NCBI GenBank assembly: GCA_029260345.1
Contig: JAJDDK010000004.1
Coordinates: forward strand, 124,001 to 188,000
Length of the DNA: 64,000 bases
Direction: 5' to 3'
Source of the DNA: Phycisphaerales bacterium
GTDB lineage: Bacteria > Planctomycetota > Phycisphaerae > Phycisphaerales > UBA1924
In this document: piece after piece, positions 1-64,000 of the stretch
Layout of the letters: each line of letters opens with the position of its first letter
Position numbering within the stretch: the first letter of the stretch is position 1
Made by a program: the position numbers and the translations under genes
Notes under the pieces: model-generated
What the model was told of the DNA's origin: nothing
Databases searched by the model: none
Seen by the model: only the letters and a program-made list of their open reading frames with translations

Positions 1-307
1 CGCGGCAATGCGTGCTCAGTCCACCGCGACACAGATCGCACAAGCCGCACACGATGTCCGGCGAGGAGACGATGCGTTGACGGCGCAGGGCAGCGGATTT
101 CGAACCTGTTTCCACGACGGTCCCGACAAATTCGCGCCCGGGCGTGAACGCGGTTGCGTCATCGATGCGCAGCATGCTCGCAATGTCAAACCAATCGATG
201 CTCACCAGCGAAGGCCGCACGGCGACTTCGGTTTCGGCTGGAGCTCGTGTTTCGGAATTCGCCAGAGTGATGGCGCCGGCGCTGAGGCGCACCGCGCGAA
301 AACTCAT
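1..307 (-). CDS. Medium-chain (zinc-type) dehydrogenase/reductase, N-terminal part, cut by window edge
   Basis: The first 102 codons read as the GroES-like domain of the MDR alcohol dehydrogenase superfamily. GREFVGTVVETG lies near residue 58 and a structural-zinc cysteine loop, CGLCDLCRGGLSTHC, supplies C87, C90, C93 and C101. Family members normally have GHE at the first motif and a CxTD cysteine near residue 38. Here the histidine is replaced by arginine and the cysteine position reads DWFD, so the catalytic zinc ligands seem lost while the structural zinc loop is kept. The ATG overlaps the TGA of the upstream lipoprotein gene (ATGA, 304-307), which implies translational coupling. Substrate cannot be inferred. 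The gene has no stop inside the window. Confidence 0.75.
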   Translation of the reverse strand, partial: MSFRAVRLSAGAITLANSETRAPAETEVAVRPSLVSIDWFDIASMLRIDDATAFTPGREFVGTVVETGSKSAALRRQRIVSSPDIVCGLCDLCRGGLSTHCR

Positions 308-1161
308 TCCCCCTCGGGACTCGGCGCGGTTCCCCGCGTCATCCCGACTGGCATCGATGCGGTCTCGTTTGGTGTCTCGACCCATGGAACGATGTATTCC
401 CAGAACTTTGGCTTTCGCTGATACACGGGATAGACGTAGGTACCGCGCCCAGCGAACAGATCGTCCGTTTCGGACGTCCACTGAAGCCACGCGCCAGCGT
501 CATAGGCAAAGTCCTGCCCGGTCAGGATGGTCAGTGAACTCAGCGCCGCCTGATTCACGAGGAGTCGCTGATCGAGCAACCCTGAAATAAGCACCTGCAC
601 AACTTGCGCGTCCGCGTATTGCCCAAGGGCGCCCGCAGCGGCGGCACGAGTTTCGGAATCCGTCTCAAAACGAGGGCTTGCCGCGCGAATCAGCGGCTCC
701 ACCACGGCTGGATTATGAATGCGCTGCAATGCTTCAGCCGCGGCTCTGCGAACGATGGGTGAATCATCCGTCAGGGATTCAGCGAGCAGCACCGCATCGC
801 TTGTCAGACCGTGTCGTCCGACCGCTTCGCATGCGACGGCGCGCACGGTGGGATCCTCATCATCCATCGCGAGGCGATAAAAGCGCAGGTACACCGGATC
901 GCCGCCCCACGGCGCATTGGAGAGAAGCAGCATGCCGCGCTGACGTTTGTCGGGGTCATACGGGTCCGCCGCCCAGCGAGCGGCTTCGGCAGGATCCGGC
1001 GGCGAGAAGATATTCAGAATCGTGTCCTGCTCGAGATTGCTGCCGCCGGTGAAATCGGCGCCGCATCCGCTGACGAATAAGGTGCAGAAGTACACGAAGA
1101 CCATGCATCCGGCGGCGCGGAGTCGGCGAGTCGTATTCGCAGTCGGTTCAGCACTGGGCAC
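304..1161 (-). CDS. HEAT-repeat lipoprotein
   Basis: Predicted outer-surface or periplasmic lipoprotein. The hydrophobic stretch CMVFVYFCTLFVSGC ends in a lipobox (FVSGC) with twin arginines upstream (TTRRLRAAG). The body carries HEAT-like helical repeats, for example DPTVRAVACEAVGRHG and SPIVRRAAAEALQRIH, followed by a WLQW segment. HEAT arrays are protein-interaction scaffolds; no catalytic motif is visible. The GTG at 1161 is chosen because it gives the n-region of the signal peptide; an ATG at 1104 would start at MVFVYF without positive charge. The start codon sits about 7 bases after a TACAAT box, so the mRNA may be leaderless. It lies upstream of, and overlaps, the MDR gene. Confidence 0.7.
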   Translation of the reverse strand: MPSAEPTANTTRRLRAAGCMVFVYFCTLFVSGCGADFTGGSNLEQDTILNIFSPPDPAEAARWAADPYDPDKRQRGMLLLSNAPWGGDPVYLRFYRLAMDDEDPTVRAVACEAVGRHGLTSDAVLLAESLTDDSPIVRRAAAEALQRIHNPAVVEPLIRAASPRFETDSETRAAAAGALGQYADAQVVQVLISGLLDQRLLVNQAALSSLTILTGQDFAYDAGAWLQWTSETDDLFAGRGTYVYPVYQRKPKFWEYIVPWVETPNETASMPVGMTRGTAPSPEGE

Positions 1162-1167
1162 GATTCG

Positions 1168-1173
1168 ATTGTA
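1168..1173 (-). promoter_or_regulatory. Candidate -10 box (TACAAT) for the HEAT lipoprotein gene
   Basis: The minus strand reads TACAAT, one mismatch from TATAAT, ending 6 bases before the proposed GTG start. A weak TTCAGC lies 18 bases upstream as a possible -35. The spacer to the divergent lipoprotein gene is only about 50 bases, so both promoters must lie here. Confidence 0.35.
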
Positions 1174-1213
1174 CGGTGAAAGCGGATTCAGGCTGAAGTG
1201 AAGGAGGCGCCTC

Positions 1214-1981
1214 ATGATTGATCGCATCATTGGCCGGTTCACGTTGCCGTTTCGATGGCTCTCTTTGGCGGCGGTGGCGATGGGGCTGGCCGGGTGTCAC
1301 TTCGGATCAAGCCCGGATGCGACCAAGAGCTTTGGCCCGGCGACGAAAGCGGATTCATCACTGAAGGCGGCTGAGGCGTACGTGTCCAAGGCCGGCGAGT
1401 CGGCTTTTAGCGTCGTCGGCGCCGAGGATGGATCCAAGGGAAAAGTCACGGTGTCCATCGAGCCCGTTTCGGGCGGGCATCGGTGGCAGGTGCGCTATGT
1501 TCGCGACAGCGCCAAGACCCCATTTCGTGAGGACGTGCTTGAATCCACTGACGCCGGCGTTGTGATGATCGAGACCACTGAATACGACCGAGACGCGCTC
1601 ACCGTCTACGACCCGCCCCTCACACTGATGCCGCGAACCCTGGAGCCGGGAAAAATTTTCAAACAAGAAATCAAGATGGTGATTCACCCGCCCAGCGATC
1701 GCAACAAAGTGCGCCGGCGCGGCACGGGCCACCAAACGGTCGAACTCATCGGAAAGCAATCCGTCAAAACGGGCGCCGGAGAGGTCGACGCCTTCCACGT
1801 GCGCAGTCACTTCGTCGCGGAGCTTTCACCGGCGCACGTCGAAATCGCGACCGAACGCTGGTACGCGCATGAGAAAAGCACTGTTGGTTTTGTCGCGGAG
1901 CGTTATGACGAGAAACTAACGATCCTGGGTGTGGAGTCGTCAGCGCGCGGCTACCTCTGGATCTTGCGCGCGAACCATTGA
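1214..1981 (+). CDS. Hypothetical lipoprotein
   Basis: 255 residues. The N-terminus MIDRIIGRFTLPFRW is followed by a hydrophobic core and the lipobox LAGC (cysteine near residue 28), so export and lipidation are likely. The remainder is a beta-rich domain with DGSKGKVTVSIEPVSGGHRW and a charged centre; I do not recognise a family. The start is firm: AAGGAGG at 1201-1207 lies 7 bases before the ATG. It is divergent from the HEAT lipoprotein and convergent with the cluster A operon, whose last gene ends 18 bases after this stop, so it is probably not part of that operon. Confidence 0.7.
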   Translation: MIDRIIGRFTLPFRWLSLAAVAMGLAGCHFGSSPDATKSFGPATKADSSLKAAEAYVSKAGESAFSVVGAEDGSKGKVTVSIEPVSGGHRWQVRYVRDSAKTPFREDVLESTDAGVVMIETTEYDRDALTVYDPPLTLMPRTLEPGKIFKQEIKMVIHPPSDRNKVRRRGTGHQTVELIGKQSVKTGAGEVDAFHVRSHFVAELSPAHVEIATERWYAHEKSTVGFVAERYDEKLTILGVESSARGYLWILRANH

Positions 1982-1998
1982 CTTGTGTCGATCACGGA

Positions 1999-2514
1999 TC
2001 ACTTCACCAAATGGTGAATCGGCACTTCAATCGTGCGATCACGCGGCCCTGAGATCACCAGGATCCCCGCATCAACGTCGATCTTGGCCAGCGTCCACTG
2101 GGGCTCAATCTCGTCGCCCACGCGGCGTAAGCGACCGTTGACGGTGGCCAGCGCGCCCTTTGAACTGACCAGCACCGACTTCACATGAAACGACGGCGCC
2201 GGCACCTCCACCGGAACGACATTGGTTGGGGCCGTCGATTCTTCTGTCGTTTCCACGATCGGCGCAGCGCCATGTAAAGGCGAAGCGCCGAATGGCTGTT
2301 GCATCGCTGACCGTGCAAATGTCACCACGGCGACTTGCGCTTCAGTCAGCTTCGGAAGCGGCATCACCTGTGACGCCGATGGACCGTCATCGATCGTCGC
2401 TCGCGCCTGCGGCGGCGCCCCGCCCGTACCCCAACGGAACAGCAGCGCCATCGCAATCGGAGTCGCCGCGGCGCCAATGCCGGCGCCTCGAAGGAGCTGC
2501 CGTCGTCCGGGCAT
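1999..2514 (-). CDS. GspB-like type II secretion accessory protein (cluster A)
   Basis: 171 residues: a basic start with RR, one hydrophobic N-terminal segment (about residues 10-28), a variable linker, then a C-terminal domain with LATVNGRLRRVGDEI followed by hydrophobic beta strands (GILVISGP, IEVPIHH). This matches the layout of the T2SS GspB C-terminal domain (INGxxYxxGDxI), which contacts the secretin or GspA and links the inner-membrane complex to the outer membrane. A divergent GspC/PilP HR domain is the alternative. Its ATG overlaps the preceding stop as TGATG; a GTG one codon upstream is also possible. It is the last gene of the cluster A operon. Confidence 0.6.
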   Translation of the reverse strand: MPGRRQLLRGAGIGAAATPIAMALLFRWGTGGAPPQARATIDDGPSASQVMPLPKLTEAQVAVVTFARSAMQQPFGASPLHGAAPIVETTEESTAPTNVVPVEVPAPSFHVKSVLVSSKGALATVNGRLRRVGDEIEPQWTLAKIDVDAGILVISGPRDRTIEVPIHHLVK

Positions 2515-3086
2515 CACTCATCCTCCTCATCGATTGCAGCCATCGTGATAGCGAGCGCGGCCGGGTCAAAAGAGTAGTGCGCTGTCTGAATCATCGCGTG
2601 GACCGTTTCCCCATCCGCATGCTCCACCGGCGTTAGTGAGAACCGCGTCACGACATTGAACCCGGAGTCCCCTTCGATCGCGGCAAGGAATCGTGCGACT
2701 CGTTCGTACTCACCGGTCGCTTCTACTGTGAATCCATACGATCGCGCGAAATCTTCATCGTCTTCATTCTGCGCGATAGGATCGATGCGATCGATGCGCA
2801 CGTCTTCGCGTTCTCCAAGTTCAAGCAAGCGTGTGGACCACGGCGCTTCGACCCTTGGCGTGCCTTGGTCGAGCCACGCGAAGAGGCGATCCGCTTCTGA
2901 CGCCAGTCGAATCGTGCGGCTCGCATCAGGTGAGAAGCGCGCCTCCGCCGACAGCGTGTCCATGAGCGAGTGCCGGCGCTCCAGCCCCTGCTCGAGCCGT
3001 CCATTGATCAGCATGGCCACGCCGCCGACCATCGCAACAGCGATCACACCCATGGAAACAAGATCGCGCGTGCTTTGCACTTTCAC
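2514..3086 (-). CDS. PilO/GspM-like inner-membrane assembly protein (cluster A)
   Basis: 190 residues. One N-terminal membrane helix (VSMGVIAVAMVGGVAMLI, about residues 10-28) is followed by a helical stretch and a ferredoxin-like C-terminal domain (EYERVARFLAAIEGDSGFNVV), the layout of PilO and GspM. These proteins dimerise with PilN/GspL and align the platform with the pilus. The GTG start overlaps the preceding stop (GTGA, 3083-3086). Its position directly after the PilM-PilN fusion supports the assignment. Acidic C-terminus (IDEEDE). Confidence 0.65.
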   Translation of the reverse strand: MKVQSTRDLVSMGVIAVAMVGGVAMLINGRLEQGLERRHSLMDTLSAEARFSPDASRTIRLASEADRLFAWLDQGTPRVEAPWSTRLLELGEREDVRIDRIDPIAQNEDDEDFARSYGFTVEATGEYERVARFLAAIEGDSGFNVVTRFSLTPVEHADGETVHAMIQTAHYSFDPAALAITMAAIDEEDE

Positions 3087-4714
3087 GGCAGCTGCTCCTC
3101 GGCCGGAGGCGGCGTGACGGGCGCCGCCACGAGCTGAACAGTCACGTCGAATTCCTGCTGCCCGCCGGCGGAATCGGCGCCGCGACGAATGCCGCCAAGC
3201 TCGACCTGTTCAACGAGCGGGCACAACCGCAAGGAATCAACAAAGTGCGTGATGGCGCGCCGGGCGGCTTCCGGATTCTCTCCGTCAGCGCGTCCTTGCA
3301 GTCGTACATGCACGCTCTCGCGTTCGTGTGCGCCTTGCACACTCGTCAGCCGCACGGCCGTTGGCGTGAGGCGGGAGAGCTCTGCGAGCCATGCTCCCCA
3401 GTGCGCACGCGGCGGCATCGACTGCGGCACGCGCGCCGCCGCACGCCGTGACATCATGAAGTCCTGCTCGGCTGTCGCCAGACGATCCCGCGTGGCGCCA
3501 ATGCGCTGCGCCGTCGCTTCAAGCGAAGCGATGTGACGATCCATGGATTGCGTGATCCACACACTCCACGCGGCGTCGGCAGCCAGCAGCGCCACCGCAA
3601 TCGACACGCCTGCAATCAGTCCGCGGTGCACGCGCCGATTCAGTCGGGTCTTGAGCGCCGCGGGCGGCAATAAGCCAAGCTGCTCCGCCAGCGCTGCTCG
3701 CGATGCGGCGTCGTCGCGCAAGACCGCCTTTGCCACAGACGAGTCGCTCTCAACCGCCAATGGGGCGCCAGTCTCGTGTGAAAGCACTTCGGCCAATCGG
3801 CGAATGGACGCGCCAGCGCCGCAGACTTTGAATTGAATCCTTGATCGCTGATCGTCACTCAGGCTGAATCGGAGCGACTGCTTGACCTCAACGACGAGCG
3901 TCTGGAGCACGGGCTGAATGATGGGAAGGAGGTCGGCCCCTTTGAGGCCGCGCGATTCATCAATCACATCATCAAACTCGGGGACGCCGACCTCTTCGAG
4001 GAGTCGTCGCGCTTCCTGGTTGGACAGTGCCGATTCCTGATCGTGGCGCAGTATTGGACGTGTCAGCGCCTCAACCAGCCGATCGGTTCCGATGCTGATC
4101 ATGCGGAACAGATGAATATGACCGTTGTGCGTCGCCGTCAGCGTGGACATTCCATCTTCGATGCGAAGTCGGACCACGACGTCAGAGCCGGCTTCATTCA
4201 TCGCGTCTTCGATCGCAGCGCTCACCGTCGTCGCCGCCATGGGCGCAATGGCGCGGCATCGCAAACCGGCGCGTTCCACCAAACTGATGATCGCCTGGGC
4301 ATGACGCGCTTCGTCAACGACGCCCAGCACATGTGTGCGGCGCGGCGCACCGGACTGGTCGCGACCAAGAATAAGAAACGCCGTCGGGTCGTCGGCGGTT
4401 CCGTGCGGCGCCGCATCGCGCAGGGCTAGGCTCGCGGTTTGGATCGCATCACTTCCCGTCACCGGCGCTTGATGGAGATCCACCACGAACGTCGGACCTT
4501 CGTACAGCGCGACGACATCAGCGCCTTCGCAGCCGAGTTGTTGCACGGCGCTGGCGAGTTGAACATCGAGCGCAGAAACGCCATCAACCCAAGTGTCATC
4601 CTGGAGGGGCCGATCAAACCCAACCATGCAGGTGCGCTGGTCTGCGCCGCCATATCTGGTGAGCCGAATCCAATTTTGCGAAATGTGAATCAAGACGCGC
4701 GGACGCACGGGCAT
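3083..4714 (-). CDS. Fused PilM-PilN / GspL-like platform protein (cluster A)
   Basis: 543 residues. The first about 340 residues resemble the actin-like PilM/GspL cytoplasmic domain, with DVVVRLRIEDGMSTL, a phosphate-binding-like IQFKVCGAGASIRRL and VEVKQSLRFSL. A single membrane helix follows (GLIAGVSIAVALLAADAAW, about 362-385), then a coiled segment and a PilN-type periplasmic domain (WLAELSRLTPTAVRLTSV). Typical PilM and PilN are separate proteins of about 350 and 200 residues, so this is a fusion equal in plan to GspL. It would couple the GspE ATPase to the periplasmic PilO partner. The GGGAGG before the ATG is unusually close (2 bases). Confidence 0.65.
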   Translation of the reverse strand: MPVRPRVLIHISQNWIRLTRYGGADQRTCMVGFDRPLQDDTWVDGVSALDVQLASAVQQLGCEGADVVALYEGPTFVVDLHQAPVTGSDAIQTASLALRDAAPHGTADDPTAFLILGRDQSGAPRRTHVLGVVDEARHAQAIISLVERAGLRCRAIAPMAATTVSAAIEDAMNEAGSDVVVRLRIEDGMSTLTATHNGHIHLFRMISIGTDRLVEALTRPILRHDQESALSNQEARRLLEEVGVPEFDDVIDESRGLKGADLLPIIQPVLQTLVVEVKQSLRFSLSDDQRSRIQFKVCGAGASIRRLAEVLSHETGAPLAVESDSSVAKAVLRDDAASRAALAEQLGLLPPAALKTRLNRRVHRGLIAGVSIAVALLAADAAWSVWITQSMDRHIASLEATAQRIGATRDRLATAEQDFMMSRRAAARVPQSMPPRAHWGAWLAELSRLTPTAVRLTSVQGAHERESVHVRLQGRADGENPEAARRAITHFVDSLRLCPLVEQVELGGIRRGADSAGGQQEFDVTVQLVAAPVTPPPAEEQLP

Positions 4715-4850
4715 CGCCTCCCTGCCGAGAGCGGCATGGCTGGTTTCACTTCACCTATCGGAACGTCCAATGCGGCACTTGCGGCTCAGTGCGAACGTGT
4801 CCGGTAGTGGCGTCGTCTGAAATGTGTTATTCGGGCTTTGTGCGCCTCCG

Positions 4851-5231
4851 CTACGGCTGTTCTGTGAGAACGCGAACGCATTGCTGCTTCGCTTCACCGA
4901 CAGATGCCTCGACGCGAAGTTCACCCGGCGCTTCCGGAGACGCCTCAAAGGCGTCCACAATCGTCACGGCGACCCCGCCGGGCAGTTCGATGAATCCTGT
5001 GGCGGGAGTCTCAGGATCGTCTTTCTGCAAACGCAACGCGATGCGGGCGGCGCTCTCCGCTGCGGCGTGCGCGTGAATCGCCTGCACGCGCCAGGCGCCG
5101 AGGCGCGCATCATCACCGGCGCTGGTGACGGCGCCGATCACCACCAGATTGATCCACGCCAGCGCCAAAAGCGCCGCAACCAGCACGCCGGCACGGCGCG
5201 AGGTTCGTGATGGTCGTCGCGCCTGACTCAT
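4851..5231 (-). CDS. GspK/PilX-like minor pseudopilin component (cluster A)
   Basis: 126 residues. A basic leader with RRAG precedes a hydrophobic helix VLVAALLALAWINLVVIG, which resembles a class III signal without Glu5. That is normal for GspK/PilX tip proteins but not for other pseudopilins. The rest (ARIALRLQKDDPE, then beta strands) is much shorter than classical GspK (about 300). The ATG overlaps the stop of the preceding GspJ-like gene (ATGA). A 136-base spacer separates it from the PilM-PilN gene; I see no gene there. Confidence 0.5.
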   Translation of the reverse strand: MSQARRPSRTSRRAGVLVAALLALAWINLVVIGAVTSAGDDARLGAWRVQAIHAHAAAESAARIALRLQKDDPETPATGFIELPGGVAVTIVDAFEASPEAPGELRVEASVGEAKQQCVRVLTEQP

Positions 5232-5743
5232 GGCGACATCTCCGATTGCGCCAGAAACACCGTTGTCTGAATCGCAAAGCGGCCGGATTCAATCACCAGG
5301 CGCAAGCGGCGCGTTTCACTTGGCGCGCCTTGGGTGTCCGTCACGCCGTCTTCGCCGAGATATTCGATACGAAACACATCTACAGATTGGCACAGCGGCG
5401 CCGCGGCACTGCTTGGCTCGGTCAACCACAACGTCGATCCAAGCAGTTCAATCCGAAGTCCGCAGCCAAACGCAATGCGTGAGTCGCCCGCTGTGGTGAT
5501 GTCGGCGCCGCCGCCCAGAGCGCCATGCGCATTGCGAATCGAACGAGTGACGCGAAGCATGGCGTAATCCACGCGGCTCGCCGCGGCCCGCTGGCTGGTC
5601 GCCAAGGAGAAATTTTCTGATGAGCCAACCACCAGCGGCGTCACCACTCCGGCGATCGCGCCGACGATCGCCATGACCGCAATGACTTCGACAAGCGTGA
5701 ATCCGCGTCCGACCGCGCGCTGATGGAGTGCGTCCGTGGTCAT
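5228..5743 (-). CDS. GspJ/PilW-like minor pseudopilin (cluster A)
   Basis: 171 residues. The prepilin cleavage motif RGFTLVEVIAVMAIVG (G/F junction, Glu at +5) is followed by the N-terminal alpha helix and a beta domain containing SRVDYAMLRVTRSIRNA, a pattern typical of GspJ/PilW. The chosen ATG is at 5743 and overlaps the end of the GspI-like gene by 4 bases; longer readings upstream are antisense noise of the neighbour. Processing needs a prepilin peptidase, which is not in this window. Confidence 0.75.
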   Translation of the reverse strand: MTTDALHQRAVGRGFTLVEVIAVMAIVGAIAGVVTPLVVGSSENFSLATSQRAAASRVDYAMLRVTRSIRNAHGALGGGADITTAGDSRIAFGCGLRIELLGSTLWLTEPSSAAAPLCQSVDVFRIEYLGEDGVTDTQGAPSETRRLRLVIESGRFAIQTTVFLAQSEMSP

Positions 5744-6231
5744 GGCCGGGCCACCACACACTCGACGGTGATCGATCGATCGCCAACCGATGCGCTCCGC
5801 CACTGCACTGTCACTTCGATCTGACGAAAATCCGGGTCCGCGAGCCCCGGCTGGGCGGTCGCACGATGTCCGCCAGCGACCGGCGCCACGACGACGGGCT
5901 GCGTCGTGATGCTCCATGACATGCCGTACTTCGCGTACTGATCCGTGATGTCGGACGCCAGACGCGACGCGAGACTGGTGCGATACTGCGCGGCGTTTGC
6001 CATCGCATCGAAATTGATGATCGGATCGCTGCTGGCCGCGTCCGCCGCACATTCTTCGAGAATCGTTTGCGCCAGCCAGGCGGCGCGGGTTGATTGTGCG
6101 GCGTCGATACGATTCCGCGCGGCGTCGTTGAGATACACCATCGCCGTCGGCGCCGTGATTGAAATAATCACCATCGCGGCGATCGCTTCCACGAGCGAAA
6201 AACCCCGGCGCTGGCGATTCGAACTCACCAT
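5740..6231 (-). CDS. GspI/PilV-like minor pseudopilin (cluster A)
   Basis: 163 residues. RRGFSLVEAIAAMVIISI gives the G/F prepilin cleavage site with Glu at +5. The downstream segment STRAAWLAQTILEECAAD resembles the A-x-x-QxxxE helix of GspI. The ATG at 6231 overlaps the GspH stop by 7 bases, which supports this short start over an upstream one. In known systems GspI seeds the pseudopilus tip with GspJ and GspK, which follow it here in that order. Confidence 0.75.
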   Translation of the reverse strand: MVSSNRQRRGFSLVEAIAAMVIISITAPTAMVYLNDAARNRIDAAQSTRAAWLAQTILEECAADAASSDPIINFDAMANAAQYRTSLASRLASDITDQYAKYGMSWSITTQPVVVAPVAGGHRATAQPGLADPDFRQIEVTVQWRSASVGDRSITVECVVARP

Positions 6232-6761
6232 TCCACGGCTCCGGTGACGGCCCGCACGATAATGACGCCCCCGCCGCTGACTTGAATGCGTGCGTCTTGC
6301 GTGCACGGTGTGAGTGTCGCGATGTCACGTTCCTGCGGCGTCCCCGTTGCATCAAACCAGCACTCGCCGGCGCCGGCGCTTCCCGCGCCGGACAGGAATG
6401 ACTCGATCGTCACTCCGGGGAAGTCCGCCGGAACATGCAGCTCCAGCCGCGCATCGCCGGTTGGGCCTTTCATTGCGACGGGTTGCTTCGTTCCCTCCGG
6501 CATGCAGAGCAGCTCAAGGCGATCGGCGGCGGGATCAATACGCACGCCGGTCGCTTCGCCCGTCGTCACCGCCCGGCGCTGCGCAAGCGTGAGCCATCGC
6601 GCCACTTCAGTCGTGGCGGCTCGCTCGCGTGTGCGCTGAATCGCGCTGATCGCGGGAACCGTCGCAATTGACAACACGGCGACGAGCGCAAGGATGGTGA
6701 TCAGCTCCACGAGTGTGAAACCTGAATCACGCCCTTTGCGTTGCGTGCGCCGTGTCTTCAT
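6225..6761 (-). CDS. gspH: GspH/FimT-like pseudopilin (cluster A)
   Basis: 178 residues. The class III signal DSGFTLVELITILALVAVL is followed by the GspH pattern ARWLTLAQRRAVTTGEATGVRIDP, a helix then strand block seen in GspH/FimT minor pilins. The C-terminal region is beta-rich (RIQVSGGGVIIVRAVTG). It begins 27 bases after the stop of the preceding pilin gene and overlaps the next gene. Confidence 0.75.
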   Translation of the reverse strand: MKTRRTQRKGRDSGFTLVELITILALVAVLSIATVPAISAIQRTRERAATTEVARWLTLAQRRAVTTGEATGVRIDPAADRLELLCMPEGTKQPVAMKGPTGDARLELHVPADFPGVTIESFLSGAGSAGAGECWFDATGTPQERDIATLTPCTQDARIQVSGGGVIIVRAVTGAVEW

Positions 6762-6788
6762 GCGTGACGCCGACGGCGCCGCTCCCGA

Positions 6789-7283
6789 TCAGAGTTCATT
6801 CGCTTTATACGGACGACCGTTGCGCTTCAGCAGCGATGTCTCGTCTTCGCTGTTGGCCCAGAAGATCGCCACTGGCGGATCAGTCCGGTTGTCGACGAAG
6901 TAGTTCCAGCCGAACCGCGTCGGGTTCTTGACGATGCGAGTATTGGCTTCGTCGAGATTGCGGATCTGCTGCACTTCGCGCAACCCGGTATACGGGTTGA
7001 CCGGCACTTCTTCCTGCATGACGGTTCCGGACGTTGTGAACTCGTTGAATGTGGGGTGCGCCGCTTCACCATCGATCGCCTTGTTTGAGTAGAAGCCGGC
7101 CAGGCCGGATCGCACGCCGCCCAGCGCGCCTTCCAGCGCCGTGGCCTTGGCGCGATCGGCGTAATCAAAATATTTGGGAATGGCGACGCCCGCCAGCACG
7201 GCCAGGACCACCATCACGGCGATCAATTCGACCAGTGTAAAGGCATGACGCACCATGCTTCGACGCTTCGTGACTCCGCGCAT
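6789..7283 (-). CDS. Major pseudopilin/pilin-like protein (cluster A)
   Basis: 164 residues. RHAFTLVELIAVMVVLAVL gives an A/F prepilin junction with Glu at +5, then AIPKYFDYADRAKATALEG, typical of type II pilin-like major subunits. The C-terminal half lacks the GspG calcium-loop signature (YDLxSxGxDG), so it is closer to an MSHA/PilE-like pilin than to canonical GspG. The start at 7283 is set by GGGAGGAG at 7289-7296, five bases upstream; 17 more codons upstream are readable but lack this site. A 66-base spacer follows gspF. Confidence 0.75.
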   Translation of the reverse strand: MRGVTKRRSMVRHAFTLVELIAVMVVLAVLAGVAIPKYFDYADRAKATALEGALGGVRSGLAGFYSNKAIDGEAAHPTFNEFTTSGTVMQEEVPVNPYTGLREVQQIRNLDEANTRIVKNPTRFGWNYFVDNRTDPPVAIFWANSEDETSLLKRNGRPYKANEL

Positions 7284-7349
7284 TGCTACTCCTCCCGTTG
7301 ACGCTTGGCGAATCGCCATCGCTTCCTCAATCACTGACCTTGATCACAC

Positions 7350-8549
7350 TCATCCCACCAGCCCGACCATGTCCCACATTGGCAGGAACACAGCGAGCGC
7401 CACGGCCAGCACGACGATCGTCATCACTGCAATCAGCAGCGGCTCCAAGATCGTCGCCATGTTTTTCGTTAAATGACTGACTTCGCGCTCGTAGTGGCGC
7501 GACACGACATCACATAGGCGCGGCATTTCGGCGGACTCTTCGCCGGCAGCGATCATCCGCCGCGCAAAAGGCGGCAGATACGTGCAGTCACGCAGCGCTT
7601 CGGCGAGTCGATTTCCACCACGCACCTGGTTCATGAGTCGTGTGGCATCCCGTTGCAGCAGCGGTCGGCCGGTGGCCTGCCCCGCCATCTCCAGACTTTC
7701 CAGCAGCCCCAGGCCGGACCTGAGGCATACGCCAAACACCCGCGCAAAGCGTCCGACCGCAAGGCCAATCAGCACGGATCGAAGAACGGGTGTTCGGTGG
7801 AGCATTCGGTCGATGATCGCGCGGCCTTGAGTTGAACGCCACGCCGCCAGCCCCCCTACGACCGCGCTTGCTATGCCTATGCCGTACAGCCACCACCATT
7901 GGCGTACGGAAAGTCCGAAAGCCTGCAGCAGGCGTGTGAGCATTGGCAATTCAACGCCGCGCTGTTCAAACATGGAGGCGAAGCGCGGCACGACAAAAAC
8001 CAGCAGGAAAAGTGTCGCGGACGACAGCACAATCAACACCACCGCCGGGTACGTGAGCGCGCCGCGCATTTGCTTCACGGCTTCCGACTGCTTCTCAAGC
8101 ATCTCTGCAAGCATCTCGAGGACGGAGACCATGTTTCCGGACTTCTCCGCCGCATTCACGGTTGAGACGTAGACATCGCCGAACACGCGCCGGTGCGGCT
8201 CCAGCGATTCGGTGATCGTTGCGCCCGCCTGGATCGAGCTGGCGACGTCGATCAGCAGCGTGCGGAACTTTGCGTTTGTTTCCTGTTCGGCAATGCTCAG
8301 AAGGCCATCCGCGATTGGGATGCGCGCTTCCATGAGCACGGCGAGTTGATAGGTGAACTGCGAAATCTCGGTTAGGGAGATTCGTGATGAGGGTCGTCTG
8401 CGGCTGCGCGCAGCGCGGAGGCGAATCGGCGTCAGGCCTTCGATGGTGAGCTTGCGGTAGGCGTCCTGCTCGGTGAGGGCTTTGACGTCGCCGCGCCTGC
8501 GGGCGCCGCTCTTGTCCACGGCGCTGTATTTGAACGTCGCGACGCTCAT
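7350..8549 (-). CDS. gspF: GspF/PilC inner-membrane platform protein (cluster A)
   Basis: 399 residues, the family's usual length. An N-terminal FKYSAVDKSGARRRG motif is followed by two T2SSF repeats, each a cytoplasmic helical bundle plus membrane segments. The first ends in VVLIVLSSATLFLLVFVVPRF and the second in LLIAVMTIVVLAVALAVFLP. FTYQLAVLMEARIPIADGL and GRFARVFGVCLRSGLGLLESL are the paired signature regions. GspF links the ATPase to the pseudopilus base. ATG overlaps the gspE stop (ATGA). Confidence 0.9.
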   Translation of the reverse strand: MSVATFKYSAVDKSGARRRGDVKALTEQDAYRKLTIEGLTPIRLRAARSRRRPSSRISLTEISQFTYQLAVLMEARIPIADGLLSIAEQETNAKFRTLLIDVASSIQAGATITESLEPHRRVFGDVYVSTVNAAEKSGNMVSVLEMLAEMLEKQSEAVKQMRGALTYPAVVLIVLSSATLFLLVFVVPRFASMFEQRGVELPMLTRLLQAFGLSVRQWWWLYGIGIASAVVGGLAAWRSTQGRAIIDRMLHRTPVLRSVLIGLAVGRFARVFGVCLRSGLGLLESLEMAGQATGRPLLQRDATRLMNQVRGGNRLAEALRDCTYLPPFARRMIAAGEESAEMPRLCDVVSRHYEREVSHLTKNMATILEPLLIAVMTIVVLAVALAVFLPMWDMVGLVG

Positions 8550-10249
8550 GCACTCATCCTCAATGCGGCGGCGTCGTTGTTCACGGCGGGCTCATCGTCG
8601 AGCACCATGCGCACCTTCCAGAGCTCATCGATCGTGGTCAGCCCGATACGCGCTTTTTCAAGACCGTCATCAAACATGGACCGCATGCCAGCGCCGATGG
8701 CAAACTCTTTGAGTTCGCGCGAGCTGGCGCCCTCCTCGATCAGCGTCTGCACCTTTGGTGTAATCGGAAGCATTTCGTAGAGGCCGACGCGCCCGTGGTA
8801 ACCAGTGTTGAGGCACTTCACGCAGCCGACGCCGCGCTGCATGCCCTGGACATCATCTGCGCTAAGGTTTAGGGCGCGCATGGCTTCGTCGCTTGGCGTT
8901 TCCGGTTTGGCGCAGGAAGGGCACACCCGGCGCACGACGCGCTGCGCAACGACGCAGAGGAGCGCGGAGTTGATCGCAAAAGGCGGCAATCCGAAATCGC
9001 GCAAGCGAGCGATGGCGCTGACCGCGTCGTTGGTGTGGAGTGTGGACAACAAGAGATGACCAGTGAGCGCCGCCTGAATCGCAATCTGTGCTGTTTCCTG
9101 ATCGCGGATTTCACCGATGAGAATGACGTCGGGGTCCTGACGAAGAATGGATCGCAAAGCACCGGAGAACGTCAGACCGACTTCGGGATGCACCTGCGTT
9201 TGGCGCACCATGGGCAGTCGAATTTCAACGGGATCTTCGATCGTCATCAGGTTGCGATCGGGCGTGTTGAGTTTGGAGAGACCGGTGTAGAGCGTGGTCG
9301 TCTTGCCGGCGCCGGTCGGGCCGGTCACCAGAATCATGCCGTGGGGCATCGCCAGCACGTTTTCCAGTTTGCTGATGATGGACGTGGGCATGCCGAGTTC
9401 GTGAAAGTCTTTCAGCGATGTGCCTTGTCGCAGGAGACGCAACACGACGTTTTCGCCGCACACGGTTGGGATGGTGCTGACGCGCACGTCAATCGGGCCG
9501 GACGCATGCTGAAACCGAAATTTGCCATCCTGCGGGCGGCGCGTCTGCATCAGATCTAAACCAGCCATCACCTTGATGCGCTGCACGATGCCCGCGTGCG
9601 CGCCAATGCCGGGGCCTTGGCGTGATTGCAAGACGCCATCGATGCGCGAGCGAATCATTAAGGAATGCTCGTCGGGATTGATATGAATGTCGCTGGCGTC
9701 TTCGTCCACGGCTCGCCGGATGATTTGATTCACAGCGGCGACGATCGGCTCTTCGCCGGTGGTCAGATCCGATGCATCTGATGATTCGTCGATGCGCTGG
9801 GCGCCGACGCTTGACGCCAGGCTATACGCACGCGAAATCAGCGCACGCAGTGGCTCTTCATCGCACAGCACGGTGACGACATCAGCCTTGAGCACTTGCC
9901 GCACCGCATCGACGGCGCGCAGATTGAGTGGATCCACCATGCCGACGGTGACGACGCCTTCAACATTGAACAGCGGGAAGGCGCCATGCTTCTCCGCCGC
10001 AGAGCGCGGCATGAGCTCGGCATTGTTGTTGTCGATGTCGTACGCCTCGATATCCACGAATGGGGATTCGCAGATGGCGGCACGGGTGATGGCGATCTCA
10101 CGTGAGTCAACAACGCCCAGCGCTTGCAGCGCTTCGATCGAACCGATGCCTTCGCGCTCCGCATGCGCGCGGCTGCGTTCGACGTCCGCATCGGAAATGC
10201 GGCCGCGATCGAGCAGGTCGCGCACGACGAATTCGCTGGCGTCAAGCAC
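8546..10249 (-). CDS. gspE: GspE/PilB secretion ATPase (cluster A)
   Basis: 567 residues. An N-terminal MshEN/T2SSE-N domain (residues 1-150) precedes the ATPase: Walker A GPTGAGKT at 310-317, Walker B ILIGEIRD at 376-383, HxxxTN-type LHTNDAVSAIARL near 405, and a zinc tetracysteine (C443, C446, C476, C479). It hydrolyses ATP in the cytoplasm to drive pseudopilus assembly. The GTG at 10249 is chosen because GGAGG lies 9 bases upstream and the overlap with pilZ is short; a further upstream ATG at 10306 is possible but unsupported. Confidence 0.92.
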   Translation of the reverse strand: MLDASEFVVRDLLDRGRISDADVERSRAHAEREGIGSIEALQALGVVDSREIAITRAAICESPFVDIEAYDIDNNNAELMPRSAAEKHGAFPLFNVEGVVTVGMVDPLNLRAVDAVRQVLKADVVTVLCDEEPLRALISRAYSLASSVGAQRIDESSDASDLTTGEEPIVAAVNQIIRRAVDEDASDIHINPDEHSLMIRSRIDGVLQSRQGPGIGAHAGIVQRIKVMAGLDLMQTRRPQDGKFRFQHASGPIDVRVSTIPTVCGENVVLRLLRQGTSLKDFHELGMPTSIISKLENVLAMPHGMILVTGPTGAGKTTTLYTGLSKLNTPDRNLMTIEDPVEIRLPMVRQTQVHPEVGLTFSGALRSILRQDPDVILIGEIRDQETAQIAIQAALTGHLLLSTLHTNDAVSAIARLRDFGLPPFAINSALLCVVAQRVVRRVCPSCAKPETPSDEAMRALNLSADDVQGMQRGVGCVKCLNTGYHGRVGLYEMLPITPKVQTLIEEGASSRELKEFAIGAGMRSMFDDGLEKARIGLTTIDELWKVRMVLDDEPAVNNDAAALRMSA

Positions 10250-10652
10250 GTGCGACGCCCTCCAGCGAAGCGAGGAACTCCTGCACTCGGCGCATGGACG
10301 GCTCATCGTGATGTTCGAAGGACAATCCGATGAGATACGTAGGTTGGCGATCCGTCATAACGACGCGCTTGACTCGAAGTGTCGTCTCAAAAATTGGAGA
10401 GGCGCTGCTGTCACCGGCGCGCAAGACGCGCAGGTCCACGAGCGATTGCTTCGGGAAGAACACTTCAGAAAGAACGCCAAGCCCGCCGGCGCTGGCGTCC
10501 ACCAGTGTGGCGCCGACGCGACCATTCACGAGTGACACTTTCGCAGAGAGCCGCACGGCGGACTCATGCGCTACGGCCATCACGAGTTCGCACGGCAGCG
10601 CGATCTCATGCCGCTGCGCGTGCCGAATGATGAGTCCACGATCTTGCGACAC
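10242..10652 (-). CDS. PilZ-domain c-di-GMP receptor-like protein
   Basis: 136 residues with the start of a PilZ fold. RHAQRHEIALPCEL resembles the RxxxR switch. GATLVDASAGGLGVLSE resembles the (D/N)xSxxG motif with D, S and G present. PTYLIGLSFEH follows as the last strand. Family members bind c-di-GMP and often control pili or secretion. The GTG at 10652 fits the motif position and GGGAGG just upstream; a longer reading to 10754 adds a segment with no PilZ similarity. As first gene of the cluster A operon it could set the machine's activity. Binding itself is not shown by sequence. Confidence 0.7.
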   Translation of the reverse strand: MSQDRGLIIRHAQRHEIALPCELVMAVAHESAVRLSAKVSLVNGRVGATLVDASAGGLGVLSEVFFPKQSLVDLRVLRAGDSSASPIFETTLRVKRVVMTDRQPTYLIGLSFEHHDEPSMRRVQEFLASLEGVARA

Positions 10653-10943
10653 AGCTCCTCCCTCACAACCGGCGCGCGGCGCCCGCGCAAGCGGACACCA
10701 CCCGACCGATCCATCGGGCGATGCGGACCGGTAATTCACCCCGGCGAGCCGCATGCCACCGGCAGGCCTGCAGGTTGTGAGGATTGGGCGATAACACCGG
10801 CATGACCAGCGCTCGGAGGATGATTTCCTGCGACAAGCGCTTTTCGTTGAAAACGCAATAGCGGACCTTCAAATCGGAACAGTCGTATGCTGCCAGCGAA
10901 CCGCGAATCGCGCGGCGTCCGCCTCGCTTGGAAAGGTCCGAAC

Positions 10944-11582
10944 ATGATTCTGATCCACTGTGATCGCTGCGAACAGAAACTGACCTTTGGCGATGAATTC
11001 GCCGGTCAGAAAGTGGAATGCCCGCATTGCGGTGACATGAACAAGTTGCCGGCGTCCGGCGAAGCCGCACCGACGTCGTCTGCGGCGCCCGATCGGGCGG
11101 CGGCTCACGGTTTGCCGCCGGATGATGGGCCGGAGACGCGCGTGATCACAGTGCGCCCGTCACTGATTCGCAGCCGCCCGTTTCTCGCGGCGGCGCTTGG
11201 GCTGGCGCCGCTGGCGCTGATGATCGCGCTGTGGATCATGATCCCGAGCGACAAGCGGCCGGTGTGGGTGCTGGTGGCGCTGCCGGCGCTAGGGTGGCTG
11301 GTGCTTGGGAGCTGGGCGCTGTTTGTTCGCATTTCAACGTCACTGGAGATCACAAACAAGCGCACGGTGATTCATGAGGGCCTACTGAGCCGCTCGACGA
11401 GTGAAGTGCTGCACGACCATGTGCGCAATATTGAGATTGATCAGTCGTTCATCAATCGCGTGTGCCGCGTCGGGAAGATTGGGATTTCGAGTTCGGGTCA
11501 GGATGGGATTGAGGTCGAGTGCGAGCACATTCCCGACCCGCGGCGGCTGAAGGAAGTGATTGATTTGTACCGGCCGCTGTGA
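10944..11582 (+). CDS. Membrane protein with zinc ribbon and bacterial PH (YdbS-like) domain
   Basis: 212 residues. The N-terminus has a zinc ribbon, CDRCEQKLTF...CPHCGD. Two membrane helices follow (about 92-115 and 124-148: LAAALGLAPLALMIALWIMI and VLVALPALGWLVLGSWALF), then a bPH2/DUF304 domain with LEITNKRTVIHEGLLSRST and the typical DHVRNIEIDQSFINRV segment. The domain is common in envelope proteins of unknown task. The start at 10944 is supported by GAAAGG seven bases upstream. It is divergent from the cluster A operon across 291 bases in which I see no clear promoter. Confidence 0.8.
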   Translation: MILIHCDRCEQKLTFGDEFAGQKVECPHCGDMNKLPASGEAAPTSSAAPDRAAAHGLPPDDGPETRVITVRPSLIRSRPFLAAALGLAPLALMIALWIMIPSDKRPVWVLVALPALGWLVLGSWALFVRISTSLEITNKRTVIHEGLLSRSTSEVLHDHVRNIEIDQSFINRVCRVGKIGISSSGQDGIEVECEHIPDPRRLKEVIDLYRPL

Positions 11583-11619
11583 GGGGCGCCGAACTTAAGA
11601 ATATAAGCTCAATGTAATT

Positions 11620-11722
11620 TCAACGATGCCGTGGTCTTGACTGTCCTTAGTCAAGGCCACGCGTTCAGCGTAATTGGATGATTCATCGTGGCCTTGTCCG
11701 AAGACGGACAAGACCACGGCGC
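11620..11722 (+). repeat. Double-hairpin element, copy 1
   Basis: It contains two adjacent 12-base stems: GTGGTCTTGACT / AGTCAAGGCCAC and GTGGCCTTGTCC / GGACAAGACCAC. The whole unit is also palindromic because its outer ends are complementary. Copy 2 at 11878-11980 matches it over 103 bases with about four differences, at the edges. Confidence 0.85.
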
Positions 11723-11755
11723 CATTGACATGGACGCCCAACTGAGATGAACGCT

Positions 11756-11855
11756 CAACGCCCCTCACCCCGGCCCTCTCCCGGGGGAGAGGGAGTCAGA
11801 ACCCTTCTCCCCCCGGGAGAAGGTGGCGACGCGCAGCGTCGACGGATGAGGGGAA
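11756..11855 (+). repeat. CCCTCACCCCGG palindromic element, full copy
   Basis: It reads CCCCTCACCCCGGCCCTC, a CTCCCGGGGGAG palindrome, a second CTTCTCCCCCCGGGAGAAG palindrome and a terminal GGATGAGGGG that complements the start. This is the architecture of dispersed intergenic REP-like elements in many GC-rich genomes. The first 41 bases recur at 12014-12054. Confidence 0.75.
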
Positions 11856-11877
11856 ACCAGTGCAAAGTGATGCTCTT

Positions 11878-11980
11878 CAATGGTGCCGTGGTCTTGACTG
11901 TCCTTAGTCAAGGCCACGCGTTCAGCGTAATTGGATGATTCATCGTGGCCTTGTCCGAAGACGGACAAGACCACGGCACC
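11878..11980 (+). repeat. Double-hairpin element, copy 2
   Basis: Direct repeat of 11620-11722. Here the outermost arms are perfect: GGTGCCGTGGTCTTG at the left and CAAGACCACGGCACC at the right. The difference from copy 1 (CGATGCC/GGCGCC) makes copy 2 the better palindrome. Confidence 0.85.
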
Positions 11981-12013
11981 GTAGGAAAGTCTGATCAAGC
12001 CAGATTGTTTACG

Positions 12014-12054
12014 CAACGCCCCTCACCCCGGCCCTCTCCCGGGGGAGAGGGAGT
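12014..12054 (+). repeat. CCCTCACCCCGG palindromic element, half copy
   Basis: Identical to 11756-11796, then similarity stops and the 3' end of the DUF418 gene begins 21 bases later. The missing second half suggests truncation or recombination between the two copies. Confidence 0.75.
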
Positions 12055-12075
12055 AGGAAGCGACCCTGCATAGCG

Positions 12076-13425
12076 TCACGCGCGGCGCATGGGTTGCATT
12101 CGCCAGTACGTCAAACTGCGCCACACCCATTCCGCCGGGCCAAAGCGGAAATAGCGCAACCAGATCGGGCTGACAATCAATTGCAGCAACCACACCGAAC
12201 CGACGACGCTGATCAATTGCGTCCGATCAAGCGACGCGAAGTAGTCAAAGCCATAGCCATAGAAAATTGTCGTGGCGATGATGGACTGCATCAGATAATT
12301 CGTCAGCGCCATGCGCCCGACCGCGGCCAGCGCACCGAGCAGCCAATCCATCGCACCCGACTTGCACCACAGCATGATCATGCAGACGTGCCCGAACGCG
12401 ACAAACATGCTGCCGATGTAGTTGTAGTTGAAGTCCTGCGTCCACATGGCGATGCCGTCGAAGTCGTGCGCGATGAACTGCGTCACGCCGAAGCCCACCA
12501 GCGGGAAACCCACCGCATACCCAACCGCGGCGCCGATTCCATAAAAACGCATCGACCTCGCCGCACTGAACACGCCGAGCTTGTACAAGCCCATGCCAAT
12601 GAGCAACATGCCGCCGATGCGCCAGATCCCCCACATCAGGAAATAGAACGTCTGGAACATCATGACGCCCGGCGCCTGCTCTTCGCGAATCTCGAGCCAC
12701 GACCCGTGATGCGCCTCGATCTGTCGCTCAACTTCCTCCTGCGGCGGATCAAAGAACAGCCGCGACTCCCCCCACGCTTCAATCGCTTCTTCCTGCTCCT
12801 CAGTCAATTCTTCGCCGGCGTCTTCAGCAACTTGCGCCTCCAACGCCGCGCTTCGGACTTCATTCATCGCGACGCCGTTCATCATCGCGATCGGCATCGC
12901 GGGGAGCGTCAGCAGCACACCCGCAATCAGCAGTGTCTTCGCTGATTTCTTGCGCATGAAGAACAGAATCATCCCCGCCGTTGCATAATTCACGAGGATG
13001 TCGCCGTACCAGATCAGGTAGCCGTGGGCGGCGCCGATAAGCAGCAGCCACACCATGCGCCGGTAGTAGAGTTCCGCCGAGGCGCCGGCGCGCCGCTCGG
13101 CGCGTTCGGTGAAGATGATGATCCCGGCGCCGAAGAGCATCGAGAAGATCGACATCATCTTCATGTCAAAGAACAGGTGCGACCCGAGCCACACGCCGAA
13201 ATCCGCGCTGGTCGCTTCGCCGTTCCAGTGCGGGTTGCCGTACGCGACGAAGGGCAGCGCAAAGCCCGCGATGTTCATGACGAAGATGCCCAGCAGCGCG
13301 AAGCCGCGCAGCACATCGATGGAGAGAATGCGCTCACGCCCCGAGACCGGCGCGGCGGCAAGCTCGGCCGGAGGCGGCGCGGGTTCAGATGGCAGGTCGG
13401 CGTCCGTGCGAGGCGTCTCGTTCAT
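12076..13425 (-). CDS. DUF418 (YeiB-family) multi-pass membrane protein
   Basis: 449 residues. After a proline/alanine-rich cytoplasmic start comes RILSIDVLRGFALLGIFVMN, the DUF418/acyltransferase-like first helix with the conserved DxxRGxALLGI pattern. At least eight hydrophobic helices follow and the C-terminal DUF418 block contains GRMALTNYLMQSI and WLRYFRFGPAEWVWRSLTY, both family signatures. An acidic loop (EELTEEQEEAIEAW) separates the halves. Members are predicted membrane transferases or transporters of unknown substrate. The start at 13425 is the first that begins just before the conserved domain. Confidence 0.88.
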   Translation of the reverse strand: MNETPRTDADLPSEPAPPPAELAAAPVSGRERILSIDVLRGFALLGIFVMNIAGFALPFVAYGNPHWNGEATSADFGVWLGSHLFFDMKMMSIFSMLFGAGIIIFTERAERRAGASAELYYRRMVWLLLIGAAHGYLIWYGDILVNYATAGMILFFMRKKSAKTLLIAGVLLTLPAMPIAMMNGVAMNEVRSAALEAQVAEDAGEELTEEQEEAIEAWGESRLFFDPPQEEVERQIEAHHGSWLEIREEQAPGVMMFQTFYFLMWGIWRIGGMLLIGMGLYKLGVFSAARSMRFYGIGAAVGYAVGFPLVGFGVTQFIAHDFDGIAMWTQDFNYNYIGSMFVAFGHVCMIMLWCKSGAMDWLLGALAAVGRMALTNYLMQSIIATTIFYGYGFDYFASLDRTQLISVVGSVWLLQLIVSPIWLRYFRFGPAEWVWRSLTYWRMQPMRRA

Positions 13426-13728
13426 GCGGGCAAAGTACCGAGGGCGTGCGGGCGGCGCCGCGGGCTGCAAACACGGCGATGGATGCGGTTTTTGACGCCG
13501 GAGAACCGGTTCGGGGTGGTGTCCAAGTGAACTGAACATAATCCGTACATAAGAAATAATTATGGTTATCGGCCAAAAAGTTGTTGCCTGTTCGGGGGGG
13601 GGGGGCTGGTGTAGACTTCGGGTGTGAGCCGCGAGCGGCGCGAGGAGGCGCTGCATTTCGGTGAGTGGTCGGCTGGTGAACTTGGCGTCGTCGATCTGGT
13701 GACGATGGCGCCTAGCTGGAGCAGCGCC
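13426..13728 (+). other. 303-base divergent spacer with a 12-G tract
   Basis: Separates DUF418 (minus) and the FG-GAP gene (plus). An AT-rich block lies at 13536-13572. A run of 12 guanines lies at 13594-13605 between TTGTTG (13581) and TAGACT (13612). No gene is seen; in-frame codons from 13624 precede the FG-GAP signal peptide and look like leader. Confidence 0.7.
13594..13605 (+). repeat. Homopolymer G12 tract upstream of a surface-protein gene
   Basis: Twelve consecutive G residues about 125 bases before the ATG at 13729. No other run of this length was noticed in the window. It sits in a position where length change could alter promoter spacing. Confidence 0.8.
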
Positions 13729-15048
13729 ATGAGGGTGCGCAAGACTTGGTTGTTTTCTCTGAGCGCTGCGGCAGTAGTGACGGCAGGCTCGAACGCTTCG
13801 GATTTTCTTGGTTTCTTTACAGCGTCGCCTATTCCGTCCGGCGGCGACAATCACACCATTGAAGCGGCTGATCTGAATGGCGACGGCCTCGCTGATCTGG
13901 TGCTGCCGAATTTTGAAGTCAATCTCGACAGTGTCACCGTCGTGTTGAATAGAGGCGGGGGCATGTTCGGCGCTCCCATTCTTATTGACCTTGGCGCCAG
14001 ACCAACAGCGGCGCGTACGGCGGATGTCGATTTGGACGGGGACCTTGATATATGTGCGATTGCATCTGATGGGATGCTCATTCCACGGCTTTACGTATTG
14101 CTCAATGATGGAGCGGCAGACTTCATACCGAGTAACTCGTTTCTCATCGCCGGACACGCTCGACAACTCAGAATTGCAGACCTGAACGGAGACGGCGCAC
14201 CGGATGCGGTGACCGTGAATCACGGCTCCAGCAACATTTCGATACTTATGGGCGACGGAATAGGCGGGTTCCTGCCGCAATCGGTCCACCTGGCGGGGCA
14301 AGTGCCTGCGGACGTTGCGATCGGCGACATCAATCTTGATGGAGTAATCGATATCGTCATTGCCAATGCATTTAGTCGAGACATTTCGTTCCTGATCAAT
14401 GATGGAATGGGCGGATTTCCGGCGGAATCGACATACACGATCGAGTTGTTGCCGCGCCCTGGCTCAAAGTTTGTTTCAGACCCTTCTGCCATGACCATTC
14501 ATGATTTCAATGGTGACGGTGTGAACGATCTCGTCGTTGCTCACGGCGGACCAATTTGGGAGCTGTTTCTTGGCGATGGATCAGGACAGCTATTAGAACC
14601 AATTTCCATTTCCGCACCGGCGGGAATGGTTGATGTGATTTCGAGCGATCTTGATCAAGACGGCGATCTGGATTTGATGTTCACCCAGCCACTGGATCGA
14701 ACAATGGCGGTGTGGCTAAATGACGGCAATGCAAACTTCACTCTCGCACAAGAGATTCCCACACTCATCGAACCGTGGGACATTGCAGTTGCCGACCTTG
14801 ACCTAGACGGTGACTTTGACGCGGCCGTCGCGCACCGGCTCGGCACGAATCTCGGCCTTCACTTCCAAGCCAGCGGACCATTTGCGCCGGATTTCAATGG
14901 CGACGGGGTGGTCAATGGAATTGATTTGGCACACCTGCTAGCACAATTGGGCGGGCCGGGCGATGCGGATGTCAATCGATCCGGGATGGTGGATGGGGCC
15001 GATCTGATGGCGGTTCTGTTTGAATGGGGCGCAATAACCAAGCGCTGA
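13729..15048 (+). CDS. Secreted FG-GAP/VCBS-repeat protein with dockerin-like C-terminus
   Basis: 439 residues. The signal peptide MRVRKTWLFSLSAAAVVTAG precedes about seven FG-GAP/VCBS calcium-binding blades, for example DLNGDGLADLVLPN, DLNGDGAPDAVTVN, DFNGDGVNDLVVAH and DLDLDGDFDAAVAH, which should close a beta propeller. The last about 60 residues form two EF-hand/dockerin-like halves: DFNGDGVVNGIDLAHLLAQL and DVNRSGMVDGADLMAVLFEW. The start at 13729 is chosen because the signal peptide begins there. Such propellers act in adhesion or carbohydrate contact at the surface; the ligand is unknown. Confidence 0.85.
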   Translation: MRVRKTWLFSLSAAAVVTAGSNASDFLGFFTASPIPSGGDNHTIEAADLNGDGLADLVLPNFEVNLDSVTVVLNRGGGMFGAPILIDLGARPTAARTADVDLDGDLDICAIASDGMLIPRLYVLLNDGAADFIPSNSFLIAGHARQLRIADLNGDGAPDAVTVNHGSSNISILMGDGIGGFLPQSVHLAGQVPADVAIGDINLDGVIDIVIANAFSRDISFLINDGMGGFPAESTYTIELLPRPGSKFVSDPSAMTIHDFNGDGVNDLVVAHGGPIWELFLGDGSGQLLEPISISAPAGMVDVISSDLDQDGDLDLMFTQPLDRTMAVWLNDGNANFTLAQEIPTLIEPWDIAVADLDLDGDFDAAVAHRLGTNLGLHFQASGPFAPDFNGDGVVNGIDLAHLLAQLGGPGDADVNRSGMVDGADLMAVLFEWGAITKR

Positions 15049-15205
15049 ATCGAGTTGTACTCAACCTTCGCGCAAAGCTGCACGGTGTCGGTGCGCGGCC
15101 TGACTTTCTATTGCGCAAGAGAACATCATCTCGCGGTTCCGGATCATGGCACGCTGAGTTTTGGGGGACTTTTCGGTTTGTGGATGTTCGGGGTCTCTTG
15201 GTGTG

Positions 15206-15240
15206 ATCCGCTTCCTGACGGGCGCGGTTCGGTTTTGTGG
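15206..15240 (+). repeat. CTTCCTNACGGGCGCGGTTCGG repeat, copy 1
   Basis: Shares CTTCCT, ACGGGCGCGGTTCGG and TTTTG with the next copy 38 bases downstream and with copies at 31291-31326 and 31422-31455. No coding role is evident. Confidence 0.75.
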
Positions 15241-15243
15241 GAA

Positions 15244-15278
15244 GGCGCTTCCTTACGGGCGCGGTTCGGTTTTGGTGG
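15244..15278 (+). repeat. CTTCCTNACGGGCGCGGTTCGG repeat, copy 2
   Basis: Tandem with copy 1. It runs into the 3' end of the HAD gene and encodes that protein's last residues (TKTEPRP) and stop, so the repeat has supplied the gene's C-terminus. Confidence 0.75.
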
Positions 15279-15990
15279 CGACCGCACCGACGGGCGCGGC
15301 GTTGATGAGCCACTCGAGGATCACTTCGGTGTCGGAGAGATCATCGGCGACGAGGTCGGCGCCGCTGGCTTCGAGGAGGGCGCGGTCGTGTCCGCCGGTG
15401 GCGACGGCGAGGGCGCGGCAGCCGTGGGCTTTGGCGCAGCGCACGTCGTGGATCGTGTCGCCGATGATGGTGATGTGGGCGAAGTCGAGGTCGGCGCCGC
15501 GCAGGTCGCGGTAGCGCTCGACGGCGACGGGCGGGAGGTGCTCGCGCAGGGCGGCTTCGTGCGGGGAATCGCAGCCCCAGACGCGCACATGGAAGTGTTC
15601 GATGTTGAGGCCCGCCGCGGCGATTTTGGCGGCGCCGGTTTCGGGGAAGTTGCCGGTGAGAAGGCCCAGGGTGATGTGCTGATGCGGGCGCAAGGCGTCG
15701 ATGAGTTCGGCGACGCCGGGGAGGGCGTGCGTCTTGCCGGGAGTGGCGAGACGGCGCTGTAGATGGCGGCCGTACGCGGCGCGGAGCTGATCGATGTGCG
15801 CGGTTTCGCAAGGCAGATCGTGGGCGGTCAGGACTTTGCGAAAGAGGACGGGGTCGAGGCCGCCGGCGTAGTCCACGAGGTCTTCGCGGAATTCGGCGCC
15901 GAATAGCTCGCGCCCGGCGTCGCCGACGGCGAGGACGCCCATGCGCTGGGTGCGGAGGAGCGTGCCGTCGATGTCAAAGAGGATGAGCAC
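15253..15990 (-). CDS. HAD-superfamily hydrolase (phosphoglycolate-phosphatase-like)
   Basis: 245 residues. Motif I is FDIDGTLLRT with nucleophile D6 and acid D8; motif II is LGLLTGNFP (Thr); motif IV is IIGDTIHDVRCAKAHGCRA with the D-x(3-4)-D acidic pair. A helical cap lies between motifs I and II, as in PGP/GPH phosphatases. The reaction is probably hydrolysis of a small phosphate ester; phosphoglycolate is only the family's best-known substrate. The last few residues are encoded by a dispersed repeat. The acylphosphatase gene lies 36 bases upstream on the same strand, suggesting co-transcription. Confidence 0.85.
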   Translation of the reverse strand: MLILFDIDGTLLRTQRMGVLAVGDAGRELFGAEFREDLVDYAGGLDPVLFRKVLTAHDLPCETAHIDQLRAAYGRHLQRRLATPGKTHALPGVAELIDALRPHQHITLGLLTGNFPETGAAKIAAAGLNIEHFHVRVWGCDSPHEAALREHLPPVAVERYRDLRGADLDFAHITIIGDTIHDVRCAKAHGCRALAVATGGHDRALLEASGADLVADDLSDTEVILEWLINAAPVGAVATKTEPRP

Positions 15991-16026
15991 GAGACACCCG
16001 GAGTAAGTGAAAGAAATCGAAGGGCG

Positions 16027-16290
16027 TCAGCGTATTTCGAAACCGGCGTAACGTCCGGAGGCGTCGTCCGTTTCGATTTTTTCGTTGCTGATTGAGTCCC
16101 GGAGGCGCTCGCGGAGTTCGGCCAGGTAGGCGCTGACAACTTCTTCCGGGCCCTCGGCGACGAGACGGACGCTGCCGTCCGCTTCATTACGCACCCAGCC
16201 GGCCACGCCGTGGGCGGAGGCCAGATTCTTCGCCGTGGCGCGGAACCCGACTCCCTGAACCCGGCCCATAAATGTGACTTCGCATCGCAT
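16027..16290 (-). CDS. acyP: Acylphosphatase
   Basis: 87 residues, the normal size (about 90). The signature GRVQGVGFRATA carries the catalytic R17, and GVAGWVRNEADGSV carries the catalytic N35. Both are intact. The enzyme hydrolyses the carboxyl-phosphate bond of acyl phosphates in the cytoplasm. The C-terminal part is slightly unusual (ISNEKIETDDASGRYAGFEIR-like) but keeps the final YxGFEIR strand. Confidence 0.92.
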   Translation of the reverse strand: MRCEVTFMGRVQGVGFRATAKNLASAHGVAGWVRNEADGSVRLVAEGPEEVVSAYLAELRERLRDSISNEKIETDDASGRYAGFEIR

Positions 16291-16744
16291 GCGGGCACAT
16301 GATACCGACGAGCGGCGTGCAAGTCCTTTGGCGAGAGGTCCGAAAATTGGTGGATTGGCAGGCGGGGATGTGATGCGAGTTGGGGCGAGCGGCGCCGACT
16401 TTGCAGGGTGGGAATTTTGGCGGAACTTGCAGGATTTTTCGGGCGGTTCAGTTGACGACCCCCTGCAGCGTGATAGCGTTGAGGTGCTCGGCTGCGCCCG
16501 TCGTCATGGATCGTATTCGCCCGCCCTCACGCCGGCGGCGCGACGATCAGGAATACTTACTCCGGACGATTCCGAGCACCCGGTGGTTCGTCCGCCACCG
16601 GACCCTGACGAGCGAGAGGTCTTTCTCCCCTTGACCATGGTCGTGTTCCCTGCTGCGGACTGACGCCGCGCACGCTTTGTCGTGTGGAACACGTAGGAAT
16701 TGGGGCGGGATCGAAGCGGTGGCGCTCTATCGCCGTTCGCCGAC
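16291..16744 (+). other. 454-base spacer upstream of dnaG
   Basis: Divergent spacer between acyP and dnaG. TTGACG at 16452-16457 followed 16 bases later by TAGCGT at 16474-16479 is the best sigma-70-like pair. In many bacteria rpsU sits here; no S21-like peptide is readable. Confidence 0.5.
16452..16479 (+). promoter_or_regulatory. Candidate promoter for the dnaG-rpoD-rnr region
   Basis: TTGACG (five of six to the -35 consensus), 16-base spacer, TAGCGT as a weak -10. It lies about 265 bases before dnaG. No second candidate as good was seen in the spacer. Confidence 0.35.
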
Positions 16745-18637
16745 ATGGAAGGTGCGAATTTGCCCGGCGAGTTCCGGCAACCCGACGACCGACAACGCGT
16801 GCTCGACGCGACGGACATTGTCCAGCTCGTGGGCGATCACCTGAAGTTGCAAGCCAAAGGCCGTGAATACGTCGGCTTGTGCCCGTTTCATGATGATCAC
16901 AAACCGTCGATGTATGTGGTGCCCGCGAAGCAGATTTATCACTGCTTCTCGTGTGGCGCCGGCGGCAATGCGCTCGACTTCGTCATCAACTTTCACAAGA
17001 TGGAATTCATTGATGCGCTGCGATTCCTCGCGGAGCGCGGCAAGGTGGAGTTGACGCCAAGAAAAGCTGCGGATTCAAAGAATGCGACGTCGAATGAATC
17101 GACCTCGACGCGTGCGGAGATGCTCGCGGTGAATTCGTTTGCGCTGGACTTTTTCCGTTTGCTGCTGAAGCATCCCGAGAAGGGGTCTGCGGCGCGGCGG
17201 GTAATCCAGCAGCGCGGCTTCAGTGATGAGATTGTTGAAAGGTTTCAGATCGGCGCCGCGGCGGATGCGTGGGATGCGCTGATTTCGACCGCGATGAAGA
17301 AGCGGGTCGAGCCGCGAGCGCTGCTGGCGGCGGGGCTTTCCAAGCCGCCTCGGGATGGGCGCGGCGAAGGGTACGACGTTTTCAGAAATCGCTTGATTTT
17401 CCCGATTTGCGATCAGATCGGCCGCCCGATTGCCTTCGGCGGGCGCAAGCTCAATGAAGAAGATGAACCAAAATATTTGAACTCGCCGGAGTCGCTGGTT
17501 TTTGACAAATCCAGCACGTTGTATGCGCTGCATCTGGCGTCGAAGGCGATTCAGCGTGAAGGCAAGGCGATTGTCACAGAGGGTTACACCGATGTGATCG
17601 CGTGCCATCAAGCAGGGTTTGAGAATGTGGTCGCGACGCTGGGCACGGCGCTGACGTCGCGACACGCGCGTGTGTTGCAGAGACTTTGCAAGACGATTGT
17701 TCTGCTCTTTGATGGCGATGAAGCCGGCGCGAAGGCGGCGGACCGGGCCATCGAAGTGTTTTTCAGCCAGCCGGTGGATGTGAAAATCGCGGTGCTTCCC
17801 GGCGGGCAGGATCCGGCGGATCTTCTTGCTCAAGAGGACGGCGCGGCTCAATTCCAGGCGATTCTGGATGGCGCCGTGGACGCGCTTGATCACCGACTTT
17901 CGCGGCTGCGAGCGCGGCTGGCCAAAGCAGGGCTCTCGGAGCGGGCGGAAGCCATTGACGCGGAAATTGCGCGGCTGGTCGAACTCGGCCTCGATCGGCA
18001 GCCAATTGTGCGCCGTCAGATGATTGTGCGGCGGATTGCGGCTTTGGCCGGCGTGGATGAAACTTCCGTTATTCGGGCGATTCAGGCGGCGGCGAAGCGA
18101 GCCGCCCGCCGCGACCAGCGCGAAGAAGATGCGGACGCGGCGCCGGTGATCGACGTTCGCCGGCCGGACGCCCACACGCTTGGTTGTCTCGTGTGCGAGC
18201 CGTCGCTGGCGGCGACTTTGATTGATGGTGATCGTGACATCCTTGATCCTGGCGCCTATCCTCCCGGCCCTTTGCGGCAGGTGGCGGCGGCGGTGGTGGA
18301 TGCACAGAATGCGGAGTCTCCGACGACGGCTTCGGTCATCGATCGGGTGCAGGAGGAATCAGCCCGCCGACTGGCGGCTCAACTGGTTCAAATCGTGACG
18401 ACCGAGACGGGCGGGGATGGCGCCCGATTGGCGGCTCATTTCCATGAATGCGTGCGACGCGCGCTTCAGCAGATGCAGGCACGAAACACAACGGTGGATT
18501 CTCCAATCAATAAGACCGGCGACGCGGCTTCGGTGCTGGAACGGATTCAAGCCCGAAAGCAGACCATCGCCCGATTTGGAAGTGATCCACTTGCTCACGC
18601 AAAGTCGGCGGAGCCGACGCCCAGTGGCGCCAGATAA
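16745..18637 (+). CDS. dnaG: DNA primase
   Basis: 630 residues. The N-terminal zinc domain has C46, H49, C67 and C70 (CPFHDDHKPS then CFSCGAGG). The RNA polymerase domain includes RLIFPICDQIGRPIAFGGR. The TOPRIM metal site is TEGYTDVIACHQAGF (E279) plus LLFDGDEAG (D323 and D325). The C-terminal helical region would contact the replicative helicase. DnaG makes RNA primers at the fork. ATG at 16745 precedes the zinc domain by about 20 residues as usual; a TTG at 16700 is an alternative and no strong ribosome site marks either. rpoD follows after 142 bases. Confidence 0.95.
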   Translation: MEGANLPGEFRQPDDRQRVLDATDIVQLVGDHLKLQAKGREYVGLCPFHDDHKPSMYVVPAKQIYHCFSCGAGGNALDFVINFHKMEFIDALRFLAERGKVELTPRKAADSKNATSNESTSTRAEMLAVNSFALDFFRLLLKHPEKGSAARRVIQQRGFSDEIVERFQIGAAADAWDALISTAMKKRVEPRALLAAGLSKPPRDGRGEGYDVFRNRLIFPICDQIGRPIAFGGRKLNEEDEPKYLNSPESLVFDKSSTLYALHLASKAIQREGKAIVTEGYTDVIACHQAGFENVVATLGTALTSRHARVLQRLCKTIVLLFDGDEAGAKAADRAIEVFFSQPVDVKIAVLPGGQDPADLLAQEDGAAQFQAILDGAVDALDHRLSRLRARLAKAGLSERAEAIDAEIARLVELGLDRQPIVRRQMIVRRIAALAGVDETSVIRAIQAAAKRAARRDQREEDADAAPVIDVRRPDAHTLGCLVCEPSLAATLIDGDRDILDPGAYPPGPLRQVAAAVVDAQNAESPTTASVIDRVQEESARRLAAQLVQIVTTETGGDGARLAAHFHECVRRALQQMQARNTTVDSPINKTGDAASVLERIQARKQTIARFGSDPLAHAKSAEPTPSGAR

Positions 18638-18779
18638 GGCGCTCTTCTGAATGGCGGTCGGCTGAAAAATGCCGAGTCGTCGTTTTCTCAATCTGACGCA
18701 TCGTGAACCGGGCATGTGGCCCGTCACGATGCACGCGTGTTTCGCCGACACACGAACCAAATTCGGGAGAGTTTCCGAC

Positions 18780-20540
18780 GTGACCCCACAAATGCACCCC
18801 GCCGTCGCCGACCTTCTCAAGCTCTCTCAGAAACGCGGATGGATCGCGTACGAGGAGTTGAACGACACCGCCCCGGATGAGCTGGTCGATGCGCAGCGCA
18901 TGCACGAGTTTCTCGCGATGGTGGACGACCTCGGCGTCGGCATGATCGACCTGCGAGAGTTCCGGACCAAGCAGGCGCGAGCCCGGCGCGAGGCGGAGTC
19001 ACGCCGCAAGCGCGCTGCGGAGAATGGCGACAACGCTGACGAGACACCGTCGGATGAACTGACCGGCCTGCCGATTGATGTGAAGGCCGTCAAGGAACTG
19101 ACTGAAGCGCTGGAAGCGGAGTCTTCCTCGAAGCGCATTGATGATCCGGTGCGGATGTACCTCACGCAGATGGGCACGATTCCGCTGCTCACACGTGATG
19201 AAGAGATCAGACTGGCGAAGAAGATCGAAGTCACGCGCTGGATCTTCCGCCGACGCTGCCTCGAGAATGATCATGCGGTGCAGCTCGCCGTCGAGACGTT
19301 GACGCAGGTGCATGCGGGCGAGCTTCCCTTCGACCGCACGATGCGCATCAGCACGGCGGAAGAGAACCATAAGGAAATCATCGCGCGGCGTATTCCGGTC
19401 AACACCGGCACACTGCAGAAGCTGCTGGACATCGGGCAGGAGCAGTGGGAACAGCTTGAAGAAGCGAAAGCCGCGAATGATGAAGTGCGCATCGCGGATC
19501 TTGAGGCGCTCATTGAAAGCCGCCGTCGCAAGATGGCCGCGCTGGCCGAAGAGTGCTGCCTGCGCACGAGCCGCATAGTTCCGATCCTGAAGAAGTTGCG
19601 CAGCGTCTCGAAGAAGATGCTGGACCTTCAGATCAAACTGGCGCAGGCGGAGAAGTCGCCGAACCGATTCGATCCGGAAGACGTCATGGTCATGCGCGAG
19701 GAGCTGGACGGGTTGCGTTCGCTCGTGCAGGAGGAGCCGGAAGAGCTTTCCGAGCGCGTCACCGCCTTGGACAATGTTTTCTGGGAGTACGAGCAGGCCA
19801 AGCGCGATCTTTCCGCTGGCAACTTGCGTCTCGTCGTGTCGATCGCAAAGAAGTATCGCAATCGCGGCTTGTCCTTCCTCGACATCATTCAGGAAGGCAA
19901 CACCGGCCTGATGCGCGCCGTCGATAAGTACGAATACAAGCGCGGCTACAAATTCAGCACGTACGCCACGTGGTGGATTCGTCAGGCCATTACGCGAGCC
20001 ATTGCCGATCATGCCCGCACGATTCGCATCCCGGTGCACATGATCGAAACGATGAGCAAGCTGCGCACGATTCAGAAGCGCCTTGTTCAGAAGAACGGCG
20101 TGGAGCCGACCATCGAGGAACTGGCTGAAGAAGCCAAGATGCCCGTCGATGAAGTGCAGCGCGTCATGAAGATCGGGCGTCACCCGGTCAGCCTCGACCG
20201 CCCGGTTGGCGAGAGTGAAGACTCCTTCTTCGGCGACTTCATCGAAGACGAGCGTCAGGATGCGCCGGACCACACCACCGCCAACACGATGCTTAGCCAG
20301 CGCATCGAGCAGGTGCTCAAGACGCTGACGTATCGCGAGCGTGAGATCCTCAAGCTGCGTTACGGCATCGGCGATGGGTACACGTACACGCTTGAGGAAG
20401 TCGGGCGCATCTTCAAGGTCACGCGCGAACGCGTGCGCCAGGTGGAAGCCAAGGCGATTCGCAAGCTGCAGCATCCGGTGCGTTCGCGCAAGCTCGAAAG
20501 CTTTGTCGGGCACGGCGCACACGACGACCTGGACGAGTGA
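18780..20540 (+). CDS. rpoD: Primary RNA polymerase sigma factor (sigma-70/RpoD)
   Basis: 586 residues. Region 1.1 is [22 protein letters not shown]. Region 1.2 is [23 protein letters not shown] non-conserved helical insert of about 190 residues follows, then region 2 ([40 protein letters not shown]), region 3 and region 4.2 ([20 protein letters not shown]). All elements of a group 1 sigma are present. The GTG at 18780 is chosen because GGGAGA lies nine bases upstream; an ATG four codons on (18792) lies 21 bases from it. A readable extension to 18669 would add 37 residues lacking family similarity. Confidence 0.95.
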
Positions 20541-20561
20541 AACTGATTTCACGCGGCTTCG

Positions 20562-20605
20562 CGTTCGGTCGTCTATCCTGATCGCAGGACACCAACGACC
20601 GAACG
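20562..20605 (+). promoter_or_regulatory. Long stem-loop in the rnr leader
   Basis: Perfect 11-base arms CGTTCGGTCGT (20562-20572) and ACGACCGAACG (20595-20605) enclose a second stem, TCCTG/CAGGA, with an ATCG loop. The structure ends 10 bases before the rnr ATG and immediately before its GAGG ribosome site. There is no T-run, so it is not a simple terminator. Confidence 0.8.
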
Positions 20606-20615
20606 TGAGGGCTTC

Positions 20616-23066
20616 ATGCCGCTGAGATTCAAGGACCGTATTTTGCGCCGACTGGCGGACTCCGAAGCCGAAGCGCGGCCGATTGCCGGCCTCGCCGAAG
20701 AGATGGGCATCCCGCCAGAGGACGCGGAAGCGTTCCGCCAAGCGATCAAACAGCTTGAACAGGCTGGCAAAGTGGTCTTCAAGCAAGAAGACCAGATCAG
20801 CCTGCCGCCGCTGGGCGATGAACTGGTCGGTTCATTCAAGAAGAATCCGCGCGGGTTCGGTTTTGTCATCCCAACTGAAAAACGGGCGCACGGCGATCTC
20901 TTTATCCCGCCCGGCGAGACCGGCGACGCGCTCTCCGGCGACATCGTGCGCGCCAAAGTGAAAAAGCGGCGCGGGCGCGGCGGTGAAAGCGAATTCGTGG
21001 GCATGATCATCGAAGTTGTGACGCGCAAGCAGGCGTCATTCTCCGGTGAATTGCGCAATCAGGGCGGGCGATGGGTTGTCTTCCCGGATGGCGATGCGCT
21101 GCACGAACCGGTGATTGTGAACGACCCCGGCGCCAAGAACGGTCGCGACGGCGACAAGGTTCTCTTTGAATTGCTGCACTATCCCGAAGAGGGCATGCTC
21201 GGCGAGGGCGTTATAACCAAAGTGCTTGGCGCCGCCGGCGAGCCGGATGTCGAAACGCAAGCCGTAATTGCGGCCCACAACTTGCCGGGCGAGTTTCCAG
21301 AATCATGTCTTGAACAGGCTCGCGAAGTTTCCGCAGCGTTTGACGAGGAAGTCGAACGCGCGCTGGACGGCGCGGGCTTTCCGGATCGCGAAGATTTGCG
21401 CGAGCGCTTCATACTGACGATTGACCCGCCGGACGCGCGCGACTTTGACGATGCGCTCTCGCTCGAAAAACGCATCACGAAATCGGGATCCATCGAATGG
21501 ACGCTCGGCGTTCACATCGCGGATGTCAGCCACTTCGTGACGCCGGGGTCGCCGCTGGACAAGGAAGCGACGATTCGCGGCAATTCGTGCTATCTGCCGC
21601 GACTGGTGATTCCGATGTTGCCGGAGCTGCTGTCCAATGGCGTGTGCTCGTTGCAGGAAGGTGTGCCGCGCTTCTGCAAGAGCGCATTCATGCGGTACAG
21701 CGACAAGGGCGATGTCATCGCGCGCGGGTTCAGCTCCAGCGTGATTCAATCTGCGAAACGATTGACGTATCTGGAAGCGCAGGCGCTGATTGACGGCGAC
21801 ATCGAAGAAGCCAAAAAGCACGCCAAGACCGAGCCGGAGTATTCCGACCAGTTGATCGAAACCTTGCACGATTTGAATCGTCTCTCGAAGCTCATCTACA
21901 AGCGCCGGCGTTCGCGCGGCATGATCCACCTTGACCTGCCCGAAGTTGAGCTTGTCTTCAATGAAGAAGGCCGCGTCGTCGATGCGCAACCCGAAGATGA
22001 CGCATGGACGCATCGTCTTATTGAAATGTTCATGGTGGAGGCGAACGAAACGGCGGCGCAGCTCTTTGAGCGACTAGGTGTGCCGCTGCTGCGGCGCATT
22101 CACCCGGAGCCTGAACCCTCAAGCTTTGAGAGTTTGCGCAAGTACCTTCGCGCTGTCGGATTCAGCCTGCCGAAAGAACCGACGCTTTTTGATCTGCAGC
22201 AACTGCTGGATGCGACGAAAGGAAAGCCTGCCGCGCCTGCGGTTCACTTTGCGGTGCTGCGCTCGCTGACGAAAGCGCAGTACTCCCCCGCTCTCATCGG
22301 CCACTATGCGCTGGCGAGCGATGGGTACGCGCACTTCACCAGCCCGATTCGGCGCTATCCCGATCTCACGGTGCATCGCGCGCTGGCGGCGTACACACAG
22401 CGCACGGAGAACGGGCAGTCACCGCCGAAACAGGACCACGAACTGAAGGAACTTGGCAAAGACTTGCGCGATGATCGCTTGTGCCCGAATGAAGATGAAT
22501 TGCAGCGCATCGGCGGCGCCTGCAATCGCACCGAAGAGTTGGCGTCAAGCGCCGAGGACGATCTGCGCAGCTTCCTGGTGATGCAGCTGCTTTCGGAGCA
22601 CATCGGCGAGGTGTATCCGGGCGTGGTGACGGGCGTGATCCCCAAGGGCGTCTTCGTGCAAATTCAGAAGTACCTCGTCGAGGGGCTGATCAAGAGCGAA
22701 GATTTGCCAGTTCCCGGGCGCAAGGGCGGCGGGAACTGGAAGATCGATCAGAAAACTGGCGCGCTGGTGCAGACCAACTCCGGGCGCTCGTACCGGCTTG
22801 GCGATCGCGTGCAGGTCGTGGTGTCGCAGGTGAATCTCGCCGCCCGCCAGATGGAACTGCTGATTCCTGATGAGGAGGCTTCGAAGCGTGCGGGCGTCGG
22901 CAAGGCGCTGAAGCTTGGCGATGGCGGCGGCGGGCTTGGGCCGGCCGAAGGCGCCGGTTTCAGCGGACGCACGGGTTCGGAGAAGCGGGCGCAGCGGTCC
23001 AAGAGCCGCGACAAGCGGAAGAAAGATTATCGCGGCGACCGGAAGGGCAAAGGCAAGCGGCAATGA
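20616..23066 (+). CDS. rnr: Ribonuclease R
   Basis: 816 residues, the size of bacterial RNase R. Domains in order: N-terminal winged helix (residues 1-65), cold-shock RNA-binding domains (GSFKKNPRGFGFVIP onward), the RNB exonuclease with the metal-binding signature TIDPPDARDFDDALSL near 268 and HFTSPIRRYPDLTVHR near 570, an S1 domain (GEVYPGVVTGVIPKGVFVQI, from about 664) with an insert, and a basic tail (KRAQRSKSRDKRKKD). It degrades structured RNA 3' to 5' in the cytoplasm. It is 75 bases after rpoD and behind a strong stem-loop. Confidence 0.95.
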   Translation: MPLRFKDRILRRLADSEAEARPIAGLAEEMGIPPEDAEAFRQAIKQLEQAGKVVFKQEDQISLPPLGDELVGSFKKNPRGFGFVIPTEKRAHGDLFIPPGETGDALSGDIVRAKVKKRRGRGGESEFVGMIIEVVTRKQASFSGELRNQGGRWVVFPDGDALHEPVIVNDPGAKNGRDGDKVLFELLHYPEEGMLGEGVITKVLGAAGEPDVETQAVIAAHNLPGEFPESCLEQAREVSAAFDEEVERALDGAGFPDREDLRERFILTIDPPDARDFDDALSLEKRITKSGSIEWTLGVHIADVSHFVTPGSPLDKEATIRGNSCYLPRLVIPMLPELLSNGVCSLQEGVPRFCKSAFMRYSDKGDVIARGFSSSVIQSAKRLTYLEAQALIDGDIEEAKKHAKTEPEYSDQLIETLHDLNRLSKLIYKRRRSRGMIHLDLPEVELVFNEEGRVVDAQPEDDAWTHRLIEMFMVEANETAAQLFERLGVPLLRRIHPEPEPSSFESLRKYLRAVGFSLPKEPTLFDLQQLLDATKGKPAAPAVHFAVLRSLTKAQYSPALIGHYALASDGYAHFTSPIRRYPDLTVHRALAAYTQRTENGQSPPKQDHELKELGKDLRDDRLCPNEDELQRIGGACNRTEELASSAEDDLRSFLVMQLLSEHIGEVYPGVVTGVIPKGVFVQIQKYLVEGLIKSEDLPVPGRKGGGNWKIDQKTGALVQTNSGRSYRLGDRVQVVVSQVNLAARQMELLIPDEEASKRAGVGKALKLGDGGGGLGPAEGAGFSGRTGSEKRAQRSKSRDKRKKDYRGDRKGKGKRQ

Positions 23067-23527
23067 CGCGGCGACTGCATCCCAAAGTGGATGCGTTTGA
23101 CCTGGCGATTTCGCGTTTCATGCATCGCTGGGGTCATTTTCTCCATCGCGTGATGCTCGGCGGGCTCTTTGTGTGGTTCGGACTGCTCAAGGTGTTTGGT
23201 GAAAAGTCAGCGACATCGATCATCGCGGACACGGTGTATGCAGGATCACCTGATCGGGTGGTGCCGATTCTTGGCGTGTGGGAAGCCCTGATCGGTTTGT
23301 GTTTGTTGTGGCGCCCGCTGATTCGCGTGGCGCTCCTGCTGCTTGCGCTCCGACTTGTGGGAACGCTGCTGGCGCTCATTCTCGAACCAGATGTGTGCTG
23401 GACGTCGACGTGGGGCGTGCCGACGATTCAGGGACAGTACTTGATCAAAGACTTCATTTTGTTTTCAGCGGCGATGGTGATCGGCGGAACGGTGCGCGAA
23501 GAGCGCTGGCGGCACGTGCATCATTAG
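23063..23527 (+). CDS. DoxX-like small membrane protein
   Basis: 154 residues with four hydrophobic helices: HRVMLGGLFVWFGLLKVFG, VVPILGVWEALIGLCLLW, VALLLLALRLVGTLLALI and YLIKDFILFSAAMVIGG. The first helix plus FGLLKVFG and the late IKDFILF resemble DoxX/DUF417 family proteins, associated with redox or thiosulfate-related membrane complexes. Function here is not defined. ATG overlaps the rnr stop (ATGA), so expression is probably coupled to rnr although no functional link is known. Confidence 0.7.
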   Translation: MTRRLHPKVDAFDLAISRFMHRWGHFLHRVMLGGLFVWFGLLKVFGEKSATSIIADTVYAGSPDRVVPILGVWEALIGLCLLWRPLIRVALLLLALRLVGTLLALILEPDVCWTSTWGVPTIQGQYLIKDFILFSAAMVIGGTVREERWRHVHH

Positions 23528-23544
23528 TCGTTCATGCAGAGCAA

Positions 23545-24495
23545 TTAGTCCGGCCAGTATTTCAATGCGATGATGCGCGTTGCATTTTGGCCATCCCGTC
23601 CGAAGTTGTTGTCTGACAATAGCATGAGCGTGACCGACCCATCTGCATGAGTTGGGCCAATCGCCATGGCCTCAACATTCTCAATGTGCGCAGCGCCACT
23701 ATCGCGAATCGACGCGATGCGCGTCTTTGTAATTGTAAAGTGGGCCGCGTCATCGAAACTGAATAGAACGGATTCAATGACGCCGTCAAAACCGCGACCG
23801 ATCGTCAATGAACGTTGCAACGCGAGGAATTGATCGGTGCTGATCGCGGCGATCTCAACCAGTCCCGTCGGACCAAGTCCGGGCGGGCGCGAGATTGGAT
23901 ACTCCCCATCGGCAATGCATTCGCCGGTGTGCGCATCGAGAAAAATGGCGCGAGCGCGCCAGTATTGTGTGGCGTCTTCCGTGCTTGGCGCGGGGCCGAG
24001 TTCGCTGATGGCCAGCAGCGCCGGCGGGTCGCTTGGCAGAAGCGTGATTGACTCCCACCCCTTGTTGTTTTGCAGCGCGGCGCCAGCCTCGCGCGCGGCG
24101 GCGAGTTCGCGCGGATTCTTGAAAGCGCTATCGAAGCGAACGATCGTCGCAGGAAACTCGAAGCCGACGAACCAACCACCATCCGGCGCGCGGGTGATGG
24201 ACTCAGCATCGCGCGCCTCACACTTGATGTCATGCACGGCGATGACTTCGGCATGCAAACTACCATCTTCATTCAATGCAATCTCAAGCTCATACGCGCG
24301 GGGCGAGCGCGCGTCGTCGCTGACCGCCATCCAGCGGTCGCCTTCGATGTGCGAAAGGCCGCTGAGGCCTCCGACGGGACGCGGGTCGAGCGGTGTCGTT
24401 GATTCGAGTGTGGTTTCGGCAATGAGTTGGAGGGATGGCGCGGCTTCGACTTCCTGTGACATAGGCGCCACAACGAGAATTGCGCAAATCACCAT
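23545..24495 (-). CDS. Secreted phytase-like (esterase-like activity of phytase) protein
   Basis: 316 residues. A signal peptide (MVICAILVVAPMSQEVEA) precedes a beta-propeller-like domain: GGLSGLSHIEGDRWMAVSDD at the start and FDGVIESVLFSFDD and HIENVEAMAIGP later. These match the PF13449 pattern, where GLSGL and a late IENxEAM strand are conserved. Hydrolysis of phosphate esters is possible but the family label is broad. The start at 24495 lies inside a palindromic repeat: the ATG forms the end of the CATGCCCAC hairpin. Reading farther upstream only translates repeat DNA. No ribosome site is visible. Confidence 0.65.
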   Translation of the reverse strand: MVICAILVVAPMSQEVEAAPSLQLIAETTLESTTPLDPRPVGGLSGLSHIEGDRWMAVSDDARSPRAYELEIALNEDGSLHAEVIAVHDIKCEARDAESITRAPDGGWFVGFEFPATIVRFDSAFKNPRELAAAREAGAALQNNKGWESITLLPSDPPALLAISELGPAPSTEDATQYWRARAIFLDAHTGECIADGEYPISRPPGLGPTGLVEIAAISTDQFLALQRSLTIGRGFDGVIESVLFSFDDAAHFTITKTRIASIRDSGAAHIENVEAMAIGPTHADGSVTLMLLSDNNFGRDGQNATRIIALKYWPD

Positions 24496-24608
24496 GCCCA
24501 CGGGGAGGTGGGCATGACACCCTTCGCGAAGTCTGTTTTTTGTCAGTCTTGCGATGACTCTGACTAGTGCGCACGAGAAGCCCCACGCTTGCGCTTGGGG
24601 CTCTGAGC
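24493..24608 (+). repeat. Composite palindromic element, copy 1
   Basis: Two hairpin modules. Module P (CATGCCCAC / GTGGGCATG, 24493-24516) and module Q (AGCCCCA / TGGGGCT, 24579-24602) are separated by 62 bases. The order and the text after P (cgaagtctgtttt, gact) follow the copy at 47093-47276, but the CCTTGATCCC section is absent. It separates the phytase-like and BtuF-like genes. Confidence 0.7.
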
Positions 24609-24611
24609 CAT

Positions 24612-25571
24612 TCACTTCCATGACTCCCAAGGGAATCCTTGGGGGATCAGTTCAGGCCGGTCGTTGAGCCAGCCGACGAGCCACTCGAATGCATCCACGA
24701 GCCGCGGCCCTGGGCGATTGAACATCTGATTGCCGTCGACGAGCGCGACGCGCCCACTCTTGACTGCCGGCAACTCTCGCCACCATGATTCGTCTTCGAT
24801 CTCCTTCACTGCGCGGCGGGTGGCGGCGAGATCGAGACCGCAGGGGCAGACAATGACCGCTTCGGGGCGGCTCACGACGAGATCTTCGTGGGACACGCGA
24901 ACTGATTTCCCGGCGATGCGCTGATCGAGTTGAGCCGCGACGCCGCTGCCGGTGTCAGCCGCGGCGAACGTCGGATTCAGCGTGTGGCTGGCCCCGGCGC
25001 GATCGATGAGCTGCGGCGTCCAGTGGCCTCCGACGAAGACCGGGTCGGTCCATTCCAGGAAAGCGACGGACGGTCCTTCGACGAACGAAGGCACGGCTTC
25101 CGACGTCCTATAAAAACGCTCGCGAAGATCGACCACAAGTGATTCTGCATTGTCCGTAAGTCCCACGGCTTCGCCGATTGTCAGCACGTCATCGAGCACA
25201 TCTTCAAAGGTCTCGGGATTCACGCTCACGATACGTGGCTGCGGCGACATCGACGCCGCGACGGCGCGAACGGTGTCCAGGTCGATGGAGCAGACTTGGC
25301 ACAGGTCTTGCGTAAGGATGACGTCAGGCCGCAATTCGCGAAGCAGCGCTTCATTGAGCCGGTAGAGCGGCGTTCCGGCGGCGATGGAGGCGCTGACGGT
25401 CGCGTCAACTTCAGACGAGGTCGTGAATTCGGTGGTCTGCGACGTGAGGACGGGCCGATTCATGGTGTCGGACGGAAAATCGCACTCGTGGCTCCGGCCG
25501 ACCAACTTGGCGGAACCCCCAAGGCGGCAAAGCGTCTCAGTAGCAGATGGGATGAGGCTGACGACCCGCAT
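24612..25571 (-). CDS. BtuF-like helical-backbone metal/cobalamin-binding protein without signal peptide
   Basis: 319 residues. MRVVSLIPSATETLCRLG opens the COG0614 periplasmic-binding fold. LTQDLCQVCSIDLDTVRA and VAFLEWTDPVFVGGHWTPQL are signatures of the cobalamin-binding-protein subgroup with the CxxC pair. Other members of the fold carry an export signal and work with BtuCD; here the first residue is already in the fold and no permease or ATPase gene is adjacent. A cytoplasmic corrinoid-handling role is one reading, a missed upstream exon-like start is not supported. Start 25571 is the only one consistent with the fold. Confidence 0.75.
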   Translation of the reverse strand: MRVVSLIPSATETLCRLGGSAKLVGRSHECDFPSDTMNRPVLTSQTTEFTTSSEVDATVSASIAAGTPLYRLNEALLRELRPDVILTQDLCQVCSIDLDTVRAVAASMSPQPRIVSVNPETFEDVLDDVLTIGEAVGLTDNAESLVVDLRERFYRTSEAVPSFVEGPSVAFLEWTDPVFVGGHWTPQLIDRAGASHTLNPTFAAADTGSGVAAQLDQRIAGKSVRVSHEDLVVSRPEAVIVCPCGLDLAATRRAVKEIEDESWWRELPAVKSGRVALVDGNQMFNRPGPRLVDAFEWLVGWLNDRPELIPQGFPWESWK

Positions 25572-25643
25572 GCCGAATAGTACGGCACGCGGGCCCAAGG
25601 AAGTTCTCTCCACTGGCCGCGTGCGACGTGAAAGGATGAACTC

Positions 25644-28121
25644 GTGATCGAAGAATTGAGCGTCGGTGGGGCGAATCGCGGATGGCGCGTGCGCGGCATG
25701 GTGATGGCGGCAGGAATTGCGGCTTCCATGTTCGGGGTTGGCGCGGCAATTGCGCAGGATCAACCGGCGGAGCCTCGTTCGCTGATTCAGGCGGATGATG
25801 AGGCGCCAGCGACTGAGCCCGAAATGGTGTCGTTCGGCCAGTTTGCCGAGCCAATCTCGATCGCGGCCCTGATAGATTTCATCTCTTCACAGCTCAATGT
25901 CATCATTTTGCAGACGGACGCGTCGGCGCTGGCGAGCGCGACGGTCGAGTTCAGCGCCCCGATTGATGTGCCGCGCTCGGAACTGCTTTCACTTCTTGAA
26001 ACCTTGCTGACGCCGAAGGGCTTTGCGCTGGTGCGCAGCCCTGAAGGCATTTACATGGTGATTCCTGCTGGCGAAGCGGCAGTGGACTTCGGCGACGACC
26101 CATTCTCCGCCACGAAGATCATCCGCACCCCGCTGATTACACCGAGCAGCATCAAGGCTGCGATTGATACGGCCATCGGCACGGGCGGCGCTTCAGGCGG
26201 GATGGGCGGGGCCAAGGTCGTGTACCTCGACAATCTCGGTGTGATTATTTCGACCGCGCCGCCGCGCACGAACAAGGCGATTGCGCAAGTCGTGGATCGC
26301 ATCGTCAAAGAGATCATGAGTCAGGAATTGCACCGCATCGAGCTTGAGCACGTTGCCGCGGCGGAAGCGAAAGCGCGTGTGCTCGAACTGACCGGACAAG
26401 CATCGCAGGCGACCTCAGGTGGCGCGCAAGCCGCACAAGCCGCGGCGGCGGGCGGGCGCTCTGGCGGCCTCGGAAACCTCGACGAACGACTGCTCATCGA
26501 CCGTCCGACGAATGCGCTCATCTATCGTGGCGAAGAGGAAGCCGCAGTGACCGTGCGCAAGTATGTGGCGATGGTGGACACGCCAAGCCGCCTTGTCGTG
26601 CGCCGGTACTACGCGGGTCCAACGGCGCAGGAGATCACGCAGGTTGGTTCGCGCAAAGGGTTGGGGCTGGTGCTGCAATCATCACAGGCGGGCGCTCCCG
26701 GCGCTGGCGCGCGGCCCGGTGATCAGGGAACCGGATTCGGCAGCGGGTTCGTTCTAAGTTCCCTCGATAGCGAATCATTCACGTATTACGGCACGGTGTC
26801 GCAACATGCGCAGGTGCAGGAACTGGTTGATGAGTTTGCGGCGCAGGCGCGTGAAGAGACGTTTGTGGTTGAGTTCTACAAGCTGCGCAATATCTCAGCG
26901 GAAGAAACGGAATCAGTGCTCACGTCGCTGATGGAGATTGAATCGTCCACGACGCGCACAGCGGATTCGCCGTTCCTTCCCGGTTCACTTCGGCAGGCGC
27001 CGGGAGAATCCGGGTTCACACGACTTGGCGCCTCACCGAACGATGTGGTTCGCGAGCCCGGCGCCACGATCACTGGGCCCGGCGGTGTCAATCAGGGAGG
27101 CGCCCAGAGCGGGCAGAATGCCTCTGGCGGACAGGGTGGCGAGGGCGACTCGACACTCACGCCGACGGAAGGCGTGACGGTCATCGCAGACCTTCCGAAC
27201 AATCAATTGATCATTCGGGCGCCGCGCCGACAGCAGCGTGAGTTTGCACGAATCATTGAGAAGCTCGATCAGCGCCGGCCGCAGGTGTACGTTGAAGTGA
27301 AGATTGTGTCGGTGAATGCGTCGAAGGACTTTGAGTTCTCCGTAGACACCGCACTGACATCGCCGAACAGCGATGTTCCGATCTTCTCGAACTTCGGGCT
27401 CGTGCCGTACGGCGCCACTTTGCCGATTCCCAATGCGATGACCGGCTTTACCGCCGCCGTCATCCGCAACGATTACACGCCGATCGTGATTAATGCGCTC
27501 ACGACACTGGGTGACGGGCGACTGGTGTCGTCGCCGAAGATGCTCGTGAATGACAACGAAGAAGCCGAACTCGAAAGTGTTCGTGAAGAGCCGTTCGCTT
27601 CGACCAGCCAGGTGGCCGGGGCGCCGAGCATCACGTCAACGGGCGGCACGCTCTCTGCCGGTACGACGCTGCGCGTGCGACCGACGATCGGCGAGCGCGG
27701 CATGTTGCGGCTCGAATACAACATCAATCTGTCGAGCTTCGGCGAGCGTCCTTCACCGGATCTGCCGCCCGTTCGACTGTCGGACAACTTCACGAGCATC
27801 GTGACGGTGCCGGCGGATAGCACGATCGTCGTGGGCGGGCTGACGTTCGATTCGCGTGACAAGACCGTTCAGAAGGTTCCGCTCCTTGGCGACATCCCGT
27901 TGATCGGGCTTGCGTTCCAGGAACAGTCGCGGTCGAAGAGTGAACGCACGGTGTATGTGTTCATTACGCCGCGCATTCTGCGGGATGAGACATTCGCAGA
28001 CTTGCGACTCTTAACGCGCGGCCCGATGAACGCGGTGGACGTCGCTGAGGATTTGCCGCCGCTGCTTCCCTCCACCATGCCGGTGCGCGATCGCGATGAA
28101 AAGGCTGAGAACACGCTGTGA
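25644..28121 (+). CDS. gspD: GspD/PilQ-type outer-membrane secretin (cluster B)
   Basis: 825 residues. A signal peptide (GMVMAAGIAASMFGVGAAIA) precedes N-domains: N0-like EPISIAALIDFISSQLNVII near 72, then KH-like repeats with LDNLGVIISTAPPRTN and TVVEFYKLRNISAEE-type blocks. A Gly/Ser/Gln-rich insert lies near 460-510. The C-terminal secretin core starts near 548 (VYVEVKIVSVNASKDFEF) and includes VPLLGDIPLIGLAFQEQS and VFITPRIL, the family end signature. It forms the outer-membrane channel. GTG start with AAAGGATG six to eight bases upstream. The next gene overlaps by four bases. Confidence 0.92.
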   Translation: MIEELSVGGANRGWRVRGMVMAAGIAASMFGVGAAIAQDQPAEPRSLIQADDEAPATEPEMVSFGQFAEPISIAALIDFISSQLNVIILQTDASALASATVEFSAPIDVPRSELLSLLETLLTPKGFALVRSPEGIYMVIPAGEAAVDFGDDPFSATKIIRTPLITPSSIKAAIDTAIGTGGASGGMGGAKVVYLDNLGVIISTAPPRTNKAIAQVVDRIVKEIMSQELHRIELEHVAAAEAKARVLELTGQASQATSGGAQAAQAAAAGGRSGGLGNLDERLLIDRPTNALIYRGEEEAAVTVRKYVAMVDTPSRLVVRRYYAGPTAQEITQVGSRKGLGLVLQSSQAGAPGAGARPGDQGTGFGSGFVLSSLDSESFTYYGTVSQHAQVQELVDEFAAQAREETFVVEFYKLRNISAEETESVLTSLMEIESSTTRTADSPFLPGSLRQAPGESGFTRLGASPNDVVREPGATITGPGGVNQGGAQSGQNASGGQGGEGDSTLTPTEGVTVIADLPNNQLIIRAPRRQQREFARIIEKLDQRRPQVYVEVKIVSVNASKDFEFSVDTALTSPNSDVPIFSNFGLVPYGATLPIPNAMTGFTAAVIRNDYTPIVINALTTLGDGRLVSSPKMLVNDNEEAELESVREEPFASTSQVAGAPSITSTGGTLSAGTTLRVRPTIGERGMLRLEYNINLSSFGERPSPDLPPVRLSDNFTSIVTVPADSTIVVGGLTFDSRDKTVQKVPLLGDIPLIGLAFQEQSRSKSERTVYVFITPRILRDETFADLRLLTRGPMNAVDVAEDLPPLLPSTMPVRDRDEKAENTL

Positions 28122-29809
28122 GCCGCACCCCGACCAATGGTGAATCGCTGCCGGCGCACTCGGCGGATGAAGCCGCGACGCTGCGCCGTGTTGCTGATCT
28201 GTTCAAGCCGCTGCCGGTGCTGCCGGAGCAACTTCGCGGATTTGGTGAATTGCCGGGCTCTGACGAAGAGCCGTGGGATGCGCTGCTGTCCACTATTGGC
28301 GCGGAAGAGCAGTCGGCGCTGGAAGCGCTCGCCAAACGGTGCGGCTTGCGCTTTGAAATTGAGCCGCGTTTGCAGGATTCGGCGGAACGCTTCTACGAGC
28401 GTGTGCCGGCGTCCGCGGCGCGCCGTCGATTGATCGCGGGATTGCACAGTGACGGCCGCGTGATGACGGTCGCGACCGGGCAGCCGCTGCAGCCGGATGG
28501 CTTTGCACAGCTTGAGCGCGCCATCGGAATGCCGATTGAAATTGTGCTGTCGCCGCGCGCGCAAGTCGCCAACCTGATCAACCGCGGGTACGAACAGCGG
28601 CAGGACCTCGTCACTGAGATTGTTGAAGACATTCCGCTGGATGAACGCGCCTTTGAAACCGCGGCCGGCTCCGTGAGCAAGGCGACGGACCTTCTGCAAC
28701 TGGCGCGGCAGACGCCGGTCATCCGGCTTGTGAACATGATCTTGTTCGAAGCGCTGCGCCGGCGCGCTTCGGACGTGCATGTGCAGCCGCTCGAAGATCG
28801 ACTACTGATTCGCTATCGCGTCGACGGCATGCTGGTGGATGCGTTCAGCCCACCGCTGTCGCTGGCGCCGGCGATTTCATCGCGTCTGAAGGTCATGGCG
28901 GAGCTGGACATCGCCAATCGGCACTCGCCGCAGGACGGTCAGACGACCGTGCGCATTGGCTCGAAGAAGATCGATATTCGTTTGTCGTGCGTGCCCACGA
29001 TCTATGGCGAGCGGCTGGTGCTTCGTTTGCTCGACCAAAGCCAGACGCAGCTGCATCTTGACACGCTCGGCATGTCGGAAGAGATGCGAACGCAGCTGGT
29101 GGATCTGGTGTCGCGCCCGACGGGGATCATCCTGGTGACTGGCCCCACGGGTTCGGGCAAGACCACATCGTTGTACGCCGCGCTTGAGCAGATTGATCGC
29201 ACGTCGCGCAACGTGATGACCATCGAAGATCCCGTCGAATATCACCTGGAAAACATTGCACAGGTGCAGGTGAACCCGAAGCGTGGCGTCACGTTTGCCT
29301 CTGGTCTTCGATCTCTGCTTCGTCAAGACCCGGACGTCATCCTTGTCGGTGAGATTCGTGACGAAGAAACGGCGCACCTTGCGATTCAGGCGTCACTCAC
29401 GGGCCACTTGGTGCTGGCGACGTTGCACACGAATGATGCGCCCAGCGCGATTTCGCGATTGCAGGACATCGGTGTGGAGCCGTATCTGATTTCGTCGGCG
29501 CTTCTGGCGGTGCTTGGGCAGCGACTGTTGCGTCGCACGTGCAAGACATGCGAAGGCGTCGGAACCACCAACGGAACGCGCTGCGAGCGGTGCCTGGGTT
29601 CGGGGTATTCCGGCCGCGTGGCGATTTACGAACTGATGCTCATGACGGATGAGCTTCGCAAGATGACGATGCGGTCCGCCGATGCGCTGGAGCTTCAGCA
29701 GCAGGCGATCGCCGATGGGATGCGGCCCATGATTGACGACGGCCGCAAGAAGGTGGATGCCGGGCGCACCACGGAGACGGAGTTACACCGTGTGCTGCAC
29801 GATGAGTAG
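28118..29809 (+). CDS. gspE: GspE secretion ATPase (cluster B)
   Basis: 563 residues. N-terminal domain 1-165, then the ATPase: Walker A GPTGSGKT at 342-349, Walker B ILVGEIRD near 408-415, LHTNDAPSAISRL near 436, and zinc cysteines C475, C478, C489 and C492 (CKTC...CERC). Asp-box NVMTIEDPVEY is intact. Sequence and N-domain differ clearly from the cluster A ATPase, so this is a second machine, not a recent duplicate. GTG start overlaps the gspD stop (GTGA). The stop is followed by repeat DNA before gspF. Confidence 0.93.
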   Translation: MSRTPTNGESLPAHSADEAATLRRVADLFKPLPVLPEQLRGFGELPGSDEEPWDALLSTIGAEEQSALEALAKRCGLRFEIEPRLQDSAERFYERVPASAARRRLIAGLHSDGRVMTVATGQPLQPDGFAQLERAIGMPIEIVLSPRAQVANLINRGYEQRQDLVTEIVEDIPLDERAFETAAGSVSKATDLLQLARQTPVIRLVNMILFEALRRRASDVHVQPLEDRLLIRYRVDGMLVDAFSPPLSLAPAISSRLKVMAELDIANRHSPQDGQTTVRIGSKKIDIRLSCVPTIYGERLVLRLLDQSQTQLHLDTLGMSEEMRTQLVDLVSRPTGIILVTGPTGSGKTTSLYAALEQIDRTSRNVMTIEDPVEYHLENIAQVQVNPKRGVTFASGLRSLLRQDPDVILVGEIRDEETAHLAIQASLTGHLVLATLHTNDAPSAISRLQDIGVEPYLISSALLAVLGQRLLRRTCKTCEGVGTTNGTRCERCLGSGYSGRVAIYELMLMTDELRKMTMRSADALELQQQAIADGMRPMIDDGRKKVDAGRTTETELHRVLHDE

Positions 29810-29812
29810 ACC

Positions 29813-29836
29813 GGAGCCCCAAGCACGAGCGCGGGG
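29813..29836 (+). repeat. Isolated module Q-like repeat
   Basis: GGAGCCCC...GAGCGCGGGG, a degenerate copy of the GAGCCCCGAGCGCAAGCGAGGGG module seen at 24579, 45362 and 47251. It lies four bases after the gspE stop. Confidence 0.5.
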
Positions 29837-29944
29837 TCGTAGTTGCCCACATCGTGGAGGTGTCTTCAGTCTGCTCGTCGAGTTGACCCCGGAGGCATTG
29901 GAGTTCGCGTTTCCGACCGTGACGAGGCAGGGAGGCCGCAGTAG

Positions 29945-29998
29945 CCCCTCACCCGGCTTCGCTGCGCTGCGCCGACCTCTCTCGCAGGGAGAGGTGGG
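29945..29998 (+). repeat. CCCCTCACCCGG palindromic element between gspE and gspF
   Basis: CCCCTCACCCGGCTTCGCTG, then GCCGACCTCTCTC and GCAGGGAGAGGTGGG. Ends CCTCTCTC / GGGAGAGG can pair. Related in plan to the elements at 11756 and 12014 but with a different centre. Confidence 0.6.
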
Positions 29999-30063
29999 AA
30001 CGGAGCGATTATGCTTTGTCGGCCGCACTCGTTCTGGCTCCACCACTGCTGACCAACAGTTGC

Positions 30064-31269
30064 ATGTCTGACGCCGCACTGACCACGCCGTTTATGTACA
30101 TCGCCGTCAAGCCCACGGGCGGACGGCGCTATGGCATGCGCTATGCGCCGACGCGGTCGGAATTGGCGTCGTCGCTGTCGGAAGAGCAGCTTCTGCTGCT
30201 TCGCTCATGGCGCTTGCCGAATTGGACGGCGCGCGAACAGCGGCTCAACCTGAAGGATCAAGCGGCGCTCAATGAACAACTTGGGGCGCTTGTCGATCGC
30301 GGCGTGCCGCTGGTCGAAGCGCTTGAAGTGGCGCAGACGGTTGTGAGCAAGAACGCGGCGCCGGCGGTGGCAAAGCTCCGTGAACTTGTCTCCGCGGGTG
30401 ATTCATTTGCCGATGCGTGCGCCAAGACTGGCGCGTTCGATGATGTGGTCATCACGGTGTATCGATCGGCGGAGCGCTCTGGTCAGCTTGGCGCCAGTGC
30501 GCAGCGATTGGCGGAGTCGGCGAAACGACGCCTGGGCATCTCGGGCAAAGTCGTCACGATGATGATTTACCCGGCGGTCGTGCTTTCGGTCGCAGTGGTC
30601 GTCACGATTATTGTGCTGACGATGGTGGTGCCAAAGATCGCGGTCACACTTCAGCAAACTGGCGGCACGCTGCCGTGGTACACGCAAGTGGTGATGGCGG
30701 CGGGGCAGGGTCTGCGCGATCAGTGGCTGATGTCGCTAATTGGCTTTGGCGGGCTGCTGGTTATTGCGATCTTGCTGCGCGAAGCGGTTGGCGCCTGGAT
30801 CATGGCGCTGTTGCGCCGGGCGCCGCTGTTTGGGAAGGTGATGCTCACGAGTGAATCGGCGCGGTTTTTCTCGGTGATGGGCGCGATGACGCGCACGGGC
30901 GTGCCGCTGGCCGATGCGCTGTCTGTCGCGACGGGTGTGATCTCGCACCCGAAATTGCGTGAACAACTGCTGTCGCTGGGGCGCGGGCTGGTCGAGGGCG
31001 GCGTCCTGAAGAACATGATTGAAAAGCTTGATGCGCTGCCGCTGGCGACGCGGCGTTTGCTCATCGCCGCAGACCGCGCTGGTGATATGGATCAGGTGTT
31101 TGATGATCTGGCGAAGGACTTGGCGCAGCAGGTGGACACGCAAACGCAGCGCGCGGTTGGTTTGCTTGAGCCGCTGCTGATCGTCGGCGTCTTCATCATC
31201 ATCGGCGGCGTGCTGATGAGTGTGATGCTGCCGCTGATGACGCTGGGGTCGCGGATTGGGAATGTTTGA
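30064..31269 (+). CDS. gspF: GspF inner-membrane platform protein (cluster B)
   Basis: 401 residues. Unlike cluster A it starts with a variant N-terminus (FMYIAVKPTGGRRYGMRYAP). Two T2SSF repeats follow: LNEQLGALVDRGVPLVEALE with YPAVVLSVAVVVTIIVLTMV, and SARFFSVMGAMTRTGVPLAD with LLIVGVFIIIGGVLMSVMLP. It is separated from gspE by 254 bases that carry two repeat elements, so it may have its own promoter, although GspE and GspF are partners. The ATG at 30064 is the first in frame with a plausible domain start; no strong ribosome site is seen. Confidence 0.9.
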   Translation: MSDAALTTPFMYIAVKPTGGRRYGMRYAPTRSELASSLSEEQLLLLRSWRLPNWTAREQRLNLKDQAALNEQLGALVDRGVPLVEALEVAQTVVSKNAAPAVAKLRELVSAGDSFADACAKTGAFDDVVITVYRSAERSGQLGASAQRLAESAKRRLGISGKVVTMMIYPAVVLSVAVVVTIIVLTMVVPKIAVTLQQTGGTLPWYTQVVMAAGQGLRDQWLMSLIGFGGLLVIAILLREAVGAWIMALLRRAPLFGKVMLTSESARFFSVMGAMTRTGVPLADALSVATGVISHPKLREQLLSLGRGLVEGGVLKNMIEKLDALPLATRRLLIAADRAGDMDQVFDDLAKDLAQQVDTQTQRAVGLLEPLLIVGVFIIIGGVLMSVMLPLMTLGSRIGNV

Positions 31270-31290
31270 GCGTTTCTGATCGGGGCTGCA

Positions 31291-31326
31291 CAGAATCCGA
31301 ACCGCGCCCGTAAGGAAGCGGTTGCC
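31291..31326 (-). repeat. CTTCCTNACGGGCGCGGTTCGG repeat, copy 3
   Basis: Minus strand reads CGCTTCCTTACGGGCGCGG then TTCGGATTCTG, matching copy 2 at 15244 through TTCGG. Inverted relative to copy 4. Confidence 0.7.
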
Positions 31327-31421
31327 ACGGATTTCGCGGCACATCAAAGGCTGGCGCCATTGCACGATGGGACTGGATTCTGTCCTCCAAGACCCTCAGA
31401 TTACTCAAGCGTCTGGTGGAA

Positions 31422-31455
31422 GCCGCTACCTCACGGGCGCGGTTCGGATCGGCGC
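31422..31455 (+). repeat. CTTCCTNACGGGCGCGGTTCGG repeat, copy 4
   Basis: Reads GCCGCTACCTCACGGGCGCG then GTTCGGATCGGCG. With copy 3 it could form a stem closing about 100 bases. Confidence 0.65.
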
Positions 31456-31475
31456 GACGACACTTCAAAAGGCAC

Positions 31476-31510
31476 AAAAACACAAGCGGACCCAATTGGG
31501 TCCGCTTGTG
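31476..31510 (-). terminator. Rho-independent terminator of PEP-CTERM-like gene 1
   Basis: Minus strand: perfect 15-base arms CACAAGCGGACCCAA / TTGGGTCCGCTTGTG, then TTTTTG. It begins 74 bases after the stop at 31584. Outer stem equals that of the terminator at 32454-32488. Confidence 0.85.
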
Positions 31511-31583
31511 CATGGAGAATTCCTTGGACGCCGCTCACCTTTACAGGCGTGCGGCTTTCAAACGGTTTTCACCGCTGTGTCGA

Positions 31584-32261
31584 TTAGCGACGGCGACGCA
31601 ATGTGGCGAGGCCGGCGACACCGAAGAGCGCCATGGCGCCCGGGGTCGGGACAATCAACTTGACGGGGTTCTCGATGGCTTCACCCGGGGCCTGCGTGTA
31701 GACGGAGAATGAGCCCGAGAGCAGCTCGCTGACGGCGTTTGCGCCGGTTTCTCCAAGGCCGAGGAGGGTGAACTGGAACAGCAGCGTGCCAAAGGTGCCA
31801 TTACCAAGGTCGACCGAGGCGCCGCCGACTGCATTGGGCGGGTTCGAGTTGAACCAGCCACCAGAGAAGTTGGTGTCGCTGGCAGCGGTGCCGGGCTCGG
31901 TCGAGATCGCCGCACCGGGACCAGCATTGGTCGGCGCGCCGATCGTGCCGAAGCTGTCGTACTGGAGCGTTGGGGCGAGCGGGAAGAACGCAGCATTCGG
32001 GGGCGTGAGGCCGCCGAATGCGTCCTGATAGAACGTGCCACTGACGGCATTGATGTTGACGAACGACGTGCTGACTACGGTGTTGACCGAACCATCGCCG
32101 ATGCCGTCGAACGTGGCATAGACATTGAGAACTGTCGCGGCCTGGCCCAGGACGGCGGATGCGCCGGCGCTGTCGCCTTCGACAACAGCCGCGCCGATGA
32201 AGGCAGCATTAGCATTGGCGGCACACGCAAGTGCCGACGTCACGATAAGCGCACGATTCAT
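31584..32261 (-). CDS. Secreted beta-domain protein with PEP-CTERM-like tail, paralogue 1
   Basis: 225 residues. The signal peptide (MNRALIVTSALACAANANA) is cleaved before AFIG. The single domain contains NTVVSTSFVNIN, LQYDSFGTIGAP, SGGWFNSNPPNA and ASVDLGNGTFGTLLFQFTLL. The tail VPTPGAMALFGVAGLATLRRRR has the PEP-CTERM plan: a P-x-P-like motif, one membrane helix and a basic end. That plan is a sorting signal processed by an exosortase, none of which is in the window. GGAG lies about eight bases before ATG 32261. Close paralogue of the next gene and homologous to the protein at 39725. Confidence 0.85.
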   Translation of the reverse strand: MNRALIVTSALACAANANAAFIGAAVVEGDSAGASAVLGQAATVLNVYATFDGIGDGSVNTVVSTSFVNINAVSGTFYQDAFGGLTPPNAAFFPLAPTLQYDSFGTIGAPTNAGPGAAISTEPGTAASDTNFSGGWFNSNPPNAVGGASVDLGNGTFGTLLFQFTLLGLGETGANAVSELLSGSFSVYTQAPGEAIENPVKLIVPTPGAMALFGVAGLATLRRRR

Positions 32262-32566
32262 GTATGACTCCTTTTCTCCTCCCGCAGCGGGCATGTGCGT
32301 CGCACCGCCAGCGGATTGTGCTTTCGCGTACGCCCCAAGATTACCTGAAGGATTGAGGCGAATCAGCGCCCTTGTCACAAAAAAGAATCACAAATCAGCA
32401 AAATTACATATAGGACCAGGCCTTTGGGGTCATCGAACCGGTATGGAAGGTCCAAAAACACAAGCGAGCCCAAAAGGGCTCGCTTGTGCGGGAATTCAAT
32501 CTTGTCAGCCGGTCATTCGTCGGAAGAGTCAGGAGTGCGAACGACCGTTGTTAGCTGGCGAATCAA
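32262..32566 (-). other. 305-base spacer between the two PEP-CTERM-like genes
   Basis: Holds the terminator of paralogue 2 and the upstream region of paralogue 1. The minus strand has a TATATG/TGTAAT region near 32404-32413 as a possible -10 with no convincing -35. No gene is seen. Confidence 0.6.
32454..32488 (-). terminator. Rho-independent terminator of PEP-CTERM-like gene 2
   Basis: Minus strand: CACAAGCGAGCCC, TTTT loop, GGGCTCGCTTGTG, then TTTTTGG. The outer CACAAGCG/CGCTTGTG stem equals the terminator of paralogue 1, while inner pairs differ in a compensated way. Confidence 0.85.
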
Positions 32567-33244
32567 TTAGCGACGACGACGCGTCGCAGCGAGGCCCGCC
32601 ACTCCGAAGAGTGCGAGGGCGCCCGGGGTCGGGACGAACTTGACGAAGTTCTCGACGGCAACGCCATCGCCCTGCGTGAAGACGGACATCGAGCCGCTGA
32701 TCAGCTCAGTGATGGTCTGAGCGCCCTGCTCGCTGCCACCGATGATGGTGAGCTGGAACAGGAGCGTGCCGAACTGGCCGCCACCGAGGTCAACGCTGGC
32801 AGCGCCAACGCCGTTGGGCGGGTTCGAGTTGAACCAGCCACCGCTGTAGTTCGTCGCGCCTTCACCCGTGCCGGGTTCGGTCGAGATCGCCGCGCCAGGA
32901 CCGGAGTTGTCCGGGGCGCCGATCGTGCCGAAGCTGTCGTACTGAAGCGACGGGGCGAGCGGGAAGAACGCAGCATTCGGGGGCGTCACGCCGCCGAATG
33001 CGTCTTGGTAGAACGTGCCGCTAAGCAGGTTGATGTTCACGAACGACGTGCTGACCACGGTGTTCGCCTGACCATCACCCGCGCCGTCAAACGCAGCGTA
33101 GATGTTCAGGACGGTCGCGGCCTGACCGAGCACGGCAGACGCGCCGGCGCTGTCGCCCTCGACGATCGTCGCGCCAAGGAAGGCCGCGTTGGCAGCGCTG
33201 GCGCCAACGGCGAGACCAGCAGCCATAGCAATAGTACGAATCAT
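32567..33244 (-). CDS. Secreted beta-domain protein with PEP-CTERM-like tail, paralogue 2
   Basis: 225 residues, the same length as paralogue 1 and collinear along its whole length. Signal peptide MIRTIAMAAGLAVGASAANA, then AFLG. Motifs: NTVVSTSFVNIN, LQYDSFGTIGAP, SGGWFNSNPPNG, ASVDLGGGQFGTLLFQL. Tail PTPGALALFGVAGLAATRRRR. Stretches of DNA are identical to paralogue 1, while the mid-domain varies, as expected for a recent duplication under selection. It has its own extended -10 promoter and terminator, so each paralogue is a separate transcription unit. Confidence 0.85.
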   Translation of the reverse strand: MIRTIAMAAGLAVGASAANAAFLGATIVEGDSAGASAVLGQAATVLNIYAAFDGAGDGQANTVVSTSFVNINLLSGTFYQDAFGGVTPPNAAFFPLAPSLQYDSFGTIGAPDNSGPGAAISTEPGTGEGATNYSGGWFNSNPPNGVGAASVDLGGGQFGTLLFQLTIIGGSEQGAQTITELISGSMSVFTQGDGVAVENFVKFVPTPGALALFGVAGLAATRRRR

Positions 33245-33554
33245 GTGGAACTCTCCTCTTCTTCTTCTCTTCTACGCCCCGCACGCACGTGCGAGACGCA
33301 TGACACAGTGACCGGCTGACCGGGCACACACGATGCTTCCCTGAATATACCAGAGGCCAATCCTGAAGCCAGCGCCTTGTTGAGGTTTTTTGCGCTCGTT
33401 TTGCGTAAATGGCCCCAACGAAAGACCCAGAATCGAATACTTAACCCATCTTTACTGGGGCCTTTGCCCTAAATACAAACCCTGAGAAGATATTTGCGCT
33501 TTCGCAATCGACCAAGAACGACTTGCGGCCCGCGCGTCACCTTTGCCTCGACGA
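33245..33554 (-). other. 310-base spacer upstream of PEP-CTERM-like gene 2
   Basis: Holds the extended -10 promoter near 33344 and about 95 bases of leader. Toward 33420-33475, GGCCCCA and TGGGGCC pair at a distance and could end the secretion operon, but no T-run follows. No gene is seen. Confidence 0.55.
33344..33352 (-). promoter_or_regulatory. Extended -10 promoter of PEP-CTERM-like gene 2
   Basis: Minus strand reads TGGTATATT: the TGn extension joined to TATATT (five of six). The -35 (TGGCTT, 16 bases away) is weak, which is usual for extended -10 sites. Predicted leader is about 95 bases to the ATG at 33244. Confidence 0.55.
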
Positions 33555-34202
33555 CTACTCGCCGCCGGTCTTCCGCATGGATTCGGCCTCGCCTTTGGCG
33601 TACACCTCGGCCTCGACCTGAGGGCGCTGCATTTCGAACCACTGACGCCACTGCTCATCTCGCTCTTGTCCGAGAGCAATTCGCAATCGCCGCAATGTTT
33701 CGTCGCTGGCGCGCCCCAGCAATCGTTCCGCACGAATGGCGCCGCGCAAGGCGGGCTGGAATTGCGGGTCTCGCTTGAGGGACTCACCGTAAAAGCGAAG
33801 CGCATCAGTCATGTAGCCCGCCTGCTCCCACGTCAGGCCAAGGTTGTAGAGCGGGCGCGGATCGGTCGGCTCCAGTTCGCTCGCCGTCGTGAATGCCTCG
33901 GCGGCGTCGAGGTACTGCTGCTGCTCCATAAGCAGCACACCCAGGTTGTTCCAGGCGGACGCCAGTTCGCGGTACGTCGCGATGGCCTCGCGATACAAGG
34001 AGATCGCCTTCGTTGTGGATTTTGCCTTCTGTGCCTGCAGCGCCAAAGCCTGAGCCTGCGCGATCATGACGGACTCATCTTCCACTTCGATGACGACCGG
34101 GCCGCTTGACGTCGAATTACAGCCCCCCGCCCCCACGAAGGCGGCGCCGGCGACCACGAACAATCCCAAGACGGCATATCGATTCACGAGCGAAGCTCCC
34201 AT
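33555..34202 (-). CDS. TPR lipoprotein, candidate pilotin (cluster B)
   Basis: 215 residues. MGASLVNRYAVLGLFVVAG leads to the lipobox GAGGC. The body has about three TPR units, for example AWNNLGVLLMEQQQYLDAAE and PLYNLGLTWEQAGYMTDALR. TPR lipoproteins of the PilF/PilW type guide secretin assembly in the outer membrane, and this one ends a T2SS operon, so a pilotin role for GspD is likely but inferred. The chosen start (34202) overlaps the end of the upstream gene by 19 bases. Confidence 0.7.
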   Translation of the reverse strand: MGASLVNRYAVLGLFVVAGAAFVGAGGCNSTSSGPVVIEVEDESVMIAQAQALALQAQKAKSTTKAISLYREAIATYRELASAWNNLGVLLMEQQQYLDAAEAFTTASELEPTDPRPLYNLGLTWEQAGYMTDALRFYGESLKRDPQFQPALRGAIRAERLLGRASDETLRRLRIALGQERDEQWRQWFEMQRPQVEAEVYAKGEAESMRKTGGE

Positions 34203-34747
34203 CGAGCAACCTGCACACGGATGAGCCACCCATTCGGACGAGGGCGCAGCTCAATCGCGCTGACAAAGAGGTCGGGTATGGCCCGTTGGGCCGCGTTGAT
34301 CCATTCCAGAGCCGCATCGAGCGGCGCGTTGTCCATGGTGATATCCACCCGGCGCTTCTCGATCGACGATCCGATCGTGCGAGTGGGGCGCTGTTCGGAC
34401 AAAGTCGGCGCCGTTGGGAGTCGCACCTGCTGATTGATCGCCTCGAGTTTCGAGAGCTGCAGCTCGCGCTTGTACCGCCCGTCGCTTTGGCCTTCGGATG
34501 CCTCTTCACGCAGCGCAATAATCTCATCGGCGACCGCCGTCACGCCGGCGCGCTCATTCGCGAGGCGATGCACCGAGAGGCGGGCCGCGCCGGATTGCAC
34601 CAGGCTTGCGATAGCGAAGATGATCGCCGCGACCAGCAGGACGCCGCAAGTGACCAGCAGCGCCGTAGGCCGGTTGCGCCGGGCGGCGGCGGCGGCGTAC
34701 ATCTGCACGTCGCGCGCTTCAGCAGGAGTCAGGGTGCTTTTCTTCAC
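34184..34747 (-). CDS. GspM/PilO-like inner-membrane protein (cluster B)
   Basis: 187 residues. A short cytoplasmic start, one membrane helix (LLVTCGVLLVAAIIFAIASL, about 29-50), a coiled segment and a C-terminal alpha/beta domain (RRVDITMDNAPLDAALEWIN), the plan of GspM. The GTG start overlaps the stop of the GspL-like gene (GTGA) and has GGGGAG seven bases upstream. GspM stabilises GspL in the platform. Confidence 0.65.
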   Translation of the reverse strand: MKKSTLTPAEARDVQMYAAAAARRNRPTALLVTCGVLLVAAIIFAIASLVQSGAARLSVHRLANERAGVTAVADEIIALREEASEGQSDGRYKRELQLSKLEAINQQVRLPTAPTLSEQRPTRTIGSSIEKRRVDITMDNAPLDAALEWINAAQRAIPDLFVSAIELRPRPNGWLIRVQVARWELRS

Positions 34748-36207
34748 GGAGCACTCCCCCACGTTGCAAGAAGGCGCTGCGTCGTCGGCGGCGCTCCAAG
34801 AAACGAACTGCGCCAATCAAGCCGGCCGCCGTTGGTGCGCAGCTGATCGAAGATCGCTTCGCCGGTCGCAAAATCCGGCACGGCAATCGTGATCTCCGCC
34901 TGAAGCTCATCGATTTTCATGGACCGGACGTTGGCGTCCTCTTTGTCGCCAATGACCGTTGCAATCGCGGCTGACGCCAGCAAGAGTTCGTCGAAGATCG
35001 GGTAAGGCGCTTGCGGCGCCTCGATCGGCTTGTTCGCTTCGCGCTCCTGCACCAGCACGCTGCGCAGCGCCCGAACCGGGTCGGCGTTGCTCACGAGCGC
35101 CGGGTCGATCGCGCTGACGTGCTCATTGATTTCCGCACGGAGTTCTGACGTGATTTCCCTGGATTGACTGATCGCCGAGCGCTGGCGCATGCCGATGCCG
35201 GCGACGCCGACAGCGAGCAGCAGAATCGCCGCGACCGTCCAGTACGACAGCCATCGATGTGCACGCCCGGGCCGATGGGTGAGATCCACCACACAGCGCC
35301 GCGGGTCATCCGTCTCGGCGGCGCTTTCCGCCAATGCGGCGAGCGTCTTGGCGAGCGGATCATTCACCGTGCGCGTTTCAGCGCCGGATTCTGGCCAATG
35401 CTCGGTGAGCACCTGCTGAATCGTTTCCGGCGCTTTGGACACCACGGTGATGCGCTGCGGCGCATCACCGATTTGCGCTGACCATGCGAGCCAATCCAGC
35501 ACAAGGCGCGGCGGCGCCGCTTTGACTGCATCTTCTTCCGCCGCAACATCATCCAATTCGTCCGTCGAGACTTTGCGGGAGTGCCCGGCCGCGATGAGAT
35601 TGCTCGCGCGTGACCAGCTCCAGATGTAGGCGTCGTCCAGTTCGAGCACGACGCCGGTGAGCGCCCGCTCGTCCACGCCCTTGGCGGGCCATGCTTCAGC
35701 AATCCCGTGCCACAACGTCTCGACCGATTCAGGACTGATCCCCTGCTGATCGAGCTGATCGAGCCACAATCGCACCGGTCCATCGTGCATTTCGACGACG
35801 GTCATGCGGCCGGTGGTCGGCGCGATGTGATCGCCGTTGCCCCGCGACTTGCGCGAACGTTGGCGAGGCTGGGCCAGCGCCTGCACTGTGGTGCCGCCAG
35901 TGTCGGTGGTCCATTCGCGTTCGCGCTGGCTGAGCGCCGCGGCAAGCACATCCCGAGCGGCGCTGGGCGCTGACACTCGCGCGCAGATCGAGTCTTCAAC
36001 TGAAATTACAACCGCGCCCAATCGGCGGGACCGACCGAGGCGGCCCGCCGTCCAAGTCGCGGCGTCGCGAGCGCGGGTCACCATGCGCGAAACGGCGCTC
36101 CCGCCGGCGTCATCCGAAAACGCGGGCGCGCGCCACGTTTCATCGACGCCGTCACCGATGAGCCGCACACTGGAGAGATCCGATTCGATGTAGCAGGCAA
36201 CGCTCAC
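34744..36207 (-). CDS. GspL-like platform protein (cluster B)
   Basis: 487 residues. N-terminal actin-like cytoplasmic domain (ACYIESDLSSVRLIG, then GAVVISVEDSICARV), one membrane helix near 317-340 (YWTVAAILLLAVGVAGIGM), and a periplasmic ferredoxin-like domain (AEITIAVPDFATGEAIFDQL). A long acidic linker (DELDDVAAEEDAVKAA) is unusual. Sequence is far from the cluster A counterpart although the plan is the same. GTG start overlaps the gspC-like stop (GTGA). Confidence 0.65.
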   Translation of the reverse strand: MSVACYIESDLSSVRLIGDGVDETWRAPAFSDDAGGSAVSRMVTRARDAATWTAGRLGRSRRLGAVVISVEDSICARVSAPSAARDVLAAALSQREREWTTDTGGTTVQALAQPRQRSRKSRGNGDHIAPTTGRMTVVEMHDGPVRLWLDQLDQQGISPESVETLWHGIAEAWPAKGVDERALTGVVLELDDAYIWSWSRASNLIAAGHSRKVSTDELDDVAAEEDAVKAAPPRLVLDWLAWSAQIGDAPQRITVVSKAPETIQQVLTEHWPESGAETRTVNDPLAKTLAALAESAAETDDPRRCVVDLTHRPGRAHRWLSYWTVAAILLLAVGVAGIGMRQRSAISQSREITSELRAEINEHVSAIDPALVSNADPVRALRSVLVQEREANKPIEAPQAPYPIFDELLLASAAIATVIGDKEDANVRSMKIDELQAEITIAVPDFATGEAIFDQLRTNGGRLDWRSSFLGAPPTTQRLLATWGSAP

Positions 36208-36929
36208 CGGTTGAAATTCCCTCCTTCATCGGGAATCTCGCCGGCATCGCGGGCCTCGTCGAGTCGGCGCTGCCGCGCCTCTTCGATCTGCTGCATGCGC
36301 TGTTGTTCTAATCGGGCGTTGCGTCCGCGAGCGGACTCGCTTCTGGTGCGAGCATTCATGGCTGACATTGTCGCATCAAACGGCAATGGATCGACGCGCT
36401 TCACTTCAAATCGCCGGTCGTCGCGTTCGAGCAGGAGGCGCTCGGTCGTAACCTCCGCAACCGTGAAGTTCTCGAGCGTCATGCCGGGGCGGACAAAGGT
36501 CTGCTTGGCGTTGATCGTGACCAGCGCCGAGACTCCGCCGTCTGACGTCTTGGCGTACCCGACGTACTGCCATCCGGGAGGCGCCGGATTGGGCCGCGGC
36601 TCATTTGGGTTGCCTTCCGGATCAGTGACCTGGGCCGTCGTTGTTTCTTCTGTCGTCTCAGTCGCGTTCGACGCCGCGGATTGGAGTGGCTCACGCACTT
36701 CACTCAGCGAAGTCGCGAGCACCGTCCAGTCGCTGAGCGGAACGGCGGGCGTGTCTGTGGTTTGATCAGTGGGCTGGCTGGCGACTTGGGTGTGTGTATC
36801 GACCGGCTTGGGGAGTTCAATCGTGCGCTGCGGCAGGATGATCGCGGCGGCCAGCAGCGCGAGCGACACCACGCTCACCACCTGGGCGATGCGTGTCATG
36901 GATCGGGCTGTGCTGCGTCGGAGCATCAT
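36204..36929 (-). CDS. GspC/PilP-like periplasmic linker (cluster B)
   Basis: 241 residues. One N-terminal helix (IAQVVSVVSLALLAAAIIL), a Thr/Pro/Glu-rich linker, then an HR-like beta domain: WQYVGYAKTSDGGVSALVTI, FVRPGMTLENFTVAEVTTER and LLLERDDRRFEVKRV. That is the HR region that contacts the secretin. A basic, coiled C-terminal tail (RMQQIEEARQRRLDEARD) replaces the usual PDZ domain. Two ATGs are possible (36929, 36926). Confidence 0.65.
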   Translation of the reverse strand: MMLRRSTARSMTRIAQVVSVVSLALLAAAIILPQRTIELPKPVDTHTQVASQPTDQTTDTPAVPLSDWTVLATSLSEVREPLQSAASNATETTEETTTAQVTDPEGNPNEPRPNPAPPGWQYVGYAKTSDGGVSALVTINAKQTFVRPGMTLENFTVAEVTTERLLLERDDRRFEVKRVDPLPFDATMSAMNARTRSESARGRNARLEQQRMQQIEEARQRRLDEARDAGEIPDEGGNFNR

Positions 36930-36931
36930 CG

Positions 36932-37759
36932 TCAGCGGTTCCTTTCTGCCGCGCCGCGTTGGCGGCGTGGAGCATCGTCTTCTTCGTCCTGGGCCGATCG
37001 GTCCAGCAGGTTGAGGTCCAGCTCAGAAAGCCATTCGTGGACCGTCGCCCCGTTTTGCACCACCTCGGCAACCATGCCAAAGGTGCGCTCGTTGTCTCTT
37101 TGATCGGTCATTGTGAGGCGCAGGCGCCAGACTGAGGGCTCAAACGTGATGACCTGACCCAGACGCCCTGCTTGTGTCTCGCCACCCGGGTAGCTCCGGA
37201 TGATCTGATTGAACATTTCGCTGTCGATTTTTTGGCGCTCGCGGAGGCTGATGATCTCCTCGGCGAATTCGTCGCCTCGCTGATCGAGCAGTGCAGCAAG
37301 CACCGGGGCGGGCGCCGCATTGATGCTGATCGCGCCGGCGCCGCGCGATCGAACAAGCCCGCTGCGATCGTCCGGAAGCCGGTCGAGAATCTGCTTGTAA
37401 ACGTCGCGCTGCCCTTCCGGCACCGCACTGACCGACGCGACCGGCAATCCCTGACCATCCTCAACACGGACGGAAATGGTCATGACGTCTTCGATCTCGA
37501 ACCGGTACGCCTCCTCTTCACTCTCCGAAAGACGCACGAGCTCCGACGGCGTGCGCCGGCCCATCCAGAGCTCGACGATGGAGCGCACACCGAGCATGTC
37601 ATGGTGTATCTGATAGTCCTGCACCAATCGTCCGACGGTGCGCGTCTGCGCGTTCTGCCGCGTCAGTGTCGCGCCGATCATGAGCGACGCCACCAAGACC
37701 AGCAGCAGCACGAACGCCATGGCGAAGCCTGAACGTCGAGGGCGGGTCATGCGTTTCAT
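36932..37759 (-). CDS. gspK: GspK minor pseudopilin (cluster B)
   Basis: 275 residues. The class III signal RRSGFAMAFVLLLVLVAS lacks Glu5, which is typical of GspK. The mature protein has the GspK helical-insert signature GAISINAAPAPVLAALLD followed by AEEIISLRERQ. GspK caps the pseudopilus with GspI and GspJ. ATG overlaps the gspJ stop (ATGA). Acidic and basic patches end the protein (DEEDDAPRRQRG). Confidence 0.85.
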   Translation of the reverse strand: MKRMTRPRRSGFAMAFVLLLVLVASLMIGATLTRQNAQTRTVGRLVQDYQIHHDMLGVRSIVELWMGRRTPSELVRLSESEEEAYRFEIEDVMTISVRVEDGQGLPVASVSAVPEGQRDVYKQILDRLPDDRSGLVRSRGAGAISINAAPAPVLAALLDQRGDEFAEEIISLRERQKIDSEMFNQIIRSYPGGETQAGRLGQVITFEPSVWRLRLTMTDQRDNERTFGMVAEVVQNGATVHEWLSELDLNLLDRSAQDEEDDAPRRQRGAAERNR

Positions 37760-38508
37760 TGCACGGTCCTCGCTTCCACGATGGGCTCGAAGATCCAGTC
37801 CCCCACGGCGCCGCTCCATGTTTCCAGTTCAATGCGCACGGCTCTTGGAAAATCATCGACAAAGCGGGCGTCGTGTTCGTCCACCCATTCCATGTCGTTG
37901 GACGGCGGCTGCGGGTCGCGCAGCGCCTGCCAAGCCGCGAACTTGATGGCGTCGGCCAAGATCACCGGCTCGCCGCGCGGCGACAGCGGCGTCCACAACA
38001 GCGCCCAGCTTTCCTGCCCGGTCTCGGTGAAATACGGATCCAGTGGATACGTCACGAGTTCAAAAGCGCCCACGACTACATCGCGCTGCGCCGGCGCACC
38101 GGGAATTGGCGAGCGCTTCAGCCGCATCACGATCTTGCGCGGATCCGATTCACCGCGCCGATTGGGAATGGTGTACCCAAGTTCAAACACAGGCGGGTTC
38201 TCGTCGTCATCTTCAAACATCCGCTCGGCAAGCGAATCCTCGCCGAAACGCTCGCGCGCCAAACCGGTGCGCGCGCCCGGCTCCTCCGGCGGATCGACGA
38301 CGCCCACGAGCGAATTCATCGCGGTGCGCATGGTCTCGCGGGCGCGGCCAAGCTCGGAAATATCGTCGAAACGATTCGCGAGCTTGTCATCCATGCGCGA
38401 CACATATTCCATCAACCCAAGCGACGACAACATGATCACCGACGCGATCGACATCGCGAGCATGACTTCCAAAAGCGTAAAAGCGCGGCGGCGCTTCGCC
38501 GGAATCAT
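37756..38508 (-). CDS. gspJ: GspJ minor pseudopilin (cluster B)
   Basis: 250 residues. Prepilin motif RRAFTLLEVMLAMSIASVIM with A/F junction and Glu at +5. The GspJ pattern ISELGRARETMRTAMNSL follows. A long beta domain ends in FPRAVRIELETWSGAVGDW, where the RIELE strand is typical. It overlaps both neighbours by four bases. Confidence 0.8.
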   Translation of the reverse strand: MIPAKRRRAFTLLEVMLAMSIASVIMLSSLGLMEYVSRMDDKLANRFDDISELGRARETMRTAMNSLVGVVDPPEEPGARTGLARERFGEDSLAERMFEDDDENPPVFELGYTIPNRRGESDPRKIVMRLKRSPIPGAPAQRDVVVGAFELVTYPLDPYFTETGQESWALLWTPLSPRGEPVILADAIKFAAWQALRDPQPPSNDMEWVDEHDARFVDDFPRAVRIELETWSGAVGDWIFEPIVEARTVQ

Positions 38509-39071
38509 CGACCAGCCCCGCCACTGACCGGGCTGGTGGACGGCAACTCAACCGGTCGCCCGAGCAACTGTTCCACCTGCCGCAGGAGCACATCTTCATC
38601 CTTCGATGGATCGATCGGGCTGTAAATGCGCGAGATGCTCGCCAGCGGCTCGTCCACGTCGGCGAATCCGCTGTTTTTCAAGTGGTAAATGGTGACCGTG
38701 ATCATCTTGAGACCGGCGCCGAGACGCTCGTCCGCATTCAATCGCGATTCCGGCGCGGCTTGCCGCAGCGCAATGTTCTCGTCTTCGCTTTCCAGTTCGA
38801 GCAGGATCTGTTCGCTCAATTCATGGCGATAGAAATTGTTCTGCCCGTACGGAATGCGCTCGCCCTCACTGGGCAGTGATTTGGGATCAAGCAGATAGTT
38901 GAGAATAAGTCGATGCGCGACTTCCGAAGCGTAAATGCGATGCTGCTGGCGATCGTCGATCCGGTTCACCCCGTCGTAGGCCGTTGCGATGATCGCGGCG
39001 ACGCTCGACAACAGCGCCACCGCCAGCGCAACCTCAAGGAATGTGACACCTCGACGCGCCGTCATACTCAC
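38505..39071 (-). CDS. gspI: GspI minor pseudopilin (cluster B)
   Basis: 188 residues. Prepilin motif ARRGVTFLEVALAVALLSSV (G/V junction, Glu at +5). ASEVAHRLILNYLLD and VTIYHLKNSGFADVDEPLAS fit a GspI-like fold, though it is longer than the usual 120-130 residues. The GTG start at 39071 overlaps the gspG stop (GTGA); an ATG two codons later is possible. Confidence 0.7.
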   Translation of the reverse strand: MSMTARRGVTFLEVALAVALLSSVAAIIATAYDGVNRIDDRQQHRIYASEVAHRLILNYLLDPKSLPSEGERIPYGQNNFYRHELSEQILLELESEDENIALRQAAPESRLNADERLGAGLKMITVTIYHLKNSGFADVDEPLASISRIYSPIDPSKDEDVLLRQVEQLLGRPVELPSTSPVSGGAGR

Positions 39072-39481
39072 TCATCCCAGACGGAAATGTCATCCGGCGT
39101 GTTGGGCGCGCCGTCCGGCCCCATGCTGAAGAGGTCGTACGGGCGAGCCGCATCGCCGGTCGGGGAGAAGTAGGCGTAATCTCGCTGCCACGCGTCCTTC
39201 AATGCCTTGGACTCGACATAAGAAGGCACGAGCACAACTAACCCCTCGGCAGTGGTCGGATACGCGCCCTTGTCCGAGCTGTACTCGACCAGGCTCGATT
39301 TCAAGGTGTTCAGCCCAATTTTGGTCGTGCGGCCTTTGGCTCGTTCGCCGGCGCCGGCAAAGTTGATCGCGACCGCCGCCGCCAGGGCGCCAATGATGAG
39401 CAGCACGAGCATGACTTCGAGCAGGGTGAACGCCCTGCGATTGCGGCTCGTGAATGGGTTTTTCGATTCGAAACGGTTCAT
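39068..39481 (-). CDS. gspG: GspG major pseudopilin (cluster B)
   Basis: 137 residues, a classical GspG. Prepilin motif RRAFTLLEVMLVLLIIGAL (A/F, Glu +5). YPTTAEGLVVLV is the helix-to-loop signature. The calcium loop and end DLFSMGPDGAPNTPDDISVW are intact. It builds the pseudopilus and is first in the cluster B minus-strand operon, directly opposite four secreted-protein genes. AAGGAGG lies 12 bases before the ATG, a long spacing. Confidence 0.93.
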   Translation of the reverse strand: MNRFESKNPFTSRNRRAFTLLEVMLVLLIIGALAAAVAINFAGAGERAKGRTTKIGLNTLKSSLVEYSSDKGAYPTTAEGLVVLVPSYVESKALKDAWQRDYAYFSPTGDAARPYDLFSMGPDGAPNTPDDISVWDE

Positions 39482-39724
39482 CGTGAAATCAAGCCTCCTT
39501 CGCCACGGACAGCCCGAGACGGGCCGCAGTCTATGAAACGCACGAGGCGGGTGTAGGTTCCCGTGTCCGCGGATTCTGTACCTCTTCCGGCGGAACTCAT
39601 GTTCTCGGCATTCGCGGACTTGCGGCGAAAAAACATTCCGAGCGCCAATTCAGGGTTTTCCCCTTTTCACATCGCCCGACCTGCCGGATGATGGTGAGGA
39701 GATCAAACTTAAAGGAGGAGCGCC

Positions 39725-40594
39725 ATGAAGCATGGCTATTCAATCGGCCTCGCCACCATGTTCGGCGCCGCGACTTTTTTCGCGACCACGCCAGCCTCGG
39801 CCGCGTTCCTCGGCGTCAAGATCACGAGCGACGACGGCGTCAACGCCTTTGCTCGAGAAACACTCGCCAATGCGTTCGTGGAGGATGCGGAAACCGCGAT
39901 TGTGCTTCGCGTCTGGGCCGTCTTTGACGGGCCGGGCGACGGCGTCGACAACACGGTGCTCTCTACGAGCTTCGTCAATTTGTGGCCCGCGCGGCCCAAC
40001 GTGATTTTTTATCAGCATCCGCAAGGGAGCACACTGCCGCCCAATGAAGCGCTCTTCGGTTTCTTGCCTGCGCTCCAATTTGATTCATTCGGCTCCATCG
40101 GCGGCCTCACCATGAGTGACGCCTCGACCGTCCTGAATCGCCCCGGCGCTGATGAAGGCATCCTGCATATGGAAGGCGGCTGGTTCAACAGTTTTCCGCC
40201 CAACGCGAATGGCGCCGCGAGTGTGGACCTCGGCGACGGCACCTTCGGCACGCTGCTCTTCCAGTTCACCTTGCTGGGCGACGAAACCGAACTGTGCATG
40301 GAAGAAGAGGAAGGCGCGTTTATCACCGGTCTTCTTTCCGGACAGTTGTCCATCTTTGTGCAAGGCTCCAGTCAGGCCAGTGAAGTGCCAATCTTCGGAG
40401 GTTTGTACTGCACCGGCGAACTTGCGAACGACGGCGGCGGCGTTTCCGTCATCAACGGCGTTGACCTTGCGTACATGCTCAGCCAGTGGGGCCCGGCGGT
40501 GCAATGCGTCACGCGCAGCGATTTGAACAACGACGGCGACGTCAACGGCGCCGACCTCGCCATGCTGCTCTCAAATTGGGGATGTACGCCATGA
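39725..40594 (+). CDS. Secreted beta-domain protein with dockerin-like tail (homologue of the PEP-CTERM-like pair)
   Basis: 289 residues. Signal peptide to PASA/AFLG. The domain shares with the 31584 and 32567 proteins TVLSTSFVNL, LQFDSFGSIGGL, EGGWFNSFPPNA, ASVDLGDGTFGTLLFQFTLL and LLSGQLSIFVQG, in the same order. The PEP-CTERM-like tail is replaced by two EF-hand/dockerin-like halves: VINGVDLAYMLSQWG and DLNNDGDVNGADLAMLLSNW. AAAGGAGGAG lies seven bases before the ATG. The next gene overlaps its stop (ATGA). First of four tandem secreted proteins. Confidence 0.88.
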   Translation: MKHGYSIGLATMFGAATFFATTPASAAFLGVKITSDDGVNAFARETLANAFVEDAETAIVLRVWAVFDGPGDGVDNTVLSTSFVNLWPARPNVIFYQHPQGSTLPPNEALFGFLPALQFDSFGSIGGLTMSDASTVLNRPGADEGILHMEGGWFNSFPPNANGAASVDLGDGTFGTLLFQFTLLGDETELCMEEEEGAFITGLLSGQLSIFVQGSSQASEVPIFGGLYCTGELANDGGGVSVINGVDLAYMLSQWGPAVQCVTRSDLNNDGDVNGADLAMLLSNWGCTP

Positions 40595-41433
40595 AACAAG
40601 CAAAACCAATTTTCGCACTCGCTTCCGTCGCGGCTCTCGCCGCGAGCGCCAGCGCCGGGCCATCCTCGTTTGTGCTCCAGCGCGTTGAAGGCGTCGAACC
40701 CACTGCCCGCGCAGCGCTGATGGCGGACGGCGTTGCACAAGCGGAAACCGCACGCGTGTACGTGCTGTACCTCACCTTTGCGCCGACCGGCGAAGGCGAG
40801 TTCCCCGGTCTTGCCAACGAAAAACTACTGGCGATGGAAGATGTATCCATCGAACTCGTGCAGCCGCAGTTTCGGTTCTTTCAGTCCGAGGCGCCGGGCG
40901 CCGGTGACACGCCGCCCTTGAGCGCCGACTGGGCGAGCGATCCGTCGCTGCAATGGGACAGCTTTGTTTCACTCGGCGTGTCGAACAGCAACGTGTTTGA
41001 CTCCACCACGACCGCGCCAGATTTTGTCTTTGATGAACATCACATCGCGGGGAGTTGGTTCGACGCCGAACCGGAAAGCGCGCTGGGCACACCGCCCGTG
41101 ACGAATCCTTCGTGGCTCCTGATCGCGCGTTTTACCGTGCTCGGCGCCTGCGATGAAGACCTTGTGTATTTCGAAGGCGTCGGCACGCCGGTCGGAACAG
41201 CCGACCCGGTCGGATCGCAGAACTTCTCACTTGTTCCCGGCAACCCCGCCGCCGCAGCGGACAACACACAAGGGCCCATCGGCGTCATTGATCTGCAAAA
41301 CGTTCTCATGCGCTGGGGCAGCGTGAACACCGAAGGCTGCTGGCCCGCGGCGGACTTCAACGCCGACGGCGTCGTCAACGGGCTGGACCTTGTCGTCGTG
41401 CTGTCGAACTGGGGCGAGATTCCGAAGATCTGA
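40591..41433 (+). CDS. Secreted protein with dockerin-like tail, tandem member 2
   Basis: 280 residues. Signal peptide (KPIFALASVAALAASASA). The domain is related to the first member only in patches: QAETARVYVLYLTF, LQWDSFVSLGVS and IAGSWFDAEP. The C-terminus again has two halves, GVIDLQNVLMRWG and DFNADGVVNGLDLVVVLSNW. The ATG overlaps the previous stop; an in-frame ATG three codons upstream is possible. Function unknown; the shared export and tail suggest the same destination. Confidence 0.8.
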   Translation: MKQAKPIFALASVAALAASASAGPSSFVLQRVEGVEPTARAALMADGVAQAETARVYVLYLTFAPTGEGEFPGLANEKLLAMEDVSIELVQPQFRFFQSEAPGAGDTPPLSADWASDPSLQWDSFVSLGVSNSNVFDSTTTAPDFVFDEHHIAGSWFDAEPESALGTPPVTNPSWLLIARFTVLGACDEDLVYFEGVGTPVGTADPVGSQNFSLVPGNPAAAADNTQGPIGVIDLQNVLMRWGSVNTEGCWPAADFNADGVVNGLDLVVVLSNWGEIPKI

Positions 41434-41484
41434 GTTTGCGCGTCAAGGCGCTTCAGGATTGCTGAACTGATTGAAAGGTTTGGA

Positions 41485-42354
41485 ATGAAAACAGCATCGG
41501 CGATCGCGATTTCAATGGCATGCTTTCTAAGCGTCGCGGCGCGCGCCGAAATCATCGGCGTACGCCTTGTGGAGGACGAATCGCTCAATGCTGAAGCACG
41601 ATTGGCGCTCACCGACTTTGGTGTCGAGAACGCAGAGACGGCGCGCGTGCTTCGCATGTATCTCGTGTACGACGAAGCGACGGCGGCGGATCAGTTCCTT
41701 TTCAGCGCGTCGGTTCGGATCATCACACTCAGTCCGTTTCATTCTTTTTTCAATCATCCGTTGGGCGACAATCTCCCGCCCAACGCCGATGATGTCGCAA
41801 ACGACCCAGCGCTCGAATTCGATACGTTCTTTACGATCAACATTACGATGGAGACTGGAGAGCCACTCATCGGACCGAATGCAGGCAATGACAGCATTTC
41901 AAACGACCTCATCGCCGGTGGGAGCGGACCGACGCTTGCAGGTTTTGCTCAAGACGTAAGCGTCCCGTCCACTCCACTTGGTGAAGGCGAGGTAGGGGCC
42001 CTTGTCTTGCAAATGACGCTCCTAGGCGCTGAATGCCAAACTGGAATTGATGAGTTCTTTCTGCAATGGCCAGTCTACGTGGCACAGTTCGCATTCGATG
42101 GCACCGAAAGTGCGACGTTTCAATACACGGGTGATCGTCCGTGCTATGCGTCACTTGACGAAGACAACGATCCGACGGGCGGATTCACGATTGACGGCGC
42201 CGATCTTGCGCAGTTTCTGGCAGCATGGGGACCGCACGAATCCTGCGAGAAAGCCGATTTCAACAGCGATGGCGTCGTCAACGGTTTCGATCTCGCGATG
42301 CTGCTGTCGGAATGGGGAAACTGTTACTGCTGTGAGCATGCGTTTCCGAGGTGA
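41485..42354 (+). CDS. Secreted protein with dockerin-like tail, tandem member 3
   Basis: 289 residues. Signal peptide (AIAISMACFLSVAARA/E). Shared markers: VENAETARVLRMYLVYDE, FFNHPLGDNLPPNADD (compare FYQHPQGSTLPPNE in member 1) and LEFDTFFTIN. Tail FTIDGADLAQFLAAWG and DFNSDGVVNGFDLAMLLSEW, then a cysteine-rich end (CYCCEHAFPR). GAAAGG lies six bases before the ATG. Confidence 0.82.
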   Translation: MKTASAIAISMACFLSVAARAEIIGVRLVEDESLNAEARLALTDFGVENAETARVLRMYLVYDEATAADQFLFSASVRIITLSPFHSFFNHPLGDNLPPNADDVANDPALEFDTFFTINITMETGEPLIGPNAGNDSISNDLIAGGSGPTLAGFAQDVSVPSTPLGEGEVGALVLQMTLLGAECQTGIDEFFLQWPVYVAQFAFDGTESATFQYTGDRPCYASLDEDNDPTGGFTIDGADLAQFLAAWGPHESCEKADFNSDGVVNGFDLAMLLSEWGNCYCCEHAFPR

Positions 42355-42408
42355 CGGCCTTGTTTTCTTGTCGGCGTATTGTTGCCCATGGCGACTCAGG
42401 AGACTTTC

Positions 42409-43287
42409 ATGCGATTCGCAACAACAAAGCTCACATCCGCCGGCGTCGCCGCGTCACTCTGCCTGTGCCCGCTGAGCCGCGCCGATCTCGTCGGCGGCAT
42501 GCTCGTCACGCTGCCGGAGTGGAATGACGCCGCTTCGACGACGCTCGGTGAGCCGACGCAGGTGTTCCGCCTCTTCATCGCGTTTGAAAACCCGACGGAC
42601 GAACTCAATCAGGTCTATCTCGGATACGAGACGACCTTTCTTGCAACCATGTCGGGGACGTTTCATTTTGATCCAATGAATCCGACGCTTATTCCCCCGG
42701 CGCCGGCGCATTTCGAATTCGCACCGGAGCTTGAATGGAGCACCTATTTCGGTCTTGGCAATCTTCATGCGCCTGCGGAAACGCTGAACTGTCTCCCGCT
42801 GGAAGGCGTCACCGACACCGTGATCGATGACACCTGCTGGAGCTGCTCGAACTCCTCCGATGAAGGAATTGCTCGCGCGCCGGGTTCGACGGATGCCAAC
42901 GGCGAAGTCGTCATTCCGGAATCGCTGGATCCGCGCTTCTCTTACGTTTTCGCCGGGCAATTCGTCGTTCACGAATCAAACCTCGATCCGGTCGTGCGGC
43001 TCATCCCCGCGCGCGATCGCATCTGGTCGGACGCCTTCGCGGGCATTCTCTTTCTTCAGTTTCGTGAGAACAACGACATCAACCCGCAATCAGCGTCCAT
43101 TCAGTTTGCTCCAATCGGCTGTCCCGGCGACATGAACGGCGACGATGTGGTCAATGGCGCTGACCTCGCAACCGTCATCGCGGTGTGGGGCGAGGATGTC
43201 GGCTCGCTCACGCCCAACAGCTCGCCGATTGGCGGCGATGACCTGGCAAGGCTTCTCGCCAACTGGGGCCCCTGTTTGCCGCAGTGA
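42409..43287 (+). CDS. Secreted protein with dockerin-like tail, tandem member 4
   Basis: 292 residues. Signal peptide (KLTSAGVAASLCLCPLSRA/D). The body is the most divergent of the four; TQVFRLFIAFENPTDELNQV and LEWSTYFGLGN keep the family pattern, and a CWSCSN motif is new. The tail has DMNGDDVVNGADLATVIAVW and GGDDLARLLANWG. AGGAG at 42399-42403 sets the ATG at 42409 over one at 42379. acs follows after 33 bases but is unrelated in function. Confidence 0.8.
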   Translation: MRFATTKLTSAGVAASLCLCPLSRADLVGGMLVTLPEWNDAASTTLGEPTQVFRLFIAFENPTDELNQVYLGYETTFLATMSGTFHFDPMNPTLIPPAPAHFEFAPELEWSTYFGLGNLHAPAETLNCLPLEGVTDTVIDDTCWSCSNSSDEGIARAPGSTDANGEVVIPESLDPRFSYVFAGQFVVHESNLDPVVRLIPARDRIWSDAFAGILFLQFRENNDINPQSASIQFAPIGCPGDMNGDDVVNGADLATVIAVWGEDVGSLTPNSSPIGGDDLARLLANWGPCLPQ

Positions 43288-43320
43288 CGCGTCAAAAACC
43301 CGCGCGGTATCCTGCCCCGC

Positions 43321-45360
<2,040 letters not shown>

Positions 45361-45361
45361 C

Positions 45362-45529
45362 CAGAGCCCCGAGCGCAAGCGAGGGGTTGCGACGGTGTGT
45401 TTGCAAGGTGTGCGTGCGGCACACAGTTGTGAGGCCTCGAGGGATCAAGGCATCGAGGGATCAAGGCATCGAGGGACTACCACTAGGAATTCTTGGCTCG
45501 GGTGCCATGCCCATGTCTGCATGGGCATG
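45362..45529 (+). repeat. Composite palindromic element, copy 2 (left flank)
   Basis: In order: module Q (AGAGCCCCGAGCGCAAGCGA then GGGG, 45363-45386), a GGGATCAAGGCATC tandem stretch (45435-45475) and module P (CATGCCCAT / ATGGGCATG, 45506-45529). Its reverse complement matches 47093-47276 in the same order with intervening text in common (GTGTGTGCGGC-like, GTGAGGC). Confidence 0.75.
45435..45475 (+). repeat. 16-base tandem repeat (CATCGAGGGATCAAGG)
   Basis: About 2.6 adjacent copies without spacers; the first starts CCTCGAGG instead of CATCGAGG. It lies inside composite element copy 2. Confidence 0.85.
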
Positions 45530-45545
45530 ATGATGCGCAAAGCCG

Positions 45546-46316
45546 ATGAAGCAGCGACGCACATCGCGGCGAAGACGATGGCTCATCCGGAGTCTTGCTT
45601 GCCTTCTCCTCGGATTGCTCACGACCGTTGCGGTGACCGCGTGGCTCTTCTTCCGCGCGCCTGTTGACGTTCTCTTCATTTCGCACGCCAATTTGCCAAG
45701 TGAAGTGCAATACGAACCTGGTTGGGAGCATGTAACTTTTTGGGGCGAAAATGCAACGGGGTATAACTCCGTGTATTGCGTCTCCCACATTGGTTGGTTT
45801 GGTCCAGCGAGGCCGAAATTCCCGGCCGGAACGACGCTCCCACCGCAATGGGTCGTCGATTGGTCCGAACCAAGCCTCCCAAATTCATTCCGTCCTCGCG
45901 GAGGAAACGCCGGCGAGTTTCTTCGGGTAGCGCACGCAGGATGGCCGCTTCGTTGCTTCATTGGCCGGCGCATCAGATACAGCGGAGATCAGGACTTCAC
46001 GACGGATTGGGCAGTCTTTCTCACGATCTCACTTCGAATTCCGAATTTCCCAGTCGGAAAGCTGCCGCACGACCGGCTCCTCCCACTCCAACCTCAATTC
46101 CTCCCGTTGCTTGCAAACTCCGCGATTTACGGCAGCGTCTGGTTTGCATTGAGCTTCACATTCATGCTCCTTCCTTATGCCAAACGCAAGCGGCGACGCA
46201 AGCGCGGCCTCTGCCCAAAATGCGCCTACGACCTGCAAGCCGAATTCGACTCCGGCTGCCCGGAGTGCGGCTGGAATCGAACGAGCGGTCGCCCCAATGG
46301 CGCGAACACAGCATGA
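45546..46316 (+). CDS. Membrane protein with C-terminal zinc ribbon, paralogue 1
   Basis: 256 residues. A very basic start (KQRRTSRRRRWLIR) precedes an N-terminal helix (LACLLLGLLTTVAVTAWLFF). An exoplasmic domain (with AGWPLRCFIG) is followed by a second helix (SAIYGSVWFALSFTFMLLPY), a basic KRKRRRKRG linker and a cytoplasmic zinc ribbon CPKC...CPEC ending GWNR. This layout recurs in planctomycetes; role unknown. It starts within 20 bases of a palindromic element and lacks an obvious ribosome site. Confidence 0.7.
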   Translation: MKQRRTSRRRRWLIRSLACLLLGLLTTVAVTAWLFFRAPVDVLFISHANLPSEVQYEPGWEHVTFWGENATGYNSVYCVSHIGWFGPARPKFPAGTTLPPQWVVDWSEPSLPNSFRPRGGNAGEFLRVAHAGWPLRCFIGRRIRYSGDQDFTTDWAVFLTISLRIPNFPVGKLPHDRLLPLQPQFLPLLANSAIYGSVWFALSFTFMLLPYAKRKRRRKRGLCPKCAYDLQAEFDSGCPECGWNRTSGRPNGANTA

Positions 46317-47038
46317 AGCGATGGGTCATTCGAATTTCGATTTGCTTCGTGCTCGGTTTGATCACGACGGTCTGCACTTCAATTGCGTTCGCTTGTTGGA
46401 GCCCAATCCTTCGGACGCAAGATACGTTCAATTTTCAGGGCCGATTACTTGAGCTATACGATGTGCCTGGGAATTGGAAGCTCGTCAGCGGATTCGCGAG
46501 TTTCTATGGCCGCGGCTACGAATTGACCAATTTGTTGACTGGCGCGCTGGTCGGCACTGGTTTGGGTAGCCCCAAATTTCCTGAAGGAACGCAACTCCCT
46601 CCGCTATGGGTTCAGCGCCAAGTTCGCAATCCGCCGCTTGAATACTATCGAGGGACCATCATCAGCGTTGCCCGCGCCGGCTGGCCAATGAAGTCGCTTG
46701 CTGGGCACACGCGCCGAACCGTCGATCTCATCAAGCCGCCACTCCCGTTGCAGCGCTTCAATGCGTTCGAGCTGAAGGAGGCAGTGCGAATTCCTTGGAC
46801 AGGACAAATGGTGCCTCGCTTGCTTCCATGGAAACCACTGCCCTTGGCGTTCGCAATAAATTCAGTCTTTTACGGAAGCGTTTGGTTTGCATTGAGTTTT
46901 CCGGCGCAGCTCCCCTATCTCTGGAATCAACGACGAAAACGACGCCGCGGCCTCTGCCCAAAATGCGCCTACGACCTGCAAGCCGAATTCGACTCCGGCT
47001 GCTCCGAGTGCGGCTGGAATCGAAACGCGCTGAACTAA
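46313..47038 (+). CDS. Membrane protein with C-terminal zinc ribbon, paralogue 2
   Basis: 241 residues. N-terminal helix ISICFVLGLITTVCTSIAFA, exoplasmic domain with RAGWPMKSLAG (compare HAGWPLRCF in paralogue 1), second helix NSVFYGSVWFALSFPAQLPY and zinc ribbon CPKC...CSEC ending GWNR. Protein similarity to paralogue 1 is low outside these blocks, but the DNA for the zinc ribbon is nearly identical (46205-46280 versus 46951-47026). ATG overlaps the upstream stop (ATGA). Confidence 0.7.
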   Translation: MKRWVIRISICFVLGLITTVCTSIAFACWSPILRTQDTFNFQGRLLELYDVPGNWKLVSGFASFYGRGYELTNLLTGALVGTGLGSPKFPEGTQLPPLWVQRQVRNPPLEYYRGTIISVARAGWPMKSLAGHTRRTVDLIKPPLPLQRFNAFELKEAVRIPWTGQMVPRLLPWKPLPLAFAINSVFYGSVWFALSFPAQLPYLWNQRRKRRRGLCPKCAYDLQAEFDSGCSECGWNRNALN

Positions 47039-47041
47039 AGA

Positions 47042-47062
47042 GAACGGGCGAGACGCCCGTTC
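47042..47062 (+). repeat. GAACGGGCG/CGCCCGTTC hairpin after paralogue 2
   Basis: Perfect 9-base stem with an AGA loop, four bases after the stop. There is no following T-run, so it is either a weak terminator or another dispersed palindrome. Confidence 0.65.
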
Positions 47063-47092
47063 CACCGACTTCTTTGCATTCGAAAGCACAAC

Positions 47093-47276
47093 CATGCCCA
47101 CGTGAGCGTGGGCATGCCACCCGGCGACGGAGTTTGTCCGTTCTCCGCTGACTCGTGCCCAATGCCTAAAGCCTTGATCCCTTGATGCCTTTTTGCCTTG
47201 ATGCCTCACGTACTCAGCCGCACACACAACCCACAAACGCGCATCCGCGACCCGTCGCTTGCGCTCGGGGCTCTGA
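47093..47276 (-). repeat. Composite palindromic element, copy 3 (right flank)
   Basis: In plus-strand order: module P (CATGCCCACG / CGTGGGCATG, 47093-47116), the CCTTGATCCCTTGATGCC stretch (47171-47206) and module Q (CGCTTGCGCTCGGGGCTCTG, about 47251-47276). It is inverted relative to copy 2 and ends exactly at the stop codon of the next gene. Confidence 0.75.
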
Positions 47277-47771
47277 TCACTTCGCACGCTTGTCTTCGAT
47301 CTCAACCTCTTGCTCGCGCGCCATGGACGTGAACGCCGCGAAGCCGAACGGCTCTTCGCCGCTTTCGATTTGGCGGGCTTGCGACATTGCTTTGAGCTGT
47401 TCGATGAGGTCTTCACTGAGGGAATGCACGCCGCGGATTTCTTCGAGGGGCACTGTGACGACTTCGCCATCGGGCGTATGAATTTCGAACACCGTGCATT
47501 GCACCGCAACGGAAAGCATGCGCTGTTCAGGATTCGTCGGCACACTGAGTGAGAACAACGGCACGACTCCCTTGATGGCGATGCGCTCTCCGCCGTGCGT
47601 CATGACGCCGAGTCGACCGTCGGTGATTTCAGGGCACTCGGCCGCTCGTTCCGGGAAGGACACCAGCATCGCCTGCACGACGTTCTGCCAGAAGAGCGTG
47701 CGCAGTTCGCGCGTGCGCTTTGGTTCTTCGACGTGATGCGCCAGCGACGCCGCGATGGGGGTTGTTTCCAT
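47277..47771 (-). CDS. Conserved-looking hypothetical cytoplasmic protein
   Basis: 164 residues with no signal peptide or membrane segment. A helical N-terminus (KRTRELRTLFWQNVVQAMLV) leads to a beta region (RIAIKGVVPLFSLSVPTNPE, AVQCTVFEIHTPDGEVVTVP) and a charged helical end (DLIEQLKAMSQARQIESGEE). I do not recognise a family. Codon use matches its neighbours, which supports coding. It lies upstream of nothing on its strand but the repeat element; the porin terminator separates it from the gene behind. Confidence 0.65.
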   Translation of the reverse strand: METTPIAASLAHHVEEPKRTRELRTLFWQNVVQAMLVSFPERAAECPEITDGRLGVMTHGGERIAIKGVVPLFSLSVPTNPEQRMLSVAVQCTVFEIHTPDGEVVTVPLEEIRGVHSLSEDLIEQLKAMSQARQIESGEEPFGFAAFTSMAREQEVEIEDKRAK

Positions 47772-47815
47772 GCATGCATCTTCGGGGCCGAGCGCGGCTC
47801 ACGCAATGGGCGCAG

Positions 47816-47849
47816 AAAAAAACCGACCGGCCCATGTGGACCGGTCGGT
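47816..47849 (-). terminator. Rho-independent terminator of the porin gene
   Basis: Minus strand: ACCGACCGGTCC / GGGCCGGTCGGT (one G-T pair) with a CAT loop, then eight T residues. It lies about 30 bases after the stop at 47880. Confidence 0.9.
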
Positions 47850-47879
47850 CTTGAATCAAATCAGATCAGTTCGTGCGGC

Positions 47880-49199
47880 TTAGAAAAGCAGCTGGAACTG
47901 AGCACGAATAACGAATTCGCTATCCGTGGGGCCACCGAGGTAGCCGATGCCCGTGTTGGACGGGAGCGGCGACACGTTGCCGACGGTGGAGTCGGCGCCG
48001 TCGTCAATGAAGTACTGGCAGTCGAGCGAGAACTTCGCCGCCTGACCGTGGATGTAGTAGTTGCCACCGAAGGTGATCACATTGAACATGTCATCAGCCG
48101 CGGCGCTGCCGTCGGGAATGATCGCATCCCAGCGGACGTAGGGCTCGATGTCTTCGGTCACGAACACACCACCCTGAACGACGAAACCGTACTCGTCGAC
48201 GCTGGAGCCGCCGAAGAAATCGGCGTCGCCATGGCGACCGGTGAACGCGGCGAAGGCGTTCCAGCCGTTGCCGAGGAGGCTGGCGTCAACCGTCCAGCCG
48301 AACATGTTGCCGGTGTCGCGATCGGCCGGGGTGGAGCCGGGGGCGCCGCCCTGCCAGTTCGCGGCAGCACCGAGCATCCAGGCGATGCCTTCGGAACCAC
48401 GCGGGCTGGAGAAGTACTTGAACTGATCCCAGTTGCCGCTGCCGAGGTACTCGAAGCGACCGGTCAGGGCCCAGTCAGACTCAGCCGGGTTGTTGAAGTC
48501 CGTGTTGTCGGTGCCGACTGCGACGGGCAGAAGCATGGGACCAAGCCCGATGCCGTCGGAGAAGGCGCCGGCGACGCGCCAGTGCTCAGCCTGATAGGAG
48601 AGCTCGATGCCCTGCGAACGATCCTGGTTGTAGATCTCGTTCGCGTAGGAGCGGTCGATGACGAGCTGGTACCTGGAGCTGACAAGCTCTTCACGCAGGA
48701 AGGGCAACTTGAACTGACCGGCGCGAATCTTCAAGCCGTTGTCAAAGTTGTACCCAAAGTACGCGTCCTGCAGCGTCGCCGTGCCGTTGTTGCGGCCGAA
48801 CTCGAACTGCAAGCGGTAGAACCAGTCGTTCCAGGCCGTACCGTCGAACTGGAGCTTCATGCGGCGATTCTGGAAGCCGCTCTCGAATTCATCGAGCGTC
48901 GCGCCGGTCGCTTCATCGCGGAAGTTCGCGATGTAGCGGAACTGCATCTGACCGCTCACGTTCAGGCGGAAGGCGCCATCCGGCGACGCAAGGAAGAACT
49001 TGCCGTCGTAGCCGGCGGTGCCGCCGCTCTGCAACAGGCTCGAGCGCGTTTCCGCGTCGGCCAGCATGTCTGCAACCAGCGCGCGAACTTCGTCGCTGCT
49101 GGCGCCAGCCGGAGCATTGGTCTCGCCCAGCGCGACATTCGTCGCACCGAGGCTGACCGCAGCACCCGCCAGCAAACTGAGACTCATCGTTCGAATCAT
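47880..49199 (-). CDS. Porin O/P family (phosphate-selective porin-like) outer-membrane protein
   Basis: 439 residues. Signal peptide (MIRTMSLSLLAGAAVSLGAT), then a short coiled stretch (DEVRALVADMLADAETR) and a 16-strand-type barrel beginning FRLNVSGQMQFRYIANFRDE. FQNRRMKLQFDGTAWNDWFY, LRAGQFKLPFLREELVSS-type text and IELSYQAEHWRVAGAFSDG match OprO/OprP family blocks. The end is the aromatic EFVIRAQFQLLF. It would let phosphate or related anions through the outer membrane. AAGGAGA precedes the ATG. phoB is the divergent neighbour. Confidence 0.85.
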   Translation of the reverse strand: MIRTMSLSLLAGAAVSLGATNVALGETNAPAGASSDEVRALVADMLADAETRSSLLQSGGTAGYDGKFFLASPDGAFRLNVSGQMQFRYIANFRDEATGATLDEFESGFQNRRMKLQFDGTAWNDWFYRLQFEFGRNNGTATLQDAYFGYNFDNGLKIRAGQFKLPFLREELVSSRYQLVIDRSYANEIYNQDRSQGIELSYQAEHWRVAGAFSDGIGLGPMLLPVAVGTDNTDFNNPAESDWALTGRFEYLGSGNWDQFKYFSSPRGSEGIAWMLGAAANWQGGAPGSTPADRDTGNMFGWTVDASLLGNGWNAFAAFTGRHGDADFFGGSSVDEYGFVVQGGVFVTEDIEPYVRWDAIIPDGSAAADDMFNVITFGGNYYIHGQAAKFSLDCQYFIDDGADSTVGNVSPLPSNTGIGYLGGPTDSEFVIRAQFQLLF

Positions 49200-49734
49200 T
49201 GGAGACGTCTCCTTACCTTGCTTCTATCTTGCGGAGAGTGCCGCCACTCCCCGTTTCCCTAGGGTCGTTCAAGTCTTGCACAAGCCGACACGACCGGTGC
49301 AAAAGATTGAACGTCGTACGTTGTGTTGAGAATCCGATGCCCTTGCGTTGAACCAACACCGTCCGGTGATCGCGCCCCGCGGACCGGACAGTCAAAAGCT
49401 CGTGACCACTATACCTCCTTGGCTAGCAGCCGCAAACTCGCGACCGACCGATATGTCGGCGATCCTGATTCAATTCCATGAACACTTTTCTATTGAAATG
49501 GGGAGATCGCCCCTCATATTGGTGAGGAGAACTTCGATTCGGACCTTGATCCATTCCCGGTCTTGCCCCGCCCCGCCACCAATGCGGCTCATGTGAGGAT
49601 TGCGCGAAGACCGCAACCCAACCCTCATCCAGACCCCGCCGATCAGGAATGCTTCCTTAGAATCCGCCGCGTCGCCAACCGGGATGGGTCGTCCTGCCGG
49701 GCGTGGATCGTGAACTGATTGCCAGCGAGAACCC
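49200..49734. other. 535-base divergent regulatory region between the porin gene and phoB
   Basis: No gene. It holds the inverted repeat at 49267-49312 and an AT-rich patch at 49465-49520 (TATTGAAATGG, TCATATTGG). I do not see two spaced CTGTCAT-like Pho-box repeats of the enterobacterial type. Confidence 0.65.
49267..49312. promoter_or_regulatory. Interrupted inverted repeat upstream of the porin gene
   Basis: Arms GTTCAAGTCTTGCAC and GTGCAAAAGATTGAAC are separated by 15 bases and match at both ends (GTTCAA, TTGCAC). They lie 68-113 bases before the porin ATG. It could be an operator for a dimeric regulator or a leader stem-loop. Confidence 0.55.
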
Positions 49735-50436
49735 ATGTTTACGAGCAACCGCATCCTGGTCGTCGAGGACGAAGCCGACCTCTCCGACATCATTTCATTC
49801 AATCTCCAGCGGGCCGGGCACACGCCGCTGCAGGCCCATGATGGCGCTGCCGGCCTGACCATGGCCAAACGCGAACGCCCGGACCTTGTCGTTCTTGATC
49901 TGATGCTTCCCAAGATGGACGGCCTCGAAGTCGCCCGCCGCCTCCGCGCCGAGCCAACCACCGCCTCCATCCCCATCATCATGCTCACCGCCCGAGCCGA
50001 GGAACGGGACCAGCTCTCGGGCCTCGCCACCGGTGCTGACGACTACATCACCAAACCATTCTCAATCCCGGTCCTGATGGCCCGCGTTGATGCGGTTCTG
50101 CGGCGGACCTCACCCGCGGCGGGCGTCAGCTCCAGCGCGATCGGACCGGTGCAGGTGAATCTCGACACCCACGAGGCTTCCGTCGATGGCGAGCCGCTCC
50201 GCCTGACCACGACCGAATTCAAACTCCTGACCGCGTTGATGCAGGCCGAGGGTCGTGTCTTGACGCGTCAGGAGCTCATCAGCCGCGCGATGGGGCCTGG
50301 CATCCGCGTGACGGATCGCGCTATTGATGTGCATCTCGCGGCGGTGCGGAAGAAGCTGGGCGACTCCGGCGCCCTCATCAAGACCGTGCGCGGCGTGGGC
50401 TATAGGATGAGCCCCGAGCGCGAAACGGCCCACTGA
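49735..50436 (+). CDS. phoB: OmpR/PhoB-family response regulator
   Basis: 233 residues. Receiver domain 1-120 with the acidic pocket E11/D12, phospho-acceptor D55 (VVLDLMLPKMDG), switch threonine in MLTARAEE and lysine in ITKPFSIP. The C-terminal winged helix has LRLTTTEFKLLTALMQAEGR and VDVHLAAVRKKLG-type blocks (RAIDVHLAAVRKKLGDSGAL). Phosphorylated PhoB-type regulators bind promoters of phosphate genes. The histidine kinase follows after 16 bases, and the divergent phosphate-selective porin supports a phosphate-response role. Confidence 0.92.
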   Translation: MFTSNRILVVEDEADLSDIISFNLQRAGHTPLQAHDGAAGLTMAKRERPDLVVLDLMLPKMDGLEVARRLRAEPTTASIPIIMLTARAEERDQLSGLATGADDYITKPFSIPVLMARVDAVLRRTSPAAGVSSSAIGPVQVNLDTHEASVDGEPLRLTTTEFKLLTALMQAEGRVLTRQELISRAMGPGIRVTDRAIDVHLAAVRKKLGDSGALIKTVRGVGYRMSPERETAH

Positions 50437-50452
50437 ACCGCCTGAACCACGA

Positions 50453-51880
50453 ATGATTCGTCGACACATTTTGTCGAGCATCATGATCGGCGCCGCCGCC
50501 GCTGCGGCGCCCACGATCGCCGTGATCGTGGCGGACGCCGTCGGCGCGCAGCGATCAGCCATCGTTCTCTCCGCACTGGCCACGTCGATCGGCGCCGGCG
50601 TTGTGGCAAGCCTGGCGTTACGCCGGGTGTGGCGCGAAGCGAATGTGCATCTCGCACTGACGGCTCGCAAGCTCGACGCTTCACGCGCCGAGATTGTTGA
50701 CCTTCCACGCATGATCGCTCGCGCGTTCGAGGCGCGGGACGCCGCCCTTGGCGAGGCCAGCCGCCAGCACGATCATCTGCGTCACATCATTGACTCGCTC
50801 GACGAACCAATGCTCGTGATCGATCAAACTGAAGAGATCATTTTCGCCAACCGAGCGGCGTCCGAATTCTTTCAGATCAAACACGAGAGGCTCATCGGCG
50901 CTCCGGCGCCGCAAGCGATCACGCAAGGACCACTGCTGACGGCCGTCCGCCGCGCGCTCGTCGGCGGACGACATACGGCCCGCACAGACCTTGGCACGCA
51001 CCGTGGCCCGCGCATTTACGACGTCTCCAGTGCGCCAATCGCCGCAGGGAATGACGCGACCGGCGCCGTGCTCGTGCTGCGCGATGTGACGGATCTGGCC
51101 CGAGCGGCCCGCATGAAGACGGACTTCGTCGCAAACGCGTCACACGAATTGCGCACGCCGCTTGCCGCGATCCGGGCGGCGTTGGATACAGCGCGCCTCG
51201 CCGCCAACGACGATCCCGAACAAATGCTGCGCTTCATCGACATGGCGCCGGCGCACCTGCGCCGACTAGAAGAGATGACGCGCGACCTCATCGACCTGTC
51301 GCGTCTGGAAAGCCCGGACCTGCACATCGGCGCCGAACCGCTGTCCGTTCTCGATCTGTGCGATTCACTGCGCACGTTGCACGCCGAACAGGGCGCCGCC
51401 CGCGGCGTGACGTTGCAATTTGAATTGACGGAAGGCGTCAACGGCTTTCGCACCGATCCACGGCTCGTGCATCTGGTGCTAAAAAACCTCATCGACAACG
51501 CACTGAAGTTTTGCGACGACGACACCACCGTGCGCATTGTCGGCGCCATCGCCATGGGCGGCGACACCCGCCGCCGCGCCCGATTCGAAGTGCGCGACCA
51601 AGGCGTCGGCATTCCGCTCAACCAGCAGCAGCGCGTCTTTGAACGCTTCTATCAAGTCAATGCGGCGCGCCCCGGCCTGTCCGCCGCCGGCAATTCATCC
51701 AAGCGCGGCACCGGGCTCGGACTCTCCATCGTCAAGCACGCTGTGAGCGCACTGGGCGGCGAAGTTGGACTCGAGTCCGTCTACCAAGAGGGCACGACCG
51801 TATGGTTCGTGATTCCCGAATTGCCGATGCCGAACGATGATGATTCAGACGACACCGACTTCGAGCAGCTCCATCGTTGA
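50453..51880 (+). CDS. phoR: PhoR-like sensor histidine kinase
   Basis: 475 residues. Two N-terminal helices (about 8-30 and 35-56) with almost no periplasmic loop, a coiled link, a PAS domain (HIIDSLDEPMLVIDQTEEII), HisKA with H231 in ANASHELRTPLAAI, and HATPase_c with N box LKNLIDNALKF, G1 DQGVGIPL, F box FERFYQV and G2 GTGLGLSIVKHAVS. The short periplasmic loop matches PhoR, which senses through partners rather than a ligand domain. No phoU or pst genes are in the window. Its 3' end overlaps the convergent transketolase by 36 bases. Confidence 0.85.
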   Translation: MIRRHILSSIMIGAAAAAAPTIAVIVADAVGAQRSAIVLSALATSIGAGVVASLALRRVWREANVHLALTARKLDASRAEIVDLPRMIARAFEARDAALGEASRQHDHLRHIIDSLDEPMLVIDQTEEIIFANRAASEFFQIKHERLIGAPAPQAITQGPLLTAVRRALVGGRHTARTDLGTHRGPRIYDVSSAPIAAGNDATGAVLVLRDVTDLARAARMKTDFVANASHELRTPLAAIRAALDTARLAANDDPEQMLRFIDMAPAHLRRLEEMTRDLIDLSRLESPDLHIGAEPLSVLDLCDSLRTLHAEQGAARGVTLQFELTEGVNGFRTDPRLVHLVLKNLIDNALKFCDDDTTVRIVGAIAMGGDTRRRARFEVRDQGVGIPLNQQQRVFERFYQVNAARPGLSAAGNSSKRGTGLGLSIVKHAVSALGGEVGLESVYQEGTTVWFVIPELPMPNDDDSDDTDFEQLHR

Positions 51881-53812
51881 GCGAGTGATGTCGTCGCTGG
51901 TGAGACCCAGCATGCGCATCTGCTCGTCCGGAGTGTGTGTGGACTTCGGGATCCGGTTAACGAACATCTGCTTCAGCGTGAACGAGTCGCCTGACTCGGT
52001 CATCACATCCGCCACGGCCGAACCGATCGAAGCGCCGTAGTTGTCTTCGAGCGAGATGACGTACCCGTTGTTCCGCTGGGCAATGTCCAGCAGCGCATCG
52101 CCATCGAACGGCAGCGAGTACAGATCGACGAGCGTGGCGGAAATGCCTTCGCGGTCGAGCTTGTCCAGCGCCTTGTTCGCCTCATGGACCATGTAGCCCG
52201 CGGCGACGAGCAGCACATCGCGCCCTTCCGAAAGGACTTCGAATCCGCCGAGGTTGAAGACCACATCGTCGGAGTACAGGAATTCCACTTCGGGACGCAG
52301 TGTGCGCATGTAGCAGACGCCTTCATGCTCGGCCATGACTTGCGTGAGTCCGTACGCCGCGTACGCATCCGCCGGCTGCAGGATGTAGCAGCCCGGCTCG
52401 CCGCGGTGGTCCTTCATCGTGGTGAAGGCGCGGAACCAGGCGATGTCCGGAAGGGCCATCTGGCTCGGGCCATCCGCCGCGAGCGACACGCCGACGTGCG
52501 AACCGACGATTTTGATGTTGGCGCCGGAGTTGATCGCCATTTCGATCTGGTCGTAGCCGCGCGTCAGGAACTTGCCGAAGCTCGACAGGAACGGAATCTT
52601 TCCTGCCGCCGCGAGGCCCGCCGCGACCGACACCATGTTCTGTTCAGCGATCTTGCATTCAAAGAATCGCGGATTGAGCGCCGCGTCCTTCGCGAATGTT
52701 TCGGCAAAGGTTGAATTGCTGACATCGGCGTCGAGCACGACAACGCGTTCGTCCGCATGACCCAGCGCCCGCAGCGCGAGGCCATACGCCTTGCGCGTCG
52801 CGAAACGGCCGGAGTGCAGGACGGACTCCATGTCCATGTCGCGCATCATCTGGCTGAGCGACGGCGCATCTTTGATGGTGATCTGCTTGTTCGGCGCGGC
52901 TTCCGGCGGGCGAATCGTGAACCGGTCTGTCTGCACGAGCGAGGTCGTCAGTTCAACGCGGCGCTGCTCGAGTTCCGCCAGCGCAGCGTCCAGCGCGGCG
53001 CCTGTCGCTGGCTTGCCGTGCCAGTTGCCGGTGAGGGCCGTGGTGGCGCCCCAGCCCTTGACCGTCTTGGCGACCACGGCCATGGGCGCCGCGTCTTCAT
53101 CGAGCTCGACGAACGCATCGAACGCCGCCTTGATCTCGGCCGGCTTGTGCCCGTCGATCGTGCGCACCGTGAATCCGAACGCTTCCAGCTTCTTCGCCAG
53201 CACTTCGGGCGACTGCTGTTCGCTCACACGGGCGGCCTGTCCCCAGCCGTTGCAGCTGAAGATCGGCAGCACGTTGGTCAGTTTGCGCTCGGCGATGTAA
53301 TCCAGCGCTTCAGCAATCTGGCCTTCGCGCGATTCGCCATCACCAATGATGCAATAGATACGGCGCGGGTTGTCGTCGAGGCGGGCGGCTTCGCCGAGGC
53401 CCGCGGCAACCGAAAGGCCTTGGCCCAGCGAGCCGGTCGCGGCGTCAAAGAAGGGCATGCCTTCCATCGGATTGGGGTGGCCTTCGAGGACGGACCCTGC
53501 TTCACGCAGTGAGGACAGGTCGTCCACGGTCATCGGTCGGCGCGCATCATCCTCGCCGATCATGCCGCCGAGGCGCGCATACGCCGCGTAGACGACCGGC
53601 ACGGCGTGCCCGGCGCTCAGGACGAGGCGATCCGACGTGGGGTAGTCCGGCTGTTCGGGGCTCCAGCGCAACGTGTGAAACATCAGCACAGTGACGATGT
53701 GGCCGAGGGCCATCGCGGTGGTCGGGTGACCACTGCCGGCGGAGGCGCACATTTCAAGGCTGAGCCGGTCAAGGTCGATCGCCTGGGCGTGGACGGCGGC
53801 TTCAAAGGACAT
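51845..53812 (-). CDS. tkt: Transketolase
   Basis: 655 residues, normal length. N-terminal SAGSGHPTTAMALGH near 24 and the thiamine-diphosphate motif GDGESREGQIAEAL at 157 with NGWGQAARV following. The pyrimidine domain has ECKIAEQNMVSVAAGLAA, with the catalytic Glu in IAEQNM, and HVGVSLAADGPSQMALPDIA. The C-terminal domain is complete. It transfers two-carbon units between sugar phosphates in the pentose-phosphate pathway. ATG 53812 is chosen because GGGAAAGG lies upstream and the domain starts directly; an ATG at 53842 is possible. Confidence 0.95.
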   Translation of the reverse strand: MSFEAAVHAQAIDLDRLSLEMCASAGSGHPTTAMALGHIVTVLMFHTLRWSPEQPDYPTSDRLVLSAGHAVPVVYAAYARLGGMIGEDDARRPMTVDDLSSLREAGSVLEGHPNPMEGMPFFDAATGSLGQGLSVAAGLGEAARLDDNPRRIYCIIGDGESREGQIAEALDYIAERKLTNVLPIFSCNGWGQAARVSEQQSPEVLAKKLEAFGFTVRTIDGHKPAEIKAAFDAFVELDEDAAPMAVVAKTVKGWGATTALTGNWHGKPATGAALDAALAELEQRRVELTTSLVQTDRFTIRPPEAAPNKQITIKDAPSLSQMMRDMDMESVLHSGRFATRKAYGLALRALGHADERVVVLDADVSNSTFAETFAKDAALNPRFFECKIAEQNMVSVAAGLAAAGKIPFLSSFGKFLTRGYDQIEMAINSGANIKIVGSHVGVSLAADGPSQMALPDIAWFRAFTTMKDHRGEPGCYILQPADAYAAYGLTQVMAEHEGVCYMRTLRPEVEFLYSDDVVFNLGGFEVLSEGRDVLLVAAGYMVHEANKALDKLDREGISATLVDLYSLPFDGDALLDIAQRNNGYVISLEDNYGASIGSAVADVMTESGDSFTLKQMFVNRIPKSTHTPDEQMRMLGLTSDDITRSTMELLEVGVV

Positions 53813-54005
53813 CTGGTGCGACACCTTTCCCGGTGCGGGCATGGTCGGCCCGGAGCCGTGGATCTTGCAACATTGGACAAATCGCGGGGGAACGCCTCCC
53901 CACATCGAGCGAGGGATTATCGGGTATCCTCCAGCCTCGCACAACCAGGGCGAGGAACGCCCCGAAGCGTGCTTAATTGACCCTTTTTTGCGGAGAGAGA
54001 CGCCG

Positions 54006-55157
54006 ATGAAAGCTGTTTGCGATCGCGCCGCGCTGTTGGACGCTATCAACCTCGTTTCCGGCGCTGTCGCTTCACGCACGCCGCGCCCGCAGCTTCAGTG
54101 CGTCCATCTTCAGGCCACCCGGGATGGTGATGCGGGGCTGCTGACTTTGGTCGGCGCCGATGGCGAAGTTTCGCTCGCGCTGCAGACACTCAACGTCGAA
54201 GTGCAGGAGCCGGGCGTCGCGCTGATCCCGGCGGACAAACTGCGCCAGATTGTCGCCGCTGAAGAAAACGAACCGACGCTGACGCTCAGCGCCGAAGGCG
54301 ATGCGCTCACGATCAAGGGCGCTGATGCGCGATTCAACATCTTCGGATATCCCCCCGCTGACTTCCCCGCGCCGCCGGAGTTTCCCCGCGATGCGGCGGG
54401 CGTGATCGGCGTGCGCAGCGGCGATTTCGCTGAACTTATTTCGAAGACACTTTTCGCCACGGCGCGTGAGAATTCGCGCTACGCCATCAACGGCGTGTTG
54501 CTGGTCGCTGAAAAGAAGAAACTGCAAATGGTCGCGACCGATGGTCGCCGTTTGGCGCTGGCCAAGGGCGGCGCGCTGTCAGGGCCGGATCAGCCGATGA
54601 AGTGCATCATTCCAACCAAGGCGCTCAACCAGGTCGTCAAACTCATCGACGATCCGGACGAGCCGGTGCGCATCGCCGTCACCGAGAATCAGGCGATTTT
54701 CGCGTTCGGCCATCCCGAAGAAGCGCCCCGTGCGGTGCTCGCTTCCAACCTCGTCGAAGGCGCGTTCCCCCCTTACGAAGACGTCATCCCCAAGGATCAG
54801 GACAAGAAGGCCGTCTTCGACACGGCCCGCCTCAGCAGCGCGTTCCGGCGCGCCGCGATTCTCACCAACGAAGACTCGCGCGGCGTACGCATGACGTTTG
54901 GCCCTGAAAAAGGCGTGGAATCGCTCCGACTCACCAGCCGCGCCGCCGAAATGGGCGATGCGGAGATCGATGTCCCCATTGAGTCTTATGAGGGCGACGG
55001 CGTCGAGATCGGTTTCAATCCGCAATTCGTCATCGATGCGCTCAAGGTGATCGAAGACGCCAAAGTCACCATCGAACTGAAGGCGTCGAACAAGCCCGGC
55101 GTGATTCGTTGCGGCCCCGGTTTCACCTACATCGTGATGCCGGTGAATCTTCAGTAA
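54006..55157 (+). CDS. dnaN: DNA polymerase III beta subunit (sliding clamp)
   Basis: 383 residues. Three clamp domains: MKAVCDRAALLDAINLVSGA with SRTPRPQLQCVHLQA (domain 1), FAELISKTLFATARENSRYAI with NGVLLVAEKKKLQMVATDGR (domain 2), and VDFNPQFVIDAL-type FNPQFVIDALKVI with the terminal TYIVMPVNLQ (domain 3). The final M-P-x-x-L is the clamp's C-terminal signature. The clamp tethers polymerase III to DNA. GGAGAGAG lies a few bases before the ATG. dnaA and gyrase genes are not adjacent. Confidence 0.96.
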   Translation: MKAVCDRAALLDAINLVSGAVASRTPRPQLQCVHLQATRDGDAGLLTLVGADGEVSLALQTLNVEVQEPGVALIPADKLRQIVAAEENEPTLTLSAEGDALTIKGADARFNIFGYPPADFPAPPEFPRDAAGVIGVRSGDFAELISKTLFATARENSRYAINGVLLVAEKKKLQMVATDGRRLALAKGGALSGPDQPMKCIIPTKALNQVVKLIDDPDEPVRIAVTENQAIFAFGHPEEAPRAVLASNLVEGAFPPYEDVIPKDQDKKAVFDTARLSSAFRRAAILTNEDSRGVRMTFGPEKGVESLRLTSRAAEMGDAEIDVPIESYEGDGVEIGFNPQFVIDALKVIEDAKVTIELKASNKPGVIRCGPGFTYIVMPVNLQ

Positions 55158-55373
55158 ACGATCCTGATGCAGAGATCGCCATACCCCCTCGAAGCGCGCC
55201 CCGGATCGCCCCCAATTTTCCTGCGAACGCCTGATAATCCGGACGCTTTCGTCAGGTTTCACGCCCTTCACCATTGATTAGGCTTGATCGGCCTCGATCG
55301 ATGAGGTCTACTAATTTCAGTGCGCAGCACCGGACGCCGCGCTTTGGCCCTTCCTTCGAATAACGGGTGGAAC

Positions 55374-57560
55374 ATGTTGAGAGATTCCCTGGTCAGTTGG
55401 CGCGCCCGCTCGGCGCGCGCCTTGGTTGCTGCCGCGCTGCTGGCCGTCGCGCCCTGCGCCCTCGCGCAGTCTCTTGAAGAGCTCGGCGTTTCAAGCAAAG
55501 CGCTTCACATGCAGTCGGGCGTCGTCGACACGTCGATTGACCGAACCGACCTCGCCGCGTTTGTGTTGGCGCAGCCAGAAAACGCGTCGCCTCGTCGCGT
55601 GATTCAGCTTGATGGTCCGCTCTCACCGGCACGCGCTCGCGCTTTGGCGAACGCCGGCGTGGTGCTCGGCGAATACCTGCCGATGTATGCGTATGTCGCG
55701 AATCTCTCCAACGCCGACGCCGCACGGCTTAGCGAATTGAACTTCGTTCGCTGGCACGGCGCTTTCGAGACCTCGTGGAAAGTTTCACCCGAACTCGGCC
55801 AGCGCACGTACGTTGATCCGCATTTGAGCGCTCTGCGCGACAACGGTTTGCTGCCGGTGGTGATCTCCATGTTTGAAGGCGTTGATTTGCAAGACGCCGC
55901 TGCGATGGTTGGCGCTCTTGAAGGCGTCAGCGTGGTGCAGACTTGGATGCAAGGCGACACGCCGCTCGTCGCCGCGACGATGCCCGAAGCGCGCGTGCCG
56001 AATCTCGCGAACCTTTCCGATGTCGCCTTCATCGCTGATGCGCAGGATGCTCAACTGCGCAACAACAACTCACGATGGATCGTGCAGACCAACGTCGGCA
56101 ACTCCACCACGGTCTATGACAACGGCATTCATGGCGAAGGTCAGGTCATTGGCATGATGGACGGTCGTCCGGCCGTCAACCACTGCTCGTTCGTCGATCC
56201 CGGCGTCGCCTTTGGCGCTGGTCACCGAAAGATCCTTGCCTACAACACGAGCACTTCGCCGATCAGTTCCCACGGCACGCACGTCGCAGGCACCGCCGTT
56301 GGCGATGGCGGCCAGTTCAGCAGCACGCGCGGCATCGCCTACCTCGCCAAGCTCGTCTACAACATCACGCCCGGTTTCCAGAACCAGAACGATCTCATCA
56401 ATCGATTGCAGGTGCACCACAACCAAGGCGCCCGCATTCACACGAACAGTTGGGGCGACGACGGCACGACCGCCTATTCCAACTGGACGCGCGCCATTGA
56501 TGTGTTCTCACGCAACAACGAGGACAGCGCCGTCCTCTTCGCCACAACGAACCTCGGCAGCCTTCGCGCACCGGAGAACGCCAAGAGTGTGCTGGCGGTC
56601 GGCGCCTCGCGCAGCATTAACCAGCAACACCTGTTCTGCTCGGGTGGCTCCGGGCCAACGGCCGACGGACGCCGCAAGCCTGAAATTTTCGCCCCCGGAT
56701 GCAACACAGTGTCTTCAAGCGGCTCCGGATGCGGCACGGTCGGCATGACGGGCACGTCCATGGCGGCGCCCGCCGTCGCCGGTGCGATGGCGCTGGCGCG
56801 TCAGTACTACACCGATGGTTACTACCCGAGCGGCGCCGCGAATCCCTCCGATGCGCTCACGCCGACCGGCGCTCTCATGCGCGCCACGCTGCTCAACGGC
56901 GCCGTCGATATGACTGGCATCGCCGGATATCCGAGCAACCTTGAAGGTTGGGGCCGCGTCCTGCTCGAGAACGCCCTGCACTTTACCGGCGAAACACGTT
57001 CACTCGTTGCCATTGACGTGCGTAACAGCGATCCGGAGTCACTGACCACCGGTGCGACCAATGAGCATATGTTCATGGTTGATGGCGCTGGGGAGCAGCT
57101 TCGTGTCACGCTGACCTTCACCGATTGGCCGGCCAACACGTTCTCAGCCTTCACGCCGATCAACGACATCAATCTCGAACTCGTCTCCCCGTCCGGCGCG
57201 ATCTTCCGTGGCAACGTGTTTTCCGGGGGCTCGTCAGTCACCGGCGGCTCGTTCGATGCGATCAACAGCACCGAACAAGTGCATGTGAACAATCCGCAAA
57301 CCGGCGCCTGGAGGGCGCGCATCATCGGCGCCGCCGTGAATCAGCAGACGCAGGGCTACGGTCTTGTGATCAGCGGTGATGTCAGCGCTGGCGCGGCGTG
57401 CATTGGCGACGTCAACGGCGACGGCGTCGTGGATGGCTCCGACCTCGCCGGCCTGCTGGCGAGCTGGGGCACGAACAATCCCACCACCGATTTCAATGGT
57501 GACGGCGTCGTCAACGGCTCGGATCTCGCAACACTGCTGGCGGCTTGGGGATCGTGCTGA
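55374..57560 (+). CDS. Secreted subtilisin-family (S8) serine protease with dockerin-like tail
   Basis: 728 residues. Signal peptide (RALVAAALLAVAPCALA/Q), a propeptide-like region to about 230, then the S8 domain: D263 in VIGMMDGRPAVNH, H300 in SSHGTHVAGTAV, oxyanion Asn in LFATTNLGS and S462 in GMTGTSMAAPAVAGAMA. The Asp motif reads DG rather than D(T/S)G. A P-domain-like jelly roll follows (LRVTLTFTDWPANTFSA, INDINLELVSPSG), then two dockerin-like halves: DVNGDGVVDGSDLAGLLASW and DFNGDGVVNGSDLATLLAAW. It probably digests proteins outside the cell or at its surface. The GTG at 55320 would extend the start without gain. Confidence 0.88.
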   Translation: MLRDSLVSWRARSARALVAAALLAVAPCALAQSLEELGVSSKALHMQSGVVDTSIDRTDLAAFVLAQPENASPRRVIQLDGPLSPARARALANAGVVLGEYLPMYAYVANLSNADAARLSELNFVRWHGAFETSWKVSPELGQRTYVDPHLSALRDNGLLPVVISMFEGVDLQDAAAMVGALEGVSVVQTWMQGDTPLVAATMPEARVPNLANLSDVAFIADAQDAQLRNNNSRWIVQTNVGNSTTVYDNGIHGEGQVIGMMDGRPAVNHCSFVDPGVAFGAGHRKILAYNTSTSPISSHGTHVAGTAVGDGGQFSSTRGIAYLAKLVYNITPGFQNQNDLINRLQVHHNQGARIHTNSWGDDGTTAYSNWTRAIDVFSRNNEDSAVLFATTNLGSLRAPENAKSVLAVGASRSINQQHLFCSGGSGPTADGRRKPEIFAPGCNTVSSSGSGCGTVGMTGTSMAAPAVAGAMALARQYYTDGYYPSGAANPSDALTPTGALMRATLLNGAVDMTGIAGYPSNLEGWGRVLLENALHFTGETRSLVAIDVRNSDPESLTTGATNEHMFMVDGAGEQLRVTLTFTDWPANTFSAFTPINDINLELVSPSGAIFRGNVFSGGSSVTGGSFDAINSTEQVHVNNPQTGAWRARIIGAAVNQQTQGYGLVISGDVSAGAACIGDVNGDGVVDGSDLAGLLASWGTNNPTTDFNGDGVVNGSDLATLLAAWGSC

Positions 57561-57870
57561 TTTCAATGTGACCAATCATCGTCAGATGATTTCAATTCAA
57601 CCCGCGGACTTCGGTCCGCGGGTTGTTTTTTTCATTGCGTCAAAATGGGCTCTGTTCGTAGTTTTTCTGCCCGTATATCTGCGTATGAAACCGCATCCGA
57701 TTGCGTGCATTTTGATCAGTGTGTCCAAAATTGCCGTGAAATCCTTGCAATTCAGTTGATCACCGCGCCTTATGGCAAGGTGAATGACGCTCTCTTGAGG
57801 AGGAGAGGTGGCCGCGCGCTCGCCGGAAGGTCTGAGCGATGTGACGCGGCTCAAACGTGGGCGAGAACAT
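57561..57870 (+). other. 310-base spacer between the subtilase and HEGKH genes
   Basis: It holds the subtilase terminator at 57599-57632 and about 240 bases of leader for the next gene. The AGGAGGAGAGG near 57798 would suit the GTG at 57808, but the signal peptide starts at 57871. No other gene is seen. Confidence 0.6.
57599..57632 (+). terminator. Rho-independent terminator of the subtilase gene
   Basis: AACCCGCGGAC, TTCG tetraloop, GTCCGCGGGTT, then GTTTTTTT. The 11-base stem is perfect and begins 39 bases after the stop. Confidence 0.95.
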
Positions 57871-59985
57871 ATGAAAACGAAGAGAATTTGGCTCCTGAGT
57901 ACAACTGTTGTGATTTCAACTGGTATCGCAGCCGCGCCCGCTGCGCACGCCGGTTATCTCAGCGGCATCACCGGACAAGGTCACGCCGTCAATCTCCTCG
58001 ATGGCCTCGACGCCAACAACGACAACATGATTGACGCTGGCAAAGTGCTCACCGACGCGCAGAAGGCGTACATCGACAAAATCCAGGCCGTGTTCGGCCT
58101 TGGCGCGGATGACGACAACGGCGCGCTGGCGCAAGCGAAGATCATGAAGCGTCACGTCTGCGACGCGATCGACCAGGTCAAGCGCCAGGATGCAACGATT
58201 GGCGCCTGCCTTGAAAAGCTCAAGGAAAAAGGCTTGATCTGTGTTGCATTCGATGCGCCCGCGACGACGGCCGGCACGGCCATCAACGACGGCAAGCCGG
58301 AATGCAACGAGAACGACAAGATCAATATCAACGGTCGGTACTTGCGCATGATCAATCGCTACCCGCCCGGCGATGATGAAGAGGGGACGCCGCGCCCGTA
58401 CGACACAAGCTTCATGTGTCTTGTCTTGACGCTCCTGCACGAAGGCAAACATGCCGTGCAGGATTACGACCCAACGACCCTCGGCCTCGACGCATGCAAG
58501 GCCCGCGCGACCGTCAACAAGCGCCGCGTCTGCAACGAAGCCTCCGATGGCGCCAACGGCGAAGACAAAGGCGCTCACGTCATTGAGAACGAATGGATCG
58601 CAGAGCTGAAGACCGAGCTGAACAAGCTCAAAATGAACATGCCGAACGATCCCAACGCGTCAGACGCCACCAAAAATATTCTGATGGCGTTCACGAACGA
58701 TTTCCCAAACCAGAAACAGCGCAACATGGCGATTGACACTTTCATCGCCCACTTGTGTCAGGTCGAAACCAGCAACAACACCATTATCGCGTGCTACCGC
58801 AAGGCGAAAGAGGCATTCGACGTCTTCATCACCACGAATTACAAGACGCCAGAAGAGAAAGCCGCCACACTGAGAGTCTTGCGAGAAACATTGCGAGACG
58901 CGCGCTGGCGACGCATCATCAGCCGCTTCGATCTTCCGCGCATCACACTCATCAGCCAAGGCGATCAGCCGGTGATTCAGCAGTTCACCGATGACATGGA
59001 CGGCGACTTCCCGCTGGACACGGGTCTCGGGGGCGGCGTCGCGGACATCATTCTGCCGCTCGGTGATGAATCACCGTGGCTTCTCGTACTCGGCAGTGAC
59101 AATGCGGACAACGCGATCATGCAGGGTTACTTTGACGGCAACGGGAACGGGCTCTTCGAACTCACCGAGTTGATGTTCCAGACGCCGCCAATGGCCCCGC
59201 TTTCGAGTGATCTTGACTTCGTCAACACCATTCCGGTCGGCGGACTCCTTTTCATCATCGATTGGGAAACCGGCATGATCTGGCCGCTTCAGGACACCAA
59301 TGCCGACGAGATTCCCGACACGCTCCAGCCGAATCCGGTTTACCAGATCCAGGGTGATCTTTCGTTTATCCAGGATTTCTATCTGGACCCGCTGCTGCTC
59401 ACCGTGTGGGGCACGGACGACATCGCGTTCGACAACGTCGCATTCGGCTTTGACGATCCGCTGCTTGGCCTGCCCGCCGAGAACTTTGACGGCGATCCAA
59501 ACAACGATTTCGAGTTCGGCCAGATTTTTTACAACACCGTGCTGTATCCGCCGGTGCAGGTCGGGCCGCCACTCGTGCCCGGCCAGAATGTCATGCCCAT
59601 CGCGGGTTACAACGTCGATTCGTTCTTCGACATTGTCTACCGCATCGAATCAATTGACCCAGCGACCAATCAACCATTCGAGTTGCTCGCGACCGGACCG
59701 ATTCAAACCAGCGATCCGATTTTCGCCAAGCTTTCTCGGCCGCTGATTGCCGGTGAGTGGATCCGCATCAGTGATGACGTCGGCATGCACTCGCCGCTCC
59801 TTCCAGTCGCCGGTCTGTGCCCAGGGAAAGGCGCGGACATCAACGGCGATGGCGCCGTCAATGGCGTTGATCTCGCGGCGCTGCTGGCGAGTTGGAACTC
59901 GGCGAATCCCTGCGCTGATCTTAACGGCGACGGGATTGTGAACGGCTCCGATCTTGCCGCGTTGCTGGCGGGCTGGACCGGGTAA
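57871..59985 (+). CDS. Secreted zincin-like (HEGKH) protein with dockerin-like tail
   Basis: 704 residues. Signal peptide (KRIWLLSTTVVISTGIAAA to AHA/G). An EF-hand-like loop, DANNDNMIDAGK, comes early. The HExxH motif LTLLHEGKHAVQDYD places H190, E191 and H194, with E239/E241 in HVIENEWIAEL about 45-50 residues later as a possible third zinc ligand. A second calcium-like loop is FDGNGNGLFELTEL. The C-terminus has DINGDGAVNGVDLAALLASW and DLNGDGIVNGSDLAALLAGW. I do not recognise a named peptidase family, so activity is inferred from the motif alone. A GTG at 57808 with AGGAGG upstream is the alternative start. Confidence 0.75.
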   Translation: MKTKRIWLLSTTVVISTGIAAAPAAHAGYLSGITGQGHAVNLLDGLDANNDNMIDAGKVLTDAQKAYIDKIQAVFGLGADDDNGALAQAKIMKRHVCDAIDQVKRQDATIGACLEKLKEKGLICVAFDAPATTAGTAINDGKPECNENDKININGRYLRMINRYPPGDDEEGTPRPYDTSFMCLVLTLLHEGKHAVQDYDPTTLGLDACKARATVNKRRVCNEASDGANGEDKGAHVIENEWIAELKTELNKLKMNMPNDPNASDATKNILMAFTNDFPNQKQRNMAIDTFIAHLCQVETSNNTIIACYRKAKEAFDVFITTNYKTPEEKAATLRVLRETLRDARWRRIISRFDLPRITLISQGDQPVIQQFTDDMDGDFPLDTGLGGGVADIILPLGDESPWLLVLGSDNADNAIMQGYFDGNGNGLFELTELMFQTPPMAPLSSDLDFVNTIPVGGLLFIIDWETGMIWPLQDTNADEIPDTLQPNPVYQIQGDLSFIQDFYLDPLLLTVWGTDDIAFDNVAFGFDDPLLGLPAENFDGDPNNDFEFGQIFYNTVLYPPVQVGPPLVPGQNVMPIAGYNVDSFFDIVYRIESIDPATNQPFELLATGPIQTSDPIFAKLSRPLIAGEWIRISDDVGMHSPLLPVAGLCPGKGADINGDGAVNGVDLAALLASWNSANPCADLNGDGIVNGSDLAALLAGWTG

Positions 59986-60021
59986 CACAACGGCTCTCGG
60001 TTGCGCCAATCTCAATGCTCC

Positions 60022-60053
60022 AAGCCCGCGATGTGGCGTCGCGGGCTTTTCTT
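60022..60053 (+). terminator. Rho-independent terminator of the HEGKH gene
   Basis: AAGCCCGCGA (60022-60031) and TCGCGGGCTT (60039-60048) form a perfect 10-base stem with a 7-base loop, followed by TTCTT. It ends at the stop codon of the convergent kinase gene. Confidence 0.85.
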
Positions 60054-60909
60054 ATGCGCTGTCCGGCGACGCGTGACTCGGCTCGCGCAGCATGTCAACG
60101 CGCGGCTTGGTGCTCTTGCCTTTCTTCGCAAACTGCTCAAGCTCGCGCCAGACTTTATGCGGCTCTTCCACCGCCTCCGTCAACGCCCTCATCAGAACAG
60201 TCCGGCGCGGCAACACCCCATGCCCGAGCGCCTCGGCAAGCATGGCGCGCAACATGCGCACCCGACGGCCGGGCCGGCGCTGAATGTCCACGGTGTCGAT
60301 CGCCGCGATCTCGCCCGTCGGCACGCGGATCAGATTCGAGAGTTTGGTGTCGCGATCAAACCACCCGTAGCTGTCAATCGTCGCGACGAGTTTTCCGACG
60401 CGCCGAGCGGCGTCGTGTTCCTCCGCAACGGAGAGATCGCCATTCGCGAGGTGGCGAAGCAGATCGACGCCAGGGACGTGCCGCATCAGAAGCCAGTCGC
60501 ATCGGCGATTGCCGATTTTCCCCGTGGCCAGTAGCACCGGCGACCCCGTGGGGATCCCCAGTGCGTCGAGCTGCTCGGCGCCGCGCCATTGTCGCCTCGA
60601 TCTTCGGCGCGGGCTCAGTGACCGAATCCGGCCCCAAAGCCCATCCGCCGCGACGATTTGTTTCAATGCGACCAGCACGGTGCGTCCGCAGTATTCAAGT
60701 TCACCGAGGTAGGTGAAGTGATCCCCTTCGATCTTGGCGAAACGCCCTTCTCCCACCCAGGCGCCGCGCGTGAGCGCTTCGAGCGCTTGTTCCGCCTCAT
60801 CGCGAAGAATGGCGCCTTTCTTCGGGCGCACGAGCCGCAACGCATCCGGCGCGGCAGGCGGATTGGTGTGATTCACAGCCTCTGGCACGGCGGGATGGTA
60901 TCCGGACAT
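60052..60909 (-). CDS. Kdo/WaaP-like lipopolysaccharide kinase family protein
   Basis: 285 residues. Kinase-fold features: VLVALKQIVAADGLWG for the strand-3 lysine, WLLMRHVPGVDLLRHLA for the hinge, and WFDRDTKLSNLIRVPTGEIA with IDTVDIQRRPGRR for catalytic and metal sites. The HxD is FDRD and DFG is replaced by DTVD, as in WaaP/KdkA kinases, which phosphorylate lipid A core heptose or Kdo. A glycosyltransferase of the same pathway type is divergent 45 bases away. Start 60909 leaves a short unstructured N-terminus. Confidence 0.7.
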   Translation of the reverse strand: MSGYHPAVPEAVNHTNPPAAPDALRLVRPKKGAILRDEAEQALEALTRGAWVGEGRFAKIEGDHFTYLGELEYCGRTVLVALKQIVAADGLWGRIRSLSPRRRSRRQWRGAEQLDALGIPTGSPVLLATGKIGNRRCDWLLMRHVPGVDLLRHLANGDLSVAEEHDAARRVGKLVATIDSYGWFDRDTKLSNLIRVPTGEIAAIDTVDIQRRPGRRVRMLRAMLAEALGHGVLPRRTVLMRALTEAVEEPHKVWRELEQFAKKGKSTKPRVDMLREPSHASPDSA

Positions 60910-60954
60910 CGCGGACGTGTTGACATCGCGCGCGCGCCGCCGGACGATCACCGC

Positions 60955-61758
60955 ATGGTTGACAAGCCGCTCCCGATGTCTGTCTCCATCGTTTGTAAGA
61001 ACAGCGAACACACCATCGGGCGCACACTCGACAGCGTCAGAGGACTGGCGGAGGAGATCGTCGCGGTTGATTCCGGCTCCACGGATGGCACCATAGAGCT
61101 GCTGAAAGCGCACAACGCCGTCGTTATCGAGTCCGAGTGGCTGGGCTACAAAGAGACCAAACAATTCGCCATGGAGCGATGCTCATCTCCGTGGATTCTC
61201 AGCCTCGACAGCGATGAATCGCTCGAGCCGGAGCTGGCGCAATCAATCCGAACTGCGATCACGTCAGAATCCCCAGACGTGCGCGGCTACGAAATGAACC
61301 GAAAAGTGTGGTGGGCCGGCGGGCCCCTCAATTACGCGTGGCAGCCGGAATGGCGTTTGCGCCTCGTGCGGCGAGGCGAAGCGCACTGGGTCGGACGCAA
61401 CCCGCATGATCGCCTTGAACTTATTGATCGCACGGCTCGGACGGCGCGAATTTCCGGCGACATGCGTCACGATGCTTTCACCAGCATGGAGGACTACCTC
61501 CGCAAAAATTTGGCGCACAGCGTCGTCGGGGCGCAGAATCATTTTCAGGATGGCCGCCGCGGCTCGCGCCGACGACTGTTGACGTCGCCCATCGGCGCCT
61601 GGATGAAGCAAATGGCGATTCGGCAGGCATGGCGCGATGGATGGCGCGGCTGGGCCGCCGCCAGCGCCACCGCCAGCGCGACCATGATGAAGCATCTCAT
61701 TCTCTTGGAATTGTCGCGCCGCGACAGCGAAGAAGCTCGCACTCACCGCGATGGATAA
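60955..61758 (+). CDS. Family 2 glycosyltransferase (WaaE/KdtX-like)
   Basis: 267 residues. SVSIVCKNSEHTIGRTLDSV opens a GT2 fold; EEIVAVDSGSTDGTIELLKA and WILSLDSDESLEPEL carry the nucleotide and metal-binding aspartates. VWWAGGPLNYAWQPEWRLRL and AHWVGRNPHDRLE match the WaaE group that adds glucose to the LPS inner core. An ATG seven codons later (60976) is an alternative start. Its stop overlaps plsY by eight bases, so both are co-transcribed. Confidence 0.8.
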   Translation: MVDKPLPMSVSIVCKNSEHTIGRTLDSVRGLAEEIVAVDSGSTDGTIELLKAHNAVVIESEWLGYKETKQFAMERCSSPWILSLDSDESLEPELAQSIRTAITSESPDVRGYEMNRKVWWAGGPLNYAWQPEWRLRLVRRGEAHWVGRNPHDRLELIDRTARTARISGDMRHDAFTSMEDYLRKNLAHSVVGAQNHFQDGRRGSRRRLLTSPIGAWMKQMAIRQAWRDGWRGWAAASATASATMMKHLILLELSRRDSEEARTHRDG

Positions 61759-62452
61759 TTTCCCCGCATTCATGTGGATCGGTCTCATCGCCGCCGCGTA
61801 CCTCGCCGGTTCGATTCCGTTCGGCCTGCTCATCGGCCGGTTGAAAGGAATCGACATTCGCGCGCACGGCTCCGGCAACATCGGCGCAACCAATGCGGGA
61901 CGGGTGCTGGGCAATCGCTACGGCGCGTTGTGTTTTGCGCTGGATGTTTTGAAAGGAGCCATTCCCGTGTTGGTCGCTGGCGTCGTGATGAACACGCTTG
62001 ATGTGAAGACTTTGAACCCCGCGCGCACGGCGTGGTGGTTTGGCGTTGCGGTTGGCGCCATGGTCGGACATATGCATCCGGTGTGGCTTCGCTTCAAGGG
62101 CGGCAAGGGCGTCGCGACGGGCTTCGGCGCTCTGGCTGCCATGTGGCCGATCACGACTGTTGCCGCGATTGGAAGCCTCATCGTGTGGCTCATCAGTGTG
62201 TGGTTTACATCATTGGTGGGCGTCAGTTCGTGCCTGGCCGCGATCTGCGTGCCGGTGTTCATTTCGATCGCCGCTGCGGCGCTTGGGGATTCGGACCTCA
62301 GCCTCTGGTCTCGACTGGCGAATGTCTGGCCCGGGATCGCGATTTCCAGCGCTCTCGCTGCGGCCGTGATCTGGCGCCACCGGGGCAACATTCGGCGGAC
62401 GTTGGCCGGGACCGAGCCACGAACAAATTTGCTCCGAAAACAAAGCGACTAA
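61751..62452 (+). CDS. plsY: Glycerol-3-phosphate acyltransferase PlsY
   Basis: 233 residues with five to six membrane helices. Family motifs: AYLAGSIPFGLLIGRLKGID, HGSGNIGATNAGRVLGNRYG (GSGNxGATN), GHMHPVWLRFKGGKGVATGF (KGGKGVAT) and a late WRHRGNIRRTLAGTEP. It transfers acyl from acyl-phosphate to glycerol-3-phosphate, the first step of phospholipid synthesis. All three conserved loops are intact. plsX is not in the window. Confidence 0.95.
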   Translation: MDNFPAFMWIGLIAAAYLAGSIPFGLLIGRLKGIDIRAHGSGNIGATNAGRVLGNRYGALCFALDVLKGAIPVLVAGVVMNTLDVKTLNPARTAWWFGVAVGAMVGHMHPVWLRFKGGKGVATGFGALAAMWPITTVAAIGSLIVWLISVWFTSLVGVSSCLAAICVPVFISIAAAALGDSDLSLWSRLANVWPGIAISSALAAAVIWRHRGNIRRTLAGTEPRTNLLRKQSD

Positions 62453-62644
62453 GTGTTTTTCATGGGATGCGCGACCCGGCGCGGGTGGGGTCGTGCGGCT
62501 TGTGCGGGCGCGTCGTGTCCGCCAAGCGATGGAACCGGTCTTTCTACCTAAACAATCGGCCGATGTCGCTGCTCGACGCCGGACTGCTGCGGTCTCTCCC
62601 CACCGCGCATTGTCCCGGCCAAGACCACCAGAGGAGGACGCTCC

Positions 62645-62905
62645 ATGAGCAACCTCAAACTTCGGTACGACGGGTACGACCGCGACGAGGCGCCAACCTC
62701 AATCCCCTTTCCATCGATGAACCACTTCAAGCACATGCCGGCTGAAGGTTCGTCAGACGCTGACGATCGTGCGCTCAAATTGGCGCGCGACATCGAAAAC
62801 GCGCTGGACGATGTGCAGCGCCGTCTTGATGACGTGAAGCATCAGCTTGACGATGCGTTCAAACTGCCGCAGCCGTCGGACACCTGGCCGCCGTCAGCCG
62901 CGTAA
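62645..62905 (+). CDS. Small acidic coiled-coil protein of unknown function
   Basis: 86 residues. GAGGAGG lies seven bases before the ATG, a strong sign of real translation. The N-terminus is charged and flexible. Residues about 42-75 form a heptad-like helix (LARDIENALDDVQRRLDDVK), then a Pro-rich end. No family recognised and no membrane segment. The 192 bases upstream hold no gene I can support. Confidence 0.7.
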   Translation: MSNLKLRYDGYDRDEAPTSIPFPSMNHFKHMPAEGSSDADDRALKLARDIENALDDVQRRLDDVKHQLDDAFKLPQPSDTWPPSAA

Positions 62906-62932
62906 GTGGAGACGTGCGCCGTCGCGCACTCA

Positions 62933-63454
62933 TCACATCACGGAGCCCATGCCCATCATGCGGCGCCAGGCACTGGTCTGGCCCATGTGCATCATCATGT
63001 GGTGCGCCGTGAGGAAATTGAGCAAGCCGCCGACGGTCGGCATGGCTTCCTGACCAAACAGCGTGTTCGGTCCGGCCATGGTCGCATCGTCGGTTTGCTC
63101 GATGGCGTCGAGCGCTGCGTTCATGCGCGTCAGGAAAAGTTCGATCAACTCGTCCTTTGGCGGATAGATCGAGCCCTGCGCATCGTCCTTGCACTCCGTG
63201 CCGTCTTTGCACAATTCCGTGATCGCCGGATTCGGGCTCGCGAGCTCCGGCTTGCCGACGAGCTCCATCACGTAATCGGGATAGATCGACAGATGGCCAA
63301 GGATCCAAGCCGGGTGATTTGTGTTCACGCCTTCGGGCTTGCGAGCGAATTTCTCCGCTGGAATCTCGCGAACCATTTTCTCAAATAACCCAAGCGCCAT
63401 TCGCGTGGGCGGCACGATCGTCTGGGCGCTGGCATTGGTGGATGTCGCGGGCAT
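62933..63454 (-). CDS. DinB-like four-helix-bundle protein
   Basis: 173 residues. TRMALGLFEKMVREIPAEKF, NHPAWILGHLSIYPDYVMEL and GLLNFLTAHHMMMHMGQTSA are the helix 1, 2 and 3 signatures of DinB/DUF664 proteins, with metal-binding-type histidines in HPAWILGH and AHHMMMH. Members bind divalent metals and some act in thiol-linked conjugation; the substrate here is unknown. It is convergent with the small coiled-coil gene (27 bases apart). Confidence 0.8.
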   Translation of the reverse strand: MPATSTNASAQTIVPPTRMALGLFEKMVREIPAEKFARKPEGVNTNHPAWILGHLSIYPDYVMELVGKPELASPNPAITELCKDGTECKDDAQGSIYPPKDELIELFLTRMNAALDAIEQTDDATMAGPNTLFGQEAMPTVGGLLNFLTAHHMMMHMGQTSAWRRMMGMGSVM

Positions 63455-63565
63455 CGATCACTCCTCGTCCGGGGGTTGATGTGTGAGAGGGGCATGATCG
63501 TATGCCCGCCATGCCGCCAGAGGCCAAATTGAAACGAAACAGGGCTTCGTGCGTAGCATTGAGTG

Positions 63566-64000
63566 ATGAGCCGCGTGATTTCGACAGTTCGACGAGCCCA
63601 GCGGCGACGCGCCATCGCTCGCGGCGTGCGCGTGCTTGGCGTCTGCCTCACGGTCGGCGCGAGCATTGGACTCATGCTCGTAGTGCTGGGTCGATTGCTG
63701 TCGCTTGATATCGCGTCTTGGATGCTCCTCGGCGCTCCGATTGCGGCCGCGCTCGTCAGTGCGATCGCATGGGCCGCGCTGACGCCCCGACACCTTCTCC
63801 GCGCCGCCGCCGATGTGGACCGGGCGCTCGACCTCGACGATCGACTTGGCTCGGCGATTTCACTGCAACAGCGCGCTGATGATGACCCCTTCGCGGCGCT
63901 CGCCGTTGCGGAAGGCGAACGCATCGCGCCGGACGTTCGTGTGAAGGATGCGACGCCCATTGCTTTTGGAGGCGCCTGGTGGGCATGGCCGTCGGTTCTG
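63566..64000 (+). CDS. Membrane protein of unknown function, N-terminal part, cut by window edge
   Basis: 145 codons without a stop before the edge. A basic start (MSRVISTVRRAQRRRAIARG) precedes two helices (VLGVCLTVGASIGLMLVVLG and WMLLGAPIAAALVSAIAWAA). Then LRAAADVDRALDLDDRLGSA resembles the DxLDLxxR motif after the second helix in DUF4175-like membrane proteins. That likeness is weak. The ATG at 63566 is the first that gives a basic start before the helices. Confidence 0.6.
   Translation, partial: MSRVISTVRRAQRRRAIARGVRVLGVCLTVGASIGLMLVVLGRLLSLDIASWMLLGAPIAAALVSAIAWAALTPRHLLRAAADVDRALDLDDRLGSAISLQQRADDDPFAALAVAEGERIAPDVRVKDATPIAFGGAWWAWPSVL

What the first reader, a model, noticed from the sequence alone, without database searches (positions are those of the whole stretch)
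31584..43287. One secreted beta-domain with two exchangeable C-terminal tails next to a T2SS
The proteins at 31584-32261 and 32567-33244 and the one at 39725-40594 share ordered motifs (NTVxSTSFVN, LQxDSFGxIG, GGWFNSxPPN, ASVDLGxGxFGTLLFQ). The first two end in a PEP-CTERM-like P-x-P/helix/RRRR tail; the third ends in two EF-hand/dockerin-like halves. The body is conserved while the sorting tail is swapped. All three genes lie inside or against the cluster B secretion genes. This suggests the tail is a modular address, and that one cargo family is sent to two destinations. Tail swap is seen directly; the link to the secretion machine is inference.
Basis: partly seen in the sequence, partly recalled or inferred. 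Interest (0 to 1): 0.8.

Follow-up and report, generated by a model that had tools for sequence, protein, structure and literature searches.

The report
Secreted protein family with swappable tails
A family of secreted bacterial proteins that matches no curated family model keeps the same main domain while repeatedly exchanging its tail between two kinds of surface-sorting tag, and in one bacterial lineage these genes sit beside a protein-export machine, which suggests, but does not prove, that the tail decides where the exported protein ends up.

Summary
Six genes in the window, not three, encode one body: two with a PxPG/helix/RRRR tail, four with half-degenerate dockerin tails. The body rows tested match no Pfam, NCBIfam or PHROG model. 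Of 168 body proteins collected from 47 genomes, 98 end in a PEP-CTERM-like tail and 44 in a dockerin; 13 genomes hold both. A tree of 181 bodies needs at least 16 PEP/dockerin changes. In one relative two bodies are 92.5% identical in DNA over 577 bp, and the match stops just before their different ends. The link to the type II secretion (T2SS) operon is real but lineage-bound: bodies lie at the operon end in 6 of 43 clusters read, in a conserved order of which the window carries an inversion. Few of the other loci fetched around bodies show a T2SS operon. The genome has two exosortases and 99 dockerin matches (54 over cut-off) but no detectable cohesin, so the dockerin destination is unknown. 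Best reading: Sec export, probable T2SS transit, and a tail that sets covalent anchoring versus docking or release. Transit and destination are inference.

The parts
31584..32261 (-). body protein P0001: signal peptide (by reading), beta-domain, PEP-CTERM-like tail
31587..31649 (-). tail of P0001, PTPGAMALFGVAGLATLRRRR
   Evidence: sub-threshold matches to sorting-tag models
32567..33244 (-). body protein P0002, PEP-CTERM-like tail
32570..32632 (-). tail of P0002, PTPGALALFGVAGLAATRRRR; helix 210-222 in the model, at low confidence
39725..40594 (+). body protein P0003, dockerin-like tail
40451..40567 (+). dockerin-like tail of P0003 (second half has a good Ca loop)
   Evidence: Pfam Dockerin_1 E=0.0022, below cut-off
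40591..41433 (+). body protein P0004 (start taken at ATG 40591), dockerin-like tail
41485..42354 (+). body protein P0005, dockerin tail
   Evidence: (dockerin_GC E=3.6e-4)
42409..43287 (+). body protein P0006 (start taken at ATG 42409), most diverged body, dockerin-like tail
25644..28121 (+). GspD secretin
   Evidence: TIGR02517 E=2.5e-61 (below its equivalog cut-off); PF00263
28118..29809 (+). GspE ATPase
   Evidence: PF00437 E=1.1e-131; TIGR02533 E=2.7e-167, below cut-off
30016..31269 (+). GspF
   Evidence: TIGR02120 E=1.3e-60, below cut-off
39068..39481 (-). GspG major pseudopilin
   Evidence: TIGR01710 E=2.9e-23 (82.4 bits, cut-off 88.85)
38505..39071 (-). GspI-like minor pseudopilin
   Evidence: TIGR01707 E=0.0046, below cut-off
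37756..38508 (-). GspJ-like minor pseudopilin
   Evidence: N_methyl E=7.1e-7, over cut-off; TIGR01711 E=0.0013, below cut-off
36932..37819 (-). GspK
   Evidence: NF037980 E=3.6e-9; PF03934 E=8.8e-5; both below cut-off
36204..36929 (-). GspC-like
   Evidence: NF041515 E=1.8e-5, below cut-off
34744..36207 (-). protein in the GspL position; an alignment led by it matches 137 of 150 family genomes
   Evidence: position only, no NCBIfam model
34184..34816 (-). GspM-like
   Evidence: PF04612 E=0.003, sub-threshold
33555..34229 (-). TPR protein, last gene of the gsp operon, directly upstream of the PEP-tailed bodies on the same strand; PilW/Tgl-like at a sub-threshold level
   Evidence: PF07719 E=5.3e-14; TIGR02521 E=3.5e-12, below cut-off
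43321..45360 (+). acetate-CoA ligase, downstream border of the slot
   Evidence: TIGR02188 over cut-off
47880..49199 (-). Porin_O_P porin, further downstream border
   Evidence: PF07396 E=5.7e-18

Best explanation
The six genes are paralogues of a secreted beta-sandwich family, without a curated model, that serves as cargo on which C-terminal sorting tags are exchanged. Shown: common descent of the bodies, two main tail types, repeated switching, and a conserved slot at the 3' end of the gsp (T2SS) operon in one lineage. Inferred: all are exported by Sec through their signal peptides. The PEP-type tail is held in the inner membrane, cut by one of the two exosortases and left attached to a surface anchor. 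The dockerin-type tail gives a soluble Ca-dependent module that docks on an unidentified surface partner or stays on a released protein. The adjacent T2SS moves the folded body over the outer membrane in either case. Gene duplication plus recombination at the body-tail border then lets the cell re-address the same domain.
For: Body homology. Tails in 168 proteins of 47 genomes: 98 PEP, 44 dockerin, 8 FG-GAP, 6 none, 9 cut by contig ends, 3 other; both PEP and dockerin in 13 genomes (recounted). Tree of 181 bodies: at least 16 PEP/dockerin changes; starred branches force 8 for the label PEP and 11 for dockerin, while FG-GAP and no-tail rows need 1 each; 11 changes with compact dockerin proteins only. 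G250: body DNA 92.5% identical over 577 bp, ending before the differing C-terminal parts; no DNA match over the signal region. G031: tandem PEP, PEP, dockerin bodies directly after the TPR gene, one clade 100/97. Operon slot in 6 of 43 clusters (plus the window). Naive expectation for 8 family genomes 0.14 body loci within 10 kb of gspL, 3 observed. Two exosortases over the TIGR02602 cut-off. 99 dockerin_GC matches, 54 over cut-off. A conserved large protein sits in the same slot in 13 of 42 clusters, with a dockerin tail in the seven that I read. Two other tripartite tags, MYXO-CTERM and GlyGly-CTERM, rely on the T2SS (PMC11980579, passages). A T2SS route for a PEP-CTERM protein has been supposed in print (PMC9850573, passages).
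Against: Few of the other loci around bodies carry a T2SS operon and 37 of 43 clusters read have no recognised body, so the machine does not need them and they do not need that position. The slot matches share ancestry, so the chance figure is no test of function. No cohesin in the own genome and in only 2 of 40 genomes, so docking has no known partner. The tails fall below curated cut-offs. In the G250 case the dockerin lies at the far end of a 2294-aa protein. There are no expression, localisation or processing data.
Confidence: 0.5

Rival explanations
1. The swapping is real but the T2SS neighbourhood is incidental: the gap between the gsp operon and acs is a tolerant slot in which secreted-protein genes accumulate, and tails are exchanged because both kinds are abundant in these genomes.
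For: 99 dockerin matches in this genome and dockerins in 40 of 40 genomes; few other body loci near a T2SS operon; other genes in the same slot, such as a prepilin-like gene in G022.
Against: Tail-bearing proteins (large dockerin protein or bodies) were read in the slot in 9 clusters, and 15 of 43 hold that protein or a body. Order and strand are kept across genera, on the operon strand after its last gene.
Confidence: 0.35
2. The body is a cryptic cohesin-like receptor: PEP-tailed forms are anchoring scaffoldins, dockerin-tailed forms adaptors, and the many dockerin proteins are the enzymes they collect.
For: VIA-align 2 lists many cohesins among the rows for both models (5nrm: Z 6.5, rmsd 3.9, 129 aligned; Z 6.5, rmsd 4.0, 126 aligned; also 2jh2, 2vo8, 6kgc), and no Pfam cohesin is found in the own genome.
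Against: Z below 8 with models at pLDDT 62.5 and 66.8 can be a common beta-sandwich; Als adhesins rank higher (Z 7.2, rmsd 3.2, 124 aligned; Z 7.6, rmsd 3.3, 122 aligned). Family genomes in which no body was detected have more dockerins, not fewer (median 90 against 17).
Confidence: 0.05
3. The dockerin-like tail is not an address but a small Ca-binding folding or stability module that replaces the PEP tail when surface anchoring is lost.
For: Half-degenerate Ca loops in all four window tails (sequence reading); cohesins in only 2 of 40 genomes.
Against: 113 dockerin matches, the ceiling of the count, in each of seven genomes suggest a shared sorting or docking role.
Confidence: 0.1

Closest known systems
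PEP-CTERM / exosortase (EpsH) sorting system (PMC1569441, passages)
   Same: Signal peptide, Pro motif, hydrophobic helix, basic end; exosortases present in the genome
   Different: Motif is PTPG/PAPG rather than PEP; below the cut-off of the curated models hit; the passages I saw do not describe exchange with dockerin
Families whose members carry GlyGly-CTERM, LPXTG or PEP-CTERM tails (PMC3237569, section 12 read)
   Same: One body family, alternative C-terminal sorting tags; the closest precedent
   Different: There all the tails are tripartite membrane tags, in members of different species; here a membrane tag alternates with a dockerin, also within single genomes and tandem arrays
GC-type dockerin domain-anchored proteins (NCBIfam NF041540)
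   Same: C-terminal DxNxDGxVNxxDL loops, many per genome
   Different: Window tails are half degenerate; one of four has an NF041540 match, none reaches the cut-off
MYXO-CTERM / myxosortase with T2SS (PMC11980579, passages)
   Same: C-terminal tag with basic end; T2SS surface delivery is the route proposed here
   Different: No Cys in the two window R-tails; T2SS dependence untested here
PEP-CTERM protein PepA of Aquincola (PMC9850573, passages)
   Same: A T2SS role for a PEP-CTERM protein is supposed; a TPR gene (prsT) is said to lie often near PEP-CTERM genes, as a TPR gene does here
   Different: There the T2SS is supposed to lead into the periplasm and no gsp linkage is shown in the passages; the TPR protein here is 224 aa and far below the PrsT cut-off
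Planctosome cohesin/dockerin proposal (PMC6461901, passages)
   Same: Dockerins in planctomycetes
   Different: Needs cohesins, not detected in this genome

Membership tests
PEP-CTERM proteins | tripartite C-terminus: Pro motif, hydrophobic helix, basic cluster, with N-terminal signal peptide | tested here: met
   Read from P0001 and P0002; no signal-peptide program was run; helix 210-222 in the P0002 model has pLDDT under 50
PEP-CTERM proteins | match to a curated PEP-CTERM-type model over cut-off | tested here: not met
   NCBIfam and Pfam hits of P0001 and P0002 all sub-threshold; PF07589 search of the genome empty, but its controls were empty too
PEP-CTERM proteins | exosortase in the same genome | tested here: met
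   Two over cut-off, PF09721 E=1.3e-53 and 8e-45, both over the TIGR02602 cut-off
PEP-CTERM proteins | cleavage by the exosortase | not testable with these tools
   needs an experiment
GC-type dockerin proteins | C-terminal duplicated Ca-loop module over the NF041540 cut-off | tested here: not met
   P0005 20.9 bits against 29; P0003, P0004 and P0006 no NF041540 match; one good loop each by reading
Cohesin-dockerin system | cohesin partner in the genome | tested here: not met
   PF00963 none at E<=1 in the own genome; 2 of 40 genomes at E<=0.001, one over cut-off. A very divergent cohesin is not excluded
Cohesin fold (for the body) | cohesin-like jelly-roll | tested here: inconclusive
   Best cohesin Z 6.5; Als adhesins 7.2 and 7.6; models pLDDT 62.5 and 66.8
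T2SS gene cluster | gspD, E, F, G and minor pseudopilins together | tested here: met
   the NCBIfam equivalog cut-offs are not reached, so a divergent member
T2SS substrate | secretion lost in a T2SS mutant | not testable with these tools
   only neighbourhood evidence

The most novel reading that the evidence does not exclude
In this lineage the T2SS recognises the beta-body itself and carries both exosortase-processed (PEP-type) and dockerin-tailed forms over the outer membrane, so that swapping the tail after a shared export step switches a protein between covalent surface anchoring and docking or release. This would give exosortase substrates a defined outer-membrane route; in the passages seen I found only a supposition of T2SS involvement, no demonstration.
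Probability: 0.25. Interest if true: 0.75.

Novelty: new variant of a known kind. Interest (0 to 1): 0.5.

Why it matters
How exosortase substrates cross the outer membrane, and what the dozens of dockerins without a detectable cohesin do in these genomes, are open points as far as the papers seen here show. A family in which nature has already made matched constructs (same body, different tail, in one genome) allows a direct test of both. The body domain is present in 41 of 397 genomes searched in the class and the 22 rows tested have no Pfam, NCBIfam or PHROG match.

Tried and rejected
Chance similarity of the bodies: rejected by E-values and by profile hits in 41 of 397 genomes of the class (mostly at most 8 candidates scored per genome and part of the matches not listed, so counts are lower bounds).

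Body as general receptor of the dockerins: disfavoured. Dockerin counts are lower in family genomes with bodies (14 genomes, median 17) than in those where none was detected (20 genomes, median 90; Mann-Whitney p=0.002; p=0.02 with 13 after thinning most repeated genera, counts). Counts stop at 113 and related genomes are not independent.

Fold search: Foldseek gave nothing at E<=0.001 for the P0003 model in PDB or for the P0002 model in BFVD. The sequence profile gave one PDB row at E=0.25. The two models share 13 alignment rows and are not independent.

Literature: PEP-CTERM + dockerin + exosortase together 0 papers; dockerin + planctomycetes + type II secretion 0; three of 'C-terminal sorting', paralog, PEP-CTERM, dockerin 0; GC-type dockerin 0; Phycisphaer + PEP-CTERM 1, where PEP-CTERM stands in the reference list. 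Only open-licence PMC papers are held.

Tail labels: a regular expression, then corrections by eye (20 single-loop calls to dockerin; 7 'other' to dockerin; 1 to PEP; 8 to FG-GAP; 6 to none). Proteins with the same body letters within a genome were counted once. Before the body search I cut 30 or 70 residues off PEP or dockerin ends so that tails could not create body hits, which sets the smallest tail lengths. An earlier profile round ran into the tails and was replaced. The large tree is a quick one with SH-aLRT support alone, 42 of 178 inner branches starred.

Direction of the swap could not be decided: the trees are unrooted. Whether tails came from the large dockerin protein of the same slot was not settled; it was not found in the window or in the G031 locus, the two clusters with dockerin-tailed bodies, which is two cases only.

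The inversion is inferred from gene order. I looked for inverted repeats at its ends: a repeat pair lies at the left end, and the right end shows no copy.
Full report
WHAT IS THERE. The window is contig C4:124001-188000 of a 3.40 Mb genome in 8 contigs; the named relatives found for the body are Phycisphaerales MAGs (five loci from two MAGs). The three ORFs of the finding exist at the stated places and share their motifs. The array is larger: P0004, P0005 and P0006, up to 43287, carry the same body at lower identity. So two PEP-tailed and four dockerin-tailed paralogues lie within 11.7 kb. The own genome holds at least two more loci: a 1014-aa ORF on C6 with two bodies, each followed by dockerin-like loops, and a PEP-tailed gene near C4:223.7 kb.

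THE TAILS. The R-tails show the tripartite PEP-CTERM plan, but with PTPG instead of PEP, and stay below the cut-offs of the curated models hit. The genome has two exosortases over the TIGR02602 cut-off, so a sorting enzyme is at hand. The dockerin-like tails each keep one good Ca loop; the other half is degenerate or interrupted (reading). The genome has 99 dockerin_GC matches at E<=0.01, 54 of them over cut-off, and no Pfam cohesin at E<=1. Among 40 genomes, own included, two have a cohesin at E<=0.001, while all 40 have a dockerin_GC match at E<=1e-5.

THE BODY FAMILY. A profile of five window bodies found matches in 13 of 61 genomes, own included; a 22-row profile found the family in 41 of 397 genomes of the class. 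None of the 22 rows matches Pfam, NCBIfam or PHROGs at E<=0.01. AlphaFold2 models (pLDDT 62.5 and 66.8, 13 and 14 rows) are mainly strands. Foldseek gives no confident match. VIA-align 2 ranks Als adhesins first (Z 7.2, rmsd 3.2, 124 aligned; Z 7.6, rmsd 3.3, 122 aligned), then cohesins (up to Z 6.5) and MSCRAMM-type adhesins (Z about 5-6). This fits a beta-sandwich of the adhesin/cohesin kind but proves no kinship.

TAIL SWITCHING. From loci of 47 genomes I collected 168 body proteins: 98 PEP-type, 44 dockerin, 8 FG-GAP-like, 6 without a tail, 9 cut by contig ends, 3 other. Thirteen genomes hold both PEP and dockerin forms, 21 PEP but no dockerin, 9 dockerin but no PEP, 4 neither. On a maximum-likelihood tree of 181 body domains the PEP/dockerin character needs at least 16 changes; starred branches force 8 (label PEP) and 11 (label dockerin). 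FG-GAP and no-tail forms each need a single change, an internal contrast. Restricting dockerin proteins to those with at most 130 residues after the body leaves 11 changes. A second, more careful tree of 48 bodies gives 6 changes, 5 forced by starred branches. The labels are clustered relative to shuffles in the large tree (0 of 500 as low), so switching is repeated but not random.

TWO DIRECT CASES. In G250 a 268-aa PEP-tailed ORF and a 2294-aa dockerin-ended ORF share 577 bp at 92.5% DNA identity. The match covers residues 52-244 of the first ORF, from the likely signal-peptide border to four residues before the PAPG motif; the signal region gives no DNA match. The dockerin there lies at the far end of a long protein, so this is one body in two architectures rather than a bare tail exchange. 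In G031 three tandem bodies directly after the gsp operon end in PEP, PEP and dockerin, the dockerin one with about 135 extra residues between. They form one clade (100/97), and the dockerin form is sister to one PEP form (97/76, not starred).

THE SECRETION NEIGHBOURHOOD. A protein in the gspL position of this cluster matches in 137 of 150 family genomes. Bodies lie at the end of the operon in 6 of 43: window; G141 (7 PEP); G162 (1 PEP); G437 (1 PEP, and a second PEP-tailed gene that the careful tree pairs with it, 100/100); G031 (2 PEP, 1 dockerin); G022 (2 PEP, about 5 kb downstream, and weak: E 1e-4 to 9e-6 with the broader profiles only). Where it can be read, the order is gspF-G-I-J-K-C-L-M-TPR, a large dockerin-tailed protein (a relative is detected in 13 of 42 clusters; 660-743 aa and dockerin-tailed in the seven read), bodies, acetate-CoA ligase, porin. 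The ligase was found downstream in six relatives (G009, G147, G257, G022, G141, G162), three of them with bodies; in G437 the porin follows without it, and in G031 neither was found before the contig end. The TPR protein is weakly like PilW/Tgl, proteins named for pilus biogenesis or social motility. In the window the segment from gspG to the two PEP bodies is inverted relative to gspD-E-F and acs. Undoing that inversion on paper would bring all six bodies into one array between the TPR gene and acs (inference from gene order). So the split into a pair inside the cluster and a quartet against it is most simply a rearrangement, not two recruitments.

LIMITS OF THE LINK. For 115 other loci fetched around body matches (14 under 4 kb, some overlapping), tblastn with the window's gsp proteins found this operon at G141 and G162, two or three other gsp-like genes near bodies in G346 (gspD, E, F) and G391 (gspF, G), and a single hit in seven. 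Diverged gsp genes would be missed. The own genome has four secretins, so several such clusters per genome are expected. A naive chance figure for the family (0.14 expected, 3 observed among 8 genomes) says the slot is not random placement, but inheritance explains conserved order without a functional link.

MECHANISM. Shown: bodies, tails, switching, slot. [quoted passage not shown] protein families can carry alternative sorting tags (PMC3237569, section 12 read). A T2SS step for a PEP-CTERM protein is supposed, not shown, in PMC9850573 (passages). Inferred: Sec export of all forms, exosortase processing of PEP-type forms, T2SS transit, docking or release of dockerin forms. I put the whole chain at 0.5; the switching alone I hold to be near certain.

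VERDICT. Swapping of sorting tails is known in kind (PMC3237569). Exchange of a membrane-sorting tail with a dockerin, in a domain without a curated model, within one genome and one tandem array, is a new variant as far as the searches show.

Noticed in passing
window 31295-31328 and 31416-31449; also 15208-15271: A dispersed repeat (core GCTNCCTNACGGGCGCGGTTC) occurs 49 times in the own genome with up to 2 mismatches, against 0 for the reversed control. An inverted pair sits between gspF and the first PEP body, at one end of the inferred inversion.
   Followed up: partly
window 25644-39481: The gsp segment gspG-to-TPR with the two PEP bodies is inverted relative to the order in other family clusters.
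   Followed up: partly
L142 4957-7077, L151 7142-9304, L226 7013-8992 and ten more clusters: A conserved large protein follows the TPR gene of the T2SS operon in 13 of 42 clusters (dockerin tail in the seven read); no hit in the window.
   Followed up: partly
window 31480-31511 and about 32456-32490: Very similar terminator-like hairpins follow P0001 and P0002, as if the duplication included them (the second by reading, not in the scan list).
   Followed up: no
window 55320-57560: A subtilase-like protein (by weak NCBIfam matches) with a dockerin_GC tail over the cut-off, followed by another dockerin-tailed protein at 57808-59985 (dockerin over cut-off).
   Followed up: no
genus g24 genomes (G023, G072, G090, G103, G294, G308), G024; also G034: Very many GC-type dockerins (113, where the count stops, in the first seven; 83 strong ones in G034) with no Pfam cohesin at E<=0.001.
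   Followed up: partly
L078, L057, L061, L120, L059, L119: A clade of large proteins with two body domains and no sorting tail.
   Followed up: no
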